Positions 1 to 64,000 of a stretch of 64,000 nucleotides of DNA are shown here, piece by piece; positions within the stretch are counted from its first letter, which is position 1, and each line of letters starts with the position of its first letter. The notes under the pieces are model-generated. The model was not told the DNA's origin, ran no database searches, and saw nothing but the letters and a program-made list of their open reading frames with translations. This stretch comes from an uncultured Burkholderiales bacterium (GTDB taxonomy: Bacteria > Pseudomonadota > Gammaproteobacteria > Burkholderiales > Burkholderiaceae_C): positions 1 through 64,000 of the forward strand of contig CAILYC010000013.1 of the NCBI GenBank assembly GCA_903838355.1, in the 5' to 3' direction. Made by a program: the position numbers and the translations under genes.

Positions 1-154
1 GGTGGATGAATTTCTCACCGGTTTTGTGATTTTCAATCTGCAGTGCCAGCGCTTTATTCCAGACGTACCGACAAGAACCAACGATACGACGCATTGCACG
101 CTGCTGTTCTCCATTGGGCTCCATCAGAAATTGGTAGACTTGCAAGCGTTTCAT
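1..154 (-). CDS. tnpB: TnpB-type RNA-guided nuclease/transposase, N-terminal fragment (cut by window edge)
   Basis: The minus strand from an ATG at 154 encodes 51 residues before the window ends. They read like the N-terminal helix-turn-helix of IS200/IS605 OrfB (TnpB): a short start (MKRLQVYQF), then the typical 'EPNGEQQRAMRRIVG' stretch and a 'CRYVWNKAL' motif. An in-frame TGA lies two codons upstream of this ATG, so the start is well fixed. TnpB proteins of this family are RuvC-like nucleases guided by an RNA from the element's right end. That part, and the catalytic residues, lie outside the window, so activity cannot be judged. No TnpA gene is seen on this side. Confidence 0.8.
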   Translation of the reverse strand, partial: MKRLQVYQFLMEPNGEQQRAMRRIVGSCRYVWNKALALQIENHKTGEKFIH

Positions 155-193
155 GCCTCAATTATGCCTTGGTCTATGAGAAATAACAACGAG

Positions 194-336
194 ATTCGCC
201 AAGGGAGGACACTGTGTTTATGATTCGCCAAAAGCAATATCCAAGCGTTGTTAAAAAGCTGTGGTGTAACGCGCTAGGGTAGCCATCTGATTTTGCAGCC
301 TCGTGTGGTGGCGCTCAGGTAGCGATCATTCGCCAA
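194..336 (-). repeat. three direct copies of TTGGCGAAT upstream of tnpB
   Basis: The 9-mer ATTCGCCAA occurs at 194-202, 223-231 and 328-336, all in the same orientation (TTGGCGAAT when read in the tnpB direction). The first two lie within 80 bases of the tnpB start. They may be promoter or element-end repeats, but their role is unknown. Confidence 0.55.
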
Positions 337-340
337 GACA

Positions 341-370
341 TCGAACAACATCGAACAACATCGAACAACA
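341..370. repeat. 10-bp tandem repeat (TCGAACAACA)3
   Basis: Three exact tandem copies of TCGAACAACA, preceded by a partial copy. This is a short slippage-type repeat in the non-coding region behind the TnpB element. Confidence 0.9.
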
Positions 371-799
371 GCAAACACCCAAACAGCCGACCACCCGAAA
401 CACCTTCGGTGTCCGCGCTCTTCATCCTCCCCCTTAACGCAGAGGATTTCCGCGCACCCTGTTAAATGGTTGGCACTGCAATATAGCCTGGTGGTCTTAG
501 CCTTTTTAGGGCTGACTTGGGGCTCAAGTGGGGCTCGATTGGGGCTGACTTGCTGCGACGGGTTCTTTTTAATGCCTACAAATTAAACATTCAATTTCAA
601 TAATAAGTGGCTGAGGCTCGAGCCGTCAACGTTTGCCCGCACATGCCCTGTGCTCAGCAAGTGCTTTTGGAAGCTTGACGGCCATCGGACTCAATTTGTG
701 TCCTCAAAGCCTTGGTAAAACACCGTGCAGCTGTAGGCGCTACTGGCCATGGAGAGCGATGAGATCGTTTGCGTCTTATCCGAGTTTTTTCTGTTGAGC

Positions 800-1993
800 T
801 TAATCTTGATTTGTTGTCACCACCTCAAGGGCTAATTTTGCTGCGATTTTTCCTTCGTCTGTGGGAACGACCCAAACCTCTATGGAACTAGAATTTTTGC
901 TGATCAGCAATGCTTTTTCAGGACTTGCATTTTGATTTTTCAATGAATCCAACTCGATTCCTAGCCACGCCAATTCACTGCAGACACTCTCGCGCAGTAG
1001 ATGATCGTGCTCTCCTATTCCGCCACTAAAAGCAACCACATCAAGCCCTTTCATGCACGCTATCATGGCACCGCTTTCTCTGACCACTCTATGAGTAAAA
1101 AGATCGATTGCTTTTTTAGACAAAGTTGAAGGATTGGATCTCAAGGTTCTCATGTCTGCTGAAACGGTTGACACACCCAGTAAACCACTTTCAGAATACA
1201 AAAGGGTTTCCAGCTGATGAGGAGTAAAGCCCTCGCGAAGTAAGTACAACATCACCCCTGGATCCAATGCTCCAACACGCGTACCCATCATCAATCCATC
1301 CAGGGTTGAGAAACCCATCGTTGTTGCCATGCTTTTGCCATTGACAGCCGCACACAAACTCGCACCATTGCCCAGATGTGCCATGAGCACTCTTTCATGC
1401 GCGCGTGAAGAGCATGCTTGCAAGGAGCCGATGATGAACTGATAGGATAATCCATGAAAACCATATTTTTTGATATTTTTTTCGGTAAGACTCGGAGGCA
1501 GTGCCAATGCGGTTTCTACTGAGGGTATTGAGCTGTGGTAAGCCGTGTCAAAGCAAAGGACCTGAGGTAAGTGCGGAAATGCTTTCATGAATACCTGCAC
1601 GCCCTTCAAGTTGTGAGGTTGATGCAAGGGTGCCAATGCGTTGAGGCGTGCGAGATCCTTTAATACTTCATCATTTGCAATTACGCTTTTCTGGTAAATG
1701 CTAGCGCCATGGACTATTCGGTGAGAGAGTGCTTTGATCGGGGGGGTGTGAGTCAATGCAGAGATCAATTCTTTGAGTTGACTCAATGCACTGGTGAATG
1801 GATCGTCATCTGCGGTGTTGAGTAAGCAGTGTGTGCTTTGGTCCTTTGAGGTGTATTGAAGCGTGGGGCTGCCGCCAGGCTCCAGTCCTTGAAATTCACC
1901 TTTCAGCACAGAATTCAAAACTTCTCTGTGATTGTACGGATAGATGGAGAATTTGAGGCTTGAGGAGCCTGCATTGATCGATAGGATTGCCAT
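800..1993 (-). CDS. ackA: acetate kinase
   Basis: Interconverts acetate + ATP and acetyl phosphate + ADP in the cytoplasm. From the ATG at 1993 the protein has 397 residues, the usual length. It opens with the phosphate-binding SINAGSSSLKF motif (residues 5-15), followed by HRIVHG (91-96), FDTAYHSSIP, AHLGNGAS, the STLDGLMMGTR stretch and a FSGGIGEH motif near the C-terminus. An open frame extends 67 codons further upstream but runs into the preceding gene and lacks homology, so the ATG just before SINAG was chosen. It lies 37 bases behind the phosphotransacetylase fusion gene, so the two probably form the acetyl-CoA/acetyl-phosphate/acetate switch in one transcript. The FNR-type site upstream of ompW may extend oxygen control to this pair. 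Confidence 0.95.
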   Translation of the reverse strand: MAILSINAGSSSLKFSIYPYNHREVLNSVLKGEFQGLEPGGSPTLQYTSKDQSTHCLLNTADDDPFTSALSQLKELISALTHTPPIKALSHRIVHGASIYQKSVIANDEVLKDLARLNALAPLHQPHNLKGVQVFMKAFPHLPQVLCFDTAYHSSIPSVETALALPPSLTEKNIKKYGFHGLSYQFIIGSLQACSSRAHERVLMAHLGNGASLCAAVNGKSMATTMGFSTLDGLMMGTRVGALDPGVMLYLLREGFTPHQLETLLYSESGLLGVSTVSADMRTLRSNPSTLSKKAIDLFTHRVVRESGAMIACMKGLDVVAFSGGIGEHDHLLRESVCSELAWLGIELDSLKNQNASPEKALLISKNSSSIEVWVVPTDEGKIAAKLALEVVTTNQD

Positions 1994-2030
1994 GGATGTT
2001 TGGATGCAGCTATCGAATGCGCTCAAAATA

Positions 2031-3440
2031 TTAGCTTGCAGACCTATGAGCATGAGCCACCAGCAGCGCCAAAAGCGCAGAAGCCACTCTTGTTTTAGAG
2101 CTGTCAGCTCGGCTGGTGAGTGCAATCGGAATCTTTGCGCCCAAGACAATGCCCGCACAATTCGCACCAGCGAAATATTCCAATTGTTTGGCAAGCATAT
2201 TGCCTGATTCCAAATCCGGAACCATCAAAATATCTGCATCGCCGGCCACCAAGGATTGAATTCCTTTGATGTGGGCTGCGTGAACGGAAATGGCGTTGTC
2301 AAAGGCCAACGGCCCGTCCAATATCCCACCTTTGATTTGACCTCGCTCAGCCATTTTGCACAGTGCGGCTGCGTCGATGGTCGATGGCATGTCCGGATTG
2401 ACCATTTCAATGGCAGCCAATATGGCAACCTTGGGATTGTTGACGCCCAAGATGGCACTAAAGTCAATGGCATTTTGAATGATATCAACTTTTTCCAAGA
2501 GCGTGGGTCTGATATTGAGTGCGGCGTCGGTGATCAGTAAAGCTTTACTGTACATCGGAATATCGAACCGGAAGACGTGTGAGAGGCGGCGGCCTGTGTG
2601 TAATTCTGCTCGACTCAAGATGGCGTGAATAAGTTCATCGGTGTGCAAACTGCCTTTCATCATCATCTCAACTCTGCCGTCAATCGCCAAGTCTGCAGCT
2701 TTATCCGCTGCAGCATGGCTATGGGCGACATCGATCAATTCGAATGGCTCGAGGTCGATTCCTTGAGTCTGAGCAATGGCTTTTATCTTTTTGCTCGGCC
2801 CAATCAGTATAGGAATGATGAGTCCTGCCTTTGCAGAATCGATCGCACCCGATAGTGACTCGGCGTCACAGGGATGCACGACTGCACAAGAAACTTTCTC
2901 GAGAAGACTTGCTTTGCTCAGCAATGACCTAAACCTAGCTTCGGGATCAAATATTTGGATTTGGGGTGTACTGGCCCGAGGTCGGTACATTTTTTGAGTC
3001 GGTGCAACAATGCGAGCCATACCATGGATAACTTGTTCACCTTTTTGGTTTTCAATTGTGCAATTGAGTTGTATTTTGTTTTTATCCTCTTTGGCAACTA
3101 CGATTGCATTCACGGATAAGGTATCTCCTACTTTCACCGGCCGCATGAAGTGGAGGTCTTGTTCTAAATAAATGGTCCCTGCTCCGGGAAATTGGGTTTC
3201 AAGAAAGACTGAAATCAATGCACCACCCCACATGCCATGGGCAATGGCGCCACGAAACATGGTGCCATTGGCATATTCTGAGTCAAGTTGACAAGGGTTG
3301 GCGTCACCACAGACTGCAGCAAAGGCCTGGATATCTTGCATCGTCAGGGTGCGCAAGAGCCGAGCACTTTGACCTATGGCGAGCTCTTCATAGGTAAAAT
3401 TCGGGATCAAGTCCTCATTCGATTTTTGATGGTCGTTCAT
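2031..3440 (-). CDS. MaoC-like hydratase fused to phosphate acetyl/butyryltransferase
   Basis: A 469-residue fusion. Residues 12-150 form a MaoC/(R)-enoyl-CoA hydratase-like hot-dog domain. Residues 165-469 form a PTA/PTB domain with the family signature LGAKIPIALTSRADS followed by R-x-A-S near the end. The C-terminal domain should move acyl groups between CoA and phosphate and feed acetate kinase next door. Fusions of this type are known in Burkholderiales. In the hydratase domain the motif that normally reads D-x-N-P-x-H is D46-A-N-P-C-Q51: the aspartate is kept but the catalytic histidine is a glutamine (codon CAA). The N-terminal domain may therefore be a non-catalytic acyl-CoA binding module. 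The gene starts 74 bases after ompW and precedes ackA. Confidence 0.9.
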   Translation of the reverse strand: MNDHQKSNEDLIPNFTYEELAIGQSARLLRTLTMQDIQAFAAVCGDANPCQLDSEYANGTMFRGAIAHGMWGGALISVFLETQFPGAGTIYLEQDLHFMRPVKVGDTLSVNAIVVAKEDKNKIQLNCTIENQKGEQVIHGMARIVAPTQKMYRPRASTPQIQIFDPEARFRSLLSKASLLEKVSCAVVHPCDAESLSGAIDSAKAGLIIPILIGPSKKIKAIAQTQGIDLEPFELIDVAHSHAAADKAADLAIDGRVEMMMKGSLHTDELIHAILSRAELHTGRRLSHVFRFDIPMYSKALLITDAALNIRPTLLEKVDIIQNAIDFSAILGVNNPKVAILAAIEMVNPDMPSTIDAAALCKMAERGQIKGGILDGPLAFDNAISVHAAHIKGIQSLVAGDADILMVPDLESGNMLAKQLEYFAGANCAGIVLGAKIPIALTSRADSSKTRVASALLALLVAHAHRSAS

Positions 3441-3514
3441 GCCTTCAGAAAAAGATGAGATTGATAGGGTGATGGACCCACAACAACCCCACCCTTAACC
3501 CCAATCAACTTCGA

Positions 3515-4135
3515 TTAAAAGCGGTAAGTTGCGCCAATGGCAAAGGTCGTCGGGTTGAGGCCCAGTTGGCCAATGTTTTGAGAACCCACGTAAACATCGG
3601 TTTTCATTTGAATGTATTTGACATCGACATTCACACCCCAGTTTTTATCGACCATGTAGTCAAAACCCACCTGAGCCACAGCGCCAGTACTATTGGAGTT
3701 GACCGCTGCAGAACCATTTAAGATGTTCACACCGGTAAAGCTGGTGTAGTTCACTCCAAGGCCAACGTAGGGCTTGACGAGACCCAGGTCAGTAAAATAA
3801 TATTGAATGACCAAGGAGGGTGGTAAACCTTTGAGCTGCCCCGCGCTACTGCCACCGACATTGATATCGATCGATTGTGGATAAGTGAGACTCAATTCCA
3901 GAGCAATATTTTTTTGTAAAAAATAGGAAATGTCGACTTCAGGAATGGTTTTGTTTTTCGCAGTGACATTGGTGGTGTTCAATCCATTGTTTTGTTGGTT
4001 GGCCCAATTCAATTGCAATGCCCGCGCTCTGATAAGCCAAGGCTGATCAACCTCTTGCCCCCACGATGGGGTTGCCACAAAGGATGATAAGGCCAAGGGC
4101 AAAAGAATGAGTCCTTTGTGAATGATGCTTTTCAT
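3515..4135 (-). CDS. ompW: OmpW family outer-membrane protein
   Basis: A 206-residue precursor with a classic signal peptide (MKSIIHKGLILL..., cleavage probably after PSWG). The beta-barrel sequence has typical OmpW features: repeated amphipathic strands, 'KPYVGLGVNYT' and a C-terminal TYRF ending in phenylalanine. OmpW forms a small eight-stranded barrel in the outer membrane that passes hydrophobic molecules. An in-frame ATG ten codons upstream (4165) would spoil the signal peptide n-region, so 4135 was chosen. A perfect TTGAT-N4-ATCAA site lies about 56 bases upstream, which fits the known anaerobic FNR/ANR control of ompW in other proteobacteria. It probably heads a transcript with the phosphotransacetylase and ackA. 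Confidence 0.9.
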   Translation of the reverse strand: MKSIIHKGLILLPLALSSFVATPSWGQEVDQPWLIRARALQLNWANQQNNGLNTTNVTAKNKTIPEVDISYFLQKNIALELSLTYPQSIDINVGGSSAGQLKGLPPSLVIQYYFTDLGLVKPYVGLGVNYTSFTGVNILNGSAAVNSNSTGAVAQVGFDYMVDKNWGVNVDVKYIQMKTDVYVGSQNIGQLGLNPTTFAIGATYRF

Positions 4136-4190
4136 GTGATGTCTTTCTTGTTTAGGATTGATCATTCTTTCTCATAGAGAATTAATAGTA

Positions 4191-4204
4191 TTGATATCCA
4201 TCAA
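4191..4204 (-). promoter_or_regulatory. FNR/ANR-type operator upstream of ompW
   Basis: TTGATATCCATCAA is an exact match to the FNR/ANR consensus TTGAT-N4-ATCAA. It lies in the A/T-rich region 56 bases upstream of the ompW start codon, a distance typical for activation from around -40. OmpW and acetate-forming genes are classic members of oxygen-responsive regulons. Confidence 0.75.
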
Positions 4205-4616
4205 GGTAAATGACTAAAACATTTCAACTTTACCAACCAGCATCGTTGACATCTTCGCAAGGATTGTTTTTTTGTTTTCAATATTTCATTTTTTATATCA
4301 ATGATTTTGTATTTTCTCGCGAGCCATTGCCGGCTCTAATTGATTCAAGCGCAATGGTGGAAATGTGAGAAAGGCTTTTTTTAAGAAATATAAAAATGAA
4401 ATTCGCGAAGCTTTGATTCTTTAAGCTTTGATCAAAAATTTATGTCTTTTGACATCATGAAACTTTCATGTTTTTGGCGGGAGTGACCTCAATCCATTTT
4501 TTTAAAATTTAAAAATAGAAAAAATTAGGCACGGCTCCATTTAAAAAGGTGCCATGAGTGCCTGAAATTTGCCTGAAATTTGCCTGGACTTCTATTGGGC
4601 TTTTCTAGACCTACGC
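4205..4616. other. A/T-rich gene-free region between ompW and a GST gene
   Basis: No coding region was recognised. It contains a 10-bp direct repeat AAGCTTTGAT at 4408-4417 and 4423-4432 (period 15). A near-palindrome CATGAA-ACT-TTCATG at 4456-4470 is followed by TTTTT. CCTGAAATTTG occurs twice just before the GST stop codon. The ompW promoter lies at its left end. Confidence 0.5.
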
Positions 4617-5315
4617 TTAGTCCTTCAAGCGAGTGTTTTGCGGGAACAAAAACTTCTTGGCCTCATCGTCAAGCTCGGCCTTGAAGACGTGGCGCGATTT
4701 GAGTGCTTCGGCAGCCACGGCGGCAGGTCTGGCATTGATCTCATCGAGAAGACGTTTGAGGTGAGGGTAGGTACTCCAAGCATCGGGCAAGCCCAAAACA
4801 TAGGGCACCATGCGCACCCAACCCCAAAACGCCATGTCGACAATGCTGTAGTGATCCCCGAGCATGTAGTGCGAGGTGGCCAAATGGTCATTGATGATTT
4901 TCCAGTGGCGATGGGCCTCAAAGTCATAACGATTGAGCGCATAGGTTTTGGGCTCAGGCGCGGCGTGACGGAAATGCACCGATTGTCCAGAAAACGGTCC
5001 CACGCCAGAGGCAATGAACATGAGCCATGACAAGAGCTCGGCGCGCTCAGGCGTGCCCGCCTTCAAGGGCATGAAACGCTCAGCTTTTTCAGCCAAATAA
5101 AGAAGAATGGCATTGCTGTCAAACACCACAACGCCGTTGTCCACAATGGCGGGGACTTTGGCATTGGGGTTGATCTTTAAAAAGGACTTGCCAAACTGCT
5201 CGCCTTTGCGGGTGTCCACAGGAATGGCTTCATAGGCCAAGCCCAACTCTTCGAGCAGCAAGGCCACCTTCATGGGGTTGGGGGCCGCGTTGTAGTAAAA
5301 CTCAATCATGGTCAT
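4617..5315 (-). CDS. glutathione S-transferase family protein
   Basis: A 232-residue cytosolic GST. The N-terminal thioredoxin-like domain (about 1-82) shows FYYNAAPNPMKV in the catalytic loop, 'KVPAIVDNG' with the cis-proline that holds glutathione, and 'FDSNAILLYLAE' with the D/E-S-N gamma-glutamyl site. The helical domain follows, with 'YSIVDMAFWGW' matching the conserved N-capping motif (S-x-x-D). Overall it looks like the Nu/YfcG-YghU group, which often has disulfide-bond reductase activity. The substrate is unknown. It stands alone, downstream of non-coding DNA and divergent from the NHL gene. Confidence 0.88.
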   Translation of the reverse strand: MTMIEFYYNAAPNPMKVALLLEELGLAYEAIPVDTRKGEQFGKSFLKINPNAKVPAIVDNGVVVFDSNAILLYLAEKAERFMPLKAGTPERAELLSWLMFIASGVGPFSGQSVHFRHAAPEPKTYALNRYDFEAHRHWKIINDHLATSHYMLGDHYSIVDMAFWGWVRMVPYVLGLPDAWSTYPHLKRLLDEINARPAAVAAEALKSRHVFKAELDDEAKKFLFPQNTRLKD

Positions 5316-5539
5316 TGTCTTTCAAGTCAAGGATTGGAGGGTTCCATGATTGAATATAGCACCAAGTCGATGCCCTGCGCTTTCGTCATGAAGCGCGACC
5401 TTTGCCCCCCAGATATTGCCCCCTCGCGCTTGACACTTGGAAAATTGCAAATCGCTCTAGGGTTAATACTCTTCACACCGAAAAACAAATGAATTAAATT
5501 TTGGACGGTTAATCTCATATTAATATCAAAGTAAGCCCC

Positions 5540-6616
5540 ATGAAACGACACTTTTATTCGCTGCTGATGGCCAGTGGTGTGCTGCTCAGCGCATCCGCCA
5601 TTGCCCAAAGTAGCCCCCCGCAAATACAATTTGATTCTGTCAAAGACTTCTTGAAGTTGCCCCTCAATGTGCATTTTGGTGAGGTCGCAGGCATCGCCGT
5701 GAACTCCAAGAAACATGTGTTCATTTTCTCTCGAAGCGGCAACCCTGGACCGGCTTATGCTGCGCGAGCGGCCCAACTCTTTGAGTTTGGTGCAGACGGC
5801 AAATTCATCCGTGAAATTGGCAAAGACCTCTATGCCTGGTCCTTTGCACACACGGTTCGAATCGATGCCAAGGACAATATTTGGGTCACCGACAAGGGCT
5901 CGGACATGGTGATTCGCTTCAACCCCAAGGGCGAAGTGACCCTGGTAATTGGTCGCAAACAAGAGGCCTCCGACGAGGACACCGAACCCTTGAAGCACCC
6001 CAAGCCTCCTCTACCTGCTGAAGACGGGCGGTTTCGCCAAGTCACCGACGTCACCTGGGACCCGGCGGGCAACATCTTCATCTCTGACGGCTACATCAAT
6101 TCCCGCGTGGCCAAGCTTGACCCCAACGGCAACTGGTTGAAGTCTTGGGGAGATCGAGGCGACAAAGAGGGTGAATTCAACACGCCCCACAGCATTGCCG
6201 CCGACGCTCAAGGCAACATCTATGTGGCCGATCGATTCAATCGCCGCATTCAAGTCTTTGACGGCGAAGGGCATTACTTGAGATCCCTCGTCATCAATGT
6301 TCCCTTTGACAAGAGCGTCAAACCCGTCATCGGCAATCCACTCGATCCCAATGCCACCAAAGGCACACAGTCACCTGGTGCACCCTGGGCCATTTGCATC
6401 ACCCCAGGACCCAATCAAGTGCTGTTTGCTTCTGATGCCTACCCAGGTCGCGTCTACAAATTGAGCCTTCAAGGCGAGGTTTTGGGGGTGATTGGAGAAG
6501 CGGGCAGACAACTCAAACAGTTTGGCTGGATTCATGAGATCGCGTGCCCAAGCGAGAAAGAAATTTATGTAGCCGAACTCTTGAATTGGAGAGCACAAAA
6601 GTTGCTGCTGCATTAA
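5540..6616 (+). CDS. exported NHL-repeat six-bladed beta-propeller protein (PAL-like)
   Basis: 358 residues with an N-terminal signal peptide (MKRHFYSLLMASG..., cleavage near SAIAQ), so it is probably periplasmic. The rest consists of NHL-type repeats with recurring 'D..GNI(Y/F)V(A/S)D....RI..F...G' units, for example around 'GNIFISDGYINSRV' and 'GNIYVADRFNRRIQVF'. This arrangement resembles the lyase domain of peptidylglycine alpha-amidating enzyme, a six-bladed propeller. Many bacterial members have no proven reaction and may bind ligands. It is a single-gene unit, closed by a strong terminator at 6651. Confidence 0.8.
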   Translation: MKRHFYSLLMASGVLLSASAIAQSSPPQIQFDSVKDFLKLPLNVHFGEVAGIAVNSKKHVFIFSRSGNPGPAYAARAAQLFEFGADGKFIREIGKDLYAWSFAHTVRIDAKDNIWVTDKGSDMVIRFNPKGEVTLVIGRKQEASDEDTEPLKHPKPPLPAEDGRFRQVTDVTWDPAGNIFISDGYINSRVAKLDPNGNWLKSWGDRGDKEGEFNTPHSIAADAQGNIYVADRFNRRIQVFDGEGHYLRSLVINVPFDKSVKPVIGNPLDPNATKGTQSPGAPWAICITPGPNQVLFASDAYPGRVYKLSLQGEVLGVIGEAGRQLKQFGWIHEIACPSEKEIYVAELLNWRAQKLLLH

Positions 6617-6650
6617 GACAGGTCACTCAAAGACGCGCCATGGCCAATGA

Positions 6651-6683
6651 GGGCTGACTTCATGAGATGTCAGCCCATTTTTA
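6651..6683 (+). terminator. Rho-independent terminator after the NHL gene
   Basis: GGGCTGAC (6651-6658) pairs perfectly with GTCAGCCC (6669-6676) across a 10-base loop and is followed by ATTTTTAA. It lies 35 bases after the stop codon. Confidence 0.85.
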
Positions 6684-6783
6684 ATGGGAGTGAAATTTTT
6701 CTTGAGTCTTTTGTTGTGTCACAAGTTATCGCTAATTGCGCCATGCGCCAAAGATCCTAGTCGCTAATGGTAACTACTCGAAC

Positions 6784-6810
6784 AACATGTTGAGCTTGGT
6801 ATTAAGCTCA
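6784..6810. promoter_or_regulatory. palindrome plus inverted repeat upstream of the GlcG-like gene
   Basis: CAACATGTTG (6783-6792 region) is a perfect palindrome. It is directly followed by TGAGCTT-GGTATT-AAGCTCA (7-bp arms, 6791-6810). No T-tract follows, and the pair lies 54-80 bases before the GlcG-like start, so an operator is more likely than a terminator. Confidence 0.4.
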
Positions 6811-6863
6811 TGGTCTCCCACCCGCAAAGGGTGCTTCCCCACCCCACACGATAGGTGACTGCC

Positions 6864-7403
6864 ATGACTTTTCCCGTTTCAGCAAAGACGGCCAACACCC
6901 GCTTCATGCAAAAGCCTATCGCCTTGCTCCTGAGCATGGGCATGGGCTTGGGCTTGGTGCTGTGCGATGGCGCCCAAGCGCAACTGGCCAAACACAAAGA
7001 TTTAACCGCCGCCTTGGCCATTACCATTGCGCAAACGGCCATCAACACCTGCAAAACAAATGGCTACAACGTCTCAGCCACCGTCGTGGGTCGCAATGGC
7101 GAGGTGATTGCGCAAATCCGGGGTGACAACACCGGGCCCCACACCTTTGAGAACAGCTTTAGGAAAGCTTTCACGGCCCGAACCTTCAAAGTCGCGTCGG
7201 GTGAAATTGTCAACCGCTTGAAAGCCGATCCCAGTTTTGCGCTCATCCATTTGGAGCACGTGATTGCCAACCAAGGCGGCCTTCCGATCAAGGTCGATGA
7301 CGATGTGATTGGTGGGGCGGGGGTTTCGGGCGCGCCCGGGGGAGACAAAGACGAAGCCTGCGTGAAAGCCGGTCTCGACAAAGTGGCCGATCAACTCAAT
7401 TGA
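6864..7403 (+). CDS. exported GlcG/HbpS-type heme-binding family protein
   Basis: A 179-residue precursor of the GlcG/HbpS (DUF336) family. After a signal peptide ending near GAQAQ it carries 'LTAALAITIAQTAINTCKTNGYNVSATVV', the 'RNGEVIAQIRGDNTGPHT' segment and the glycine-rich 'GGLPIKVDDDVIGGAGVSG' loop that mark this fold. Members bind heme or small carboxylates and form oligomers. A secreted form is known from HbpS. An AGGTGA ribosome site at 6853-6858 fits the ATG at 6864. A later ATG at 6906 would give a more standard signal peptide and cannot be excluded. It converges with a Bug receptor gene, and a second exported paralogue occurs at 18.9 kb. Confidence 0.82.
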   Translation: MTFPVSAKTANTRFMQKPIALLLSMGMGLGLVLCDGAQAQLAKHKDLTAALAITIAQTAINTCKTNGYNVSATVVGRNGEVIAQIRGDNTGPHTFENSFRKAFTARTFKVASGEIVNRLKADPSFALIHLEHVIANQGGLPIKVDDDVIGGAGVSGAPGGDKDEACVKAGLDKVADQLN

Positions 7404-7437
7404 GGCCCTGCGTCTAGCAAGACTCAGGCGCCAGGAC

Positions 7438-8466
7438 TCACTCGAGCTTGACGCCCACGAGCTTGATGATCTTCTCCCACTTTTGGGCGTCGAGCGCGAT
7501 TTGCGCGCCATATTGATCGCTGTTGCTGTTGATCACGTCCGCGCCCATTTTGTTGAGCTGCTCGGCCATGTCGCCTTGACTCAAAACCGTTGAGACATCG
7601 GCGCGAATTTTGGCGACAATGTCAGCAGGCGTGTTCAAAGGCGCCACCAAGCCAAACCAATTGACAAACTCATAACCTGGAACGCCTGCTTCGGCCACCG
7701 TCGGCACTTTGGGTATAAGCGCTGAGCGCTGAGGACCGAGCACCGCGATCGCTTTGAGTTGCCCCGACAAGATATAGGGCAAGGTCTGCACCAGGCTGTC
7801 CATGGTGAAGCTCACTTGACCGGCCAGCAAGTCGGCAATGCTCGGTGCACTGCCTTTGTAGGGGATATGAACAAAATCCGTGCCCGTCATGTTTTTAAAG
7901 AGCTCAATGGCCAAGTGGGGAGCTCCGCCTGAGCCCGATGAGGCGTAGTTGAATTGACCGGGCTTTTGCTTGCCCAGCGCAATCATCTCTTTGACCGTAT
8001 TTGCAGGAAATGAAGGATGGGCCACCAACACAAAATTCACCCCCACCACATTGGTGATGGGCGTCAAGGCTTTGACGGGGTTGATCTCCATGGGGTAGAT
8101 GAACTGGTTCATTGTGAGGTTGCCCAAAGTGGCCATGAGCAAGGTGTAGCCATTGGGCTCGGCCTTGGCGGTCAGGGTCGTGCCAATGACGCCGGCGGCA
8201 CCTCCTTTGTTGTCAACGATCACTTGCTTGCCCCAAAGCGTGCTCAAGCGCTGGGCGACCTTCCTCGCCACGATATCAGTCCCACCCCCCGCAGGGAAAG
8301 CCACAATCAAGGTGACGGGTCGATTGGGATAGGACTCCGCTGCTGACGCATGCACCGGATTGGACAATAAACCCAAGCCCAGGAGGGCACACAAGAAGGC
8401 ACCCAAAAAGGCGCCCAAGAGGGGGCCTATTTTGACTTGAACGCACCACGATCGTTGTTCTTGCAT
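7438..8466 (-). CDS. Bug/TctC family periplasmic substrate-binding receptor (1)
   Basis: A 342-residue receptor of the tripartite tricarboxylate transporter superfamily. The N-terminus has a long signal peptide (hydrophobic GAFLGAFLCALLGLGLL, cleavage near ASAAE). Family marks follow: 'YPNRPVTLIVAFPAGGGTDIVAR' split over the start, 'GYTLLM', 'HIPYKGSAPSIADLLAGQV', and 'KVPTVAEAGVPGYE' before the C-terminal lobe. Bug proteins bind carboxylates and other small organic molecules between two lobes. No TctA/TctB membrane genes lie nearby, so it is an orphan receptor. ATG 8466 was chosen because AAGGG precedes it; an ATG eight codons upstream has no ribosome site. It is divergent from the hydratase gene. 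Confidence 0.9.
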   Translation of the reverse strand: MQEQRSWCVQVKIGPLLGAFLGAFLCALLGLGLLSNPVHASAAESYPNRPVTLIVAFPAGGGTDIVARKVAQRLSTLWGKQVIVDNKGGAAGVIGTTLTAKAEPNGYTLLMATLGNLTMNQFIYPMEINPVKALTPITNVVGVNFVLVAHPSFPANTVKEMIALGKQKPGQFNYASSGSGGAPHLAIELFKNMTGTDFVHIPYKGSAPSIADLLAGQVSFTMDSLVQTLPYILSGQLKAIAVLGPQRSALIPKVPTVAEAGVPGYEFVNWFGLVAPLNTPADIVAKIRADVSTVLSQGDMAEQLNKMGADVINSNSDQYGAQIALDAQKWEKIIKLVGVKLE

Positions 8467-8575
8467 TGCGTGACCCTTGTGATTAATCATTTTTCAACAC
8501 TGCCCACAGCGTATCAGACCAATGGCCTGGCTAAAATAATGTTTACCCTAGACCTCACTTCAAAGGCAGCTGTCC

Positions 8576-9430
8576 ATGCACCACGCCCAAGCCAAGCTCA
8601 CCCTTCGCCCATTTGATCCAGAAATTTTGGCCCAGTGGTTCGTGGAGTCTCACGCCACGCGCAAAGCGTTCACGCGCGCGCCAAAAGCCATCCGAGCCAC
8701 CACCCAAGAGCAGGCGTGCGCCGCGCAAAAAGCCTTTGTCAAAATGAAAAGCCTACAGTGTGGCCCCAGCGTGGGCTGGAAGATTGCACTGTCCACCCCA
8801 GTCATGCAAAAAATGGTGGGGCTAGATGCCCCTGTCGCTGCACGCTTGCACCAAAAACAAATTGTGAGTGCGCCTGCCCAAACCGTTTTATCGTCCTACA
8901 CCCGCTTGATCGTTGAGTTTGAGATTGCGGTTCGCATGAGTCGCGACCTCAAAGCCCAATTCAATCCTCACACTGCTGCCTCGGTGCGAGAGGCGGTGGG
9001 CTTTGTGGCGCCAGCGATCGAATTGGCGGATGATCGCAGGGCCGTTTATCCCGAGATGCAAGACAAGGGGCTCGAACTCTTGGCCGACAACGCTTGGAAC
9101 GAGGGGGTGATCTTGGGGCCCGAGATGGCACTCACTCAACTTCTCCCGTTCTCCAGTGTTTGGGGTGAACAAGACGGTTTGGCTCAAATCAAGGGCGACG
9201 TCTATCTCAATGGTGAAAGCATTGGCGCAGGCGTTGGTGCCGATTTGATGGGCCACCCGCTGGAGGCCTTGGCCTGGCTGGCCAATGCGGCCAACCACAG
9301 AGGCGAGTACTTAAAGCAGGGACAGTTGTGTATTTTGGGCTCGCTCGTGAGCTCGAAGTTCCCCAAAATCCACGACCGTTTCCGCTTTGAACTCCAGGGC
9401 TTTGCCCCCATTGAACTCAGTATCGTGTAA
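8576..9430 (+). CDS. 2-keto-4-pentenoate hydratase / FAH-superfamily protein
   Basis: 284 residues related to MhpD-type 2-oxopent-4-enoate hydratases and 2-oxo-hydroxy acid decarboxylases of meta-cleavage pathways. Visible marks are 'GWKIALSTPVMQKMVGLDAP' near residue 68, the metal-ligand segment 'VEFEIAVRM', 'PAIELADDRR' and the 'GADLMGHPLEALAWLAN' helix near the C-terminus. The expected reaction is metal-dependent hydration of a 2-hydroxydienoate in the cytoplasm. No ring-cleavage dioxygenase is nearby, so the substrate is open. It is divergent from a Bug gene, which may import its pathway's substrate. Confidence 0.82.
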   Translation: MHHAQAKLTLRPFDPEILAQWFVESHATRKAFTRAPKAIRATTQEQACAAQKAFVKMKSLQCGPSVGWKIALSTPVMQKMVGLDAPVAARLHQKQIVSAPAQTVLSSYTRLIVEFEIAVRMSRDLKAQFNPHTAASVREAVGFVAPAIELADDRRAVYPEMQDKGLELLADNAWNEGVILGPEMALTQLLPFSSVWGEQDGLAQIKGDVYLNGESIGAGVGADLMGHPLEALAWLANAANHRGEYLKQGQLCILGSLVSSKFPKIHDRFRFELQGFAPIELSIV

Positions 9431-9448
9431 GTCGCGCTCAGCGCTTGT

Positions 9449-10342
9449 TTAAAACACCTCTGGCACGTACATCTCGGGCGGAATGGGGCCGCGCAAATAG
9501 TCTGGGTTGTGCACGCGTGCGGGCAAGTCCACCAAGGGGTGCTCGAGAGCTTGGTATTGCACTTGAGTGAGCAAGTGCGTGATGCAGTTGATGCGGGCCT
9601 TCTTTTTGTTGTCCGCTTGCACGACCCACCAAGGCGCGTCGGCCGTGTGGGTTCTCTCGAGCATCTTTTCTTTGGCCTTGGTGTAATCCTCCCATCTGCG
9701 CCTTGACTCCAAGTCCATGGGCGAGAGCTTCCACTGCTTCAAGGGGTCTTTGATGCGGGTGGTGAATCGCATGTGCTGCTCGTCGTCGGAGATGGAGAAC
9801 CAGTATTTCACCAAAATGATGCCTGAACGAATGAGCATGTTCTCAAACTCGGGAACCGTGTTGAAGAACTCTTCGTACTGCTCATCGTTGCAAAAACCCA
9901 TGACTTTCTCGACACCGGCACGGTTGTACCAACTGCGGTCAAAGAGCACCATCTCGCCGCCAGCGGGCAGATGCGAGACGTAGCGCTGGAAATACCACTG
10001 ACTGCGCTCACGCTCGCTGGGTGCGGGCAGGGCCGCCACGCGGCACACCCTGGGATTCAAGCGTTGGGTGATGCGTTTGATCGCACCGCCCTTGCCGGCA
10101 GCATCTCGTCCTTCAAAGATCACCACGATTTTGAGCTTTTGGTGGACGACCCAGTCTTGCAGTTTGACCAACTCGCCTTGGAGGCGAAAAAGCTCCTTGA
10201 AGTAGCGCTGGCGCTCGAGCTTATCGCCCTCACTCAGATCGGCAAAACTCACCTCTTCGTCATCAAGCTCAATCTCGAGCTCCTCATCAAAGGCGTCGAG
10301 CGCGTCTAAATAACTGCGGTATTTGAAATCGTCTTGTTCCAT
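9449..10342 (-). CDS. ppk2: polyphosphate kinase 2
   Basis: 297 residues of the PPK2 family, which transfers phosphate between polyphosphate and nucleoside di- or monophosphates. The Walker A loop GRDAAGKGG is at residues 78-86, and the Walker B/lid segment DRSWYNRAGVE at 135-145. Conserved arginines and 'KYWFSIS' follow. The length and single domain fit the class that phosphorylates ADP or GDP, but class cannot be fixed by eye. ATG 10342 was chosen because AGGGGTGA lies just upstream; the longer frame adds eleven unconserved residues. It lies 72 bases downstream of the LLM gene on the same strand. Confidence 0.93.
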   Translation of the reverse strand: MEQDDFKYRSYLDALDAFDEELEIELDDEEVSFADLSEGDKLERQRYFKELFRLQGELVKLQDWVVHQKLKIVVIFEGRDAAGKGGAIKRITQRLNPRVCRVAALPAPSERERSQWYFQRYVSHLPAGGEMVLFDRSWYNRAGVEKVMGFCNDEQYEEFFNTVPEFENMLIRSGIILVKYWFSISDDEQHMRFTTRIKDPLKQWKLSPMDLESRRRWEDYTKAKEKMLERTHTADAPWWVVQADNKKKARINCITHLLTQVQYQALEHPLVDLPARVHNPDYLRGPIPPEMYVPEVF

Positions 10343-10413
10343 AGATTCACCCCTTGTGTGTCTTGATGCTGACACAAAACGGTGACACTTTCATGACCTA
10401 GGCAGTCAACAGC

Positions 10414-11562
10414 TCAGGCGAGTACCGGCTGCGGCTCGGGCTTGGCCACCGTGTTGATTTCGCGACCCTGGCCCAGGGCCTCATTGACGCGGGGCATGAC
10501 CTCATGGGCCATGAGCTCCATCGAGCGACGACCCAAAGTCGGGTCGACCAAATCCATGCCAGCGTAGACGATCTCACCAAAATCTCCCGCCTCTTCTCTC
10601 AAGGCCAAGATTTGATCGACCACTTGGTTGACCGTGCCCTTCAAGACCAAGTCCTCGAGCAGCCTGTCCTCGGTGAGCAAGCTGTCGTCTTCGTCAGCAG
10701 TTTTCTTGAAGATCACATGACGCTTGCCCATCTTCATTTTTGTGAGCATTTGGCGATAGTAGTAGCGGTAGGGGCTGCTGGCATCGTCCGCCCCATAACG
10801 CTTGGCCGTTGCGTCGTCGTCGGCCACAAAGATGGTGCGCGCCACTCGCCAATCCGAGGACTTGGCCACTTCTCCCACCGAGGCCTTGCCCTCTTGGTAA
10901 TTGGCCCAGTGACTGGACAACCAATGCGAGAGTAAGAAATTGGCCGACATCGGGTGAAAGTCTCTCTTGCCCATGGCGATCACGCCCTTGGAATGAGGCG
11001 CCACCACGGTGCCCACGATTTCGGGGCGGGGGCTTTGGTAGGGCTTCATCATGATGCCACGGCCAATGGAGGGCATAAACGTCTGCTCGGTCGTGACTTT
11101 GAAGCGGTTGTTCTCCAAATCGATTTTGTAAGGCGCTTCACGCTCCCAGATGGCCAAAATCACATCAATCGCTTCGGCAAACATTTGGTTTCGATCCTGC
11201 GCCAAAATTCCCAGTGCCTCCGCATCCGAAGACAAAGCGCCAGGGCTGATGCCAAAGATGAAGCGGCCTTTGGCCAGGTGGTCAAACATGGCCGCTTGGC
11301 TGGCCAGCAAAGTGGGGTGCGAGTGCGAGAGATTGGACGTTCCGGAGCCCAGTTTGATGGTTTTGGTCTGCTCGATCAAGGTCGCCAAAAACAAGAGGCT
11401 GTTGGTCACATTCTCCGCCTGGTCGGTGAGGTGCTCACCCACAAATGCATCGTAAAAACCCAAGCGATCGGCCAAGATGATGGTCTCACGGTCTTCTTGC
11501 AAGGTTTGGGTCAAGTCGCGCCCCAAGGGGTGCAAGGGCATGGTGAAGTAGCCTAAACGCAT
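10414..11562 (-). CDS. LLM-class flavin-dependent monooxygenase
   Basis: 382 residues of the luciferase-like TIM-barrel family. The N-terminus MRLGYFTMPLHP, 'DRLGFYDAFVGEHL', 'IKLGSGTSNLSHSHPTLLA' and 'GRFIFGISPGALSSDAEALG' are typical of the branch that includes limonene 1,2-monooxygenase and alkanal monooxygenases. These enzymes use reduced FMN from a separate reductase; none is seen nearby. The C-terminal part 'LVLKGTVNQVVDQILALREEAGDFGEIVY' fits the family's last barrel strands. The substrate is unknown. Upstream are about 250 bases of non-coding DNA shared with the divergent Bug gene. Confidence 0.85.
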   Translation of the reverse strand: MRLGYFTMPLHPLGRDLTQTLQEDRETIILADRLGFYDAFVGEHLTDQAENVTNSLLFLATLIEQTKTIKLGSGTSNLSHSHPTLLASQAAMFDHLAKGRFIFGISPGALSSDAEALGILAQDRNQMFAEAIDVILAIWEREAPYKIDLENNRFKVTTEQTFMPSIGRGIMMKPYQSPRPEIVGTVVAPHSKGVIAMGKRDFHPMSANFLLSHWLSSHWANYQEGKASVGEVAKSSDWRVARTIFVADDDATAKRYGADDASSPYRYYYRQMLTKMKMGKRHVIFKKTADEDDSLLTEDRLLEDLVLKGTVNQVVDQILALREEAGDFGEIVYAGMDLVDPTLGRRSMELMAHEVMPRVNEALGQGREINTVAKPEPQPVLA

Positions 11563-11815
11563 ATCGCACTTTCTATGGATGGAATCGGAGGTTCGAATGG
11601 AACCAACTGTATTTTACGATGGGCGAGCAGGCCCTCAGACCGAACGCACTCACGGCTGCGATCAGGAAAAACCCTTTAACCATGGAGGAGCACCTTGTGA
11701 CACAGTACAGGGCGCGCCAAGCCTTGTATATCCATCATCAAATTGTGGATTTTAGGGATGGTTTTGGCCTCGTTTTGAGCCTTTTAGGAAATCCTTCATT
11801 TTAGGTGTCTTTTGC

Positions 11816-12877
11816 ATGAATTTTGACTCCACACCCACACCCAAGCTCACACCCACCCCCGCTCGCCAGTCAGCGCCGCACCTCAAAGGCGGCCAATCTT
11901 GGCAGCGTTGGGGCACCTTTTTAGTGCTGCTCATCGCAAGCTTGACTGTGCCGTGCGATCTGTGGGCAGCCGACACCCCACTGAACTACCCCAACCGCCC
12001 AGTCAAGTTGATTTTGCCCTATGCCGCAGGGGGCTTTTCTGATCAGGCCTCGCGCGTCATTGGCGAGAGTCTCACGCGCACATTGGGGCAGCCCTTTATC
12101 CTTGAGTCGAAGGCGGGCGGCGGCGGGCGAATCGGGGCGGAGTACATCACCAAAGTGGCGCCCGACGGCTACGAGCTTTTGATGACCACCAACGGCACCC
12201 ACACCTACATGGCGGTGACCGAGAAAAACCTCTCCTATGACCCGATCAAGGACTTTACCCCCATCTCCTTGATTGGCACCTACGGCCTTTTGATGGTCAT
12301 CAACCCCAGCATTCCCGCGCAAAACCTCACCGAATTCATCAAGTACGCTCGCGCCCATCCTGGGAGCCTCAATTACGCCACCTCAGGCGTGGGCAGTGGC
12401 CTGCATTTCGCCGGCGAACTCTTCAAATCCATGGCCGAGGTGAGCATGGTGCACATCCCTTACAAGGGGTCAGGCCCGGGCATGCAAGACGTGATTGCAG
12501 GCACGTGTCAGGTGATTTTTGATGGAGGGGCCAAGCCCTTTGTGGATGCGGGCAAGGTCCGACTCATCGGCACCACCTCGGCCAAGCGCGACCCGCGCTA
12601 CCCCCAGATGCCCACGATGGGTGAGGCCGCGCTCACGGGTTATGATCTCACCTATTGGTTGGGACTCTTGGGTCCCAAGGGACTGCCCAAAGAAATTCAA
12701 ATGAAACTCAACGCTGCCATCAAAACCGCCCTGGCCGAACGAGACGTGCAGGTCAAACTCAATGGCATGGGCCTGAATTTGGTGGGCAGCTCGCCCGAGG
12801 CCATGGTGAGCGACATTCAACAAGAAACAGAAAAATTACGCGCCATTGCCGCCACCATCCCCGGGGGTGTTCAGTGA
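11816..12877 (+). CDS. Bug/TctC family periplasmic receptor (2)
   Basis: 353 residues. The N-terminus is long (about 50 residues up to DLWAADT), with a proline-rich start before the hydrophobic signal core, so a later start is possible. The mature part has 'YPNRPVKLILPYAAGGFSDQASR', 'PDGYELLMTTNGTH', 'HIPYKGSGPGMQDVIAG' and 'QMPTMGEAALTGYDL'. It heads a plus-strand cassette with an alpha/beta hydrolase and a third Bug receptor. A near-perfect 23-base palindrome follows its stop codon, so the downstream genes may be partly insulated. Confidence 0.88.
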   Translation: MNFDSTPTPKLTPTPARQSAPHLKGGQSWQRWGTFLVLLIASLTVPCDLWAADTPLNYPNRPVKLILPYAAGGFSDQASRVIGESLTRTLGQPFILESKAGGGGRIGAEYITKVAPDGYELLMTTNGTHTYMAVTEKNLSYDPIKDFTPISLIGTYGLLMVINPSIPAQNLTEFIKYARAHPGSLNYATSGVGSGLHFAGELFKSMAEVSMVHIPYKGSGPGMQDVIAGTCQVIFDGGAKPFVDAGKVRLIGTTSAKRDPRYPQMPTMGEAALTGYDLTYWLGLLGPKGLPKEIQMKLNAAIKTALAERDVQVKLNGMGLNLVGSSPEAMVSDIQQETEKLRAIAATIPGGVQ

Positions 12878-12891
12878 CCCCAAAGCCCGCT

Positions 12892-12914
12892 TGCTGTGGG
12901 TCAGACCCACAGCA
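12892..12914 (+). terminator. long inverted repeat after Bug gene 2, no T-tract
   Basis: TGCTGTGGGTC and GACCCACAGCA form 11-bp arms around a single A, and would fold as a hairpin with a small loop. It lies 15 bases after the stop codon. The following bases (GTCAAGG) are not U-rich, so it is either a T-less terminator, an mRNA 3'-end stabiliser or an operator. Confidence 0.55.
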
Positions 12915-13000
12915 GTCAAGGCACTTGTGTGTGTCAGACGTGCAAAATTTTTAATTCTTTTTCATATTTTTGATTCATTTTTAATCCCAGGAGTACCGCC

Positions 13001-13840
13001 TTGCCTATCGTAAAAATCAGAGACGTCAACATCAACTATCAAGTGAGCGGCGACCACGGACCTTGGCTGGTCTTGGTCACCGGTGGTCGCCGGGGGTTCA
13101 CCGAGTTCAATGCCTTTGCACAAAAAATCGCCTCCAAAGGCTTTCGGGTGGTGTTGCATGACCGAAGAAACACGGGCGCCTCTGATGTGCTCATAAAGGG
13201 ACAAGATGGTGAAGAAGAAATTTGGGCCGATGATTTGGCCCTGCTCTTAAAGCACTTGAACGCCACCCCCGCCTTTGTGGGGGGCACGTCCTCGGGTGCA
13301 CGCCTCTCGATGTTGGTCTACAACCGCCACCCCGAGATCGTCAAAGGCTTGGTGCTCATGCGCATCACGGGTGGTGCATTCGCCGCTGGTCGCTTACCGA
13401 ACGCCTACTACGGTCAATTCATCAAAGCGTGCCAAGAAGGTGGCATGAAGGCGGTGTGTGAGACCGAGCAGTACCAAGAAAGAATCCAGGCCAACCCCAG
13501 CAATTTGACACGCTTGATGGCCATGGACCCCAACGATTACATCTCGACCATGACCCATTGGCTCAACATCTTCAAGTCCGGCCCAGTGGCCCCGGTGCTG
13601 GGCATGGAGGTGGAAAAACTCCACGCGATCGATGTCCCCACCTTGGTGATTCCTGGCAACGACAAAACCCATGACTCACAAGGCGGCATCGCCACCGCCA
13701 AGCTCATCAAAAACGCCATACTCTACCAACTCCCCATCCAAGACGAGGATGTGGATGTGCTGCCCTTCTCCGCCTGGGCACCCCACGAAGAGGCCATGGC
13801 GCAAACCATTGCCAACTTCATGACCCAGGCCCAGACTTGA
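13001..13840 (+). CDS. alpha/beta hydrolase
   Basis: 279 residues with the alpha/beta-hydrolase fold. The oxyanion strand is 'WLVLVTGGRRG', followed by 'HDRRNTGASD'. The nucleophile elbow is G95-T-S97-S-G. An acid near 'VIPGNDKTHD' and a histidine in 'APHEEAMAQ' complete a plausible triad. It resembles 3-oxoadipate enol-lactonase and related C-C hydrolases, but the substrate is unknown. The start is TTG at 13001, supported by a perfect AGGAG seven bases upstream and by direct entry into the first strand. It lies between two Bug receptors on the same strand, so it probably acts on a ligand that one of them delivers. Confidence 0.82.
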   Translation: MPIVKIRDVNINYQVSGDHGPWLVLVTGGRRGFTEFNAFAQKIASKGFRVVLHDRRNTGASDVLIKGQDGEEEIWADDLALLLKHLNATPAFVGGTSSGARLSMLVYNRHPEIVKGLVLMRITGGAFAAGRLPNAYYGQFIKACQEGGMKAVCETEQYQERIQANPSNLTRLMAMDPNDYISTMTHWLNIFKSGPVAPVLGMEVEKLHAIDVPTLVIPGNDKTHDSQGGIATAKLIKNAILYQLPIQDEDVDVLPFSAWAPHEEAMAQTIANFMTQAQT

Positions 13841-13925
13841 ACCCAGCGCCCCCTCGATAGACGAGACCCCCTGGTCACCAAGCCTGGGAACAAGACGCAG
13901 ATTTTTAAACCCTAGAAAGTGCCCC

Positions 13926-14927
13926 ATGAACATTGCTCTACAAGCTCATCGCAACCGCTTGAATTTCGGGGGCAAACTGTGCTGGGTTCTCGTTTGGTGT
14001 TTGAGCCTAGCGGTCTCATCCCAAGCCGACACCTATCCAAGCAAACCCATTCGCGTGATCATCCCCGCCGGTGCTGGCGACAGTTGTGACACCTTGGTGC
14101 GGGTGCTCGGCCCCAAAGTTTCGGAGCGTATTGGTCAACCCTTTGTCCTGGACAACCGCCCAGGCTCATCGGGCCAATTGGGACTGAGCTTGATCAAGCA
14201 GGCGACGCCCGACGGCTACACCTTGGGCTGCGGACAAGGCGGCAACATGGTGATCGTGCCACTGGTCTATCAAAAGGTGCCTTACGACACGAAAAAAGAT
14301 TTTGCCCCGATTGCACTCTTGGCCTCGAATTTCTTGGCCCTCATTGTCGGGCCCCACGTCCCTTACAAGACCACCGAGGAGCTCATCGCCTATGCCAAGA
14401 AAAATCCAGGTAGGATCGCCTTTGGCACCAATGGTGAGGGAGCTTTTTTACACATGGCCACCGAGCAGTTTAGCCAGCAAGCCGGGATCACCTATTTGCA
14501 TGTACCTTACAAAAGCATGCCGGCGGTGTTCACTGAAATGTTGGGCGGTCAAATTGACGCGAGCTTGGCCTCCTACATTGCCGCCGAGCCTTTGATCGCG
14601 TCAGGCAAGCTCAAAATGCTGGGCATTGCGCGCCTGGCGCGCCTGCCGGAATACCCCAATGTCCCCACCCTTGCCGAGACCCTCCCTGGCTTTGCTTCGG
14701 GCGGCTGGTTTGGCATGATTGCACCCATGGGCGTGCCGGCTGAGGCCATTGCACTCATCAACAAGGAATTCAACTTGGCACTCAAAGACCCCGAGATGAT
14801 TGAGCGCATGAAAAAACTCGGACTCGATACCCACACCGAGCCGCCACAATATTTCACCGATACCATCAACAGCGACTTGGCGCGTTGGGGTAAATTGCTC
14901 AAAGACATTGATTTCAAGAAAATGTAG
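13926..14927 (+). CDS. Bug/TctC family periplasmic receptor (3)
   Basis: 333 residues with a signal peptide ending near SSQADT. Family segments are 'YPSKPIRVIIPAGAGDSCD', 'ERIGQPFVLDNRPGSSGQLG', 'PDGYTLGCGQGG', 'HVPYKSMPAVFTEMLGGQI' and 'NVPTLAETLPGFASGGWFG'. The glycine-rich first loop has AGAGDSCD where most family members have PGGGTD, so the ligand pocket may differ. It is the last gene of the plus-strand Bug-hydrolase-Bug cassette. A 12-bp hairpin and a hexanucleotide microsatellite follow. Confidence 0.88.
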   Translation: MNIALQAHRNRLNFGGKLCWVLVWCLSLAVSSQADTYPSKPIRVIIPAGAGDSCDTLVRVLGPKVSERIGQPFVLDNRPGSSGQLGLSLIKQATPDGYTLGCGQGGNMVIVPLVYQKVPYDTKKDFAPIALLASNFLALIVGPHVPYKTTEELIAYAKKNPGRIAFGTNGEGAFLHMATEQFSQQAGITYLHVPYKSMPAVFTEMLGGQIDASLASYIAAEPLIASGKLKMLGIARLARLPEYPNVPTLAETLPGFASGGWFGMIAPMGVPAEAIALINKEFNLALKDPEMIERMKKLGLDTHTEPPQYFTDTINSDLARWGKLLKDIDFKKM

Positions 14928-14950
14928 TTTCGGGCTCATCCTAATTCACT

Positions 14951-14977
14951 GCCAGTGCCATTGCAAATGGCACTGGC
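14951..14977 (+). terminator. 12-bp hairpin at the head of the TGGCAC microsatellite
   Basis: GCCAGTGCCATT (14951-14962) pairs perfectly with AATGGCACTGGC (14966-14977) around a GCA loop, 23 bases after the Bug 3 stop. Its right arm contains the first two TGGCAC repeat units. There is no T-tract. Confidence 0.6.
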
Positions 14978-15056
14978 ACTGGCACTGGCACTGGCACTGG
15001 CACTGGCACTGGCACTGGCACTGGCACTGGCACTGGCACTGGCACTGGCACTGGCA
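14968..15056. repeat. hexanucleotide microsatellite (TGGCAC)~14.8
   Basis: 89 bases of uninterrupted TGGCAC repeat in the convergent gap between Bug genes 3 and 4. It is out of both coding regions. The open frames across it (His-Trp or Ala-Leu dipeptide runs) are artefacts. The copy number is expected to vary between strains through slippage. Confidence 0.98.
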
Positions 15057-15118
15057 TCTGAAATTGCACCCGACCTCACACCCTCCCCCACCCACCCCAA
15101 CCCCTTCACCCGGCGGCA

Positions 15119-16183
15119 CTATTCGGGCTCAATGCCAGCGGACTTGGCCACCTGACCCCACTTGTCCAACTCCATTTTGATGAGTTGGGCAAATTCTTGG
15201 GGGCTGCTGCCCACGGCCTGGGCGCCGTCTTGGGACAATTTCTCCCGCACCTCTTGGCGGCGCAAGGCTTTGACGCTCGTCACACTCAGCCACTCGAGCA
15301 CCCCTTTGGGCGTGCCTGCCGGGGCCAACAATCCATACCACTGGGTCGAGAGGTAACCGGGCACGCCGGCCTGGGCGACGGTGGGGACACTGGGGAACTG
15401 CTCGAGTCGCTTGTCGCCACTCACCGCCAAGGCCCTCACCTTGCCCGCCACAATCAAGGGGCTGGCTTCAAGCGCATTGGCAAATAGACTGCTCACTTGA
15501 CCGGAGAGCAAATCGGACATGGCCCCCGACGTCCCCTTGTAAGGGATGTGCTGCAAGGCAATGCCAGCCATGCTTTTGAGGAGCTCCATGGACATATGAG
15601 GAGAGGTCCCGATGCCCGCGCTGGCGTAGTTGAGGCTGGATTTTTTGGCCAACTCAATGAATTGCGCCAAATTTTGCGCCGACAGTTTGGGGTAGACCAA
15701 CAAGATATTGGGCACCGTGGCTGCCACGGTGATGGGCGCAAAATCTTTCACCGGATCAAAGCTGATGCTTTTGTAGAGTACCGTGTTGAGCACCAAGGTG
15801 CTCGGGACCATGAGCAAGGTGTAGCCATCGGGCGCGGACTTGGCCACCGCCGTGATGCCTATCATATTGCCCGCCCCGGCCTTGTTTTCAATAAAGAAGG
15901 ACTGCCCCGCTTGGGCGCTCAACTCTTGCGCCAAAACCCTCGCCACAATGTCGGTCCCGCCGCCAGGCTGAGACGGCACAACGATTTTGACGGGATGCGT
16001 TGGATAAGCAACTGGGGGCGTGTCGGCCAAGGCCTCCAATGGGGCTAAAGTCCATAATAAATTGCATAAAGTGCATAAAGTGCTGAGCAGGACCCCCCAC
16101 AAAGGCTTGCAAGTGAACATGACGCCCCACCTCAAGATGACGCCTTCCAGCTCAAGCCCAAAACCCCAAAAAGCGGCCTTCAT
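15119..16183 (-). CDS. Bug/TctC family periplasmic receptor (4)
   Basis: 354 residues from ATG 16183, which overlaps the fumarylacetoacetase stop as ATGA and has AGGAG upstream, so the two genes are translationally coupled. An internal ATG at 16120 with GAGGTG upstream would give a more normal signal peptide (MFTCKPLWGVLL...) and may be the true start. Family marks: 'PVKIVVPSQPGGGTDIVAR', 'PDGYTLLMVPST', 'HIPYKGTSGAMSDLLSGQV', 'SVPTVAQAGVPGYLS'. It is the last gene of a minus-strand Bug-hydrolase-Bug cassette that mirrors the plus-strand one. Confidence 0.88.
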   Translation of the reverse strand: MKAAFWGFGLELEGVILRWGVMFTCKPLWGVLLSTLCTLCNLLWTLAPLEALADTPPVAYPTHPVKIVVPSQPGGGTDIVARVLAQELSAQAGQSFFIENKAGAGNMIGITAVAKSAPDGYTLLMVPSTLVLNTVLYKSISFDPVKDFAPITVAATVPNILLVYPKLSAQNLAQFIELAKKSSLNYASAGIGTSPHMSMELLKSMAGIALQHIPYKGTSGAMSDLLSGQVSSLFANALEASPLIVAGKVRALAVSGDKRLEQFPSVPTVAQAGVPGYLSTQWYGLLAPAGTPKGVLEWLSVTSVKALRRQEVREKLSQDGAQAVGSSPQEFAQLIKMELDKWGQVAKSAGIEPE

Positions 16184-17550
16184 GTCAACGACTCCTGGGG
16201 GTTTGGATAAGCTGCTGCAGCCAACACGACACCCGTGCATTCACCAAAACCAATCGACACCGCTGTGGCATTTTTGGCTTTGGCCTTCAAGGTGATGGCG
16301 TCCCCGTCTTGCAAGTCGATGCGGGTCTCACCGTGCCCCACCGCCAAAGGAACCTTGGCAGCGTGGGTGATTTCGGTGATGCACGCGCGCGATTCGTCCG
16401 TGGGTCCAGAGACCGTGCCACTGCCGAGCAAGTCCCCGCTTCTGAGGTTGCAGCCGTTGCTGGTGTGGTGGGTGAGCATCTGGCCAAAAGTCCAATACAG
16501 ATGCTTCAAATGGGTTTGGGTGATTTGCAGCCCCGGCTCCCCCAAGGCACGCTGAGTCGCCGTTTGCAGCCACGCTTGCATCTCAATATCAAAACCCCCT
16601 TGGGCCCGGTCCCAGGCGCTTTGAAGATACGGCAAGGCCCGCGGATCCCCAGCAGCCCTGGCTTGCTGCGGGATGCGAAAGGGCAACAAGGCCTCTTGGG
16701 TCACGATCCATGGAGAGATCGAAGACATGAAGCTTTTGCCCAAAAATGGACCCAATACCGACTCCCACCACTGAATGCTCTTGGCCGACCAGTCGTTGAG
16801 GAGGACCCAACCAAAGAAATGCGCTTGGGCGTGGTCCAAGGCTATGGGTTGACCCAATGCGTTGCCGCGCCCAACCAAGCCCGCGAGCTCGAGCTCAAAG
16901 TCGAGCATAGTGGACGGACCAAACACCACCTGACCGGCGGAGTCTTTGTACTGGCCGTTGGGTCTCACCACCGGCGTGCCACTCACCCGAATGGAGGAGG
17001 CGCGGCCGTGGTAAGCCACAGGCAAATGTTTGAAGGCGGCGGGCAGGGGCTCAGCCAAACCTTTGAAGCGGCCGTGGCGTTCGGTGTGGTACTGCGAGGT
17101 CAAGAAATCGGTGTAGTCGCCAATGGCGCAGGGCAAGCGCATTTGAACCGCGTCACGCTCGAGCAGCAGCACCTTGGAGAGTCTTTTGATTTTCTTTTGT
17201 GAAGAGGCATTGAACTCGTCACTCGGTGTGTCGGCCCCCAAAAGAGCACTCAAGGAAAGCCTCAAGGCGTGGAGCATGGCGGGCTCGAGTCCCATCAACG
17301 CATTGAGCTCGTGGCCTTGAACGCTCTGCGCCGCCACCCAAGCGTCACTGTGCAACAAATGCAAATTGGCCAGTGCCCTCACATCCAAGACCTGCGAGCC
17401 AATGGCCACCCCCCAACTCACTTGGCCCTCGTGTTCGAAGACACCATAGGGTAAGTTTTGCAGTGGGAAATCAGTCTCGGCTGCGTTCGCCGATTCGACC
17501 CAGGACTGCCTGCGAGGATCGTGCGTGGTGTTGAGTTCTGAGTGGGACAT
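16180..17550 (-). CDS. fumarylacetoacetase-like hydrolase
   Basis: 456 residues, the length of full fumarylacetoacetases, which cut fumarylacetoacetate to fumarate and acetoacetate at the end of tyrosine breakdown. Metal-site segments are present: DYTDF, 'YHGRASSIRVSG', 'DFELELAGLVG' and 'LLNDWSAK'. 'GPFLGKSFMSSISPWIV' and 'GSGTVSGP' also match the family. The usual D-W-S-A-R-D-I-Q segment reads D-W-S-A-K-S-I-Q, replacing the substrate-contacting arginine by lysine. No homogentisate dioxygenase is nearby. It sits between two Bug receptors and is coupled to the downstream one by ATGA overlap, so it may serve another 3,5-dioxo acid. Confidence 0.88.
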   Translation of the reverse strand: MSHSELNTTHDPRRQSWVESANAAETDFPLQNLPYGVFEHEGQVSWGVAIGSQVLDVRALANLHLLHSDAWVAAQSVQGHELNALMGLEPAMLHALRLSLSALLGADTPSDEFNASSQKKIKRLSKVLLLERDAVQMRLPCAIGDYTDFLTSQYHTERHGRFKGLAEPLPAAFKHLPVAYHGRASSIRVSGTPVVRPNGQYKDSAGQVVFGPSTMLDFELELAGLVGRGNALGQPIALDHAQAHFFGWVLLNDWSAKSIQWWESVLGPFLGKSFMSSISPWIVTQEALLPFRIPQQARAAGDPRALPYLQSAWDRAQGGFDIEMQAWLQTATQRALGEPGLQITQTHLKHLYWTFGQMLTHHTSNGCNLRSGDLLGSGTVSGPTDESRACITEITHAAKVPLAVGHGETRIDLQDGDAITLKAKAKNATAVSIGFGECTGVVLAAAAYPNPQESLT

Positions 17551-17617
17551 AAAAACAAATTTTGAGGCTGAAGTTAACGAATGATCTCAAAAGCAAAGCC
17601 GCTTTGGGAAAGCTGGG

Positions 17618-18727
17618 TCAATCCACTTCGGGTTTGAAGGCTTTGATCAAGCGGCCCCACTTTTTGTTTTCCGAATCAATGTCTGCGTGAAAGCTCTCTG
17701 GGGAGCTCTTGACAGGATCCAAGCCAGTTTGGGCCATTTCTTTTTGAAACGCTGCATCGTTTTCGCTCGCCGTGATGGCGCCGGAAATCAGCTTCAGCAC
17801 CTCGGGGGGCGTGGCCATGGGGGCCACCAAGCCCACCCAGGAGTAGGCCTCAAAGTCGCCACCAATCACCTCGCGCACGGTCGGAACTTGAGGCAGTTGG
17901 GCCGCTCGCGCACGCCCGCCGGTCGCGATGATGTTCAAACGGTCCGATTTCACAAAGGGCATGGCCGAGGGAATGGTCTCGATTGTCATGTCCACTTGTC
18001 CGCCCAAGAGGTCATTGAGGGCTGGGGTGCCGCCCTTGTAAGGCACATGCAGCATGTCAAAGTGACCCTCACTTTTGAGCCACTCGCCCACCAAGTGGTT
18101 CAAAGAGCCGTTGCCAGCCGACCCATAGGAGAGTTTTTGGCTGCCGGACAGTGCAATGAACTCCTTCAAGCTCGTCGCCTTCAAGCCGCTCCTTGACACC
18201 AAAACCACCGGGCTTCTGGCAATCATGGCCAAGGGGGCAAAAGAGGTGAGAGGGGAATACGACAATTTGGGGTACAAGGTGGGGGCGACCCCCAAGCTAC
18301 TGGTGCTGCCCCAGAGCAAAGTGTAGCCATCAGGACTTGACTTGGCCACATAGGTCGACCCAGTGGTGCCTCCCGCGCCCGCACGGTTTTCCACCACAAA
18401 GGATTGTTTAAAATGCATGCTCAAAAATTTGGCCATCAGCCGTGCGCTCGAATCGGTGGGGCCGCCTGGCGGAAAAGGCACCACCAAGGAGACGGGGTGA
18501 GTCGGGTAAATACCGCTGGAGCTTGCTGCAGAGGTGGTGGCTAGGCTGTTGCCGCTGCCCGCCACGATCGAATTGGGGTTTGGGGTTTGGGCATGAGAGA
18601 GGAGCGTGCTGGCCAATAGGGCAACACCCATGATCAAGCCTTGGGGCAAGAACGGAGTTTTGAAAGCGCGAAGGCTTGGGGCAACAGTCAGCATGGTCTT
18701 TTGGAGGTAGAGTCGATCTAAGGACAT
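17618..18727 (-). CDS. Bug/TctC family periplasmic receptor (5)
   Basis: 369 residues. The N-terminus is long: a start at 18694 (residue 12) is possible, and neither site has a good ribosome motif. The signal core 'GLIMGVALLASTLLSHAQ' is followed by a Ser/Asn-rich linker and then 'YPTHPVSLVVPFPPGGPTDSSAR', 'PDGYTLLWGSTSS', 'HVPYKGGTPALNDLLGGQV' and 'QVPTVREVIGGDFEAY'. It lies 67 bases upstream of the fumarylacetoacetase gene, heading that cassette, and is divergent from an exported GlcG-like gene. Confidence 0.88.
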   Translation of the reverse strand: MSLDRLYLQKTMLTVAPSLRAFKTPFLPQGLIMGVALLASTLLSHAQTPNPNSIVAGSGNSLATTSAASSSGIYPTHPVSLVVPFPPGGPTDSSARLMAKFLSMHFKQSFVVENRAGAGGTTGSTYVAKSSPDGYTLLWGSTSSLGVAPTLYPKLSYSPLTSFAPLAMIARSPVVLVSRSGLKATSLKEFIALSGSQKLSYGSAGNGSLNHLVGEWLKSEGHFDMLHVPYKGGTPALNDLLGGQVDMTIETIPSAMPFVKSDRLNIIATGGRARAAQLPQVPTVREVIGGDFEAYSWVGLVAPMATPPEVLKLISGAITASENDAAFQKEMAQTGLDPVKSSPESFHADIDSENKKWGRLIKAFKPEVD

Positions 18728-18879
18728 ATTTTAAGGACTGCGCACTTGCACTGACTGCAGAGTCCAGAGAAGTTTGAAAAAATTTAAATCCGCTTTCAAG
18801 GGTAAGCCCTAGCGCTCAATCGATGAACTTGTGATGTTATCTCAGGGCTTCAATTAAAAACCATTAGGAGACCACCATC

Positions 18880-19416
18880 ATGAGTTCATACAAATTCACT
18901 CCCATCCTTGCCGCTTCCTTGGCCTTGGGTTTTTGCGCCCTCATCTCGAGCGCGAGTTTTGCGCAAAATGCGCCCAACCCTCAAGATGTGATCCCCGACA
19001 AAATGCCGTTCAATATCCCTTACGGCTCGCCCATCGGTTTGGAAAAGGCTGAGCAAATCTTGAACACCGCCATCGGTGAAGCCAACAAGCGCGACTGGAA
19101 AATGAATTGCACCATCGTGGACCAGTCGGGTGAAATCGTGAGCTTCAAACGAATGGACAACGCTCAAATTGCCTCCATCAGCATCTCCATGCACAAAGCG
19201 CGCACCGCCGCCAGGTATCGCCGCGAGACCAAGCTCTTTGAAATCGCCATCCAAACCAACCCCTATGTGGCAACCTTGGACGACGTGATTGCGTCGCGTG
19301 GCGGCATTCCCCTCGTTGACAACGGTAAATTGGTGGGTGCCATTGGCTGCTCAGGCGGCACGGGCTCTCAAGATGAAGCGGTCTCCAGAGCGGGCGCCGC
19401 TTTGATCAACCACTGA
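18880..19416 (+). CDS. exported GlcG/HbpS-type heme-binding family protein (second copy)
   Basis: 178 residues. The signal peptide (MSSYKFTPILAASLALGF..., cleavage near SSASFAQ) is clear, and a GGAG ribosome site precedes the ATG. The mature domain shows 'GLEKAEQILNTAIGEANKRDWKMNCTIVD', 'GEIVSFKRMDNAQIASI', 'KARTAARYRRETK' and the closing 'SRGGIPLVDNGKLVGAIGCSGGTG' motif of the GlcG family. Like the copy at 6.9 kb it is next to a Bug gene, here divergent. A terminator follows at 19521. Confidence 0.85.
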   Translation: MSSYKFTPILAASLALGFCALISSASFAQNAPNPQDVIPDKMPFNIPYGSPIGLEKAEQILNTAIGEANKRDWKMNCTIVDQSGEIVSFKRMDNAQIASISISMHKARTAARYRRETKLFEIAIQTNPYVATLDDVIASRGGIPLVDNGKLVGAIGCSGGTGSQDEAVSRAGAALINH

Positions 19417-19504
19417 TCGCGTCTTGCTCAAACCTTGCCCCCCCGAGCTCGCCGCAGTCGCGGGCACTTTTTTTGGGGGGGGTAGGACACACAAAAAGTC
19501 GCCG

Positions 19505-19542
19505 GGAGCCAGGCTCCATGAGCGGTTTTTTTACCGCTTTTT
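19505..19542 (+). terminator. terminator region after the GlcG-like gene
   Basis: AGCGGT (19521-19526) and ACCGCT (19533-19538) enclose a T6 loop and are followed by TTTT. A second small hairpin GGAGCC-A-GGCTCC (19505-19517) sits just in front. Two stacked weak hairpins with T-runs fit an intrinsic terminator between the convergent GlcG-like and cupin genes. Confidence 0.6.
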
Positions 19543-19576
19543 CTACGGTTTTTTTCGGCTGTTACGGCAACTTTTT

Positions 19577-19963
19577 TTATCCGCCTCGCAAAAAAAGCGT
19601 CACCAAAGGATCCTCACCCACTTGCCTGGAGCGGTGGCCGTGGCGCTTGGGGTCGAAGTCAACCTGGGGAGGTGGCGTGTCGGCCGAATAAAAATGCTCG
19701 CCAGGATAAAACACGCGCGACTCGCCACTGTGCAAAGTGATCTCCATTTGACCTTGCAAAATGAACACCCATTGCGGTGTGGTGGTGCAATGAAAGTCGC
19801 TTTGAAAACCAACGGGGCTGTGACGCAACTGATAGCCCCCACTGGGCATCAGGGCTGACAACAAGGCTTGAGGCTTGCCCTGATCGAGCACGATAGGCTC
19901 TTCTTTGAACAAGGCCTCGCCGCCTGGCGCGGTGTAGAGCACGGTTTGTATGAAAGTTTGCAT
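19577..19963 (-). CDS. small cupin-domain protein
   Basis: 128 residues from the ATG at 19963 (MQTFIQTVLYTAPGGEALF). The longer frame upstream to 20143 overlaps the divergent SDR gene and has no family features, so it was rejected. The domain is a single cupin barrel with 'TTPQWVFILQGQMEITLHSGE' and 'FYPGEHFYSADTPP'. The first metal motif lacks the usual two-histidine pattern except for the HCTTTPQ segment, so metal binding is uncertain. A possible second metal site is 'KRHGHRS'. Function unknown. The gene is divergent from the SDR gene, 160 bases apart. Confidence 0.72.
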   Translation of the reverse strand: MQTFIQTVLYTAPGGEALFKEEPIVLDQGKPQALLSALMPSGGYQLRHSPVGFQSDFHCTTTPQWVFILQGQMEITLHSGESRVFYPGEHFYSADTPPPQVDFDPKRHGHRSRQVGEDPLVTLFLRGG

Positions 19964-20123
19964 AAAAGGTGGCGGGTTTAAAGGACTGTGAAGGAGTCGA
20001 TGGGCATCCTCAAAGTGTAGCGCCAAGCTTGCTTGGGAGCCACCCGGTCTGGAAGCGGGGCACAGCAAAGTCCTCAAAATGGACGTATGATTCCTTTTTT
20101 TATCATTCAAAAGACTGCTCACC

Positions 20124-20891
20124 ATGCAAACCCACCTTGACACTCCCCGCTATGCTTTGGTCACTGGCGCGAGCTCTGGCATTGGACAAGCCTGCGCCAC
20201 GGCACTGCTCAAAGCCGGCTGGCATGTGGCATTTTTGGCGCGAAGAACGCAGGTGATTGACGAGCTCTTGGAGAGTCTTGATTTTCAAGCCTCACAGGCC
20301 ATGGTCTTGCGAGCCGACATTGGCAAGGATCAAGAAGTGCGGGAGGCCTTCGATACGCTACAAAAGCACTGGGGACGGCTCGATTTTATGTTCAACAACG
20401 CGGGCGTCTTTCCTGCGGGTGCAAGCCCCGAGAACATCGAAGCCGAGGACTGGAGGCGAGCGGTTGACATCAACTTGAATGGCTCCTTTTATTGCCTATC
20501 GAACGCCTTTCGCATGATGAAGTCTCAAGACCCCATGGGCGGGCGCATCCTCAACAATGGTTCGATCTCGGCGCATGCCCCCCGGCCTGGCTCCATGGTC
20601 TACACCACCACCAAACACGCCATGACAGGACTCACCAAAGCCGCAGCGCTGGATGGGCGTGCCTTCAACATTGCGGTGGGCCAAATTGACATTGGCAATG
20701 TGGCCTCCGACATGACCGCGGTCATGGCCACGGGCATCGTCCAAGCCGATGGCAGCATTAAACAAGAAGCCCGCATGGACATGGACAGCGTCACCCAAAC
20801 TGTACTCAATATCGCACAGTTGCCGCTTTCGGCCAATGTGCTCTTTACCACCATCATGGCCACCCAAATGCCATTTGTGGGTCGCGGCTAA
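20124..20891 (+). CDS. short-chain dehydrogenase/reductase
   Basis: 255 residues of the classical SDR family. Seen directly are the cofactor loop TGASSGIG near residues 14-21, 'ARRTQ' after beta-2, the NNAG motif near 92-95, and the catalytic Ser (NNGSIS) followed by Y-T-T-T-K. The basic residues after the second strand (R-R) suggest NADP(H) preference, which is inference. The substrate is unknown. An MFS transporter gene follows 61 bases later on the same strand, so the two may form a small uptake-and-reduction unit. Confidence 0.9.
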   Translation: MQTHLDTPRYALVTGASSGIGQACATALLKAGWHVAFLARRTQVIDELLESLDFQASQAMVLRADIGKDQEVREAFDTLQKHWGRLDFMFNNAGVFPAGASPENIEAEDWRRAVDINLNGSFYCLSNAFRMMKSQDPMGGRILNNGSISAHAPRPGSMVYTTTKHAMTGLTKAAALDGRAFNIAVGQIDIGNVASDMTAVMATGIVQADGSIKQEARMDMDSVTQTVLNIAQLPLSANVLFTTIMATQMPFVGRG

Positions 20892-20952
20892 AATAAGTCT
20901 TCACAACTTCCCGCGCGCATAACTTGGCTCCAAGTGGGCGCAACCCATCGAC

Positions 20953-22170
20953 ATGTTCAAAGCATTCAAAGACCCCAGCGTCTTATGGACCACCCTTTTT
21001 GCCTCGGGGATCTTGATGATCACCATGGGGACCCGGCAGTCCATGGGCCTTTATGTGGGCCCCATCAATACCTCCACGGGACTTGGAATAGCCAGCATCA
21101 GTTTGGCCTTGGCCCTGGGACAATTCGTCTGGGGGGTGATTCAACCGGTGGCCGGTGCACTGGCCGATCGCCAAGGTCCTCGCGTTGTGCTTTTGAGCGG
21201 CGTCATGTTGTTGGCACTGGGCTATGCTTTGACACCCTGGCTGTCGACGGCTTGGGGGTTGATGTTCACGCTGGGGGTGGTGAGTGCCACAGGTTCTGGT
21301 GCGGCGAGCTTTTCGGTCTTGATCGGTGCCAGTGCCTCGCGCATCCCTGCTCAGTCGCGCGGCTCGGCTTCGGGTGTGATCAATGCCGGGGGCTCGATGG
21401 GCCAATTTGTCTTTCCCCCGATTTTGCAGCGCTTGATCGAGATCTTGGGCTGGATGGGCGCCATGTGGTCCATGGCCTTGATGACACTGCTCTCGCTGCC
21501 CTTGATCTTGCGCTTGACCCATGGACACACCCCATTCAGTCCAGCCAGTGCAGGCGCTGATAGCCTCTCGCAGGCAGTGAAAAGCTCCTTCAAAAACCCG
21601 AGCTACTTGCTCTTGCACCTGGGGTTTTTCACCTGCGGATTTCACATTGCCTTTTTGGTCACCCATTTGCCCACCGAGGTCAATTTGTGTGGCCTGCCTG
21701 CATCTGTTGCGAGTTGGTCCTTGGCCATCATTGGGCTTGCCAACATGGTGGGCAGCATCGTGGCGGGCAACTGTGTGAGTCGCTACCGCAGCAAATACAT
21801 TTTGGCATTGATGTACGCGAGTCGTGCGGCACTCATCGTTTTGTATTTGCTGGCTCCCAAAACCGCCCTCACTTTTTACCTCTTTGCCGCGGGCCTAGGG
21901 CTCACTTGGCTTGCCACCGTTCCCCCGACAGCGGGCATTGTGGCCAAACTCTTTGGTGTGCGCTATTTGGGGACGCTGTTTGGTTTAACACTGCTCTCAC
22001 ACCAAATCGGCGGGTTTTTTGGTGCCTATTTGGGCGGTTTGGTGATCTTGAGAGAGGGTGACTATCAATGGATGTGGTATGCCGACATCGTGCTTGCCGT
22101 CTTGGCCGCTTTGGTCAATTTACCCATCCAAGAGGCCCCCATCGAAGAGCCTAAAGTTCAAGTCATTTAA
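20953..22170 (+). CDS. MFS transporter, oxalate/formate-antiporter-like
   Basis: 405 residues with about twelve hydrophobic segments. The loop between segments 2 and 3 reads 'GALADRQGPRVVLLSG', matching the MFS A-motif (G-x-x-x-D-R-x-G). The opening 'TRQSMGLYVGPINTSTGLG' is common in the OFA/monocarboxylate branch of MFS. It probably imports or exports an organic acid across the inner membrane. The gene follows the SDR gene and ends convergently with an alpha/beta hydrolase: the two stop codons overlap in TTAA at 22167-22170. Confidence 0.88.
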   Translation: MFKAFKDPSVLWTTLFASGILMITMGTRQSMGLYVGPINTSTGLGIASISLALALGQFVWGVIQPVAGALADRQGPRVVLLSGVMLLALGYALTPWLSTAWGLMFTLGVVSATGSGAASFSVLIGASASRIPAQSRGSASGVINAGGSMGQFVFPPILQRLIEILGWMGAMWSMALMTLLSLPLILRLTHGHTPFSPASAGADSLSQAVKSSFKNPSYLLLHLGFFTCGFHIAFLVTHLPTEVNLCGLPASVASWSLAIIGLANMVGSIVAGNCVSRYRSKYILALMYASRAALIVLYLLAPKTALTFYLFAAGLGLTWLATVPPTAGIVAKLFGVRYLGTLFGLTLLSHQIGGFFGAYLGGLVILREGDYQWMWYADIVLAVLAALVNLPIQEAPIEEPKVQVI

Positions 22171-22913
22171 GTGCTCGAGGGGACTTGCCTGATCATCCCA
22201 GACAAGGCGTCCACCATGACTTGGGCCACCGCCCCTGGCGCCTCCATGGTGCACATGTGACCAGCGCCTCGAATCACCTGAACGCCAGGGTGTGACGGGA
22301 CAATCTCAGACATGGCTTGGTGCTGTGAGACAGGTGACCAAGCATCGAGCTCACCGCAAATCAAAGTCACGGGACAGCGCATGACTTCCAACACCTGGGC
22401 GCCATCGGGGCGGTGGAGCAAGGCGTGAATTTGACGCTCAAAATGGACCACGGTCTTGGTGTCAAACATCGCCAAAATAGCGTCGATCAAAACTGTGTCA
22501 TTCAAACGGTTGGGCGCCACCATCCCCTTGACCCACTCCTGCGCCATCGCTCTCAAACCCTGTTGATGGGCCAAATCGAGCAAGACTTGACGCTTGGCGC
22601 GCTCGTCCAAGCCCGCTTGGCCACTGGGCAGTGGCAAATGACCTGTGTCCATCAACACCATACCTTGCACTCGCTCAGGCGCCAAGTGGTAGACCTGCAG
22701 TGCCACCCGCCCCCCCATGGAGTGGCCTGCCAAATAAAAATGCTCAGGGGCATGATCCAAGACGTTTTGAGCCATGGCGCCAAAGTCGTTGGCCAAACCG
22801 TGGTCCACCATGCGGCAGTCGCACACGCTCTCGAGTCCTGACAGGAGCGGTGTCCAGACCGCCTCGTTGCACATCAAGCCTGGGAGCAGCATCAAAGTGG
22901 GTTTTGTGTTCAT
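22167..22913 (-). CDS. alpha/beta hydrolase
   Basis: 248 residues with a standard alpha/beta-hydrolase layout: 'LMLLPGLMCNEAVW' at the oxyanion strand, nucleophile elbow G63-H-S65-M-G, acid in 'CGELDAWSPV' and histidine in 'RGAGHMCTMEAP'. It resembles the MhpC/PcaD-like esterase branch. The substrate is unknown. Its stop codon overlaps that of the convergent MFS gene. Confidence 0.87.
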   Translation of the reverse strand: MNTKPTLMLLPGLMCNEAVWTPLLSGLESVCDCRMVDHGLANDFGAMAQNVLDHAPEHFYLAGHSMGGRVALQVYHLAPERVQGMVLMDTGHLPLPSGQAGLDERAKRQVLLDLAHQQGLRAMAQEWVKGMVAPNRLNDTVLIDAILAMFDTKTVVHFERQIHALLHRPDGAQVLEVMRCPVTLICGELDAWSPVSQHQAMSEIVPSHPGVQVIRGAGHMCTMEAPGAVAQVMVDALSGMIRQVPSST

Positions 22914-22969
22914 GGGGATTTTTGAGTTAAAACAAAGACCAAGGGTTCATTATGCGGTTAATATAAGGG

Positions 22970-23398
22970 ATGAAAAAAACTTACCAACTCCACGTCGAGG
23001 GCAAACACCCCGATCGACTCTTGGAGAGCATCAAACACGACATCAAAAAGTATATGCGACGCGAGTCCAAAAAAGCGGTGCCCACAGGCTTTGACTTTTG
23101 GGATTTTGATGCTCGCATCGGCGGCCAAGAAAGCGACGCCCAAATGGTCCACCCCAAAGAGATCAATGCACGCATCAACGAGCTCGTGGCCGGCGCGCAC
23201 ACCTCGTTTTACATTGAGCTTTTGGCCAAGTCTGTGAAACGCCAACCCAAGCCCAGAATCCACTCGGATGAGGCCTCTTTGGATGGACATTCTGAGGCTC
23301 AACAAGCCCTTGGTCTTGCGTCCCACGCTGAGCAGCACGAGCAAGCCCAACATGTGAGCGCTTCCATCTTGTCACAGTCTCTCGATCAAGGTCATTGA
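22970..23398 (+). CDS. DUF6172 family protein
   Basis: 142 residues. The N-terminal 85 or so match what I know of the DUF6172 family: 'MKKTYQLHVEGKHPDRLLESIKHDIKKY' at the start, 'KKAVPTGFDFWDFDARIG' and 'INARINELVAGAHTSFYIELLAK'. Such proteins are small, cytosolic and common in Beta- and Gammaproteobacteria, with no known function. The C-terminal 45 residues are Gln/His/Ala-rich and low complexity, probably disordered. It stands alone and converges with the metallo-beta-lactamase-fold gene. Confidence 0.75.
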   Translation: MKKTYQLHVEGKHPDRLLESIKHDIKKYMRRESKKAVPTGFDFWDFDARIGGQESDAQMVHPKEINARINELVAGAHTSFYIELLAKSVKRQPKPRIHSDEASLDGHSEAQQALGLASHAEQHEQAQHVSASILSQSLDQGH

Positions 23399-23480
23399 GC
23401 AAGGTCATTGAGCAAGACAACAGGTCAAGCCACCATTCAAGGCCTCTAGGCGCATCGACTTGGGGCCCAGGCCTTGACGC

Positions 23481-24578
23481 TCACACCCCTTTGCCACCCG
23501 TGTCTCGAATTTTCTCCAAATTGAGTTGGGCTGCGCGTGCGCAGTGCTGCATCACCGAGAAATAACGCTGCACCCAGGCTTGTCCGATGTCATAAGGATG
23601 GGGGCCAAGTCCACGACCTGCGAGCATTCGGTTTTTATTCACCGCATTGTCAAACTCGGAGTGATTGGAGATCACCACCGTGGCGCCTGATTCGGCCGCT
23701 TTTTGCGCGATGTGCTTTTGCGAATCGATGTAGGTCTGGAAATTTTGTATACCCGGATCTGGCGTCTTGTTGACAAAATTAAACGCTGTTCCGCCTGAGT
23801 ACACCACATTCACGGGTTTACCACGGTCTTTCACCTGAAAGGTGAAGGACAAGGTGGACGGTGTATGCCCAGGCGTCAACCAAATGTGGACGGTGTCAAG
23901 CCCCAACTGAAGGTCCATTCCATCGGTGGCCGTGATCTCTCGTTTGGGCGCCATGGTTTGATAGCGGTGCGGATAGGATTCCACCAGTTTCCAATCCAAG
24001 TCTCCCATGACCACTTTGGCGCCATATTTTTTTTGTAAATATTCGGCGCCTCCAATGTGATCTTGATGCGCGTGGGAGATGATCACGTATTTGATGTCTT
24101 TGGGATTGAGTCCGAGTTTTTTGAATCCTCCCTCAATCAACGCCGCTGAATTGTAAGGAAAGAGGGTGTCGAACAAAATAATCCCCGCACTCGTCTTCAA
24201 GGCCCAAGAAGAGTGAATTTTGCCGCCAACAAAATAAAAATTATCGAACACTTTGGCACTTGGGGCAAACCAAGTCTCACGCGCGGGTGCTTTGCTTGGA
24301 TCGGCCACATAGGCCGGGACTGTGTCCGAGGTGTCCAGGTCACTTGATTGCGGCAGCAAACAAATTCGCCCCAAGGTTCCCAAGAACTCAAACTCTGCGT
24401 CCGTCTTGGCCGCTTGCAATTCTTGGCGAATTTTGACGTCATAGTCGACACCTGTGCCTGGCAAAGCACCAGAGTAGGCGGCTGTTTGAGCCCCCACCAA
24501 AGGGCAACAGGAAAGGACCCATACTGAGCACAAGGCTTTTGCAAGACCCCATGCACTTGGAATTCTTCTCTTATTCAT
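23481..24578 (-). CDS. exported metallo-beta-lactamase-fold hydrolase
   Basis: 365 residues with a signal peptide (positively charged start, hydrophobic core, cleavage near LVGAQ), so it is periplasmic. The zinc motif H169-A-H171-Q-D173-H174 is intact, with further ligands likely in 'LTPGHTPSTLS' and 'ISNHSEFDNA'. The overall sequence resembles subclass B3-like and lactonase-like MBL proteins, with 'VFDNFYFVGGKIHSSWALKTSAGIILFDTL' preceding the motif. The substrate is unknown and resistance should not be assumed. It is divergent from a Tat-exported alpha/beta hydrolase. Its leader shows a terminator-like structure. Confidence 0.88.
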   Translation of the reverse strand: MNKRRIPSAWGLAKALCSVWVLSCCPLVGAQTAAYSGALPGTGVDYDVKIRQELQAAKTDAEFEFLGTLGRICLLPQSSDLDTSDTVPAYVADPSKAPARETWFAPSAKVFDNFYFVGGKIHSSWALKTSAGIILFDTLFPYNSAALIEGGFKKLGLNPKDIKYVIISHAHQDHIGGAEYLQKKYGAKVVMGDLDWKLVESYPHRYQTMAPKREITATDGMDLQLGLDTVHIWLTPGHTPSTLSFTFQVKDRGKPVNVVYSGGTAFNFVNKTPDPGIQNFQTYIDSQKHIAQKAAESGATVVISNHSEFDNAVNKNRMLAGRGLGPHPYDIGQAWVQRYFSVMQHCARAAQLNLEKIRDTGGKGV

Positions 24579-24927
24579 CTCGTTGATCCTTGTGTGATGG
24601 TTGCGTCAAAAGTCATCGAATGTTTGAATGCTGATTTTTTACCCTCATTTTTGGTTTTGATGGGGCACTTCAAATTCAACAATAGGCACTGCATTTTGTC
24701 TTTAGAAAAAGCCCCTTTCAAGAGGAAAAACCCGCTCTGGTGTGAAAGCCTCCCACAAAAAAGCCCCCAAAACAAAGCGTGTCTTGGGGCTGGACTCGAG
24801 TCCTCAACCGTATAAACACCAATTTTTAAAGTTCTATTTTGGTGTTGAAATTTCTCCTTGGTTGCCACCACTGAAGCCTAACTTTTGCTTACCTATTGCT
24901 TACCTTTTGCCTACACGAGAGAAATCA
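24579..24927. other. divergent intergenic region with structured leader of the MBL gene
   Basis: 349 bases between two divergent exported-hydrolase genes. A perfect palindrome GGACTCGAGTCC lies at 24792-24803. On the minus strand G-rich stems followed by T-runs appear three times (GGGGGCTTTTTT, GCGGGTTTTT, GGGGCTTTTT). On the plus strand TTGCTTACC is repeated just before the hydrolase start. No gene was recognised. Confidence 0.5.
24755..24791 (-). terminator. terminator-like hairpin in the MBL gene leader
   Basis: On the minus strand AGCCCCAA pairs with TTGGGGGCT (one bulged G) over a loop of about 14 bases and is followed by TTTTTT. No minus-strand gene lies upstream for over 1.5 kb, so it may attenuate the MBL gene or end a small RNA. 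It is also close to chance strength. Confidence 0.35.
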
Positions 24928-26268
24928 ATGTCCAATCCCACCAATTCCAGACGCCAATTCATCACCCACGCCGGCGCCGCCCTGGCAGCAAGCACCGCTG
25001 CTTTAGCACCCGCATTGGGACATGCCGAGGAAACCGTTCAGGGGCCTTTGACCAAACGCTTTGAAGAGCAGCGCTGGGCACTGGACAACACCATCCGCGC
25101 CAATGGCATGGATTGGGACCAACCCCGCTCCCTCTACCTCTCAGCGCCTTGTGGGCCTGCCGCGGCCGGTGACTTCATGATGGTGAGATCGCGAATTCAA
25201 AAATACGCCGATGCCGCGCCGGCCTTTGAAGCCCAAGCGAGGAGACGCGAAGCACAGGCCAAGGCCAGTGAGGCCTTGGATGAAAAAGTCAACGCTCGTG
25301 AAAACTACTTCATTGCGGCCGTCCACTGGGGCGCCGCCCAGTGGCCCATTGACGAGAACAATGAGCAAAATCGTTTTTACAACCAGAGAAAGCGCGAGTG
25401 CTACGCCAAATACGCGGGCTTGGCCGAGCACCGCGTTGAGGAGGTTTGGATCCCCATGCCCGCCTCCGCCGGCGGCAAACCCCTGCCCGCTTGGCTGCAC
25501 CTGCCACCCGACTACAAGGGCGGCAAAGTCCCGGTGGTGATCGCGGTTCCTGGCATGGACAGCTTCAAAGAGGTGAGCACGTTTTTGTATGGCGACAAAT
25601 TCTTGAATCGCGGCATTGCCGTGTTGGCCATCGACGGCCCCGGACAATACGAAGCCCCCCTGTTGGGTATTTATTTCTCCATGCAAGCTTGGAAAGACAC
25701 CGGTACGGCGTGTGTAAATTGGTTGACCCAGCGTTCAGAAATTGATTCGAACTCCATTGGCATTGCGGGGGGAAGTTTTGGCACCTTCTTCTCCACCATT
25801 GCCGCAGCGTTTGAGCCCCGCATCAAGGCCGTTGCGGTGACATCCACTTGCTTTGAGCCGGGCTTTCACTCGATCTTTCAAGAGGCTTCACCGACGTTTA
25901 AAATGCGCTTCATGTTCATGTCGAACTTCACAGATGAAGCCAAGTTCGATGAATTTAGAAAAACCATGACTTGGGAGGGCATCTCGAGCAAAATCAAGCA
26001 ACCCTATTTGTGTTTGGCTGGAGAGTCAGATGAGCTGTCCCCCCTGAAATACACCGAGCAGATGATCGCCTCCTTGCAAGGCCCGAAACGCTTGGTCATT
26101 TACCAAGACTCCAGACACTCGGTGGGCAACGTGCCTGCGGCTTACCTTGGCCCCAACCCAGGCAATATGGTCGCAGAGTGGATGCAATCTCAACTTCACG
26201 GCAAGCCATTGACGAGCGAGCGTTGGTTTGTGACAAGCACTGGCAGTATCAATAAAACCAGTTATTGA
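24928..26268 (+). CDS. Tat-exported alpha/beta hydrolase (DUF1100/FrsA-like)
   Basis: 446 residues from ATG 24928. The N-terminus has a twin-arginine signal (SRRQFI, then an Ala-rich stretch to ALGHAEE), so the folded enzyme is exported by Tat. The catalytic domain is of the prolyl-oligopeptidase/DUF1100 type: 'VIAVPGMDSFKE' at the oxyanion strand, the elbow GGS283FG, an acid in 'AGESDELSP' and a histidine in 'DSRHSVGN'. Related enzymes cut C-C or ester bonds, as in 2,6-dihydroxypseudooxynicotine hydrolase. The longer frame from 24742 has no ribosome site and would bury the Tat signal. Confidence 0.86.
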   Translation: MSNPTNSRRQFITHAGAALAASTAALAPALGHAEETVQGPLTKRFEEQRWALDNTIRANGMDWDQPRSLYLSAPCGPAAAGDFMMVRSRIQKYADAAPAFEAQARRREAQAKASEALDEKVNARENYFIAAVHWGAAQWPIDENNEQNRFYNQRKRECYAKYAGLAEHRVEEVWIPMPASAGGKPLPAWLHLPPDYKGGKVPVVIAVPGMDSFKEVSTFLYGDKFLNRGIAVLAIDGPGQYEAPLLGIYFSMQAWKDTGTACVNWLTQRSEIDSNSIGIAGGSFGTFFSTIAAAFEPRIKAVAVTSTCFEPGFHSIFQEASPTFKMRFMFMSNFTDEAKFDEFRKTMTWEGISSKIKQPYLCLAGESDELSPLKYTEQMIASLQGPKRLVIYQDSRHSVGNVPAAYLGPNPGNMVAEWMQSQLHGKPLTSERWFVTSTGSINKTSY

Positions 26269-26359
26269 CCCAGATCAGCGTTCGCGTCAACGTTGGCTCG
26301 ACAAACCCAAGGTTTGATCACAGGGTTTGATCACAAAGTTTAATCTCAAGGTTAAATCA

Positions 26360-26386
26360 CTGTATTGGACCAAGGGTCCAATACAG
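26360..26386. terminator. perfect 12-bp hairpin between convergent genes
   Basis: CTGTATTGGACC and GGTCCAATACAG enclose AAG in the 150-base gap between the convergent exported-hydrolase and molybdenum-hydroxylase genes. It is symmetrical, so it could stop transcription both ways. It has no T-tract. Just upstream GGTTTGATCACA is repeated twice. Confidence 0.6.
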
Positions 26387-26419
26387 CATCACTTGCCCAA
26401 AAATTCAAGTCCAAAAACC

Positions 26420-28807
26420 TCAGCTTATTTTGGTCTTGGCAGAAGAGTCTTTCAATGCCGCCAACACACGCTTGGGTGTCAAGGGTGCTTGCCTCATGCG
26501 CACCCCAGTGGCATCAAAAAACGCATTGGCCACCGACGCTGGAATCAAGCGGTTGGTGGCTTCGCCTGCCCCCGTGGGTGGCAACTCAGGCCGATTGATC
26601 AGCACCAAGTCGACCGACTCGGGGGTATCGTGAATCGTCAAAATGGGATAAGTCAACCAATCCACACTCTTGACTTGGTGTTCGTCAAAATGCACCTCTT
26701 CGTAGAGTGTTCTGGACAGGGCTTGCACCAAGGCGCCTTCAATGGTGTATTGGATGCCTTTGGGGTTAATAATCAAACCGCAGTCATGGGCCACAGTGAA
26801 TTTGCGCGCCCAAATGCGACCCGTTTGGCGATCAACCTCGATGTGAGCAACAGCCGCCAAAATTGTTCCACCGCGGTGAGCGTATGCCACCCCCTGCCCT
26901 TTTAAAATGCGACCCTTTTGAGGGCCGGCGTAGGCTCTTCGGGTTTGCCAATTCGATTTGTCTCGGAGTTGAGCAAAGAGATCTTGGTCTCTTGCCGATG
27001 GGGCGTAGCGCATTCTAAAAGCAATGGGGTCCAAACCTGTCTCAAACGCCACCTCGTCCATGAATTGCTCGGAGGCAAACTGAATTTGCAAGCCCACTGG
27101 GTCGCGCATGTGGGAGGTCCTCAAGGGAGAGGCCTGCTTGATCAAATCGGGCACCACCTCCCAAGCTTGCAATTTGGCGGGGAATTTGTAGGCGTCACCA
27201 GGAACACCAAAACCCACGCCGTTTCTTGCGGGCAGGCCCATCTCCATCCCCACCAAACTGTCGTTGGGGTCGGCTTCATTGCTCTCAATGCTCACCCTAG
27301 AGAAGCCTTTGGAAACAAATTCGTAACCGATGACGACTCCATTTTCGTCCAGGGCTGCACGTGCTGTGTGAATAGATGCGGGTGCTTTGGGGTCCCAAAG
27401 CGTGCCATCGTGGCGCATGCCTTGGACACGAACAGGGCGTCCTGTCAACTTGGAGAGCATGGCCGCGTCCATCACCGCGTCCCCTGCGTCGTTCCTGCCG
27501 TAGGATCCTGGCCCAATGACCCAGTGACCGGTGACCATTTTTGGATCGATACCCAACAAATTGGCCACACCATCGCGCGCAAAGTGAGGCTTTTGTGAGC
27601 TCGTCCACAAGGTAACGCCCTCAGGCTTCACATCGGCAATGGCACAGGCCGGCCCCATGCTCGCGTGCGACTGGAAAGGCCAATGGTACTCAGCCGAAAT
27701 GATACGCTTGGCCGCCTTGAAGGCCACACTCACATCGCCCACTTTCACCTCTTCTTCGCGCTTGACCACAGCGGCAAGCCGCAAGTGTTCATACAAATTT
27801 TCTTCATTGGCGGGCATGGGGTATTGAGGGGGGGTCCACTTGACCTTCAAGAGTCTCGCGGCCTTGACAGCATCCCATTCTTTTTCGGCCACCACGGCCA
27901 AGAAATTTTGCTGACGAACGACCTTGGCGCCCGGCACCGATTGAATGGAGGATTCATCGACAGAAGCGATGGTGGCACCCGCCATTGGCGTTCTCACCAT
28001 ACGCGCGTGCAAGACCCCGGGTACGCGAATATCGCTGACAAATTCACCGGTGCCATAAATGCGCCAGGCCAAGTCGGTTCTAGGAATGGGTTGACCCACG
28101 ATTTTGTAGTCGACGGGTTTTTTGAGCGTGGCCTTGCCCTTGATCTCCAAGGGATTGCCCAATTTTTTATTCCACTCCACTTTTGAATTGAAGTATTTGC
28201 CGCCAATGAGGTCTTGGTAGCTCACCGTTTTGCCCGTTTGTGACTTGCTTGACACCACACCGTTGTTGACCACCAAATCGGCTGTTGTGGTTCCGAGTTG
28301 GAGGGCCGCCATCTCGACCAAAAGTCGACGCGCCTCGGCCGCAGCTTGCACCAAAGGTTTGGAGCCGGCTTGAATTCCAAGGGCACTCGAAGCACCCCCT
28401 TGATTCACTGTTTTGTCGGTGCTGCCCAAGACGATGTTCACTCGCTCATAGGCCACGTCCAACTCTTCGGCCACCATTTGTGCCAAAGCGACCACCAGCC
28501 CTTGGCCGAGATCGACTTTTCCAAAGAACGCCGTCACGCCACCATCGGGTGCAATGGCCACCCAAGAGTCAAGCTCATCGGGATTCATGGCCGGTTTCAC
28601 ACCACTGGCTTGGGCTCGAGCGTCAACGCTGGCAGACAGTGCGGAGAGTCCTAAAAATCCGCTGGCGCTGGCACTCACCACCAAGGCACCAGAAGACATC
28701 ATCCACTGACGTCTAGACAATCCACTGGCGGACACTTGCGTTGAGGGATCCCCCAAAGCCTTTTGATGTAACACCTCTGCTGTTGTATTCAATGTAGTTT
28801 CTTTCAT
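26420..28807 (-). CDS. exported xanthine dehydrogenase-family molybdenum-binding subunit (IorB-like) (1)
   Basis: 795 residues. A Tat signal (LSRRQWMMSSGALVV...) sends the folded protein to the periplasm. The catalytic domains match the isoquinoline 1-oxidoreductase/aldehyde oxidase branch: 'GKVDLGQGLVVALAQMVAEELDV', 'GSYGRNDAGDAVMDAAMLS', 'SMGPACAIADV', and the C-terminal 'PTGAGEATNRLIPASVANA', which holds the conserved catalytic glutamate. It should bind Mo-cytosine dinucleotide and hydroxylate an N-heterocycle or aldehyde. ATG 28807 overlaps the stop of the [2Fe-2S] gene (ATGA), and AAAGGAG precedes it. The earlier start would run into that gene. Confidence 0.92.
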   Translation of the reverse strand: MKETTLNTTAEVLHQKALGDPSTQVSASGLSRRQWMMSSGALVVSASASGFLGLSALSASVDARAQASGVKPAMNPDELDSWVAIAPDGGVTAFFGKVDLGQGLVVALAQMVAEELDVAYERVNIVLGSTDKTVNQGGASSALGIQAGSKPLVQAAAEARRLLVEMAALQLGTTTADLVVNNGVVSSKSQTGKTVSYQDLIGGKYFNSKVEWNKKLGNPLEIKGKATLKKPVDYKIVGQPIPRTDLAWRIYGTGEFVSDIRVPGVLHARMVRTPMAGATIASVDESSIQSVPGAKVVRQQNFLAVVAEKEWDAVKAARLLKVKWTPPQYPMPANEENLYEHLRLAAVVKREEEVKVGDVSVAFKAAKRIISAEYHWPFQSHASMGPACAIADVKPEGVTLWTSSQKPHFARDGVANLLGIDPKMVTGHWVIGPGSYGRNDAGDAVMDAAMLSKLTGRPVRVQGMRHDGTLWDPKAPASIHTARAALDENGVVIGYEFVSKGFSRVSIESNEADPNDSLVGMEMGLPARNGVGFGVPGDAYKFPAKLQAWEVVPDLIKQASPLRTSHMRDPVGLQIQFASEQFMDEVAFETGLDPIAFRMRYAPSARDQDLFAQLRDKSNWQTRRAYAGPQKGRILKGQGVAYAHRGGTILAAVAHIEVDRQTGRIWARKFTVAHDCGLIINPKGIQYTIEGALVQALSRTLYEEVHFDEHQVKSVDWLTYPILTIHDTPESVDLVLINRPELPPTGAGEATNRLIPASVANAFFDATGVRMRQAPLTPKRVLAALKDSSAKTKIS

Positions 28808-29286
28808 GCCATCACTCCTTTGGCCAACATGGCGGTTTGCGCTTTCTTGACGGCACGCAAGATGGCCAAGTGGGAGCCACAACGGCACTTCAAGTCCTTG
28901 AGTCCATCTTTGATTTGCGACTCACTGGCATGGGGATTTTTTTGTAGCAAAGCGGCTGCGGTCATCAGCCACGCATTCACACAGTAGCCGCATTGGGTGA
29001 CTTGCTCCTCAACAAAAGCGGCTTGCAAGGGATGGGGATGCTCGGGGCTGCCCAGTCCTGTCAAGGTGGTGATGGATTGGTTGGCAACGGCCGAGATGGG
29101 CAACACGCAAGAGCGGGTGGCCACACCATTGACGTGCACGGTGCAAGCACCACACTGGGCCAAGCCGCAACCAAATTTGGGGTTGTTCATGCCTAGCTCA
29201 TCGCGCAAGGCGTAGAGCAGCGGCATTTGGGGGTCGCCATCAATTTTGACGCTTTGACCATCGACTTTGAAGGATGTGGTGGACAT
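28804..29286 (-). CDS. [2Fe-2S] subunit of exported molybdenum hydroxylase (IorA-like) (1)
   Basis: 160 residues. The plant-type ferredoxin cluster motif is '[17 protein letters not shown]', followed by R-S-C. The second, C-terminal cluster motif is QCGYC with K-C-R-C-G. Together they make the small subunit that carries electrons from the molybdenum centre. It has no own signal and probably travels with the Tat-bearing large subunit, to which it is translationally coupled. No FAD subunit or cytochrome gene is adjacent, so the electron acceptor is open. Confidence 0.94.
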   Translation of the reverse strand: MSTTSFKVDGQSVKIDGDPQMPLLYALRDELGMNNPKFGCGLAQCGACTVHVNGVATRSCVLPISAVANQSITTLTGLGSPEHPHPLQAAFVEEQVTQCGYCVNAWLMTAAALLQKNPHASESQIKDGLKDLKCRCGSHLAILRAVKKAQTAMLAKGVMA

Positions 29287-29519
29287 GTCTTGGACTGAGC
29301 CTTTATCATCGGTTTGTATTGGAAAGGCAAGCGCTCACACTGGGACGAGCGACTGCCACTGAGTCGTGAATTTTAAACTCAGGCACTGGACCCACGCATG
29401 GTAATAACCACTAAAGCTTGAAATGGTTGGGAACGGCATTAAACTCAGTCCTGAGGACAATAAAAACCTCCTCAGACCTCAGCACCTTAGGCCTCCTTCA
29501 TTCAACTTGCGCCCCAACC

Positions 29520-30134
29520 ATGACACACAAGCTCATTCGAACCGTACTTCGCTTGACTTTGGTGCCCATGCTCATGGTGCTGCTGCCCGCACTCGCCTTG
29601 CTGGCCTGGTATTGCTGGTTGCACTGGAGCGGCAACTACCACGCGGTCATGGACTCACAGCTCTACCGCTCAGGTCAGCTAGAGGCCGCTGACTTGCAAG
29701 AGCACATCAGCAAAGACCATTTGAGGAGCATCCTCAACTTGAGAGGGCCCAACCCCAACGAGTCTTGGTACCAGGGTGAAATGGCCGTGGCACTTCAAAA
29801 CGGTGTTGAACACCACGACATCACTTTGTCAGCCGGCACCTTGGTGCCTCTTGAACAATCTGAGCGCATCTTGGCGTTGATTCAAAATGCACCCAAACCC
29901 CTCTTGGTGCATTGCAGCGACGGAGCAGACCGCACCGGTTTCGTCGTGGCACTTTATTTGGCAAGCCAAGGCCAAAGCGCTCAAACAGCAAGCCAGCAAC
30001 TCTCCCTGCGCTTTGGTCATTTCCCCTACGCCCATTGGGCCTTTAGCAAAACCATGGACGACAGTTTGGCGCTTTTTTTAGAGAACAAAAATATTCAAAG
30101 CACCCCTGTTACACACCCCATCTCAAAACCTTGA
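29520..30134 (+). CDS. membrane-anchored tyrosine/dual-specificity phosphatase-like protein
   Basis: 204 residues. One N-terminal membrane segment ('LVPMLMVLLPALALLAWYCW') is followed by a domain with the P-loop phosphatase signature H-C132-S-D-G-A-D-R138-T-G, the full C-x5-R motif. 'SQLYRSGQLEAADL' and 'IRSILNLRGPNPNESW'-like elements (here 'LRSILNLRG') place it with the bacterial DSP/PTP group of inositol and protein phosphatases. The domain probably faces the periplasm. The start at 29520 was chosen over 29418 because the longer N-terminus is not conserved-looking. A probable Pho box and alkaline phosphatase lie downstream. Confidence 0.82.
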   Translation: MTHKLIRTVLRLTLVPMLMVLLPALALLAWYCWLHWSGNYHAVMDSQLYRSGQLEAADLQEHISKDHLRSILNLRGPNPNESWYQGEMAVALQNGVEHHDITLSAGTLVPLEQSERILALIQNAPKPLLVHCSDGADRTGFVVALYLASQGQSAQTASQQLSLRFGHFPYAHWAFSKTMDDSLALFLENKNIQSTPVTHPISKP

Positions 30135-30288
30135 CCGCATTGCGCATTTCCGGAAACTTCATTAAAAGCTTGTAAAAATTGCCAAATACCCCCATTCAAC
30201 ACTAAATTCCGACCAAATCCTCACCAAATCCTCATCAAATACCACTGCGAAAGATACCCACCTCGACAAAGACAAGATAGCCACGAAA

Positions 30289-30306
30289 TTGTCATGTAAT
30301 TTTCAC
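30289..30306 (+). promoter_or_regulatory. candidate Pho box upstream of the alkaline phosphatase genes
   Basis: TTGTCAT-GTAA-TTTTCAC has the Pho-box layout of two 7-base direct repeats with a 4-base A/T-rich spacer (consensus CTGTCAT-N4-CTGTCAC). The first half matches at six of seven positions, the second at five. It lies about 115 bases before the start of the small exported gene that precedes the alkaline phosphatase. Confidence 0.5.
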
Positions 30307-30419
30307 ATTCATCACCCATGATGTGAGCATACGGCGCCAGCATTCCTGCCTTACAGAATCCGCCCCATGGACCGAATTGAGGTCATTGTCGTCAAACACG
30401 GCCCCCTTGCCGCCCGCCC

Positions 30420-30992
30420 ATGAAAACTACAATTTTGCAAAACGTCACCGCCCCTTTGCTGGCCAAGACCCTGTCTTGGTGCTTATTGCTGTGCTTTAAT
30501 GCCGACAATGCCTTGGCCCAAGACATCAAGAGCACTCACGAAGTCCCCGGCATTGAGTTCCAACCCATCCAGGCCACAGACCTTGCTTTTCAAGACTTGT
30601 TCAAGTCTCCCATCGGCCCCAAGGGGATGGAGTTCAGCGCCAAAGCCCTGGCGCTGTCAGGTCAACGCGTGGCCTTGAGAGGCTACATGGTCAAAACTGA
30701 TCTCGCTCAAAAAGGCCGCTTTCTGTTGGCACCCCAGTCCCTCGAGGTCAATGAAGACGATGATGGCCCGGCCAATGATTTGCCCGTCAACACAGTCCTC
30801 GTCAAACTCGACCCTTCGCAAGAAAATCTCATCATGGTCCACCAAGATGGCCTCCTGCGATTAGAGGGCAAGCTTGAGATCGGTCGCCAAGAAAATAGCC
30901 GAGGGGAGGTCTCCTGGATCCGACTCCTCTCGACCCCCTTGCTTGTGAATGTTTCTGGCACCAACACCCAGGCTCAGGGCAAAGACATTTGA
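30420..30992 (+). CDS. exported protein of unknown function, DUF3299-like
   Basis: 190 residues. A signal peptide (MKTTILQNVTAPLLAKTLSW..., cleavage near NALAQ) is followed by a small domain. 'ALSGQRVALRGYMVKTD' and 'FLLAPQSLEV' resemble the OB-like DUF3299 pattern, but without its cysteine/histidine ligands, so the assignment is weak. It lies 55 bases upstream of the alkaline phosphatase gene and behind the candidate Pho box, so a role in phosphate scavenging is plausible. The function is not known. Confidence 0.6.
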   Translation: MKTTILQNVTAPLLAKTLSWCLLLCFNADNALAQDIKSTHEVPGIEFQPIQATDLAFQDLFKSPIGPKGMEFSAKALALSGQRVALRGYMVKTDLAQKGRFLLAPQSLEVNEDDDGPANDLPVNTVLVKLDPSQENLIMVHQDGLLRLEGKLEIGRQENSRGEVSWIRLLSTPLLVNVSGTNTQAQGKDI

Positions 30993-31047
30993 TACCGTTT
31001 TGGTTTTTTTATTAAATTTCACCCCTTCGTTTTTCCTCATCACTTTT

Positions 31048-33099
31048 ATGAATCCAACCATGACACCCACACAACCGCGCTACCGAGCTCAACGCTCCAT
31101 CACACCGCTCTTGACAGTTGCATTCTTGGCGAGTGGCTTCATTTCCAGCGTTTGGGCCGCGCCCACCGTTACGCGCTTGACCCCACCGAGCGAACTGTTC
31201 ACCAGTGGACAAGCCGCTCCCCTCATTGCTCGCTTTTTACCAGGGCAACGCTTTGATTTGCAAGCCACCATTGCAGCCGACGATGCCAGCAAAAGCATCA
31301 CTACGGTGCAATTCATGGTTGATCAAAAACCGGTCAAACTCCAAGTCAGCCTCAAAGATTGCAGCTCAGGCTGCTTGCCCAAGATAGCAAAAAATTCGAC
31401 CATCGCCTCGGCCCGTGCCTACAGTATCATGACACCGGGTGTGCACACCCTGAGTGTCAAAGCCGAACAAAGCGACGGACAAAGCGTGCTCGCACAAGGC
31501 AATTTTGAAATCATCCCCCTGAGCGTTGGCGGCCATAAGGTCAAGAACATCATCATCATGCTGGGCGACGGCATGGGTGCAGCACAAAGAACGGCCGCGC
31601 GCATTGTGGGCGGTGGCTATGCCCAGGGTAAAGTCATCACCCCTTTGGCCATGGACACCTTCCCAGTGACGGGCATGGTGAAGACCTCTTCCTTGAATTC
31701 GATCGTCACCGACTCTGCACCGGGGATGTCATCTTACGTCTCGGGCAACAAAAACAACAACAACGAAGAGGGTGTTTTTCCTGACGACACCTTGGACGCT
31801 TTTGACAACCCGCGCATTGAATATTTGAGCGAATATTTGCACCGCACCCAAGGCAAAGCGCTGGGTGTGGTCACCACCGCAGACGTCTTTGATGCGACTC
31901 CGGCGGCCAATGCGGTGCACACCAGCAACCGTGGCGCTGGAACGGGTATTGTTGACCAATTCTTGGACGACCGCGATCTGTCGGGGCTCACCGTTCTCAT
32001 GGGTGGTGGACGCAAATGGTTTTTACCCTCTAGCACGCCTGGTTCTGCACGAAGCGACAAAAGCGACTATGCGTTTTCAAGCACAGACGCTCATACCGCG
32101 CTCATTGCCAAGGCATGGGGTGCGAAGTCCGGCAAACTCGACACGGGACGCGACCTCATTGCAGACTTTCAATCGGCAGGGTTTACCTATGCGCCCACGC
32201 GCAGTGCACTCCAAAGCATGGACGCCGCCCACACCGAGCGTCTTTTGGGACTTTTTGCGTTTTCCAATATGAACGTTGCCTTGGACAAGATCGATGGACG
32301 CCGCGGTCAAGCCTCATCTTTAGGCACAAGGGTTGTGGATGATTTTGGCTTGCCCGATCAACCCATGCTCGACGAAATGACAGACAAAGCCTTGGCGGTA
32401 CTCTCCTCCAAGAAAAATGGCTTTGTTTTAATGGTCGAGGGCGCCTCCATTGACAAGCAAGCTCATAACATGGACACCGAGCGTTGGATTTTGGACACCA
32501 TGGAGTTTGACAAAGCCATTGCACGCGCACAAGACTATGCCAAAAAACACAAAGATACTTTGGTGATTGTGACAGCAGACCACGAGTGCGCTGGAACTGC
32601 CCTGATTGGGGCATCTATGGTCAGCGACGCTCAATTGATAGAACTGGGCAAAGCGGGCGGCGCTGCCAATTTGCGAGACAAGGTGGTTGGGATTTACGCA
32701 GAGGCTGGCTTCCCAAAGTACACCTTGGCCTCAGATGGATACCCCCAAGCGACCAACATCGATCGCCGCTTGTTGGTGGGATATGGCGCCAATCCAGACC
32801 GCAATGAAGACTGGAGAACCAATGATCGTCCAATCCAAGACTCTCAACAACCCTTCATCAAACAAGCACCATTGAATGCTTACCCTGCCAATGCAACCGA
32901 TCGCGATGTTGACGGTAAATTTTTGATCACCGGGCAAGTCCCTGGAAGCGACGCGGTGCACACGGCCACTGATATTCCGCTATCGGCCTTTGGACTTGGG
33001 GCATGGAGCTTTACAGGCGTCATGGACAACACCGATGTGTTCTTTAAAATTGCTCAGTCCGCCGTCGGTGGTGTTGTTTTGCCCACGGGCTTCAAGTAA
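31048..33099 (+). CDS. phoA: alkaline phosphatase
   Basis: 683 residues, longer than E. coli PhoA, with N- and C-terminal additions. The signal peptide ends near SSVWA. Catalytic elements of the alkaline phosphatase superfamily are clear: 'MLGDGMG' with a metal aspartate, 'VTDSAPGMSSYVSG' with the nucleophile serine, 'MVEGASIDKQAHNMD' and 'VTADHEC'. An N-terminal Ig-like part of about 130 residues precedes the catalytic domain. It releases phosphate from organic esters in the periplasm. The frame open from 30949 overlaps the previous gene; ATG 31048 or 31060 leads directly into the signal. A long hairpin follows the stop codon. Confidence 0.9.
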   Translation: MNPTMTPTQPRYRAQRSITPLLTVAFLASGFISSVWAAPTVTRLTPPSELFTSGQAAPLIARFLPGQRFDLQATIAADDASKSITTVQFMVDQKPVKLQVSLKDCSSGCLPKIAKNSTIASARAYSIMTPGVHTLSVKAEQSDGQSVLAQGNFEIIPLSVGGHKVKNIIIMLGDGMGAAQRTAARIVGGGYAQGKVITPLAMDTFPVTGMVKTSSLNSIVTDSAPGMSSYVSGNKNNNNEEGVFPDDTLDAFDNPRIEYLSEYLHRTQGKALGVVTTADVFDATPAANAVHTSNRGAGTGIVDQFLDDRDLSGLTVLMGGGRKWFLPSSTPGSARSDKSDYAFSSTDAHTALIAKAWGAKSGKLDTGRDLIADFQSAGFTYAPTRSALQSMDAAHTERLLGLFAFSNMNVALDKIDGRRGQASSLGTRVVDDFGLPDQPMLDEMTDKALAVLSSKKNGFVLMVEGASIDKQAHNMDTERWILDTMEFDKAIARAQDYAKKHKDTLVIVTADHECAGTALIGASMVSDAQLIELGKAGGAANLRDKVVGIYAEAGFPKYTLASDGYPQATNIDRRLLVGYGANPDRNEDWRTNDRPIQDSQQPFIKQAPLNAYPANATDRDVDGKFLITGQVPGSDAVHTATDIPLSAFGLGAWSFTGVMDNTDVFFKIAQSAVGGVVLPTGFK

Positions 33100-33110
33100 T
33101 ATCACAGCGA

Positions 33111-33143
33111 GTCCGAAAGCTTGGATAAAATAAGCTTTCGGAC
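33111..33143 (+). terminator. perfect 12-bp hairpin after phoA
   Basis: GTCCGAAAGCTT (33111-33122) and AAGCTTTCGGAC (33132-33143) enclose nine bases, starting 12 bases after the phoA stop. No T-tract follows. It marks the border between G/C-rich and A/T-rich DNA. Confidence 0.6.
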
Positions 33144-33213
33144 AGTAAACTCAAAACGGAATGGGTTAACCTAAAACTTTCTCATACGGACGGACTTCAA
33201 TTGAAAACCTTGA

Positions 33214-33372
33214 TGTTCTGGCGGCAACTGCATAGTCAAAGATTTCATCAATGTCATTGAAGCAAACGGCGACTTGTCGCCCATGGCTGAACAAGTCACA
33301 CCCCCAATTGACTGCCCCAACTGCATCGAGTCACGTGGTGAAAGTTGGGTTCAATTGCACGAAAAATATTGA
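33214..33372 (+). pseudogene. possible gene remnant (C-terminal-like reading frame)
   Basis: A frame without a start codon reads C-S-G-G-N-C-I-V-K-D-F-I-N-V-I-E-A-N-G, later C-P-N-C, and ends at TGA 33372. Composition and the paired cysteines look protein-like, but I recognise no family. It may be the tail of a gene cut off at the compositional border. Confidence 0.2.
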
Positions 33373-33383
33373 ACTCAATGATC

Positions 33384-34118
33384 TTAAATGGATGGGATAA
33401 AACCCTCTGACCCAGCTTCAGGCATTGCAGTTTTATAGGCCTTGCGTGATTTGATCCTATTAAACCAATCCAGGACTGGTGGATGCAATTCAAGCAAATG
33501 AAAAAGATCAATCCGGACTAATCTTTGTACAAAAGGTGCAATATCAATATCAGCCAAAGTTAATTGATCTCCACACAGCCACTTTTGATGACTGAGAGCA
33601 TTGTTCATGCGAAGTACCATGTCTTCTAGGATTTTTAGCGATGGAAGTAAATCTTTTTGACTTATCCCTTTTGTAGCCGCCAGCAGCCAACGATCCCTAA
33701 TCTGAATATTCGGTATTTTTTTTATATGTTCTAGGGCTTCCTTCTGATTCATCTTTTTCAGCTCTGGCTGAATGTTCTTCGCAAAGGAAGGCATCTTGAC
33801 TGCTTCAGATGGACCCGATTCAACGTATTGCGACCAAAGTCGTACTTGAGCCCTCAAAAAGGGATCTGATGGCATCAATGGAATCGAGGGATATTTTTCG
33901 TCCAAATACTCATTGATGATTCTAGATTCAGTCAATATCTTGCCTTGATCGATTAAGACAGGCACCATCCCTAGGGGATTGAGGATTAAGAATTCAGGTT
34001 GAAGATGATCAAATTTCCTGAGATTTAAATGATGCCCAGTCCAAGGCAAGCCTTTTTCCTCTAGGCAGAGCCTGACTTTTTGACTACAGGTTGAGTGAAG
34101 ACTATGGTAAAGATTCAT
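33384..34118 (-). CDS. glutathione S-transferase family protein
   Basis: 244 residues. The thioredoxin-like half starts 'MNLYHSLHSTCSQKVRLCLEEKGLPW', with the S/C-T-C-S-Q-K catalytic loop, then 'GMVPVLIDQGKILTESRIINEYLDE' containing the cis-Pro and the E-S glutathione site. The helical half has 'LTLADIDIAPFVQRL', the conserved N-cap motif. It is similar to Beta/Zeta-like GSTs used in ring-opening or dehalogenation, but the reaction is unknown. The base composition is clearly more A/T-rich than upstream genes. It is the last gene of the minus-strand carboxylase cluster, although 360 bases of non-coding DNA separate it from the cupin gene. Confidence 0.87.
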   Translation of the reverse strand: MNLYHSLHSTCSQKVRLCLEEKGLPWTGHHLNLRKFDHLQPEFLILNPLGMVPVLIDQGKILTESRIINEYLDEKYPSIPLMPSDPFLRAQVRLWSQYVESGPSEAVKMPSFAKNIQPELKKMNQKEALEHIKKIPNIQIRDRWLLAATKGISQKDLLPSLKILEDMVLRMNNALSHQKWLCGDQLTLADIDIAPFVQRLVRIDLFHLLELHPPVLDWFNRIKSRKAYKTAMPEAGSEGFIPSI

Positions 34119-34479
34119 GGGTATAACTCGGGCTCAATGGCAATAGATTTTAAAATTTCAGCCCAAACTTTTATGTCAGACACGGTTTGTCATTTCACAA
34201 ACTAAAGCCGACGACGGCAATGAAGTACGCTCACCGTTGAGCAAAACAATTTTAATTGCTTTAAGTCTATTGCCGATCATGACGGAATTCATGGCTATTG
34301 CCTCAAGATAAAAAGCAATCTTTGAAAGGAAAACTTTTTTTACAATACCAATCGAGTAAGAAACTGCCCTTCGCACTTTGTTCTAAAAATTAAAGTCAAA
34401 AATATTAAACAGATGAATCTGTAAAAGTTTGCATAAAAATCAAGGTGATTGTCAAAGTCACCTAACTTTCGACGCCCAT
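34119..34479. other. A/T-rich gene-free region
   Basis: Between the GST and cupin genes. One 66-codon minus-strand frame (34176-34376) shows no recognisable motif and is not called. Nothing else was recognised. Confidence 0.4.
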
Positions 34480-35154
34480 TCAGATGAGGTTTAGGGGGTA
34501 ATCAAGATGCCCTGTTTTGACATAAATGACAGCCCCTTCGGCTTTTGTAAAAGGGGCATGGCGGCTATAACGGGGACTTCTTATCCATGTGCCTTCGGGG
34601 TACGATCCGTGTTCATCGTGAAATACACCTTTTAGAACAAAGATTTCTTCACCACCAGGGTGCACATGGGGATTGAACATGGTGTTTGGATCCCATCGAA
34701 CCAAGGCCGTACCCACTCCGTCAAAATCGTGTAAGGGCATGACAGCTAAACCAGGGACCAGTCCTGGAAACCACTGTGTTGTGTTGGTGTTGATGCGCAC
34801 ACTAGCGCCGTCATCTTTGTGAAATTGCCGCAATTTAACGAACAGGGTACATCCTTTTGTAGAAAAGGGAGAGTGCGCGCTCCGAGGTGGGTTGCGGATG
34901 TAAGTGCCAGTGGGATAAACGCCGTGTTCATCAGCAAACGTCCCTTCAAGGACTAAAATTTCTTCACCCGCATCGTGCGAGTGTTCGGAAAATATTGAAT
35001 GGGGAGCATAACTCACAATGGATGTTGCTTTGGCAATTTCATCACCCACGCGATCAAGGTATTTTCTTTGAACACCAGGAATGGGAGAAGGATTCCAGTC
35101 AATGCTTACAGTATCGATGACTGCTTTTTTTGCGAAGTCAGCATTAATCTTCAT
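34480..35154 (-). CDS. double ChrR-type cupin protein
   Basis: 224 residues made of two tandem ChrR-like (cupin_7) domains. Domain 1 has 'EHSHDAGEEILVLEG' and 'DEHGVYPTGTYIRNPP'. Domain 2 repeats this as 'PHVHPGGEEIFVLKG' and 'DEHGSYPEGTWIRSP'. Both keep the H-x-H...E metal set, so each barrel can probably bind Zn or Fe. The anti-sigma factor ChrR has one such domain behind a zinc finger; here there is no anti-sigma part. Stand-alone bicupins of this kind are often enzymes such as acetylacetone-cleaving dioxygenases, which is one option for this carbonyl-utilisation cluster. It lies downstream of the Bug gene on the same strand. Confidence 0.82.
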   Translation of the reverse strand: MKINADFAKKAVIDTVSIDWNPSPIPGVQRKYLDRVGDEIAKATSIVSYAPHSIFSEHSHDAGEEILVLEGTFADEHGVYPTGTYIRNPPRSAHSPFSTKGCTLFVKLRQFHKDDGASVRINTNTTQWFPGLVPGLAVMPLHDFDGVGTALVRWDPNTMFNPHVHPGGEEIFVLKGVFHDEHGSYPEGTWIRSPRYSRHAPFTKAEGAVIYVKTGHLDYPLNLI

Positions 35155-35466
35155 ATGGTTTTGAAATAGTGAGGTTGACTATGGATATTAGAATTTAGGA
35201 TTTTGGGCTGAAGATTTGGAATCTTCTGCGGTCAATTAAACAGACATTGATGCTTACAAGAGCATTAGATTGGGATAGTTGCGCAGCCCACTTAACGGCA
35301 ATTTTTCCAGCATGCTCAAACCTCAAGTTCAGGCAGCATTTTAATAATAAGCTATCAATCCCAATGTTTGTATAAAAATAAGATGACCAATACAAAAAGT
35401 AACCCATAATCTTGAAAAATATTATAGGTGTTAATTAATAGGGCCTTGGACGAATCCGGATTCCTG
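35155..35466. other. gene-free region between cupin and Bug genes
   Basis: A minus-strand frame at 35195-35407 ends with a protein-like stretch around 'KIAVKWAAQLSQSNALVSIN', but it has no ribosome site or known family. It may be the decayed end of a gene. Nothing else was recognised. Confidence 0.35.
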
Positions 35467-36486
35467 TTAATTGCTCGGTCGATTAAATCCAGCAGCTTTA
35501 ACCGCATCCAAGTAACCCGCTTGCTCGGACTTAATCAACGCTACCATCTGTTCTGGCGTGGTGGTCAGCGAGTCAACGCCCAACCGGGTCAGCGTCTCGA
35601 TGACTCTGGGATCTTTGGACTGGTCTTGAATTGCAGTCGAGAGAATATCGATAATAGCTTTAGGCGTCTTGGCTGGCGCCAATGTACCTTGCCACGCGGT
35701 CAATTCAAAATTAGGATAAAACTCAGATACTGTGGGGACCTCTGGGATTTGTTTCATTCTTTGAGCACTTGAAACAGCCAATATTTTGATGCGTGGATTT
35801 TTTACATAGCCCATCACATCACCAGAGTTACCAAACATCATGGGAATTTGTCCACCCAATAAATCTTGCATCACTGCCCCACCACCTTTGTAGGGTATAT
35901 GAACAATATCTATTCCAACTTTTGCTCCAAATAAAGCACCCACCAAATGGGCCACTGAACCTGTTCCCGACGATCCATAGCTAATTTTGCCTGGATTGGC
36001 TTTGGCGTAGGCAATGAATTCAGTGATGTTCTTGGCAGGAACTTCAGCATTGATCGCCAAAACCATATCACCTCGCCCAGATGCGCTCACAGTGGCCAAG
36101 TCTTCCAGTTTGTAATTGACTTTCTCTGTCATGGGGACACTGGTCATCTGCGCAGAAGAAGCAAAAAGCAGAGTGTAGCCATCAGGCGCGGCGTGAATCA
36201 CAAACTCTGTGGCAATGGTGCCCGTTCCACCTGGCATATTCCTAACAAGGACGGGCTGTCCAAGTCTGGGCGTCAAAGCAGAGGCAAGCAGGCGTGCTTG
36301 ATTGTCCACCGTACCACCCGTGCTATAAGGCAACACTAGCGTGATGGGTTTATTGGGATACGCAATGCTTTGAGCCCAAAGCGATGATGCCCCCCATGCC
36401 CCTAAGGCGAAAGATGCACCTGCAAGCCATCTCCAAATCACAAATGACTTCTTGCCTTGACCATTCAGAAAGTGAAAATATTTCAT
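35467..36486 (-). CDS. Bug/TctC family periplasmic receptor (6)
   Basis: 339 residues with a signal peptide ending near SSLWAQS. Family marks: 'YPNKPITLVLPYSTGGTVDNQAR', 'PDGYTLLFASSAQ', 'HIPYKGGGAVMQDLLGGQI', 'EVPTVSEFYPNFEL'. The first loop reads STGGTVD instead of PGGGTD. It lies 64 bases downstream of the DUF35 gene on the same strand and probably imports the substrate of the carboxylase/CoA-transferase pathway. No membrane partner genes are nearby. Confidence 0.9.
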   Translation of the reverse strand: MKYFHFLNGQGKKSFVIWRWLAGASFALGAWGASSLWAQSIAYPNKPITLVLPYSTGGTVDNQARLLASALTPRLGQPVLVRNMPGGTGTIATEFVIHAAPDGYTLLFASSAQMTSVPMTEKVNYKLEDLATVSASGRGDMVLAINAEVPAKNITEFIAYAKANPGKISYGSSGTGSVAHLVGALFGAKVGIDIVHIPYKGGGAVMQDLLGGQIPMMFGNSGDVMGYVKNPRIKILAVSSAQRMKQIPEVPTVSEFYPNFELTAWQGTLAPAKTPKAIIDILSTAIQDQSKDPRVIETLTRLGVDSLTTTPEQMVALIKSEQAGYLDAVKAAGFNRPSN

Positions 36487-36550
36487 GTCAAACCCTCGTT
36501 TTAAAACTGAATTTCTACGAAATCATACTGATCAAGGACCCAATCTGCGC

Positions 36551-36976
36551 TCATACGAGCGTAAATTTAGGGACCCCCAACGCCTTTTGTTCATCTGACT
36601 CTTGTACAACGACATCAAACAAACACCTCACCCGTTGCCCAATGAACAACGATTGAACATCAAACTCGACCAAATTGCTCATCAAGCGCACACCTTCGTC
36701 CAATTCAATGATGGCAATCACATAAGGCAAGTCCGCTTTGAAAGCAGGGTCTGGCGCACGATGCACCACAGTAAACGTGGCAATGACCCCTTCCCCTTTG
36801 GACTGCCGCCACTCCATGTCCATGCTAGAGCAATCGCAAATCCTTCGCGTAGGCGCATGATTCTTTGAACACCGCATGCATCTCAGTATCATCAATTTGC
36901 CTTGAGCACAACCTTCCCAAAGTGACTTGGTCCAAGAAGTGGGTTGTGCGACAGGTTTTGCTATTTCACTCATCAA
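36551..36976 (-). CDS. DUF35 Zn-ribbon/OB-fold partner protein
   Basis: 141 residues of the DUF35 (acyl-CoA-associated OB-fold) family. The N-terminal rubredoxin-like zinc ribbon shows C-M-R-C followed by C-D-C, and the OB part has 'GEGVIATFTVVHRAPDPAFKADLPYVIAIIELDEGVRLMSNLV'. Such proteins bind acyl-CoA and form complexes with thiolase-fold enzymes, for example ChsH2 with Ltp2, or BbsA with BbsB. Here it lies only six bases after the thiolase-fold gene, so the same complex is expected. Confidence 0.88.
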   Translation of the reverse strand: MMSEIAKPVAQPTSWTKSLWEGCAQGKLMILRCMRCSKNHAPTRRICDCSSMDMEWRQSKGEGVIATFTVVHRAPDPAFKADLPYVIAIIELDEGVRLMSNLVEFDVQSLFIGQRVRCLFDVVVQESDEQKALGVPKFTLV

Positions 36977-36982
36977 GATGCC

Positions 36983-38146
36983 CTAAACTGATAAAATAAG
37001 GGTACAGGCTGCGACCATCGGGCCGCCAATGCCGTGAGCCAAGCTCAATTTCACACCAGGAACTTGGTTTACACCTGCATCTCCCCGCGCTTGTCGAATC
37101 GCTTCAGGCAGTACCACAATGTGCGCATTCCCCCAAGTCATCATTCCACCACTGGTGTTGGTGGGCATCGACCCATCAATTCCAGTCTGACCCGACGCAA
37201 AGAGGTCAGCCCCTTTTCCAAGCTCACAAAGACCCAACTCTTCCAATGCCACAATCGCAGCAATGCTGAAGGCATCAAACACTTGTGCGACGTCAATATC
37301 CTTGGGACTCACACCAGCCATCTCAAAAGCGCGAATGGCGCTCATGCGAGTGGCGAGGGGTGGGAGTTGAACATTTTCATGCAAATGGTAAGGCGAGTGA
37401 CCCTCTCCCGCCCCCATGAGGCGAACAGGGGTTTGACGCATGTCACGCGATCTCTCTTTTGTGGTCACAATGACTGCGCCACCCCAATCAAAAACAGGAC
37501 AACAATCAATCGCATGCAGTGGTGACGAAATCATGGGAGAGGCCAAAACTTGCTCTATGCTTAGGGGCTCTTTTTTGGGGGCCAAAGGCTGACGCATGGC
37601 GTGATTTCGTGCTGCCACGGCAACGCTCGCCAAGTCCTTGGAAGTCTTGCCGTGGCGGTACATCCAGGCCTGAGCAATCAAGGCATATTTGGCCGGCACC
37701 GTCAGACCAAAAGGATCTTCAAAATCATCTGTCCACGGTCTGGCTGCACGCATGGCTTGAATTTTATCGCCCTTGAATTTTGTACCCCTTGAATCGCTTT
37801 CACACACCAAAACTGTATGCGCCTCGCCAGCAGCAATGGCCTTTGCTGCGTGCATTACTGCAATACAAGGTGAGGCACCCGCATTTTGGATGGAGGTTGT
37901 GAGTCTTAAATTCAAATTCAGCGCCTCAGCCACCAGTGCGCTAAAAACAAAATGCGGATCGGCTGAAGGACTTGCAGTGATCACGCCGTCAATGTCTTGG
38001 TTAGTGATGCCCGCATCCGCCATTGCATTCATGGCGGCCTCAACGGCCAAGTCCTTGGCGGACCTGGTGAGTGGAGAGAAGGTCTGAGCCTCTCCCACAC
38101 CAACGATGGCGACTTGTTCGTAAGGATTGTGGTTGGGTGTGGTCAT
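36983..38146 (-). CDS. thiolase-fold protein (SCP2/Ltp2-like) without the usual nucleophilic cysteine
   Basis: 387 residues of the non-specific lipid-transfer/SCP2-thiolase branch. 'VAIVGVGEAQTFSP' opens the first lobe. The segment that carries the reactive cysteine in true thiolases (C-A-S-G) reads G90-A-S-P93. The nearby Cys94 is shifted by four positions. 'PTNTSGGMMTWGN' and 'SLAHGIGGPMVAAC' are the C-terminal motifs, with the histidine kept. Loss of the cysteine is known in Ltp2-type proteins, which perform retro-aldol cleavage with a DUF35 partner; the DUF35 gene is directly downstream. So a carbon-carbon lyase is more likely than a thiolase. The carboxyltransferase gene is 23 bases upstream. 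Confidence 0.85.
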   Translation of the reverse strand: MTTPNHNPYEQVAIVGVGEAQTFSPLTRSAKDLAVEAAMNAMADAGITNQDIDGVITASPSADPHFVFSALVAEALNLNLRLTTSIQNAGASPCIAVMHAAKAIAAGEAHTVLVCESDSRGTKFKGDKIQAMRAARPWTDDFEDPFGLTVPAKYALIAQAWMYRHGKTSKDLASVAVAARNHAMRQPLAPKKEPLSIEQVLASPMISSPLHAIDCCPVFDWGGAVIVTTKERSRDMRQTPVRLMGAGEGHSPYHLHENVQLPPLATRMSAIRAFEMAGVSPKDIDVAQVFDAFSIAAIVALEELGLCELGKGADLFASGQTGIDGSMPTNTSGGMMTWGNAHIVVLPEAIRQARGDAGVNQVPGVKLSLAHGIGGPMVAACTLILSV

Positions 38147-38169
38147 ATGATCAAGATCGACAGGATCCC

Positions 38170-39621
38170 TCAGCGCAGCGTTATATTAAATCCAGGCTTG
38201 CTGATATGTACCGAATTGCCTTTGGCAGCCTTGGACAAATGGGTCAACACGTCTTTAAGGGTTAAAGCAGCGCCGTCATAGCGCTTGAAGGTGCCATTAA
38301 GGGCTCTCATGCGATCAATGTCCTCGCGCCGCATCAAATAGCGAAACAGAAAATCCTCATCGCTCAGGCCCTTGGCGTTGAGATCCGCCCTTAACTCATC
38401 CTCATTTCGAACCAAGAAACGTTCCTTAGACAACTCTTTTGCCCGCACAGAACTCAAAATCTTTTCCCTCACAACCGGATTCATATCAACTTCTACATTG
38501 CCGCCAAATTGACCCAATGCAAAACGAATGGATTGATCGGTAACTTGCTCATAGCGCTTTCCCGTCATTACATTCACCGCCGCTTGACTGCCCACGAACT
38601 GCGATAAAGGGGTCACCATGATCGGGTAGCCAAAATCGGCGCGTACTTGAACTGCCTCCTCTAGGGCCTGAGGTAATTTATCCTCCGCACCCACTTCCTT
38701 TAGTTGATTACGCAAGTTCGAAATCATCCCCCCAGGCACTTGGTGAATGTACTGGGAATAATCATATTCAACTGGACGACCGATTGGGAGTTTTTCATGC
38801 ATGGCGATGCGGGTGAAATGCGCCTCAACGGGCTTGAGTCGGGTCAAATCAATGTCAACAGCAAATCCCAAATGGCGCAAATTGGAAGTGACATTAAAGA
38901 TGGAGGGCAAAGACGCATCATCGGCCAAGGGTGGAATGGCTGTGTTGACGATTCGAATACCGTGCTTGACCGCTTCCAGCACGCACAAAGGCCCCAGACC
39001 CGTTGAGCAATGGGTGTGAAGCTCAATCTCTAATCCCTTGGCTTTGGACATCATCAAGGGGACCAATTCGCGCACGCGCTCGGGCGTCAAAAGACCACCG
39101 GGGTCTTTAAGGCACAGGCGAAATGGCTTTAATTTCGCCGCTTCTTGTGTACATTTCACATAATAGTCAGTGGTGTGATTGGGAGAAATTGAATAGGTAA
39201 TGTTGATAATGGGCTTGACCCCATGTTTGCTTGCCGCTTGAGCTCGAATCTTCCAAACCTTGGGGTTGTTCCAAGAATCCGATATGCGCACTTCGTCAAT
39301 GCCGCAGGATTTCATGATGCGCCAAAATAAATCCAGCATGACCGGTTGATCAGTGCCAAAAACATTCAAACCCCCGACATTTGCACGAAGCTCAGTTTTT
39401 TTTGCTAGTCCCTTTAAGAGTCGAATCCTTTGGAAGGGATCCTCTTTCAGTTCACGAACACATTTGACTAAAAAGGACGGTGACAAGACCTCTAGGGCTT
39501 CAAAACCCGCGTCATCCAAATCCTTCATCACTGGCAACATCATGCCGGTGGTCATGCGCTCAGCCCACAAGCTTTGATGCCCATCGCGCAGTGTGACATC
39601 AACCATTCGAACCTTTTCCAT
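38170..39621 (-). CDS. HMGL/OadA-type biotin-dependent carboxyltransferase subunit
   Basis: 483 residues from ATG 39621, with AGAGGA upstream. The TIM-barrel domain (about 1-265) is of the pyruvate carboxylase/oxaloacetate decarboxylase type. Metal-site residues are present: D13 in LRDGHQS, K172 in CLKDPGG (the carbamylated lysine in homologues), H202 and H204 in LHTHCSTG. The PYC_OADA domain follows, with 'HQVPGGMISNLRNQL' and 'YPIMVTPLSQFVGSQA'. The segment R-G-x-N-x-x-G-Y that holds the 2-oxo acid arginine in pyruvate carboxylases reads G-G-L-N-V-F-G-T (residues 83-90), so the substrate is probably not pyruvate. It transfers CO2 from the biotin carrier encoded upstream. There is no biotin domain of its own. 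Confidence 0.88.
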   Translation of the reverse strand: MEKVRMVDVTLRDGHQSLWAERMTTGMMLPVMKDLDDAGFEALEVLSPSFLVKCVRELKEDPFQRIRLLKGLAKKTELRANVGGLNVFGTDQPVMLDLFWRIMKSCGIDEVRISDSWNNPKVWKIRAQAASKHGVKPIINITYSISPNHTTDYYVKCTQEAAKLKPFRLCLKDPGGLLTPERVRELVPLMMSKAKGLEIELHTHCSTGLGPLCVLEAVKHGIRIVNTAIPPLADDASLPSIFNVTSNLRHLGFAVDIDLTRLKPVEAHFTRIAMHEKLPIGRPVEYDYSQYIHQVPGGMISNLRNQLKEVGAEDKLPQALEEAVQVRADFGYPIMVTPLSQFVGSQAAVNVMTGKRYEQVTDQSIRFALGQFGGNVEVDMNPVVREKILSSVRAKELSKERFLVRNEDELRADLNAKGLSDEDFLFRYLMRREDIDRMRALNGTFKRYDGAALTLKDVLTHLSKAAKGNSVHISKPGFNITLR

Positions 39622-39667
39622 GAAATCCTCTGAAAAATTTAACTTTAATTTCTTGAACAGCGCATCT

Positions 39668-41086
39668 TTAATCGCTGCGCGTTTGGTCAAGCATCTCTTT
39701 AATGAGCTGCTCGACCAATACCGTATTAACTTGCCCGCTTTCAAACCGCTCATGATTCATGGCAAACGACAAAAAGGGCAAGGTCGTCCCAATTCCTTCA
39801 ACCTCAAAGCGCTTAAGCGCATTTTTCATGCGTCGAATCGCCTCTGCGCGATTAGCGCCATAAACAATCAACTTGGCCAGCATCGAGTCGTAATAAATGG
39901 GCACCTCATAGCCCTCAAAGCAATGGGTATCCAAGCGAATATTGGGGCCTTGAGGAGGCTTCCAAATCGTGATGCGACCAGGACTGGGGCGAAAGCCCTC
40001 CAGGGGCAACTCTGCGTTGATGCGGCACTCAATGGCATGGCCTCTAAAAACGATGTCTTCTTGCTTGAACGGTAAGACCTCGCCCGCGGCAATTTTGAGT
40101 TGTAACTCAACAATATCTATACCTGTGATGGCCTCCGAGACGGGGTGCTCGACTTGCACTCGGGTATTCATTTCCAAGAAGTAATACTTTTGCGTATCCC
40201 CATCTAAAATAAATTCAACGGTACCCGCGCTTTGGTAATTTAAAACTCTCGCAAGCTCAATGGCACTTCGACGCATGCCTTCCCTTGCACTGGCCACCAA
40301 GTTGGGCGCTGGAGACTCCTCCACCACCTTTTGATGACGCCTCTGTAGCGAGCAGTCTCTCTCACCCAAATGGATCAAATGACCGTGCTGATCTCCCAAG
40401 ACTTGAACCTCAACGTGGCGGGCATTGGGAATGTATTTTTCCAAGTAAAGGGTATCGTCTCCAAAGGCATTTCTTGACTCTGCACTCGCTGAAGTAAATA
40501 GAGACACCAACTCATGCTCATGGCTCACAATTTTCATACCCCGACCACCCCCCCCCGCTGCGGCTTTGAGCATCACAGGATAGCCAATGGCACTGGCCAA
40601 CGCCTGCGCATGAGATGCGTCGCGAAGTTTTTCTGAACCGCTGAGCATGGGAACACCGGACTCTTGGGCAAGGATGCGAGCTTGCAACTTATTACCCATG
40701 CGGTGAATTTGATCTGGCGTTGGCCCTACAAAAACAATGCCGTGGTCAGAACAGGCTTGCGCCAGGGCTTGCGATTCAGCCAAGAAGCCGTAGCCTGGAT
40801 GCAAGGCTTGACATTGCGTTTCAAGCGCTGCGGTGATCAAGGCAGGTATGTTCAAATAGCTCAAACTGGATGCAGATGCGCCAATGCACACAGTGCGATC
40901 TGCCAATCGGGCGCCGCGTGTTAAGCGGTCAGCCTCTGACACGACTAAGACACTCTCAAGCCCCAGCGATTGACAAGCAAAGATAATTCTCACGGCAATT
41001 TCACCGCGATTGGCCACCAAAACGCGTTGAATATCAACTTGATTGGGCGACTTTTGCTGGCGAGCCAAGGATTGAGGTCTACTCAT
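39668..41086 (-). CDS. biotin carboxylase subunit
   Basis: 472 residues of the AccC/PycA type; carboxylates carrier-bound biotin with ATP and bicarbonate. Motifs are complete: 'VLVANRGEIAVRI', 'HPGYGFLAE', the glycine-rich ATP lid 'KAAAGGGGRGMK', 'HVEVQVLGD', 'ERDCSLQRRHQKVVEESP', 'EMNTRVQVEHPVSE' and 'AIECRINAE'. ATG 41086 was preferred over an upstream GTG at 41113. It sits between the carrier and the carboxyltransferase genes. A housekeeping accBC pair would not be linked to these partners, so it serves this pathway. Confidence 0.93.
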   Translation of the reverse strand: MSRPQSLARQQKSPNQVDIQRVLVANRGEIAVRIIFACQSLGLESVLVVSEADRLTRGARLADRTVCIGASASSLSYLNIPALITAALETQCQALHPGYGFLAESQALAQACSDHGIVFVGPTPDQIHRMGNKLQARILAQESGVPMLSGSEKLRDASHAQALASAIGYPVMLKAAAGGGGRGMKIVSHEHELVSLFTSASAESRNAFGDDTLYLEKYIPNARHVEVQVLGDQHGHLIHLGERDCSLQRRHQKVVEESPAPNLVASAREGMRRSAIELARVLNYQSAGTVEFILDGDTQKYYFLEMNTRVQVEHPVSEAITGIDIVELQLKIAAGEVLPFKQEDIVFRGHAIECRINAELPLEGFRPSPGRITIWKPPQGPNIRLDTHCFEGYEVPIYYDSMLAKLIVYGANRAEAIRRMKNALKRFEVEGIGTTLPFLSFAMNHERFESGQVNTVLVEQLIKEMLDQTRSD

Positions 41087-41149
41087 GAGTGATTTTATTG
41101 ATGGAGCGAGCACTTGAGACTCAACGAAGGGGAAAAATCGTGTTGATGT

Positions 41150-41662
41150 TCACATCTTGGGTTTGAGATGAAAAAGGGGTTGACCGTACTCAACCAAATC
41201 ACCATCTTTGACGCAAATTTGGGTGATCACTCCCACCAAACCTGCGGACACGGCATTGAACATCTTCATGGCTTCAATCAAACCCACCGTTGTACCTGCA
41301 CTTACATCGCTGCCAATGCTCACAAAAGTCTCCGCTCCAGGCTCCGATTGGGAATAAAAGCGACCGATCATGGGACTAGTGATGATGTTCTCACCTGCAG
41401 ACACGACCAAGGTATCGGGTTGAGCCTGAGGCTCATGAGCAAGCGCTGTCTCTGGTTGATTGTGCCCTGGGCTGATAGGGCTTGACGAAGAGGTTGTGGG
41501 TATCAATGCTGGCGCAGACAGGGTTTCACCCTTGTCAATCTTGATTCTCAAATCTCCCAGGGTAAAATCCAAATGGGTGAGGCCCGAGTCGTTGAAAGAC
41601 TCTATGATGGAAATGATGTTGTCGATTTCACTGCTTAGTAAGGGAATGGTGTCTTGACTCAC
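41150..41662 (-). CDS. biotin carboxyl carrier protein
   Basis: 170 residues. The AccB-like N-terminal helix region (1-45) is followed by a Ser/Pro/Gln-rich hinge (about 46-88) and a biotinyl domain. The biotin-attachment motif is E130-A-M-K133-M, in the expected hairpin with 'SPMIGRFYSQSEPGAETFVSIG' before it. The start is GTG at 41662 with AGGAT upstream. It carries the activated CO2 between the biotin carboxylase and the carboxyltransferase. It lies in the same minus-strand run as both. Confidence 0.92.
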   Translation of the reverse strand: MSQDTIPLLSSEIDNIISIIESFNDSGLTHLDFTLGDLRIKIDKGETLSAPALIPTTSSSSPISPGHNQPETALAHEPQAQPDTLVVSAGENIITSPMIGRFYSQSEPGAETFVSIGSDVSAGTTVGLIEAMKMFNAVSAGLVGVITQICVKDGDLVEYGQPLFHLKPKM

Positions 41663-41688
41663 TTAAAGATCCTATTGGGTAAATGACT

Positions 41689-42384
41689 TTATGATTGGTA
41701 GAGTAATGCTCCGTTAATGACACGCTCGGGTATGACCATTTCGTAACACTGTGGAGAGACACTCAATAGAGCGTCAGTTTTGTCTTGAATACTGTGCGGA
41801 TCAAATCCTGGCATGAAAGCCTCCAAGACCAAGCCTGAGGGCGTAACATTGATGATGGCCATATCCGTGTAAATCCGTTTGACACACGCCTTGGCCGTCA
41901 GTGGAGCCGAGCAATTTTTGACAACCTTGGGCTGCCCCTTGTTGGTGAGGTGAGACATGGCGACAATGATGTTGGGAGAACCAACAGCCAAGTCCATCGC
42001 GCCTCCCACACCAGGAACCGCTTCACCGGGCACCTTCCAGTTGGCAAAGTCCCCGTTTTCAGCAACCTCAATGGCACCCAAGACTGCATGCGTCAAGTGC
42101 CCGCCTCGCATCATGACAAAAGAGGTTTGTTGATCAAAGAGGCTGGCTCCCAATTGAAGTGTACAAAACCCTTTACCCGCACTGATCAAGTCCAGATCAA
42201 TGTCTGCGACTTTGGGCTTGGGACCAACACCCAATATTCCATTTTCACTGTGCAAAAAAATCTCAAGTTGAGGATCCAAGTAGTTGGCCACCAAGACAGG
42301 AATGCCAACCCCTAAATTCACATAGCTGCCTTCTTTTAAATCTTGAGCAATCCGCCAAGCAATTCCGTCACGGGTCAAAATCAT
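41689..42384 (-). CDS. 3-oxoacid CoA-transferase subunit B
   Basis: 231 residues of family I CoA-transferases. The catalytic glutamate lies in the conserved 'HSENGILGVGP' motif, with 'YVNLGVGIPVLVANY' before it and 'GGHLTHAVLGAIEV' and 'GVGGAMDLAVG' after. The start ATG overlaps the stop of the A subunit (ATGA). The pair moves CoA from succinyl- or acetyl-CoA to an acid such as acetoacetate or 3-oxoadipate. In this cluster the acceptor would be the product of the biotin-dependent carboxylase. Confidence 0.93.
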   Translation of the reverse strand: MILTRDGIAWRIAQDLKEGSYVNLGVGIPVLVANYLDPQLEIFLHSENGILGVGPKPKVADIDLDLISAGKGFCTLQLGASLFDQQTSFVMMRGGHLTHAVLGAIEVAENGDFANWKVPGEAVPGVGGAMDLAVGSPNIIVAMSHLTNKGQPKVVKNCSAPLTAKACVKRIYTDMAIINVTPSGLVLEAFMPGFDPHSIQDKTDALLSVSPQCYEMVIPERVINGALLYQS

Positions 42385-43109
42385 TTCCCCCCCCCTTCTT
42401 TGGGAAGGACCAAGAGTTCGGGCAAGCGATCAACCTCAATCAACTGATCCACAAAAATCCCTTGGGTGTGAACATCATCGGGCTTGATTTCGCCCGCCTC
42501 CACCATTTTATCGACCTCTGCAATGACCACATTGCCAGCGGTCGCCATGACCACATTGAAGTTACGCATAGTGCCCTTGTAATTTAAATTACCCAAACGA
42601 TCCCCTAAATGGGCGCGAATCATGGCGAAATCAGCCTTCAATGCCTTTTCAAGAACGTAATCTTTGCCGTCGATGTTTTTGATTTCTTTGCCAATAGTGA
42701 GCTCGGTGCCAACACCGGTAGGCGTATAAAAGCCACCCAGACCACATCCCCCAGCTCGTATACGCTCCACCAAGGTTCCTTGGGGAACGAGTTCAAGTTC
42801 AACCTCCCCCTTTAAATATTTGTCTCTAAAGTCAGCTGCAGTAGGTGCGGGAAAGGACGCAATTAACTTTTTGACCAATCCATCCGCAAAAAGTCCTCCC
42901 AAAGCGAAACCACCCGTACCAGCGCCATTGCTGATGATGGTCAAATTCTTAACAGCCCTGCGCCTGAGAGCCTCAATCAACTGCCCAGGCATTCCGGCAT
43001 TGCCAAAGCCACCCAGCATAATGCTGGCGCCATCAAAAATCGACTCCACAGCTTCGGCACAACTCACAACACGCTTATCGATCAATTCACCACTCCAAAA
43101 CAAACTCAA
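42381..43109 (-). CDS. 3-oxoacid CoA-transferase subunit A
   Basis: 242 residues of the family I CoA-transferase alpha subunit. 'IMLGGFGNAGMPGQLIEALRRR' holds the G-G-F-G-x-x-G-x-P motif that binds CoA. 'NLTIISNGAGTGGFALGGLFADG' and 'FYTPTGVGTELTIGKE' are typical. The start appears to be TTG at 43109; no ATG or GTG lies in frame between it and an upstream stop codon. It is the first gene of the carboxylase operon and overlaps subunit B by four bases. The A/T-rich region before it should carry the promoter. Confidence 0.9.
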   Translation of the reverse strand: MSLFWSGELIDKRVVSCAEAVESIFDGASIMLGGFGNAGMPGQLIEALRRRAVKNLTIISNGAGTGGFALGGLFADGLVKKLIASFPAPTAADFRDKYLKGEVELELVPQGTLVERIRAGGCGLGGFYTPTGVGTELTIGKEIKNIDGKDYVLEKALKADFAMIRAHLGDRLGNLNYKGTMRNFNVVMATAGNVVIAEVDKMVEAGEIKPDDVHTQGIFVDQLIEVDRLPELLVLPKEGGGK

Positions 43110-43443
43110 ATCACCAGAAATTAGGGTTATATTTGAATCTAATTTAAGCGCTTACACCATAGGGCAAGCCCTTGATGTCTCCTGCACCAATGACCGCAAC
43201 GCAAGTTCACGTCAGTTTGATCTAGCTCAAAACCAAGGACACATCAGTGTGCTCAATCAGTTCTATACGAGATACTGCCGCGCCCCCTACAAAGAACTGC
43301 AAGACAATTTAAATATAAAGTCTTCGGGAGGTACTTGAGCGCTAAACTTGGCACCAATGGAGTCGAAATACAGATGACATTGAAGCCTACAGTCAGGTTT
43401 TGTTCAACTTGGAAAATCATTCCCATCCGAGTAATAAAAATAA
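43110..43443. other. putative promoter region of the carboxylase operon
   Basis: 334 bases without a convincing gene. It holds a 10-bp palindrome TAAGCGCTTA at 43145-43154, AGGGC-AA-GCCCT just after it, and TTGATCTAGCTCAA at 43217-43230, one base off the FNR/ANR consensus. A plus-strand frame entering from the CoA-transferase gene is an antisense shadow. Confidence 0.4.
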
Positions 43444-44469
43444 CTATTCTTCAGGAATAAATCCGGAGTCTTTGACAATATTTCCCCAACGAATCAAATC
43501 AGATTTTAATAATGCCGAAGTGTTTTCTGGAGTACTCAAAATAGGATCACTTCCCTGTTTAGCAAAAGATTCCCTCAAAGAAGGTAACTTTAGGGCTTCA
43601 TTGACCAAAGCTGACGTTTTTAAAACAATACTCCTCGGTGTGTTTGCTGGCATGAATAAGCCAAGCCATGGCTCGCACACCAAGTCGCTGTAACCCAACT
43701 CAACCATCGTTGGTACATCTGGCAAAAATCGACTTCGTTTTAGCCCTGTTGTTGCAATCGCTCTAAGTCGAGAGGTGCTCAATCGTGGCAGAGTTTCACC
43801 CAGCGAACTAAAAATACTGGCAACTTGCCCGCCCATCACATCAACCAACGCGGGCGCATTGCCCTTATAGGGAACATGGAGTAGCGGATAATTCGCAGCT
43901 TTAGCAAACATGACCCCCGTAAAGTGAGGAGCAGCACCTGCACCACTCGAAGCGTAAGCAGCGAGGCCAGGATTTAATTTACACCATGCAATGAATTCCC
44001 CTGGCGTCTTGACGCTTTCGGGCACACTAGGGCCAACACAAAATACCAATGGACTTGAATTGACAATTGAAACAGGGCTGAAATCTGCGATGGGATCGTA
44101 GTTAATCTTCTTAAAACTGTAAGGTGCTAAGGTTAGTGAAAAATCTGGTGTAAAAAGAATTGTTGAGCCATCAGGTGGGCTATTTTTAACGTATTCAACT
44201 GCAAGACGTGATGCTGCTCCGGGCTTTGCTTCAATAATGAGACCACCCGGATAGGAATCGTTCATGCCTTGAACCAACGGACGCAAAGCTGAATCAACTC
44301 CGCCGCCCGGAGGAAATCCGATGATCATGCGAGTCAATTTTACATTCTGAGCGAAAACACTATTGAATGAAGTCTCGCAAGCTAGAAGACCAATCGAATT
44401 GATGATGGCTCGACGATTAATGTTTGACACTGATGTCTCCTTGGATTTTGACTGACTCGTTTCAAGCAA
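43444..44469 (-). CDS. Bug/TctC family periplasmic receptor (7), Tat-like signal
   Basis: 341 residues. The N-terminus has a twin arginine (NINRRAIINSIG) before a weakly hydrophobic stretch that ends near SVFAQN, so Tat export is possible, which is unusual for this family. Receptor marks: 'RMIIGFPPGGGVDSALRP', 'PPDGSTILFTPDFS', 'HVPYKGNAPALVDVMGGQV', 'DVPTMVELGYSDLV'. It lies 334 bases upstream of the CoA-transferase genes on the same strand and may be part of the same substrate-use island. Confidence 0.9.
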   Translation of the reverse strand: MLETSQSKSKETSVSNINRRAIINSIGLLACETSFNSVFAQNVKLTRMIIGFPPGGGVDSALRPLVQGMNDSYPGGLIIEAKPGAASRLAVEYVKNSPPDGSTILFTPDFSLTLAPYSFKKINYDPIADFSPVSIVNSSPLVFCVGPSVPESVKTPGEFIAWCKLNPGLAAYASSGAGAAPHFTGVMFAKAANYPLLHVPYKGNAPALVDVMGGQVASIFSSLGETLPRLSTSRLRAIATTGLKRSRFLPDVPTMVELGYSDLVCEPWLGLFMPANTPRSIVLKTSALVNEALKLPSLRESFAKQGSDPILSTPENTSALLKSDLIRWGNIVKDSGFIPEE

Positions 44470-44705
44470 GACATTTGGGAAACCGATGTTGATCCAAGCT
44501 CGCTTGAACCAAGGCGACTGTACAGATCCACGCTATTAAAATAAACGATGAGAGATTCATCATAAAATTATTATTTTTAATCGAAATGACTTGTTGATAT
44601 ATAAGGGTAAACATTTAGTAGAGCTCAATTTTCAATAAAAACAGAACTTAAATCTTTGAACCACCCCTTGGGCTTCAATTTGAAACACCTATAGAAATAT
44701 TTACT

Positions 44706-45353
44706 TTATTGGGTAACTTTTTCTCTGCAAAAAAATACGACCATCATTAAAACGGCCACAAGCTCAGCAACCACAAACCCAAGGACATCTTGCGGGGCTA
44801 TACCCACAAAGGTGTTGGTCAAACTTCTAGCAACGACTACAGCAGGGTTGGCAAAGAATGTTGACGATGTAAACCAATACCCTGCTGTGACGGTCATGGC
44901 CAGCAACATTGGTATTTTGTCCTTGGATGCTGTATCACCCATTCTAATAACCGCCAACAAAACCAAGGTCGATAGAAATTCACTCACCCAAATTCCAGGG
45001 CCATTTCTGGCCTTACTTGACTCTTGAATGATCGGTAAACTGAACATGAAGTGCGTGAGCCATATTCCGCAAACTGCTCCGGCAAATTGGCAAACCCAGT
45101 ATCCGAGCATCGTCTTAACACTCAAGTGGCCCAATCTCCAACTCATCAAACTCACCGCCGGGTTAAAGTGAGCCCCTGAAATAGGCCCCAACAAGACAAT
45201 CAATACATAAAGGCCTGCGCCAGTTGCAATACTATTGCCAAGCAAAGCAACAGCACCATTTCCAGCGCCGAGGGTCTCACCCATCAACCCTGAACCCGCT
45301 ACAATTGCCAAGAGCAAAGTGGTACCGACAAATTCAGAAACGTAATTTTTCAT
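44706..45353 (-). CDS. aqpS: aquaglyceroporin of arsenic clusters (AqpS-like)
   Basis: 215 residues of the MIP family with six membrane segments and two half-helices. The first NPA box is 'GAHFNPAVS'. The second is 'FANPAVVVARSLTNTFVGI', with the V-A-R-S selectivity-filter region that resembles AqpS of Sinorhizobium meliloti. In such clusters the channel lets arsenite leave the cell after ArsC has reduced arsenate. The start overlaps the arsC stop (ATGA), which ties it to arsenic resistance. No ArsB or Acr3 pump is present here. Confidence 0.88.
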   Translation of the reverse strand: MKNYVSEFVGTTLLLAIVAGSGLMGETLGAGNGAVALLGNSIATGAGLYVLIVLLGPISGAHFNPAVSLMSWRLGHLSVKTMLGYWVCQFAGAVCGIWLTHFMFSLPIIQESSKARNGPGIWVSEFLSTLVLLAVIRMGDTASKDKIPMLLAMTVTAGYWFTSSTFFANPAVVVARSLTNTFVGIAPQDVLGFVVAELVAVLMMVVFFCREKVTQ

Positions 45354-45829
45354 TTTTGAGTGTGAATATCTTTAAGCGTCATTGAATCCAATTTGTCCAA
45401 CGGCATTTGAGCCAATAAATCAATCCTTTTTTTCAATCCATACAAGACCTCCGTGAAGGCATGCCTTTTTTCTGCTTCAGTGCCTTTAACTTGCGATGGA
45501 TCAGGAAATCCCCAGTGTGCCGTTATGGGTTGACCTGGCCAGTAGGGACAGGCTTCGCCAGCAGCTTCATCGCAGACAGTGATAATGAAATCCATCTTTG
45601 GGGCATCAGGCAAAGCGTACTCATCCCAATTCTTACTTCTAAGTTTACTTTGGTCGTAGCCAAGCTCTTTGGTGAGCTCTGCAGCAATAGGATTGACCGC
45701 AGCACCAGGCGCTGAGCCCGCTGAATAACCCGTAAAAATGCCGCTGTAATGGGTGGACGCCAAGGCTTCACCCAACACAGATCTGGAAGAGTTGTGGGTG
45801 CATAGAAATAAAATGTTGTATTTCTTCAT
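45350..45829 (-). CDS. arsC: arsenate reductase (low-molecular-weight phosphatase type)
   Basis: 159 residues. The P-loop C10-T-H-N-S-S-R16 matches C-x5-R of thioredoxin-coupled ArsC. The redox pair C86 (VCDEA) and C94 (EACPYWPG) completes the three-cysteine relay. It reduces arsenate to arsenite in the cytoplasm. ATG 45829 overlaps the arsR stop (ATGA). The longer frame to 45883 lies inside arsR. It is the middle gene of arsR-arsC-aqpS. Confidence 0.95.
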   Translation of the reverse strand: MKKYNILFLCTHNSSRSVLGEALASTHYSGIFTGYSAGSAPGAAVNPIAAELTKELGYDQSKLRSKNWDEYALPDAPKMDFIITVCDEAAGEACPYWPGQPITAHWGFPDPSQVKGTEAEKRHAFTEVLYGLKKRIDLLAQMPLDKLDSMTLKDIHTQK

Positions 45830-46155
45830 TTGCTTTTGTCCTTTTTGATGACTTGAGTTGGTAAACAAGATTTCCCGCCACAACAGTTATCCAAAAGAAA
45901 CTCGCTGAGTTTTTGAATCAACAAGGCGTTTGGTCGGTAAATGAGGTTTCTACTTTGGCGCTCGACCTTCAACAAATTGGCACTCATCAACTCCTTTAAG
46001 TGAAAACTCAATGTGGCGTTGGGGATACCGAGATGCTCAATGATCTCTGAAGGTGTCAAGCCCACATCGCCTTTTTGTACAATGAGACGAAAAACATTGA
46101 GTCGAGATTCTTGCCCTAAGGCCATAAAAGCGAGGATGGCATCTGAATTTTTCAT
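45826..46155 (-). CDS. arsR: ArsR family metalloregulator
   Basis: 109 residues with a winged helix-turn-helix ('LTPSEIIEHLGIPNATLSFHLKELMSANLL'). There is no ELCVCDL metal motif in the DNA-binding helix. Instead the C-terminus has C91-C92-G-G-K-S-C97, a cysteine cluster suited to bind As(III). It should repress its own operon and the divergent arsH until arsenite binds. An inverted repeat covers its start codon. It overlaps arsC by four bases. Confidence 0.93.
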   Translation of the reverse strand: MKNSDAILAFMALGQESRLNVFRLIVQKGDVGLTPSEIIEHLGIPNATLSFHLKELMSANLLKVERQSRNLIYRPNALLIQKLSEFLLDNCCGGKSCLPTQVIKKDKSK

Positions 46156-46177
46156 ATTTCTATAATATCAGAAATAT
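46154..46177. promoter_or_regulatory. ArsR-type operator between arsR and arsH
   Basis: ATATTTC (46154-46160) and GAAATAT (46171-46177) form 7-bp arms around a 10-base A/T-rich centre. It touches the arsR start codon and lies in the 103-base divergent region, the expected place for autoregulation. Confidence 0.6.
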
Positions 46178-46258
46178 AAAATCAATCATGAAGGTTTTAT
46201 TACAATCCAAGAAGCTCCAAAGTATTGAGCCCAATCTCTTTTTTATTGAGAACACCTG

Positions 46259-46969
46259 ATGTCTGACTTTCCCCAAGTTGAAGCCGAGCATTTCAACAAA
46301 CCAGATTTGAATCAACTTCAGACTGGACCCCTTTTCAATCATGCCCCGAGGATATTGCTGCTCTATGGCTCCCTCAGAGAGAGGTCTTTTAGTCGGCTTT
46401 TAGCCGAAGAAGCAGAACGACTATTAAAAGCCATGGGTTGCGACACCAAGTTTTTCAATCCCAGTGGCCTACCTCAGGTTGATGAGACCGTGGAGACACA
46501 CCCCAAGGTACTTGAACTCAGAGCGTTGGCTCAATGGTCAGAAGGCATGGTGTGGTCCAGCCCAGAGCGTCATGGAGCAATGACTGGCCTCATGAAATCT
46601 CAAATTGATTGGATCCCATTGAGTATGGGCGCTGTGAGGCCCACACAGGGTAAAACCCTTGCCTTGATGCAGGTCAATGGCGGATCACAATCGTTCAATG
46701 CCGTCAACCAAATGCGACTTCTTGGACGATGGATGCGAATGATCACGATCCCCAATCAATCCTCAGTTGCCAAGGCGTTTCTAGAGTTTGATGAAAACAA
46801 TCGCATGAAATCCTCAGGCTTCTACGACCGAGTCGTCGATGTCATGGAAGAGCTTGTTAAATTTACCCTACTAACCCGGTCAGCCTCACCCTATCTCACG
46901 GACCGTTATAGCGAAAGGAAAGAGACTGCTGAACAATTGATGAGCCGAGTTAATCAACAGTCGCTTTAA
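46259..46969 (+). CDS. arsH: ArsH NADPH-dependent FMN reductase
   Basis: 236 residues of the ArsH flavoprotein family. '[25 protein letters not shown]' is the FMN phosphate loop, followed by '[26 protein letters not shown]' and '[19 protein letters not shown]', all diagnostic. It reduces quinones or dyes and oxidises trivalent organoarsenicals. It is transcribed divergently from arsRC-aqpS with the operator in between, as in S. meliloti-type clusters. Confidence 0.94.
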
Positions 46970-46973
46970 TCAT

Positions 46974-46994
46974 GAAAGATAAATTCTTTCTTTT
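46974..46994 (+). terminator. weak terminator after arsH
   Basis: GAAAGA-TAAAT-TCTTTC forms a six-base stem five bases after the arsH stop and is followed by TTTT. The stem is A/T-rich and weak. Confidence 0.4.
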
Positions 46995-47329
46995 ACCAAA
47001 TCTGATCAGACAAAGGGACGTTAACCGTTCCTCTCTTGCTCGAACAAGGTCTGTGCAGGCCATCACAACATGCCACCCTCTCTGAGCCAATGATTGGGTG
47101 GTGTAGAAATCAACTCCTGATGAGGCAACAGTGATGATCATGGTTGGGCATCAAGAACTCATCACGCAGGAAACTTTTAACCTTTATTTTTAAATTCAAG
47201 AGCAAATGTGGCAAGAGCCTTCTGTCCTCTTTACAACATTGATCAAGCTCGTCATCTTTGCATATTGCCCAAGGTGACCGCGCATGCTTTTGGCCAACCA
47301 AAGCGCCTCATGGACTTCAAGCTCATGCT
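46995..47329. other. gene-free border region between ars cluster and SoxYZ genes
   Basis: No intact gene. The minus strand holds a decayed reductase fragment at 47031-47147, described separately. This is where the composition changes back to G/C-rich. Confidence 0.5.
47031..47147 (-). pseudogene. remnant resembling light-dependent protochlorophyllide oxidoreductase N-terminus
   Basis: About 39 codons on the minus strand read P-T-M-I-I-T-V-A-S-S-G-V, then 'FYTTQSLAQRGWHVVMAC'. This follows the start of light-dependent protochlorophyllide reductase (PTVIITGASSGVG..., then KGWHVIMACRNL) nearly residue by residue. The nucleotide-binding glycines are damaged: the G of TGASSG is V, and the last G is D. 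A stop codon sits two codons upstream, and the frame downstream loses similarity. It looks like a broken end of an LPOR-type or related SDR gene, left at the island border. Confidence 0.5.
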
Positions 47330-47650
47330 TTAGTCTTGCACTGACATGAGTTGACGAAATTCGCCAGCTTGGCCATCATCGTCGAGCCACTTGACAACCA
47401 TCAAGCCCGTGACGGTCGCCCTGACGTAGAACTCAAAGAATGGATTGGCAGCAATACCCGATGAGGTCTCGACACGCAATACCTCTTGAGCGTCATACAC
47501 ACAACTCACCCATTGAATGATATTGCGAGGGATCAAGTGACCGGTCATGTCTTGCAAGTAACCGGTCTCCATGGGATGCTGGATCAACAAGCGTACCTTG
47601 ACCACATCGCCTGACACAATTTTTTGGGGCCAAATCAGTCTTGCATTCAT
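47330..47650 (-). CDS. soxZ: SoxZ-like sulfur carrier partner
   Basis: 106 residues of the SoxZ fold. 'KVRLLIQHPMETGYLQDMTGHLIPRNII' is the family signature, and 'NPFFEFYVRATVTGLMVVKWLDDDG' gives the last strands. In Sox systems SoxZ forms a heterodimer with SoxY and presents the sulfur carrier to SoxAX, SoxB and SoxCD in the periplasm. It lies 39 bases behind a SoxY-like gene. No soxA, X, B, C or D gene is in the window. Confidence 0.9.
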   Translation of the reverse strand: MNARLIWPQKIVSGDVVKVRLLIQHPMETGYLQDMTGHLIPRNIIQWVSCVYDAQEVLRVETSSGIAANPFFEFYVRATVTGLMVVKWLDDDGQAGEFRQLMSVQD

Positions 47651-47689
47651 GTTGAAGTGTTGGCGTTTGGGTTCACTCTAAATTGCAAT

Positions 47690-48250
47690 TCAATTGGAGG
47701 CATCCACACAGGCCGATTCCGTGACGATGATGTCAGCGCTGTCGACAAGCCATCGATCGGTGTTCGTTCGCGCCAGGGCCACCACTTTTTGTGTACCCGC
47801 CAAACGCACTCGGGTGTTGAGTTCTGCCCTTGCATTCCAAGGCCCCAAGTGAAGATGGGCCATCACGAGGACGGGATTGCGCTGAGACAGCAGATAAATA
47901 TCCCGAACATGATCCTCAGGCGTCATGGGTGAGTCGACACTGACACCCAAAGGCACCGAGTTGCCATTGTCGGCCAAGATGGACAAATGAAGCTTAATGC
48001 CTGCGTGCTGGAGTTGACGCTCATTGACCACAGTCCCTTGAATCCCACCAAGCATTTCTTGCATTGAGCGCAATCGACCCGAGGTCATCATGTGCTCAAC
48101 AGGCGCGTCGGCAGCACTGGCATTTTTCATGAACCCCAAGGTGAAGAAAGAGCCCAAGCCCAAGCCCCAACCCAAAACCAACCCCTCTCGCCTTTGACGC
48201 GAAAAAAGGGGTTTAGTTTTGAGGGATCTAGACAGAAAACTCAAGCTCAT
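47690..48250 (-). CDS. soxY: SoxY-like carrier with non-canonical C-terminus
   Basis: 186 residues. A twin-arginine-like leader (SRQRREGLVLGWGLG) suggests Tat export, as for SoxY. The domain has 'VPLGVSVDSPMTPEDHVRDIYLLSQRNPVLVMAHLHLGPWNARAELNTRVRLA'-type segments, all standard for SoxY. Normal SoxY ends in V-G-G-C-G-G, the swinging arm whose cysteine carries sulfur. Here the end aligns as T-E-S-A-C182-V-D-A-S-N: the cysteine is kept but the glycines are gone and the tail is longer. No hidden GGCGG follows in any nearby frame. It may bind a different group or be impaired. Confidence 0.82.
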   Translation of the reverse strand: MSLSFLSRSLKTKPLFSRQRREGLVLGWGLGLGSFFTLGFMKNASAADAPVEHMMTSGRLRSMQEMLGGIQGTVVNERQLQHAGIKLHLSILADNGNSVPLGVSVDSPMTPEDHVRDIYLLSQRNPVLVMAHLHLGPWNARAELNTRVRLAGTQKVVALARTNTDRWLVDSADIIVTESACVDASN

Positions 48251-48333
48251 GGTGTTGTATCCCCATTATCACCAACCCCTCAAGACCCATGAAGTACCAG
48301 GGGACTTGATGAATTGGCACAGAGTGACTCATG

Positions 48334-50565
48334 TCAGGCCGACGCCAAAACCTGGTTGAACGTGGCGCTGGGGCGCATGACATCGGTCATTTTCTTCACG
48401 TCAGGCAAGAAATATCCACCGATCTCAACCGCTTTGCCTTGAACACTCAGGAGCTCAGCCACAATCTTTTTCTCGTTCTCGGCCAAGGACTTGGCCAAGG
48501 GGGTGAAATACGATTGCAACTCTTTGTCCTCGGTCTGGGCGGACAATTCCTGCGCCCAGTAAAGCGCCAAATAGAACTGGCTGCCACGGTTGTCGAGCTC
48601 ACCGGTCTTGGTTGATGGGTTCTTGTTATTGTTGAGCAGTTGACCGGTGGCCGCATCGAGCGCCTTGGCCACGAGCTTGGCTTTGTTGTTGTGGGTCTTG
48701 ATCCCCAACTCCTCAATACTCGCCGCCAGGGCCAAAAACTCACCCAAGGAATCCCAACGCAAATGGTTTTCTTCCAACAGTTGTTTGACGTGCTTAGGAG
48801 CAGAACCGCCCGCACCTGTCTCGTACAAACCGCCACCCGCCATCAAAGGCACAATGGAGAGCATTTTGGAGCTCGTGCCAAGTTCCATGATAGGGAACAA
48901 ATCGGTCAAATAGTCGCGCAAAATGTTGCCCGTGACAGAGATGGTGTCAATGCCACGGATCACGCGCTCTAAAGAGAAGCGAATGGCGCGCACTTGGGAC
49001 ATGATGTGAATATCCAAGCCCTGGGTATCATGGTCTTTCAAATAGACATTGACCTTTTTGATGAGCTCGGCCTCGTGTGGGCGATAGGGGTCGAGCCAAA
49101 ACACCGCCGTCATCCCTGAGTTGCGAGCACGTGTGACGGCCAACTTCACCCAGTCGCGAATGGGTGCGTCTTTGACTTGGCACATGCGCCAAATGTCGCC
49201 CTCGCCCACGTCTTGCGAGATCAGCACTTCGCCAGTGGCATTGTCCACAATCCGTGCTTGACCAGCTTCTGGAGCTTCAAAGGTTTTGTCGTGCGAGCCA
49301 TACTCTTCAGCCTGTTGTGCCATCAAACCCACATTGGGCACCGTGCCCATGGTCTTGGGGTCAAAGCGGCCATTGGTTTTGCAAAAATTGATGGTCTCTT
49401 GGTAAATGCGAGCAAAGGTGCTCTCTGGAATCACCGCCTTGGTGTCCTTGAGTTTACCGTCAGCCCCGTACATCTTGCCGCCGACTCGAATCATGGCGGG
49501 CATGGAGGCGTCCACGATCACATCGTTGGGCGCGTGCAAATTGGTGATACCTTTGTCTGAGTCGACCATTGCCAACTCAGGACGTGTTGCCGCACAGGCT
49601 TTCATGTCGGCCAAGACCTCGTCACGTTTGGCTTGGTGCAAAGTCTGCAGTTTGTCGTACAAATTGACCAACCCGTTGTTGACATTGACGCCGATTTCTT
49701 CAAACAGTTTGGCGTGTTTGGCAAAAACGTCTTTGTAATACACCCGAACAGCGTGACCAAAAACGATGGGGTGAGACACCTTCATCATGGTGGCCTTCAA
49801 GTGCAAAGAAAACAGCATGCCGGTCTTCACCGCATCTTGCATTTCAACTTCGAAGAAATCACACAGGGCCTTTTTGCTCATGAACATGCTGTCGATGATT
49901 TCACCGGCGAGCAGCGCGAGCTTGGGTTTCAAGACCACCGTTTTACCGCTTTGGGTGAGAATCTCCATGCGAACTTCACGCGCTTTGTCAAGGGTCATGG
50001 ACTTCTCGCCGTGGTAGAAGTCGCCGTCTTTCATCGTGGCCACATGGGTGCGCGACGCCTGGCTCCACTCACCCATGCTGTGGGGATTTTTGCGAGCAAA
50101 GTTTTTGACCGCCAAGGGGGCACGGCGGTCTGAATTGCCCTCACGAAGAACGGGGTTCACGGCCGAACCCATGCACTTGGAGTAGCGAGCACGAATGGCT
50201 TTGTCGGCGTCGGTTTTGGGGTCTTCTGGAAAGTTCGGAAGGGCAAAACCCTTGCTTTGCAACTCTTGGATACAGGCAATCAGTTGCGGGACCGATGCGC
50301 TGATGTTGGGCAACTTGATGATGTTGGTCTCGGGCAAAAGCGTCAATCGACCCAACTCCGCCAAGTTGTCGGGCAGTTTTTGCGCGTCACTCAAAAACTC
50401 AGGGAACTCTCCCAAGATGCGGGCCGCCACAGAAATGTCGCTTTGAGCGACCTCGATACCCGCAGGTTTGGCAAAGGTGCGAATAATGGGTAAAAAAGAA
50501 GCAGTCGCCAAAAGTGGCGCTTCATCCGTCAAGGTGTAGATGATTTTTGAGGTTGGGGCTGTCAT
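48334..50565 (-). CDS. icd: isocitrate dehydrogenase, NADP-dependent, monomeric
   Basis: 743 residues, the normal length of the monomeric IDH (IDH-II) family, unrelated in size to the dimeric enzyme. '[22 protein letters not shown]' opens the protein, followed by '[18 protein letters not shown]', '[26 protein letters not shown]', '[14 protein letters not shown]' and '[27 protein letters not shown]'. It makes 2-oxoglutarate and NADPH in the citric acid cycle. It is a single-gene unit transcribed leftward. Confidence 0.97.
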
Positions 50566-50643
50566 GTGTTTGTTTTCCTAAAAGTGACCGTGGCGAGTGG
50601 GGTATCGACGAGGCGTGACTTGGAAAAACGCAACACAAGCGAG

Positions 50644-50674
50644 CACAAAAAAAGCCCATGTGTCCATGGGCTTT
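50644..50674 (-). terminator. Rho-independent terminator after the second molybdenum hydroxylase
   Basis: AAAGCCCATG and CATGGGCTTT form 10-bp arms around TGTC. On the minus strand the stem is followed by TTTT. It lies 143 bases beyond the stop of the minus-strand large-subunit gene and before icd. Confidence 0.8.
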
Positions 50675-50816
50675 GAGCAAAGGGCTTAGGCGCAATCCAA
50701 GACAGCAAACTCCATTCGGAGCACTGTCAGATTATAGTCCCTACCATCCCACCCAAAGCCCGCCCCATCCCTGTCGGGACTAGGGCTTACTCTGGAGAGA
50801 GAGATGGCCTCTTGTC

Positions 50817-53036
50817 TTAGGCCTTGACCAAGGTGAAACCGTGGTTTTTAAGTGGGAAGGATCGCACCCGCTTGCCCGTCGCGTTGAAGATGGCGTTGGC
50901 CAAGGCTGGGCCAAGAGGGGCTTGCGAGGGCTCGCCCACGCCACCCCAAAAACCACCCGTTGGCGCAATGACGGTCTCGACCTTGGGCATTTCGTTCAAG
51001 CGCATCATGCGGTAGTCATGAAAATTGGACTGCTCCACGCGACCATCCTTTAAGGTGATGTCGCCCCAGAAAATCGCACTCAAACCATGCACCATGCTGC
51101 CTTGGAGTTGGGCCTGGATATTGTCTGGATTGACGGCGTAGCCTGGATCAATCCCCACCACAATGCGGTGAATTTTGATTTGTTGCTGCGCATTGACGGA
51201 GACTTCACAAACGCAAGCCGTATAACTGCCGTAGCCTTCGGTCTCGGCAATTCCGCGAAACACGCCCTTGGGCAAAGGAGCACCGTAGTTGGCCGCTTTG
51301 GTAACAGCCAACAAAATTGCTTTGTCTTTGGGACGTTTTTCCGACAGATTGGCCAGACGAAACTCCAAAGGATCCTTGCCCGCAGCGTGGGCGAGTTCGT
51401 CAATGAAGCTCTCGCGCATGAAGGGGTTTTGAGAGTGTCCGACCGACCTCCAAAAGCCCACGGGCACATTGCTGTCGTGCTGGGCATACTCCACCAAGGA
51501 GTTGGGGTTGGCGTAAGGATGGTCTCTCAAGCTCGCCACCGCTTGCGGATCAATGCCACCTTGCAGGGGTAACTTCAAAAGGGATGACAAAATCGACGGC
51601 GCACTCACACGGATGTGAAGTGCATCGATGCGGCCATCATTGCTGACCGTGCCCCTGAACTTGATCAGGGACGCTGGACGGTAAAAATCGTGCTGCGTAT
51701 CTTCTTCCCGAGTCCAGAGCATCTTGACTGGCAAGGGCGACATGGCACGGGCGATTTTTGCACCTTGGATCGAAAAGTCTTGTGAACCACCGCGACGACC
51801 CAAGCCGCCACCGAGTTGCACGGGGTGCACTTTGACGTTTTCTTGCTTCACGTCGGCGGCCCTGGCCGACACGGCCAAGGTGGCCTCTGCACTTTGCGTG
51901 GAGGTCCAAATCTCCAACTTATCGCCTTGCAGCCATCCGGTGTAGCCCATGGGCTCCATGGTCGCGTGGGCCAAGTAGGGGGTGAAATACTCGCCTTCGA
52001 TGACTTTAGCACCCGAGGCAGACAACGCGGCCATGGTGTCACCGTCTTTGCGAGCGACAGCAACTTCGGCTTGTGTGAGACCTTCTTTAAAGTATTCCAT
52101 CAATGAGGTCGAGGAGAGCTTGGCGTTTTTCTCCGGCACATCCCACTCAATGCTCACGTCCTTCAAGGCCTCTTTGGCACGCCACCAGTTGTCGGCCACG
52201 ACGGCCACAAAGTCGCCCATATTGAGCACTTTTTTGATTCCACGTCGGTTGTCGATTTTGCTGCTGTCCAAAGTCTTGACCTTGCCATTGAAAACTGGAC
52301 AAGCGGCCACCGCAGCGTAGACCATGCCAGGCAACTGGGTGTCAATGCCGTAGCGGATTTTGGCTCGAACGATATCGGGGATCTCGCGGCGTTTGATGGG
52401 TTTACCAATGATTTTCCAATCCTTGGGATCTTTCAAGGCCACATTGCCAGGGGCATTGAGTTGAGATGCGGCCAAGGCCAATTGGCCGTAGGTCATGCTC
52501 TTTTTACTGAGGGTGTGGGTGATCACACCCAACTTGGCCACACACTCGGAAGAAGGAACATTCATGGCGTTGGCACCGGCCACGATGAGCATCTCGCGCG
52601 CCGTGGCGCCGGCTTTTCTCAAATACTCATGCGAATCTTGGATGGTTCGCGATCCCACAGAGGCCATGTCGCCGTAAACGCGTTTTTGAGCCAAATTGTC
52701 TTCGGCCGTAGCGTACTGGACCACCACTTTTTTCCAATCGGCTTCCAACTCATCGGCAATCAGCATTGGGGCGGAAGTGCTTGAACCTTGGCCCATTTCT
52801 GCTCGGGCATAGCGAATGATGATGGTCTCATCGGGCTGAATTTCAATCCAAGCGTTGACTTTTTGAGGAGCACTTGATGCAGCCGCCGCCGCTTTGGCGT
52901 CAGGCAAGAAAAATCCGAGTGAAAATCCCATACCCGAGGTCACACTCACGCTCGTGCTGAGCTTCAAAAAGTCACGCTTGGAGGGGTCTTGGGTCTGAGC
53001 TTTGACTGCGCTCGAGTTGTCGAAGGAATTGATCAT
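50817..53036 (-). CDS. exported xanthine dehydrogenase-family molybdenum-binding subunit (IorB-like) (2)
   Basis: 739 residues from ATG 53036, which overlaps the [2Fe-2S] stop (ATGA). The leader has K-R-D-F-L-K before a hydrophobic stretch, a Tat-like signal with Lys-Arg instead of Arg-Arg. Molybdenum-domain marks are '[25 protein letters not shown]', '[21 protein letters not shown]', '[16 protein letters not shown]', '[13 protein letters not shown]', and '[26 protein letters not shown]' with the catalytic glutamate. It is a paralogue of the 26.4 kb enzyme and probably a periplasmic aldehyde or N-heterocycle hydroxylase. A terminator follows. Confidence 0.92.
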
Positions 53037-53491
53037 GCTGAGACTCCTTTGTTGGCAACGGCGTGAATGGCCGCACGAATGCGAGCATAGGTGCCGCAAC
53101 GGCAAATATTGGTCATGGCCGCATCGATATCGTCATCGGTGGGCTTGGGTTTCTTTTTGAGCAGAGCTACAGCGGCAAGCATTTGACCACCTTGGCAGTA
53201 GCCGCATTGGGGCACTTCGTGATCGATCCACGCTTGTTGCACAGGGTGCAAGTGACCCTTTTTCTCTAGGCCTTCTAGCGTCACCACCTGTTGCCCGACT
53301 GCAGCAGACACAGGGTAAGAGCATGAACGCACGGGCTCACCGTTCAAGAGCACGGTGCATGCACCGCACTGGGCCACACCACAACCAAATTTGGGACCTT
53401 TGATATCAAGTTCGTCGCGGAGTGCCCACAAAAGCGGCATCTCAGGCTCGACATCGAGTTCGTACACGTGTTCGTTGATGGACAGTTTCAT
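53033..53491 (-). CDS. [2Fe-2S] subunit of exported molybdenum hydroxylase (IorA-like) (2)
   Basis: 152 residues. Cluster motifs are '[17 protein letters not shown]' with R-S-C, and QCGYC with I-C-R-C-G. Residues between them match the first pair's small subunit closely. It passes electrons from the molybdenum subunit encoded directly downstream with a 4-base overlap. No electron-acceptor gene is attached. Confidence 0.94.
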
Positions 53492-53589
53492 GCTTATTTC
53501 CTCTGTTAAATCTGTTCTAGCTTAGCATTGCACCCAGCCATCGGATTTCAGGGTTATCCCGATAAGCGCCAGGGCTGTTGGGCGTCATT

Positions 53590-56500
53590 TTAGACAATCA
53601 TATCTTGGGTAATCACCAAGGGGCCTTTTCCAGCCCAGCGCTCTAGGTACAAGTAAATGACCGGGGTGATGTAGAGCGTGATGACCTGAGAAAAGAGCAA
53701 ACCGCCCACCACCGCGACACCCAGGGGGGAGCGCAACTCGGCGCCAGCACCCAACCCCAAGGAGATGGGTAAGGCCCCCATGAGGGCGGCAAAGGTGGTC
53801 ATCATGATTGGGCGGAAACGCAGCACGCAAGCACGCCTGATCGCTTGCTCCGGATGCAAGCCTTCACTCCTTTGGGCCTCGAGAGCAAAATCGATCATCA
53901 TGATGGCGTTCTTCTTGACAATTCCGATGAGCATCAATATTCCGATGGTGGCAATCAAGGTGAGGTCAATTTTAAAGAACCACAAAAACAAAAGTGCCCC
54001 CACTGCAGCAGACGGCAAGCCTGCCAAAATCGTCAAGGGGTGGACATAACTTTCATAAAGAACGCCCAGCAAAATGTAAATCACCAACACCGCCACCAGG
54101 AGAAGTATCACTTGGCTGCTCTGAGAGTTTTGGAAGACCGCTGCGTCGCCTCCGTAATTGGTGATGATGGAAGACGGTATTTGAAGCTCTTGAGAGAACT
54201 GCGCAATTTTCTTGGTCGCCTCTCCTAGAGGTGCTACAGGCGCCAAGTTGAAAGAAATCGTCACCGCTTGCAGCTGCCCCTGGTGATTGACCGCGGTTGG
54301 CCCCACAGCTCTCGTGACAGTCACCAAACTTGAGAGCGGCACAATTTGCCCCGAGAGCTTGGAGCGCACAAAGATGTTCCCGATCGAATCTTCAAACTCT
54401 CGATTCTCATTGGGGGCCTCCATGATCACCAAATAGCTGTTGACCGGCGTAAAAATGGTCGAAATTTGTCGATCCCCAAAGGCGTTGTAAAGGGCAGTGC
54501 GAATATCTTGGGTTGCGATGCCCAAGGCGCCTGCCTTGTCACGGTCAAAGTTCACATTGACTTGCAGCCCTCTGAGTTGTGAGTCACTCGTCACGTCCCT
54601 AAAAGACGGGTCACCCCGCATTTTTTGTTGCAACTTGTTGGACCACTCGTTCAAAGCGTCGGCACTCACACTTTGCATGACGTACTGATAACGGCTCTTG
54701 CTTTGCTTGCCGCCGAGTTGCAAGTTTTGAACGGGTCGCATGTAGACCGCAAAACCGGGATAGCGCGCTTTTTTGCGCAGCTGCTCGATCACCAAACCGA
54801 TGCGCGGGCGCTCACTGAGGGGTTTTAACACCACAAACATGCGCGCCGAGTTCAAGGCACTGGGCGTGAAGGAGGCCGAGCCCACAAAAGACTGCACATA
54901 GGCGACCGATGGGTCATGTCCAATGATATCGGCAATGAGATTTTGGATGCGGACCATCTCTCTAAAGGAGATATCTTCCGAGGCTTCGGTGGTGATTTGA
55001 ATTTGACCAATATCTTCCTCTGGAAAGAAGCCCTTGGGACTGATCGCAAAAAGCCATACCGTGAGACCGAAGGTGACGAAAGCCACCAAGAGCACCCAGC
55101 GGCGGTGATTGAGGGCAACCTCCAAAGAACTTTCATAAGCATCCAAAACCGACTTGAATGCCGACTCAAACCAACGGCCAAAAACATTCTCTTGGGCATG
55201 CTCGTCGGCCTTGTGAACAGGTAAAAAGCGCGAACACAGCATCGGCACCAAGGTGAGCGAGACCACTGCAGACACAAGCACCGCCAAACCGACCACAACC
55301 GCAAACTCATGGAACAAAAGGCCAATGACCCCTGGCATGAAAAAGATTGGAATAAACACCGACACCAAAGACAGTGAGATCGACACAATCGTGAAAGCCA
55401 TCTCCTTGCCGCCTCTGAGGGAGGCTTGCATGGGGGTCATGCCATCTTCCACGTGGCGAACAATGTTTTCTATCATCACAATCGCATCATCCACCACCAA
55501 GCCCACGGCGAGGGTAATGCCCAAAAGCGACACATTGTCCAAGCTGTAACCAAAGGCATAAAGCAGCGAGATTGCACCAATCAAAGAAACGGGCAAACTG
55601 AGGGTTGGGATGATGGTGGCAACGGTGCGGCGGATGAACATCAAAATCACCATGATCACCAAAATAACCGTGAGTGCCAATGAATATTGAACATCATGAA
55701 TTGCGTCTCGCACAGAAATCGATCGATCATTCAATGGCAAAATTTCGACCGACGCGGGTAGCTGAGATTTAAAGCGAGGTAACAAACTTCGAATGGAGTC
55801 GATCACTTCCACCGTGTTGGCATTGGGCTGACGTTGGATGGCCAAGATAATGGAGGTCTTGCCCTGGTAGCTCGCTTGGGTGCGCACCGATTCGTAGCTG
55901 TCTTCAACCGTGGCCACATCCCTTAACCGCACCAAACCATTGGGGCGTGAACTCACCACCACATTGGCAAATTCGGCAGACTTGGTCAACTGCTTGTTGG
56001 CCGTGATGGTGAGCATTTGCTTGGGGCCATCCAAGATCCCCACCGGTGTATTCGAATTGCTCGAGTTGACCGCGGTCATCACGTCGTCCATGGTGAGTCC
56101 ATGGGACGCCAAGGCCTGGGGATTGGCGCGGATGCGAACCGCAAAGCGCTTTTGGCCGTAAACGTTCACCAGGGCCACACCACTCACGGTGGAGATTGTT
56201 GGCGCGATCAAATTTTCCGCATAGTCGTTGAGCTCAGACATGCTCAAGGAAGCCGACGCGAGCGACAAAAACAAAATGGGGGAGTCTGCTGGATTGACCT
56301 TTCGATAAGACGGTGGCAAAGTCATCTCGATGGGCAAAGATTTTTGTGCTCTAAGGAGTGCCGCTTGCACGTCCACCGCCACCAAATCGATATTTTTATT
56401 CGAATTGAACTCCAAGTTGATGGTGGTGCCTCCCAAGATATTGGTCGAGCTGATCACGTTGATACCGTCAATCGTGGAGAACTGCTTTTCTAGCGGCAAG

Positions 56501-56691
56501 GCCACCGATGCGGCCATGGTTTCAGGACTGGCGCCTGGAAAGGTGGCCGTGACACTGATCACCGGTGTATTGAAGGTGGGCAATGCCGAGATGGGGATTT
56601 TGCTGTACGCAATGAAACCAGCAAATACGGTGGCCAAGCTCAGCAGCACCGTCATCACCGGGCGCTGAATACACAACTGTGGAATATTCAT
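53590..56691 (-). CDS. RND-family efflux transporter permease (AcrB/MdtB-like)
   Basis: 1033 residues with the RND layout: an N-terminal membrane helix, two large periplasmic loops and two blocks of membrane helices. The proton-relay motif 'GLVVDDAIVMIENIVRHVEDG' lies in helix 4. 'IPISALPTFNTPVISVTATFPGASPETMAASVALPLE' is the classical start, with G-A-S-P-E-T. It exports drugs or other hydrophobic compounds with an outer-membrane channel, which is not encoded here. The start overlaps the adaptor gene stop (ATGA), so both subunits are made together. Confidence 0.95.
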   Translation of the reverse strand: MNIPQLCIQRPVMTVLLSLATVFAGFIAYSKIPISALPTFNTPVISVTATFPGASPETMAASVALPLEKQFSTIDGINVISSTNILGGTTINLEFNSNKNIDLVAVDVQAALLRAQKSLPIEMTLPPSYRKVNPADSPILFLSLASASLSMSELNDYAENLIAPTISTVSGVALVNVYGQKRFAVRIRANPQALASHGLTMDDVMTAVNSSNSNTPVGILDGPKQMLTITANKQLTKSAEFANVVVSSRPNGLVRLRDVATVEDSYESVRTQASYQGKTSIILAIQRQPNANTVEVIDSIRSLLPRFKSQLPASVEILPLNDRSISVRDAIHDVQYSLALTVILVIMVILMFIRRTVATIIPTLSLPVSLIGAISLLYAFGYSLDNVSLLGITLAVGLVVDDAIVMIENIVRHVEDGMTPMQASLRGGKEMAFTIVSISLSLVSVFIPIFFMPGVIGLLFHEFAVVVGLAVLVSAVVSLTLVPMLCSRFLPVHKADEHAQENVFGRWFESAFKSVLDAYESSLEVALNHRRWVLLVAFVTFGLTVWLFAISPKGFFPEEDIGQIQITTEASEDISFREMVRIQNLIADIIGHDPSVAYVQSFVGSASFTPSALNSARMFVVLKPLSERPRIGLVIEQLRKKARYPGFAVYMRPVQNLQLGGKQSKSRYQYVMQSVSADALNEWSNKLQQKMRGDPSFRDVTSDSQLRGLQVNVNFDRDKAGALGIATQDIRTALYNAFGDRQISTIFTPVNSYLVIMEAPNENREFEDSIGNIFVRSKLSGQIVPLSSLVTVTRAVGPTAVNHQGQLQAVTISFNLAPVAPLGEATKKIAQFSQELQIPSSIITNYGGDAAVFQNSQSSQVILLLVAVLVIYILLGVLYESYVHPLTILAGLPSAAVGALLFLWFFKIDLTLIATIGILMLIGIVKKNAIMMIDFALEAQRSEGLHPEQAIRRACVLRFRPIMMTTFAALMGALPISLGLGAGAELRSPLGVAVVGGLLFSQVITLYITPVIYLYLERWAGKGPLVITQDMIV

Positions 56692-57911
56692 GGCTTGGAC
56701 GGGTTGGACGGGTTGGACGGGTTGGACGGGTTGGATAGGTTGGGCTGGTTAGGCGGCTTGGCCGAAGCGTCTTTGTTGGCCGAGGATTTGCCCGCACCCG
56801 GTGTGACCACCCTCACTTTGGCATTGGGTCTCACGTTTTGTTTTCCATCGGTCACCACTTGATCACCCGCCTTGAGGCCTTCGACCACCATCTCCTCGCC
56901 AAAAAGATAAACTTGCTTGATCGGGGTTTGAATGGCGATTTGGTCCTCGCCAACCACATAGACAAATTTTCCATTGGGACTGTTCACCACGGCTTTGGAG
57001 GGAATGGCGAGCGCATCTTTCAACGCTCCCAAATTGAGGGTAGCCTGCACAAACTGGCCTGGCCACAGAGCGTCTTTGCTGTTGTTGAACTCAGCCTTGG
57101 CACGAATGGTCCCCGAGTTGGGGTCAACCATATTGTCAACAAAATACAAATGACCCGACACCGATTGTTCTGCGTTGGGAATCTTGGCTTGAACATCGGA
57201 AGCATTGGACTTCTTGGCGTTGACCAGTGCTTGTTGCAGTTTCGATAAATAGCTCTCCGGCACGCTGAACATCACGGAAATGGGGTCGAGCTGGGTCACG
57301 GTGACCAACGAAGTCGTTTGCGGTACCACCAATGTACCGGGAAAGACATTGATGATGCCCGTTCGTCCTGAGATGGGTGCGCGAATCGTGTCAAAGTCCA
57401 AAGCGATGAGCGCAGCCTCAAGCGCCGATTCATCGCTCTTGACCGTTCCCAGTTGGGCGTCTCGCAAGCTGAGGGATGTGTCCACCGATCCTTGCGAGAC
57501 GAAGTTCTTGCTCTTGAGTTCTTGGGCTCGTTGAAACTGTCTTTCTTGATCCAGCGCCAAAGCTTTGTCGCGCATCAATTGGGCTTTTAGCTTTTCCACA
57601 TTGGCACGATCGCTTCGATCATCCAAAGTGAAAAGCACTTGACCTTGACTCACAAACTGGCCTTCATGCACAAGCACTTGTTTGACCACATTGGTGACTT
57701 GGGCGTGCACATCCACGGTTCGAATGGAAGATACTGCGCCATTGAGGCTCAGGTTAAAGGCCACGTCTTTGGGTTGGACTTGCTGCAAGCTCACTGCGGG
57801 GTCTGGTGCGCCCTTGGGGCCATCGTCGGTTTTGGGCCAAAGGCGATAGGCAACCAGTCCCGAAAAAACGGCCAGCACACCCACACTCCAAGCGATTGAT
57901 TTGATTTTCAT
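56688..57911 (-). CDS. RND efflux periplasmic adaptor (HlyD/MFP family)
   Basis: 407 residues from ATG 57911. The N-terminal membrane anchor (MKIKSIAWSVGVLAVFSGLVAY) is followed by the lipoyl half 'VDVHAQVTNVVKQVLVHEGQFVSQGQVLFTLDD', a helical hairpin, the second lipoyl half 'IRAPISGRTGIINVFPG' and a barrel domain. The C-terminus ends in about five N-P-S repeats encoded by a 9-bp tandem repeat. It bridges the RND pump and an outer-membrane channel. A start seven codons upstream is also open. Confidence 0.92.
   Translation of the reverse strand: MKIKSIAWSVGVLAVFSGLVAYRLWPKTDDGPKGAPDPAVSLQQVQPKDVAFNLSLNGAVSSIRTVDVHAQVTNVVKQVLVHEGQFVSQGQVLFTLDDRSDRANVEKLKAQLMRDKALALDQERQFQRAQELKSKNFVSQGSVDTSLSLRDAQLGTVKSDESALEAALIALDFDTIRAPISGRTGIINVFPGTLVVPQTTSLVTVTQLDPISVMFSVPESYLSKLQQALVNAKKSNASDVQAKIPNAEQSVSGHLYFVDNMVDPNSGTIRAKAEFNNSKDALWPGQFVQATLNLGALKDALAIPSKAVVNSPNGKFVYVVGEDQIAIQTPIKQVYLFGEEMVVEGLKAGDQVVTDGKQNVRPNAKVRVVTPGAGKSSANKDASAKPPNQPNLSNPSNPSNPSNPSKP
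56695..56745. repeat. 9-bp tandem repeat coding the adaptor tail
   Basis: GGGTTGGAC is repeated about five times, with two degenerate copies at the far end. In the gene it reads Asn-Pro-Ser. It lies immediately before the overlap with the RND gene, so slippage keeps frame and only changes tail length. Confidence 0.92.
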
Positions 57912-58131
57912 AAGTTCAATGGTCCATGGCACAAAAAATAATCTGCAAAAATCGCCTGCAAAAATAGCTCCCCTTGGGTCACCCTTCTTGGCTCACGAAG
58001 ATCGCCTGAGTTTACAAATAAAACCCCACTCGCTTGCTTAGTGGAAACGATCGGTTGACTGCACGCCTTGGCGTCTATTGACAGTGGTTAAATTCACGCC
58101 AAAGTTGCCGGGCGGCGTCTCCATTAAAACT

Positions 58132-59343
58132 TCAATGAAACGATTCCATGGGTTTTGGGCCAAAGCCCAGACGAGACAGCCCTCTTTGTAAGCCCGTCAA
58201 AGCTTGGCTCAGGCAAGGTTCAACAAAACGATGCAGCACCAAGCCCCATGCTAAAGCGCTGAACCAACATAAAAGAATCATGACCAGGGCCTGCACCACA
58301 CCGTGAAGATCAGCAGCATTCCAAAGAGCGCTAAAGATCACCACCCATGCGAAATGATTCAAAAAGGTGGCATAAGCCGCATTGCCCAATTGGGACAAAC
58401 GCCGCTTAAAGGCTGGACTCAAGAACTCGCCCGAGTGGTCCGCATAGCAGTACAACAAGATCGCACCCATCAAGGCCACCAGGATGCGTACACGCCAAAA
58501 CTGCGTGAGTGAGACCCATCCAAAGAGCCAAACGGCGAAGAACAAAGGACGGGCATTGTCAAAGCGAGCGGCAAAGGCCGCCAAGAGCCCAAGACCATAA
58601 GCGCCCATGAAATAAATCGCCCAATCGTCCCACGTTTGCGTGAGGTTAAAGAACCACAGCGAGGAGAAAGTCAAGAGCGCCAGCACCCATATTAAATTGG
58701 CGCTCACCTTGATGGAGGTCCAACCGTTCTTTCGACAAAGACTCGCCAAGAAGGCCACCATGGCAAAGAGCTGAAAATCAATGGCAACATACCACACGCC
58801 AGCCGACATGGAGGGCACATGGAGCACGCCTTGCAAGAGCAAAGCATGGGCCAACAATTGCGTCCAAGTGACCCCCTCGGGCACCCAATCCTGACAGACC
58901 CAATCACCCAAGGCCCCCACCACAGCGGCACAGATCACCAAGCTCATGAGGTAAAACGGCGTCAAGCGCAAATAGCGTTTGACGAGCAAGTCTCCCAAAT
59001 GAGCCCCGCGCGCGCGCATGAGCGACTGGGCGGTCAAATACCCCCCAATCACCAAAAACAGTTGAACAGCCAAGCGCGACCCCGTGAACAAGGCATCGAC
59101 AATTCTGGGGTATTCACGCTCGAGCACGTCTCTCATCGGACCGTAGGACAACAGATGATGGATGACGATGCACTGGGCAGCCAAAAACTTCATTAAATCG
59201 ATGACCCAAGATCGCATCAAAAACCACACCGTAAAAAAACCGAGTTGCCACACCCCTAGGTCGCGCCAAGAAGACCCCAAGATCAGCAACAGATTGGGAT
59301 CCAGGTGCGAGCTGGCCAGATTCCTGAGCACCAGCCTTGGCAT
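58132..59343 (-). CDS. membrane acyltransferase family 3 protein
   Basis: Up to 403 residues with about ten membrane segments. 'DLMKFLAAQCIVIHHLLSYG' holds the family histidine, 'FTGSRLAVQLFLVIGGYLTAQSL' and 'VKRYLRLTPFYLMSLV' follow, matching the acyltransferase_3 group (OafA, OpgC relatives). They move acyl groups onto sugars or lipids at the inner membrane. The start is uncertain: ATG 59343 has AGAGGG upstream but leaves only 31 bases to the divergent aat gene; ATG 59217 or 59193 would start near the first conserved segment. Confidence 0.8.
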   Translation of the reverse strand: MPRLVLRNLASSHLDPNLLLILGSSWRDLGVWQLGFFTVWFLMRSWVIDLMKFLAAQCIVIHHLLSYGPMRDVLEREYPRIVDALFTGSRLAVQLFLVIGGYLTAQSLMRARGAHLGDLLVKRYLRLTPFYLMSLVICAAVVGALGDWVCQDWVPEGVTWTQLLAHALLLQGVLHVPSMSAGVWYVAIDFQLFAMVAFLASLCRKNGWTSIKVSANLIWVLALLTFSSLWFFNLTQTWDDWAIYFMGAYGLGLLAAFAARFDNARPLFFAVWLFGWVSLTQFWRVRILVALMGAILLYCYADHSGEFLSPAFKRRLSQLGNAAYATFLNHFAWVVIFSALWNAADLHGVVQALVMILLCWFSALAWGLVLHRFVEPCLSQALTGLQRGLSRLGFGPKPMESFH

Positions 59344-59374
59344 ATGCTCGAAAACCCTCTATCATGCCATAAAA

Positions 59375-60145
59375 ATGATTTCAACACCTGCGTCACCCCG
59401 CTCTTTACCCTGTCTTGGCCCACTGGACCCCTTTCCCGATGTCCGTGAGGCTTGGGGGAGCGATTCCCCGGCTCCTGGCCTCTTGGCCAGTGGTGGGGAT
59501 TTGTCGCGAGAACGCTTGGTGGCCGCTTACAGCCAGGGGATTTTTCCATGGTTCAGCTCAGGAGAGCCCATTTTGTGGTGGAGCACCGAGCCACGCATGG
59601 TGCTGCGAATGCCAGACTTCAAATTGCACCGCTCACTGCTCCAAACCCTCAAGCGCTTCACCACCCAGAGCGGCTGTGAAATTAAGTTTGACCATGATTT
59701 TGCCAGCGTGATCAGCGCCTGCGCTGGGGTCAGTCGAGCTCGCCAAGGGGGAACTTGGATCACCCCAGAGATGGTGCAGGCGTACACGGACTTGCACCGC
59801 GCAGGCTTGGCCCACAGTGTCGAGACCTGGATTGAGGGAGAAATGGTGGGCGGGCTTTACTGTGTGGCGCTGGGTCGGGCGGTCTTTGGCGAATCCATGT
59901 TCAGCCGCGCGAGCGACGCCTCCAAAATTGCCCTGTGTGCCTTGGTGGCCTTCTCCCGAGCCCAAGGCATTGGGCTCATTGACTGCCAGCAACAAACCGC
60001 CCACCTGCAAAGCTTGGGAGCCAAACCGTTGGCCCGTAGCGAATTTCTAAAAGAAGCTCAAAGCGCCATGCAGCACCAAGGCACGGCGTGGCACTTTAAA
60101 CCGATATACTGGCAAAAAATTCATCCCTCATTGAGCTCGGCGTGA
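59375..60145 (+). CDS. aat: leucyl/phenylalanyl-tRNA--protein transferase
   Basis: 256 residues. '[25 protein letters not shown]', '[30 protein letters not shown]', '[26 protein letters not shown]' and '[12 protein letters not shown]' are all diagnostic of Aat. It attaches Leu or Phe to proteins with N-terminal Arg or Lys and marks them for ClpAP. ATG 59375 starts just before the conserved part; the long upstream frame is not coding. Its stop overlaps the bpt start as GTGA, so the two N-degron enzymes are co-translated. Confidence 0.96.
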
Positions 60146-60945
60146 CCCACCCCCACGAACTGCCCCTTCAAAGCCTTCAGTTTTACTCGACGGCGCCTTA
60201 TCCTTGCAGCTATTTGCCGGACCATGAAGCGCGCTCACAAGTGGCCTCGCCAGGGCACTTGATCAACCAAGACGTCTACTCCGACTTGGTCGCCAAAGGC
60301 TTTCGTCGCTCGGGACTCTTTACCTACAAACCCCACTGCGACCAATGTCAGGCCTGCATGCCGCTTCGGGTTAAGGCCCAGTCCTTTGAGCCCACACGCA
60401 GCCAAAAACGCGCTTGGCGCTCTCACCAAGACTTGCAAGTGCGCATCTCGCGATTGAGTTTTGTGAAAGAGCACTATGAGCTCTACTTGGCGTACCAGGC
60501 CTCTCGTCACCAAGGCGGGGGCATGGACCATGACAGCATGGACCAATATGCCCAGTTTTTGCTGCAGTCGCGGGTGAACTCCAGAATTGTAGAGTTCCGC
60601 ACAAGAGACCAGCAAAGCGCCACACCCAGCCCGAGATCGAAGCTGCGAATGGTCTCAATTTTGGATGTCTTGAACGATGGACTCTCGGCCGTTTACACCT
60701 TCTTTGACCCTGAAGTCAAAGGCAGCCTAGGAACCTTCAACGTGCTGTGGCAAATTGAACAAGCCAGGCTCTTGGGCCTGCCCTATGTTTATTTGGGCTA
60801 CTTGATTGAAAAAAGCCAAAAAATGCGCTACAAATCGCTCTTCAATCCCCATGAACTGCTCAAAGACGGGCGCTGGTGTGAGGTTGAGCTTGGGGCAAAT
60901 CAAGGCGCACATCTACAGGCATCTCCAGAGGCCAGCGGGACTTAA
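60142..60945 (+). CDS. bpt: aspartate/glutamate leucyltransferase (Bpt/ATE family)
   Basis: 267 residues of the bacterial protein transferase family related to eukaryotic ATE1. The N-terminal cysteines (Y-P-C-S-Y-L, later C-D-Q-C-Q-A-C) match the metal or cluster site. '[13 protein letters not shown]', '[14 protein letters not shown]', 'AVYTFFDPE' and '[19 protein letters not shown]' are typical. It adds Leu to proteins that start with Asp or Glu. The start is GTG, overlapping the aat stop. A Ser/Ala/Gly-rich tail extends beyond the usual end. Confidence 0.95.
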
Positions 60946-60988
60946 AAAAACTTCCACCCTCGGCGAGCAAAGACTGTAAGATGTTGAC

Positions 60989-61828
60989 ATGAATTACAAC
61001 AAGAAGGTCGATCGCCAACCCCACGATTCCAGCACACAGGCCCATGAGCAGGGTTTGCCAGTGAATGCTCACGCACTGACCCCAACCATCCAAGTGTTGC
61101 AACGCATGTTCAGTCTGATCGATCTCTTGGCCTCGCGCCAAGAGGCGATGAGCCTGAAGGAAATCAGCGAAAAAACCAAGTTGCACCCCTCCACCGCCCA
61201 TCGAATCTTGAACGATCTCGCGATTGGACGCTATGTGCAAAGGGCCGACGTGGGCAGTTACCGCTTGGGTTTGCGACTGCTTGAGCTTGGCAATGCGGTC
61301 AAAGAAAGGCTCAATGTGCGCGACGCCGCCCTCGAGCCCATGCGAGAGCTGCACCGGGTGATCGAGCAGTCGGTGAATTTGAGTCTTTGCCAAGGCGATG
61401 AGATTGTCTACATCGAGCGCGCTTACAGTGAGAGGTCGGGCATGCAAGTCGTGCGCGCCATTGGCGGTCATGCCCCCTTGCACCTGACGTCTGTGGGCAA
61501 GCTTTTTTTGGCCACCCAAGACCCCCAGCAGTTGCACGCCTATGCCCTTCGCACTCAACTCAAAGGCAACACCAAAAATAGCCTTAGTGAATTTGCCCAA
61601 TTGGAGCAAGACTTGGTTCGGGTGCGTGAGAGGGGCGTTGCGCGTGACAACGAGGAATTGGAGCTTGGGGTGAAATGCATGGCCTGCGGCATCTACGATG
61701 ACCAAGGCCAATTGGTCGCAGGCCTATCCATCTCAGCCCCTGCGGACCGACTCGATGAGACTTGGTTGGCCCAATTGCAAGAGACAGCGCGTCAAATATC
61801 CCATGCCCTGGGCCACCGCGAGACCTAG
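60989..61828 (+). CDS. IclR family transcriptional regulator
   Basis: 279 residues. A non-conserved N-terminus of about 30 residues precedes the winged helix ('MSLKEISEKTKLHPSTAHRILNDLAIGRYVQ'). The effector domain follows, with 'VNLSLCQGDEIVYIERAYSERSGMQ', 'APLHLTSVGKLFLA' and 'GVKCMACGIYDDQGQLVAGLSISAPADRL'. IclR proteins sense small carboxylic or aromatic compounds and control catabolic operons. No adjacent operon points to its target. It starts 43 bases behind bpt and ends convergently with the peptidase gene. Confidence 0.93.
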   Translation: MNYNKKVDRQPHDSSTQAHEQGLPVNAHALTPTIQVLQRMFSLIDLLASRQEAMSLKEISEKTKLHPSTAHRILNDLAIGRYVQRADVGSYRLGLRLLELGNAVKERLNVRDAALEPMRELHRVIEQSVNLSLCQGDEIVYIERAYSERSGMQVVRAIGGHAPLHLTSVGKLFLATQDPQQLHAYALRTQLKGNTKNSLSEFAQLEQDLVRVRERGVARDNEELELGVKCMACGIYDDQGQLVAGLSISAPADRLDETWLAQLQETARQISHALGHRET

Positions 61829-61869
61829 CACAGGGGTCAAGACGGCCTGGGCGGTCTCAGGTGTGCCGA

Positions 61870-62853
61870 TTAACTTTGCGGCACAATCCCAGAGTGGTAG
61901 GCTTCGACCCAGTGGCGCACGCGCTCGGCGTCGGCGATGCGGCTCAGGCGTCCAGCCGAATCCAACAGCACCATGATGAGGTGACGACCTGCAATTTTGG
62001 TTTGCATGACCAAGCACTGACCCGCTTCGTTGATGAAGCCCGTTTTTTGTAGACCGATATCCCAGTTGGGGTTTTTCACCAAACGGTTGGTGGTGTGAAA
62101 ACTCATGAGCCGATTTCCGACTTCAACCGTATAGCTCGGTGATGTCGTGAATTCTCTAAGCAAAGGGTCTTGGTAAGCATGGCCCACCAAGGTGGCCAGG
62201 TCTTTGGCACTCGACTGGTTCTTGCTCGAGAGACCCGTGGGCTCGTGGTAGTGGGTATCTTTCATCCCTAGCAAGGCGGCTTTCTCGTTCATCTTTTGCA
62301 CAAATGACTCCAAGCCGCCTGGAAAAGTTCTGCCCAAGGCATGAGCAGCGCGGTTTTCACTGGCCATCAAGGCCAAATGCAGCATCTCCAAGCGGGGCAA
62401 AGAGGTGCCCACTTTGAGCCGAGAAGCGCTGTTCTTTTCCGTATCAATGTCCTCATCGGTGATGGTGATTGTCTCGTTCATGTCGAGATTGCCTTCACTC
62501 ACCAAAATCCCCGTCATGAGCTTGGTGATGGAGGCGATGGGCAACACCGCTTGGTCGTTTTTACTGAGCAAGACTTCGTGGGTGTCTTGGTCTATCACAT
62601 AGGCAACACTCGACTTTAGGGACAAGCCATCGCTGCTATCGTGCAAACCGGCCAACTGACCAAACGAGGGCTTGGTGGGAATGATGACCACCGGGTGTTG
62701 GGCGCGGCGGTTGAGAGCGTGGTGGCGACTCTTGTGCGGGTTCGCAGCGGCGGTATTGGCGCGTGTGTCGTGGCGCTCCAAGGCCTGGGCAAAGGGGGCA
62801 GAACACAAAATCAGCAGCCCAGTACAAGTTGTCCAGAATGGTTTGATCAACAC
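61870..62853 (-). CDS. pbpG: penicillin-binding D-alanyl-D-alanine endopeptidase/carboxypeptidase (PbpG-like)
   Basis: 327 residues from GTG 62853. The signal peptide 'LIKPFWTTCTGLLILCSAPFAQ' follows directly, and GGAG lies just upstream. A TTG at the next codon has better spacing. Active-site motifs of S11 peptidases are intact: S-I-T-K after 'VLPIA', S-E-N ('MASENRAAH') and K-T-G ('LQKTGFINEAG'). It cuts cross-links or terminal D-Ala in peptidoglycan in the periplasm. The long frame to 62970 lacks a signal peptide at its start and was rejected. Confidence 0.9.
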   Translation of the reverse strand: MLIKPFWTTCTGLLILCSAPFAQALERHDTRANTAAANPHKSRHHALNRRAQHPVVIIPTKPSFGQLAGLHDSSDGLSLKSSVAYVIDQDTHEVLLSKNDQAVLPIASITKLMTGILVSEGNLDMNETITITDEDIDTEKNSASRLKVGTSLPRLEMLHLALMASENRAAHALGRTFPGGLESFVQKMNEKAALLGMKDTHYHEPTGLSSKNQSSAKDLATLVGHAYQDPLLREFTTSPSYTVEVGNRLMSFHTTNRLVKNPNWDIGLQKTGFINEAGQCLVMQTKIAGRHLIMVLLDSAGRLSRIADAERVRHWVEAYHSGIVPQS

Positions 62854-63053
62854 GTTTCTCCAGTAATAGTCATGCACAGCCCTTTGAGTGAGGGCCAAGC
62901 CCCAAGCGAACAGTCGTTTGCTCTTCAGATGACGCAGTATAACCATAAGCAAAAAAACATGCAAGATCATAGACTTGCATCATTTTCATAAGGTGAGCAC
63001 AAAGGCGTTGGACAGGACGCAGATTTTGAGCGCCAAGGGGGGGGTGCTTTGGC

Positions 63054-63914
63054 TCAGGGGCCTTGGTGCTCGTGCAAGCCCTGCTCATCGGGCTCATCGG
63101 TGGAGGTGCTGATGACGCTCACTTGGAGTCCCTTGGCTTTGCGCCAAGCATAAATCACGTAGCCACTCAAGGCATAGGCCACAAAGAGGGAGAACATCAC
63201 AATCGGTGGGTGAATATTGATGACGGCAATCAAAAGCGCCAAAAACACAATGGTGGCAAAGGGCACGCTTTTTTTCATCTGCACATCTTTGAAACTGTAA
63301 AAGGGCGCGTTCGTCACCATGGTGAGCCCGGCAAACAAACTCAATCCAAACATCACCCAAGCCACTTGTGTACCGGAGATGCCCGCATCGTTGATCACCC
63401 AGATAAAACCGGTGAGCACCGCCGCAGCCGCAGGTGAGGGCAAACCTTGGAAGTAGCGCCGGTCCACGACTTGGGTGTTGACATTAAAGCGCGCCAAGCG
63501 AAGCGCAGCACAGGCACAATAGAGAAATGCGGCAATCCAACCCCAACGCCCAAGCCCCTTGAGCGCCCACTCGTAGGAGATCAGTGCGGGTGCAGCGCCA
63601 AAAGAGACCATGTCCGACAGGGAGTCCATTTGCTCACCAAAGGCGCTTTGCGTGTTGGTCATGCGGGCAACGCGGCCATCCATGGCGTCCAAAATCATCG
63701 CGCAAAACACCCCCATGGCGGCCGAATCAAAATGCCCATTCATGGCCATCACAATGGCATAGAACCCCCCAAAAAGGGCCGCCAAGGTGACCAAATTGGG
63801 CAGCATGTAGATGCCTTTTCTGGGTTTGGGACGCAAAGTCTCTCCCGCCTGCAGTCCTTCGGTGCTGCACCCGGGTTCTGGGGGCTTTGGCGCTTGGGCC
63901 TCGCGCTCATTCAT
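63054..63914 (-). CDS. pssA: CDP-diacylglycerol--serine O-phosphatidyltransferase
   Basis: 286 residues from ATG 63914. It makes phosphatidylserine at the inner membrane, the first step to phosphatidylethanolamine. The CDP-alcohol phosphotransferase motif D-A-M-D-G-R-V-A-R, followed by S-A-F-G-E-Q-M-D-S-L-S-D, is complete near residues 80-105. Six to eight membrane segments surround it, with 'KGIYMLPNLVTLAALFGGFYAIV' at the start. The first 35 residues are hydrophilic and Pro/Glu-rich. The upstream region is cut by the window edge. Confidence 0.94.
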   Translation of the reverse strand: MNEREAQAPKPPEPGCSTEGLQAGETLRPKPRKGIYMLPNLVTLAALFGGFYAIVMAMNGHFDSAAMGVFCAMILDAMDGRVARMTNTQSAFGEQMDSLSDMVSFGAAPALISYEWALKGLGRWGWIAAFLYCACAALRLARFNVNTQVVDRRYFQGLPSPAAAAVLTGFIWVINDAGISGTQVAWVMFGLSLFAGLTMVTNAPFYSFKDVQMKKSVPFATIVFLALLIAVINIHPPIVMFSLFVAYALSGYVIYAWRKAKGLQVSVISTSTDEPDEQGLHEHQGP

Positions 63915-64000
63915 GGGCAAACTCCCAGACCCAAGTCGACCCAACACCCTTGGGCTTGGCAGGGCAAAACAGGGTCAAAAAATACACTCGCGAGCATGAC

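Follow-up and report, generated by a model that had tools for sequence, protein, structure and literature searches.

What does a biotin-dependent carboxylase accomplish when its genes sit between those for a CoA-transferase and those for a thiolase-like protein and a solute receptor? The window, the whole 64,000-nucleotide stretch analysed here, carries such a run on its minus strand, in 33384-43109. Profile matches place its ten named genes in the families assigned by the first-pass annotation; besides a bicupin and a GST, they are:

42381..43109, minus strand: CoA-transferase subunit A, 3-oxoacid CoA-transferase family (TIGR02429, 289 bits, cut-off 128.5)
41689..42384, minus strand: CoA-transferase subunit B, SENG motif at residue 46 (TIGR02428, 272.7 bits, cut-off 243.55)
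41150..41662, minus strand: biotin carboxyl carrier protein (BCCP), EAMKM biotinylation motif at residue 130 (PF00364; TIGR00531, 116.9, cut-off 115.2)
39668..41113, minus strand: biotin carboxylase (BC; PF00289, PF02786, PF02785)
38170..39624, minus strand: carboxyltransferase (CT) of the RDGxQSLW family (PF02436 and PF00682; alignment to PycB, OadA and 5S; tree)
36983..38146, minus strand: thiolase-fold protein (THI) with no nucleophilic Cys (PF22691; closest solved chain 4u4e_A)
36551..36973, minus strand: DUF35/ChsH2-type OB-fold protein (OB; PF01796; alignment)
35467..36486, minus strand: Bug/TctC receptor (PF03401; best-hit test)

The tight spacing ascribed to the whole run holds from Bug (35467) to CoA-transferase A (43109), with gaps of -4 to 64 bp, but not beyond, the bicupin being 312 bp off and the GST 361 bp further; and where several ATGA overlaps had been claimed, there is one, between CoA-transferase A and B, with no second in the run. 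THI and OB are 6 bp apart, or 9 bp if counted from the OB ATG. The CT frame opens at 39753, the homologous start being the ATG at 39624. A second TctC gene lies 334 bp upstream of the run. A promoter scan performed at chance (12 found, 14.7 expected), and terminator-like sites numbered 24 against 14.0 expected.

Is this assembly more than an accident of one genome? The order CoA-transferase A, CoA-transferase B, BCCP, BC, CT, THI, OB is complete in four genomes (G012, G242, G181 and G300) that belong to a single further family of the order, and partial in a second family, with core genes 39-77% identical, and because the order recurs we regard the run as more than chance. Conserved linkage thus extends to this core but not to the bicupin and GST, which are not kept with the module. 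Matches to CoA-transferase A at 62-75% identity adjoin the CT in the window clade, and three genomes (G180, G904 and G905) have a window-clade CT and CoA-transferase A/B with no THI/OB beside them, a point against the reading of the operon given below. The 12 window-clade loci are closely related, so counts among them are not independent. Judged by identity, BC is separate from the genome's two other biotin-carboxylase-type genes (49% and 47% identical to it). Related genomes hold 9-16 CT matches each, yet a single biotin carboxylase of the type found in the window; shared alpha subunits are familiar from mycobacteria.

The first-pass annotation took the known carboxylases of ketones, naming those of acetone, to have no relation to biotin enzymes. 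That premise is now out of date, because HpeCBA has been demonstrated to carboxylate ketones with biotin, converting phospho-acetophenones to beta-keto acids, and hpe-type CTs belong to the window CT's family. HpeCBA has the homologues XccBCA and AcvCDE (PMC9618137), and biotin-type carboxylases for lignin-derived ketones were already known. The run likewise encodes a carrier, a biotin carboxylase and a PC-type CT, matching the Hpe/Xcc/Acv three-gene set, and it shares with these systems a three-subunit biotin enzyme, an RDGxQSLW CT (judged on hpe-type proxies) and, as proposed for the run, the sequence from ketone to beta-keto acid, CoA activation and cleavage (PMC9618137). It differs in using a CoA-transferase rather than a CoA ligase, in placing THI-OB where the Hpe type has a proposed beta-ketoacyl-CoA hydrolase, and in having no clustered dikinase or phosphatase gene in the run, and therefore cannot be equated with the Hpe pathway. 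The lack of a kinase is no anomaly, since hpe-type kinase and carboxylase genes clustered in only 52/836 cases (PMC13101465). The acetone and acetophenone carboxylases Acx and Apc also carboxylate ketones but are described as biotin-independent, with unrelated subunits, and by the acidity argument in the same source acetone or butanone is an unlikely substrate for a biotin enzyme (PMC5214803). In our literature search no paper described such an arrangement together with the unusual cleaving enzyme.

We lean, at slightly better than even confidence, towards a catabolic operon for a carbonyl compound that combines carboxylation, CoA transfer and THI-OB cleavage of a 3-oxoacyl-CoA; we infer its reaction steps, their order and its substrate from the gene content and order, family placement, motif losses and linkage observed. 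BC and BCCP would charge biotin with CO2 at the expense of ATP, and CT would pass the carboxyl group to the carbon adjoining the carbonyl, yielding a 3-oxo acid. Both CoA-transferase subunits exceed the curated cut-offs for class I 3-oxoacid CoA-transferases, SENG of subunit B contains what is presumably the catalytic Glu, and the closest solved chain to subunit A is a succinyl-CoA:3-ketoacid CoA-transferase A; the pair would load CoA onto the 3-oxo acid, probably from succinyl-CoA. THI-OB would then split the 3-oxoacyl-CoA into acetyl-CoA, or another acyl-CoA, and an acid. The first-pass annotation had drawn this same route from carbonyl through 3-oxo acid and CoA ester to cleavage, and it is still the best reading, given the conserved linkage and a CT outside PycB/OadA; the chemistry of its last step may differ from that of thiolases and of Ltp2/Sal aldolases, as THI lacks the key residues of both.

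The loss of the thiolase cysteine, already remarked upon from the window alone, is borne out: GASP replaces CASG, and both the nucleophilic Cys and the His of GHP are absent from 8/8 window-clade THI copies. A Cys-less thiolase fold with a DUF35 partner gene is shared with the steroid side-chain aldolases Ltp2-ChsH2 and Sal-Shy, although the window module has no MaoC hydratase and FDAF replaces YDHF/YDCY in all eight copies, putting Phe in place of the catalytic Tyr, a change that abolishes the activity of Sal (PMC12329534). GASP, FDAF and GNAH are common to the eight copies aligned, and the Tyr344 position, counted on the alignment, is Asn. OB, whose Cys4 finger falls one residue short of the usual spacing, is likely the partner of THI. 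With thiolase Cys, thiolase His and Sal Tyr all absent, THI may be inactive or act otherwise, and cleavage by THI-OB is perhaps hydrolytic: because the cysteine is missing we propose, in place of thiolysis, that water would attack the 3-oxo group and an aldolase-like collapse follow. If true, this would explain what the Cys-less thiolase/DUF35 pairs adjoining these carboxyltransferases do.

Could the steps run in another order? CoA transfer might come first, activating a Bug-delivered carboxylate, with THI-OB serving as an aldolase on a 3-hydroxyacyl-CoA from the same pathway and the carboxylase acting on the ketone so released. THI-type proteins near other CTs do retain the tyrosine (YDAF or YDSF, and Sal's own YDCY in L122), and citrate-synthase-like proteins, a family in which some members catalyse aldol-type steps, occur near sister CT groups. 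We nonetheless consider this order unlikely, given Phe for that Tyr in all eight window-clade copies aligned and the module's lack of a conserved hydratase or dehydrogenase; an SDR gene appears in 1/12 clade loci (L111). The missing thiolase and aldolase residues would also suit a non-catalytic THI-OB, a scaffold binding the CoA ester while a thiolase elsewhere in the genome performs the cleavage, as would the relatives in which THI/OB is not next to the CT; this we hold to be quite improbable, as THI is about as conserved in the window clade as CT (65-69% and 59-69%) and keeps the local motifs GEGH, GNAH and AHG[IA]GG in 8/8 copies, with OB less conserved (40-50%). Cleavage of a 3-oxoacyl-CoA by THI-OB is the reading we retain.

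The carboxyltransferase itself has the motifs HTHCSTG, LKDPGG and VTPLSQFVG, and shares with PycB, OadA and 5S the fold and the metal/lysine motifs. In our tree, where the hpe-type cluster L042 and its relatives served as proxies (HpeB, XccC, 5S and CfiA were not included), it stands apart from PycB/OadA, as had been expected, with node supports from the split inwards of 0.97, 0.96 and 0.72; it is about 33-37% identical to the hpe-type CTs. The reported loss of the pyruvate arginine is right in part: LRGQN of PycB/OadA/5S, whose arginine we take to be the pyruvate-binding residue of pyruvate carboxylase, reads VGGLN in a loop two residues shorter in the alignment, but 11/12 clade members retain an Arg a little upstream (LRxN), and the one remaining sequence is a fragment. 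The arginine is missing from its usual place, the argument from its absence is weakened by the conserved one nearby, and this upstream Arg could still bind a carboxylate. The best solved relative of the CT (239 bits to the beta subunit of a pyruvate carboxylase) and this possible carboxylate-binding Arg might suggest a plain pyruvate carboxylase, or the alpha subunit of an oxaloacetate decarboxylase, that has its neighbours by accident. We hold this to be highly improbable given the CT's separate clade (support 0.97), scores below every NCBIfam equivalog cut-off (PRK09282, 330.8 against 402; oadA, 311.7 against 756.5) and different neighbours, CoA-transferase, THI/OB and Bug being absent from 20/20 PycB/OadA control loci.

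How far does this association reach within the RDGxQSLW family? By a list of enzymes compiled after the loci had been viewed, a possible beta-keto acid- or CoA-ester-cleaving enzyme lies within 8 kb of the CT in 31/77 loci, self-matches excluded (window clade 7/12, other 16/48, named 8/17; with self-matches 8/12, 16/48 and 12/17), against 0/20 PycB/OadA and 1/20 arbitrary control loci; 32/48 of the other loci have none within that distance. Class I CoA-transferases are near the CT in 9/12 window-clade loci, 4/48 others and 3/17 named loci, one of the 17 not being independent of the rest by taxon, and in 0/40 controls. It counts against the operon reading that CoA-activating genes of all kinds are hardly commoner around CTs (32/77) than in arbitrary loci (7/20). 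The unrelated Cnuibacter and Lysinibacillus combine a CT of this family with a class I CoA-transferase and a Cys thiolase. We tentatively entertain, as a bolder and rather less probable proposal than the operon itself, a modular system in which a dedicated BC serves interchangeable CTs with different pockets, each accompanied by a receptor, a CoA-activating enzyme and a beta-keto-cleaving enzyme of its own, turning many carbonyls into 3-oxo acids, and in which THI-OB would use a new mechanism, with neither the cysteine nor the tyrosine, to cleave 3-oxoacyl-CoA. If true, biotin-dependent ketone carboxylation would reach beyond a few lignin phenols to many carbonyl compounds, and CTs with altered pockets could be used for CO2-fixing biocatalysis.

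What might the substrate be? The 12 genomes searched hold from 32 to at least 97 scored TctC genes each, and because these genes are so many we dropped generic Bug proximity as evidence and used the best-hit test alone. The best match to the window's Bug adjoins the cluster in 6/10 other genomes tested, with 2/10 without and 2/10 giving no clear call; such a Bug is missing from G904 and G905. By this test a likely orthologue of the window's Bug adjoins the cluster in related genomes. The retention of a Bug with the operon suggests that the substrate, or its precursor, is a carboxylate. It speaks against the operon reading that the characterised carboxylase relatives use phosphorylated aromatic ketones, whereas Bug proteins mostly bind carboxylates. 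Levulinate, which would give 3-oxoadipate, is one testable candidate; our literature search found no paper combining levulinate, 3-oxoadipate and carboxylation. If true, the proposal would supply a function for one group of orphan Bug receptors.

As for the two genes outside the conserved module, the related CT loci gave no match to the bicupin at the search thresholds, and the one solved structure that turned up as a relative, 3o14, was deposited as an anti-sigma factor ChrR. Cnuibacter has a gene annotated as 2,4'-dihydroxyacetophenone dioxygenase family near its CT. Relatives of the GST occur beside one CT (L101, 30% identity), in L129 (25%) and in an arbitrary locus, L171 (37%).

The minus-strand run of ten genes that the first-pass annotation had described is real, and each gene belongs to the family it was assigned:

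33384-43109, minus strand: CoA-transferase A and B, biotin carrier (BCCP), biotin carboxylase (BC), carboxyltransferase (CT), a thiolase-fold protein (THI), its likely DUF35/ChsH2-type OB-fold partner (OB), Bug (TctC) receptor, bicupin and GST
43109-35467, minus strand: tight stretch from CoA-transferase A to Bug, with intergenic gaps of -4 to 64 bp
44706-46969, adjoining the operon: aquaporin, low-molecular-weight phosphatase-type (arsenate reductase-like) protein, ArsR-type regulator and FMN reductase, likely an arsenic resistance cluster

The tight spacing claimed for the whole run ends at Bug, with gaps of 312 bp to the bicupin and 361 bp to GST, and ATGA overlap is confined to the CoA-transferase pair. 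The CoA-transferase has its SENG motif, and the biotinylation, ATP-grasp, and CT metal and lysine motifs are likewise present; all have recognized functional roles. GC content is 0.42-0.46 at 33000-36000 and 43000-47000, versus 0.48-0.53 across most of the operon. Judged by sequence identity, this BC is a separate copy, since the two other biotin carboxylases of the genome (88% complete) are only 49% and 47% identical to it.

How might these proteins act together? A carbonyl substrate would be carboxylated via biotin, CoA would be transferred onto the carboxylated product, and THI-OB would cleave the result, a logic already contained in the first-pass annotation that we judge a good guess and keep as our proposal. 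It set known acetone carboxylases apart from biotin enzymes, but biotin-dependent ketone carboxylation is already known: HpeCBA, which shares about 50% identity with XccBCA, carboxylates 4-phospho-acetophenones (PMC9618137). As candidate substrates, plain acetone and butanone are disfavoured by acidity (PMC5214803). In a tree of 110 CTs, with several weak inner nodes and HpeB, XccC, 5S and CfiA themselves absent, 87 sequences with RDGxQSLW or close variants split from 23 PycB/OadA (support 0.97, branch 0.86), placing the window CT apart from the latter; the window clade of 12 has support 1.0. CTs of hpe-type clusters (loci L042, L043, L046, L073) fall within the same large RDGxQSLW family, and in L042 (R. 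leguminosarum) dikinase halves, a phosphatase, a CoA ligase and an amidohydrolase lie beside the CT.

The two active-site losses proposed earlier fare differently. Aligned with PycB, OadA and 5S chains, the CT has VGGLN at the LRGQN position, so the pyruvate arginine is indeed missing from its usual place, but 11 of 12 window-clade CTs retain an arginine slightly upstream (LRxN), the remaining one (L115) being a fragment. Because the loop is also two residues shorter than in those relatives, the LRGQN arginine may have shifted or disappeared, and the substrate might still be a carboxylate. Across the tree, a group of 15 and several others retain the LRGQN arginine, and many CTs besides those of the window clade do not have it in position. 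The thiolase cysteine is truly gone, with GASP in THI where thiolases have CASG. THI further has FDAF, whereas the steroid side-chain aldolases Ltp2 and Sal have YDHF and YDCY, and Asn in place of Ltp2's second Tyr (counted by hand on the alignment); the corresponding Tyr-to-Phe change reportedly abolished Sal activity (PMC12329534). Since the thiol is absent and HpeF is proposed to cleave by hydrolysis (PMC9618137), we favour attack by water followed by an aldolase-like collapse as the candidate THI-OB reaction.

Several non-homologous cleaving enzymes adjoin this one CT family, and this is our main argument that the CT product would be a beta-keto acid. We surveyed 60 CT loci ranked by CT similarity (12 window-clade, 48 other) and 17 named loci (11 plasmid, 6 Bacillota), using window genes and genes drawn from some of the tested loci as queries within 8 kb of the CT. 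Matches to a list of cleaving enzymes compiled after the loci had been viewed (thiolase-fold/OB, citrate-synthase-like, BKACE, amidohydrolase) occurred in 8/12, 16/48 and 12/17 loci, or 7/12, 16/48 and 8/17 without self-matches of reference genes. The latter total, 31/77, compares with 0/20 PycB/OadA loci (Fisher p 2.5e-4) and 1/20 arbitrary loci of related genomes (2.6e-3), p values that are too optimistic because loci are related. Class I CoA-transferases were near the CT in 9/12, 4/48 and 3/17 loci versus 0/40 controls; CoA-activating genes overall (32/77 versus 7/20 arbitrary and 0/20 PycB/OadA) show no clear excess over arbitrary loci. Cnuibacter and Lysinibacillus both pair CT-BCCP-BC with CoA-transferase A/B and a Cys thiolase, the latter with an added thioesterase.

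Other combinations were also seen. In Bacillus-group loci L036-L040 (Peribacillus, Bacillus, Oceanobacillus), BKACE and a thioesterase accompany a related carboxylase; three, L036-L038, also have gentisate-type genes (FAD monooxygenase, gentisate dioxygenase-like bicupin, FAA hydrolase) and may encode a pathway for a 3-hydroxyphenyl ketone. Rhodococcus plasmid loci L045 and L067 represent a variation on the Hpe theme, a single run containing dikinase, BCCP, BC, CT, OB, Cys thiolase and a tyrosine-type phosphatase. Sister CTs (L041, L051, L119, L120, L124, L127) have citrate-synthase-like proteins nearby, perhaps another cleavage solution; the one in L041, annotated citryl-CoA lyase, is about 9 kb off, and all but L127 have CaiB-type CoA-transferases. 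On Caballeronia plasmid pNK84 (L044), carbonic anhydrase and a biotin-synthesis aminotransferase accompany a related CT-BCCP-BC run, and upstream lies an annotated acetoacetate decarboxylase without a Pfam match at E<=1e-5.

The gene order suggested for checking in Burkholderiales is conserved: among 12 window-clade loci in 11 genomes, four (L047, L049, L050, L130) have the complete order from CoA-transferase A and B through BCCP, BC, CT and THI to OB. Contig ends interrupt three (L048, L060, L111); L051 has CoA-transferase, BC, CT and, further along, a carrier gene, without THI/OB; L112 and L113 have CoA-transferase and CT only; L114 has CoA-transferase, CT and THI. Few genomes of the order, family or class carry a close CT, so the operon occurs sporadically, a pattern that would fit a catabolic island gained by transfer. 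CT matches at E<=0.001 occur in 137/300 sampled genomes of the order, yet only six besides the window's own reach at least 63% identity (G012, G272, G242, G181, G180, G212; next best 49%). Counting the window's own, matches occur in 5/200 genomes of its family (E<=1e-40; others all at most 38% identical), with none in the two other genomes of its genus, and in 4/369 class-wide (E<=1e-72). Family f13 has a THI orthologue in 5/11 genomes, and f11 has CT matches (E<=1e-72) in 29/98.

Bug genes lie near the CT in 10/12 window-clade, 30/48 other and 0/17 named loci, versus 0/20 PycB/OadA and 8/20 arbitrary loci, and since related genomes are rich in TctC genes, nearness alone is uninformative. With the window Bug as query (E<=1e-95, 10 other genomes), the best match adjoins the cluster in six of eight resolved genomes (G012, G181, G180, G212, G300, G242), G180 having a second match elsewhere. 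Two were set aside (G272, G884), their best match being on a different contig and the CT contig stopping at BCCP; G904 and G905 have no match at this threshold, and their CT contigs, which extend to that side, also lack THI and OB.

At E<=1e-45, CT matches number 9, 9, 16 and 10 in four draft genomes (G904-G907, 80-97% complete), an upper bound as some are partial (one in G904 is only 34% identical). Each genome has three biotin carboxylase matches (E<=1e-60), one of window type (63-66% identical; partial in G906). Among the 31 CTs, of 44 matches, in fetched loci (L091-L101, L104, L106, L110, L112-L116, L118-L121, L124, L129), BC lies within 6 kb in four (one AccC-like, 49%) and a carrier gene in five. 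This disproportion suggests that one carboxylase may serve many transferases, an arrangement like that of mycobacterial acyl-CoA carboxylases, in which many transferases share one carboxylase.
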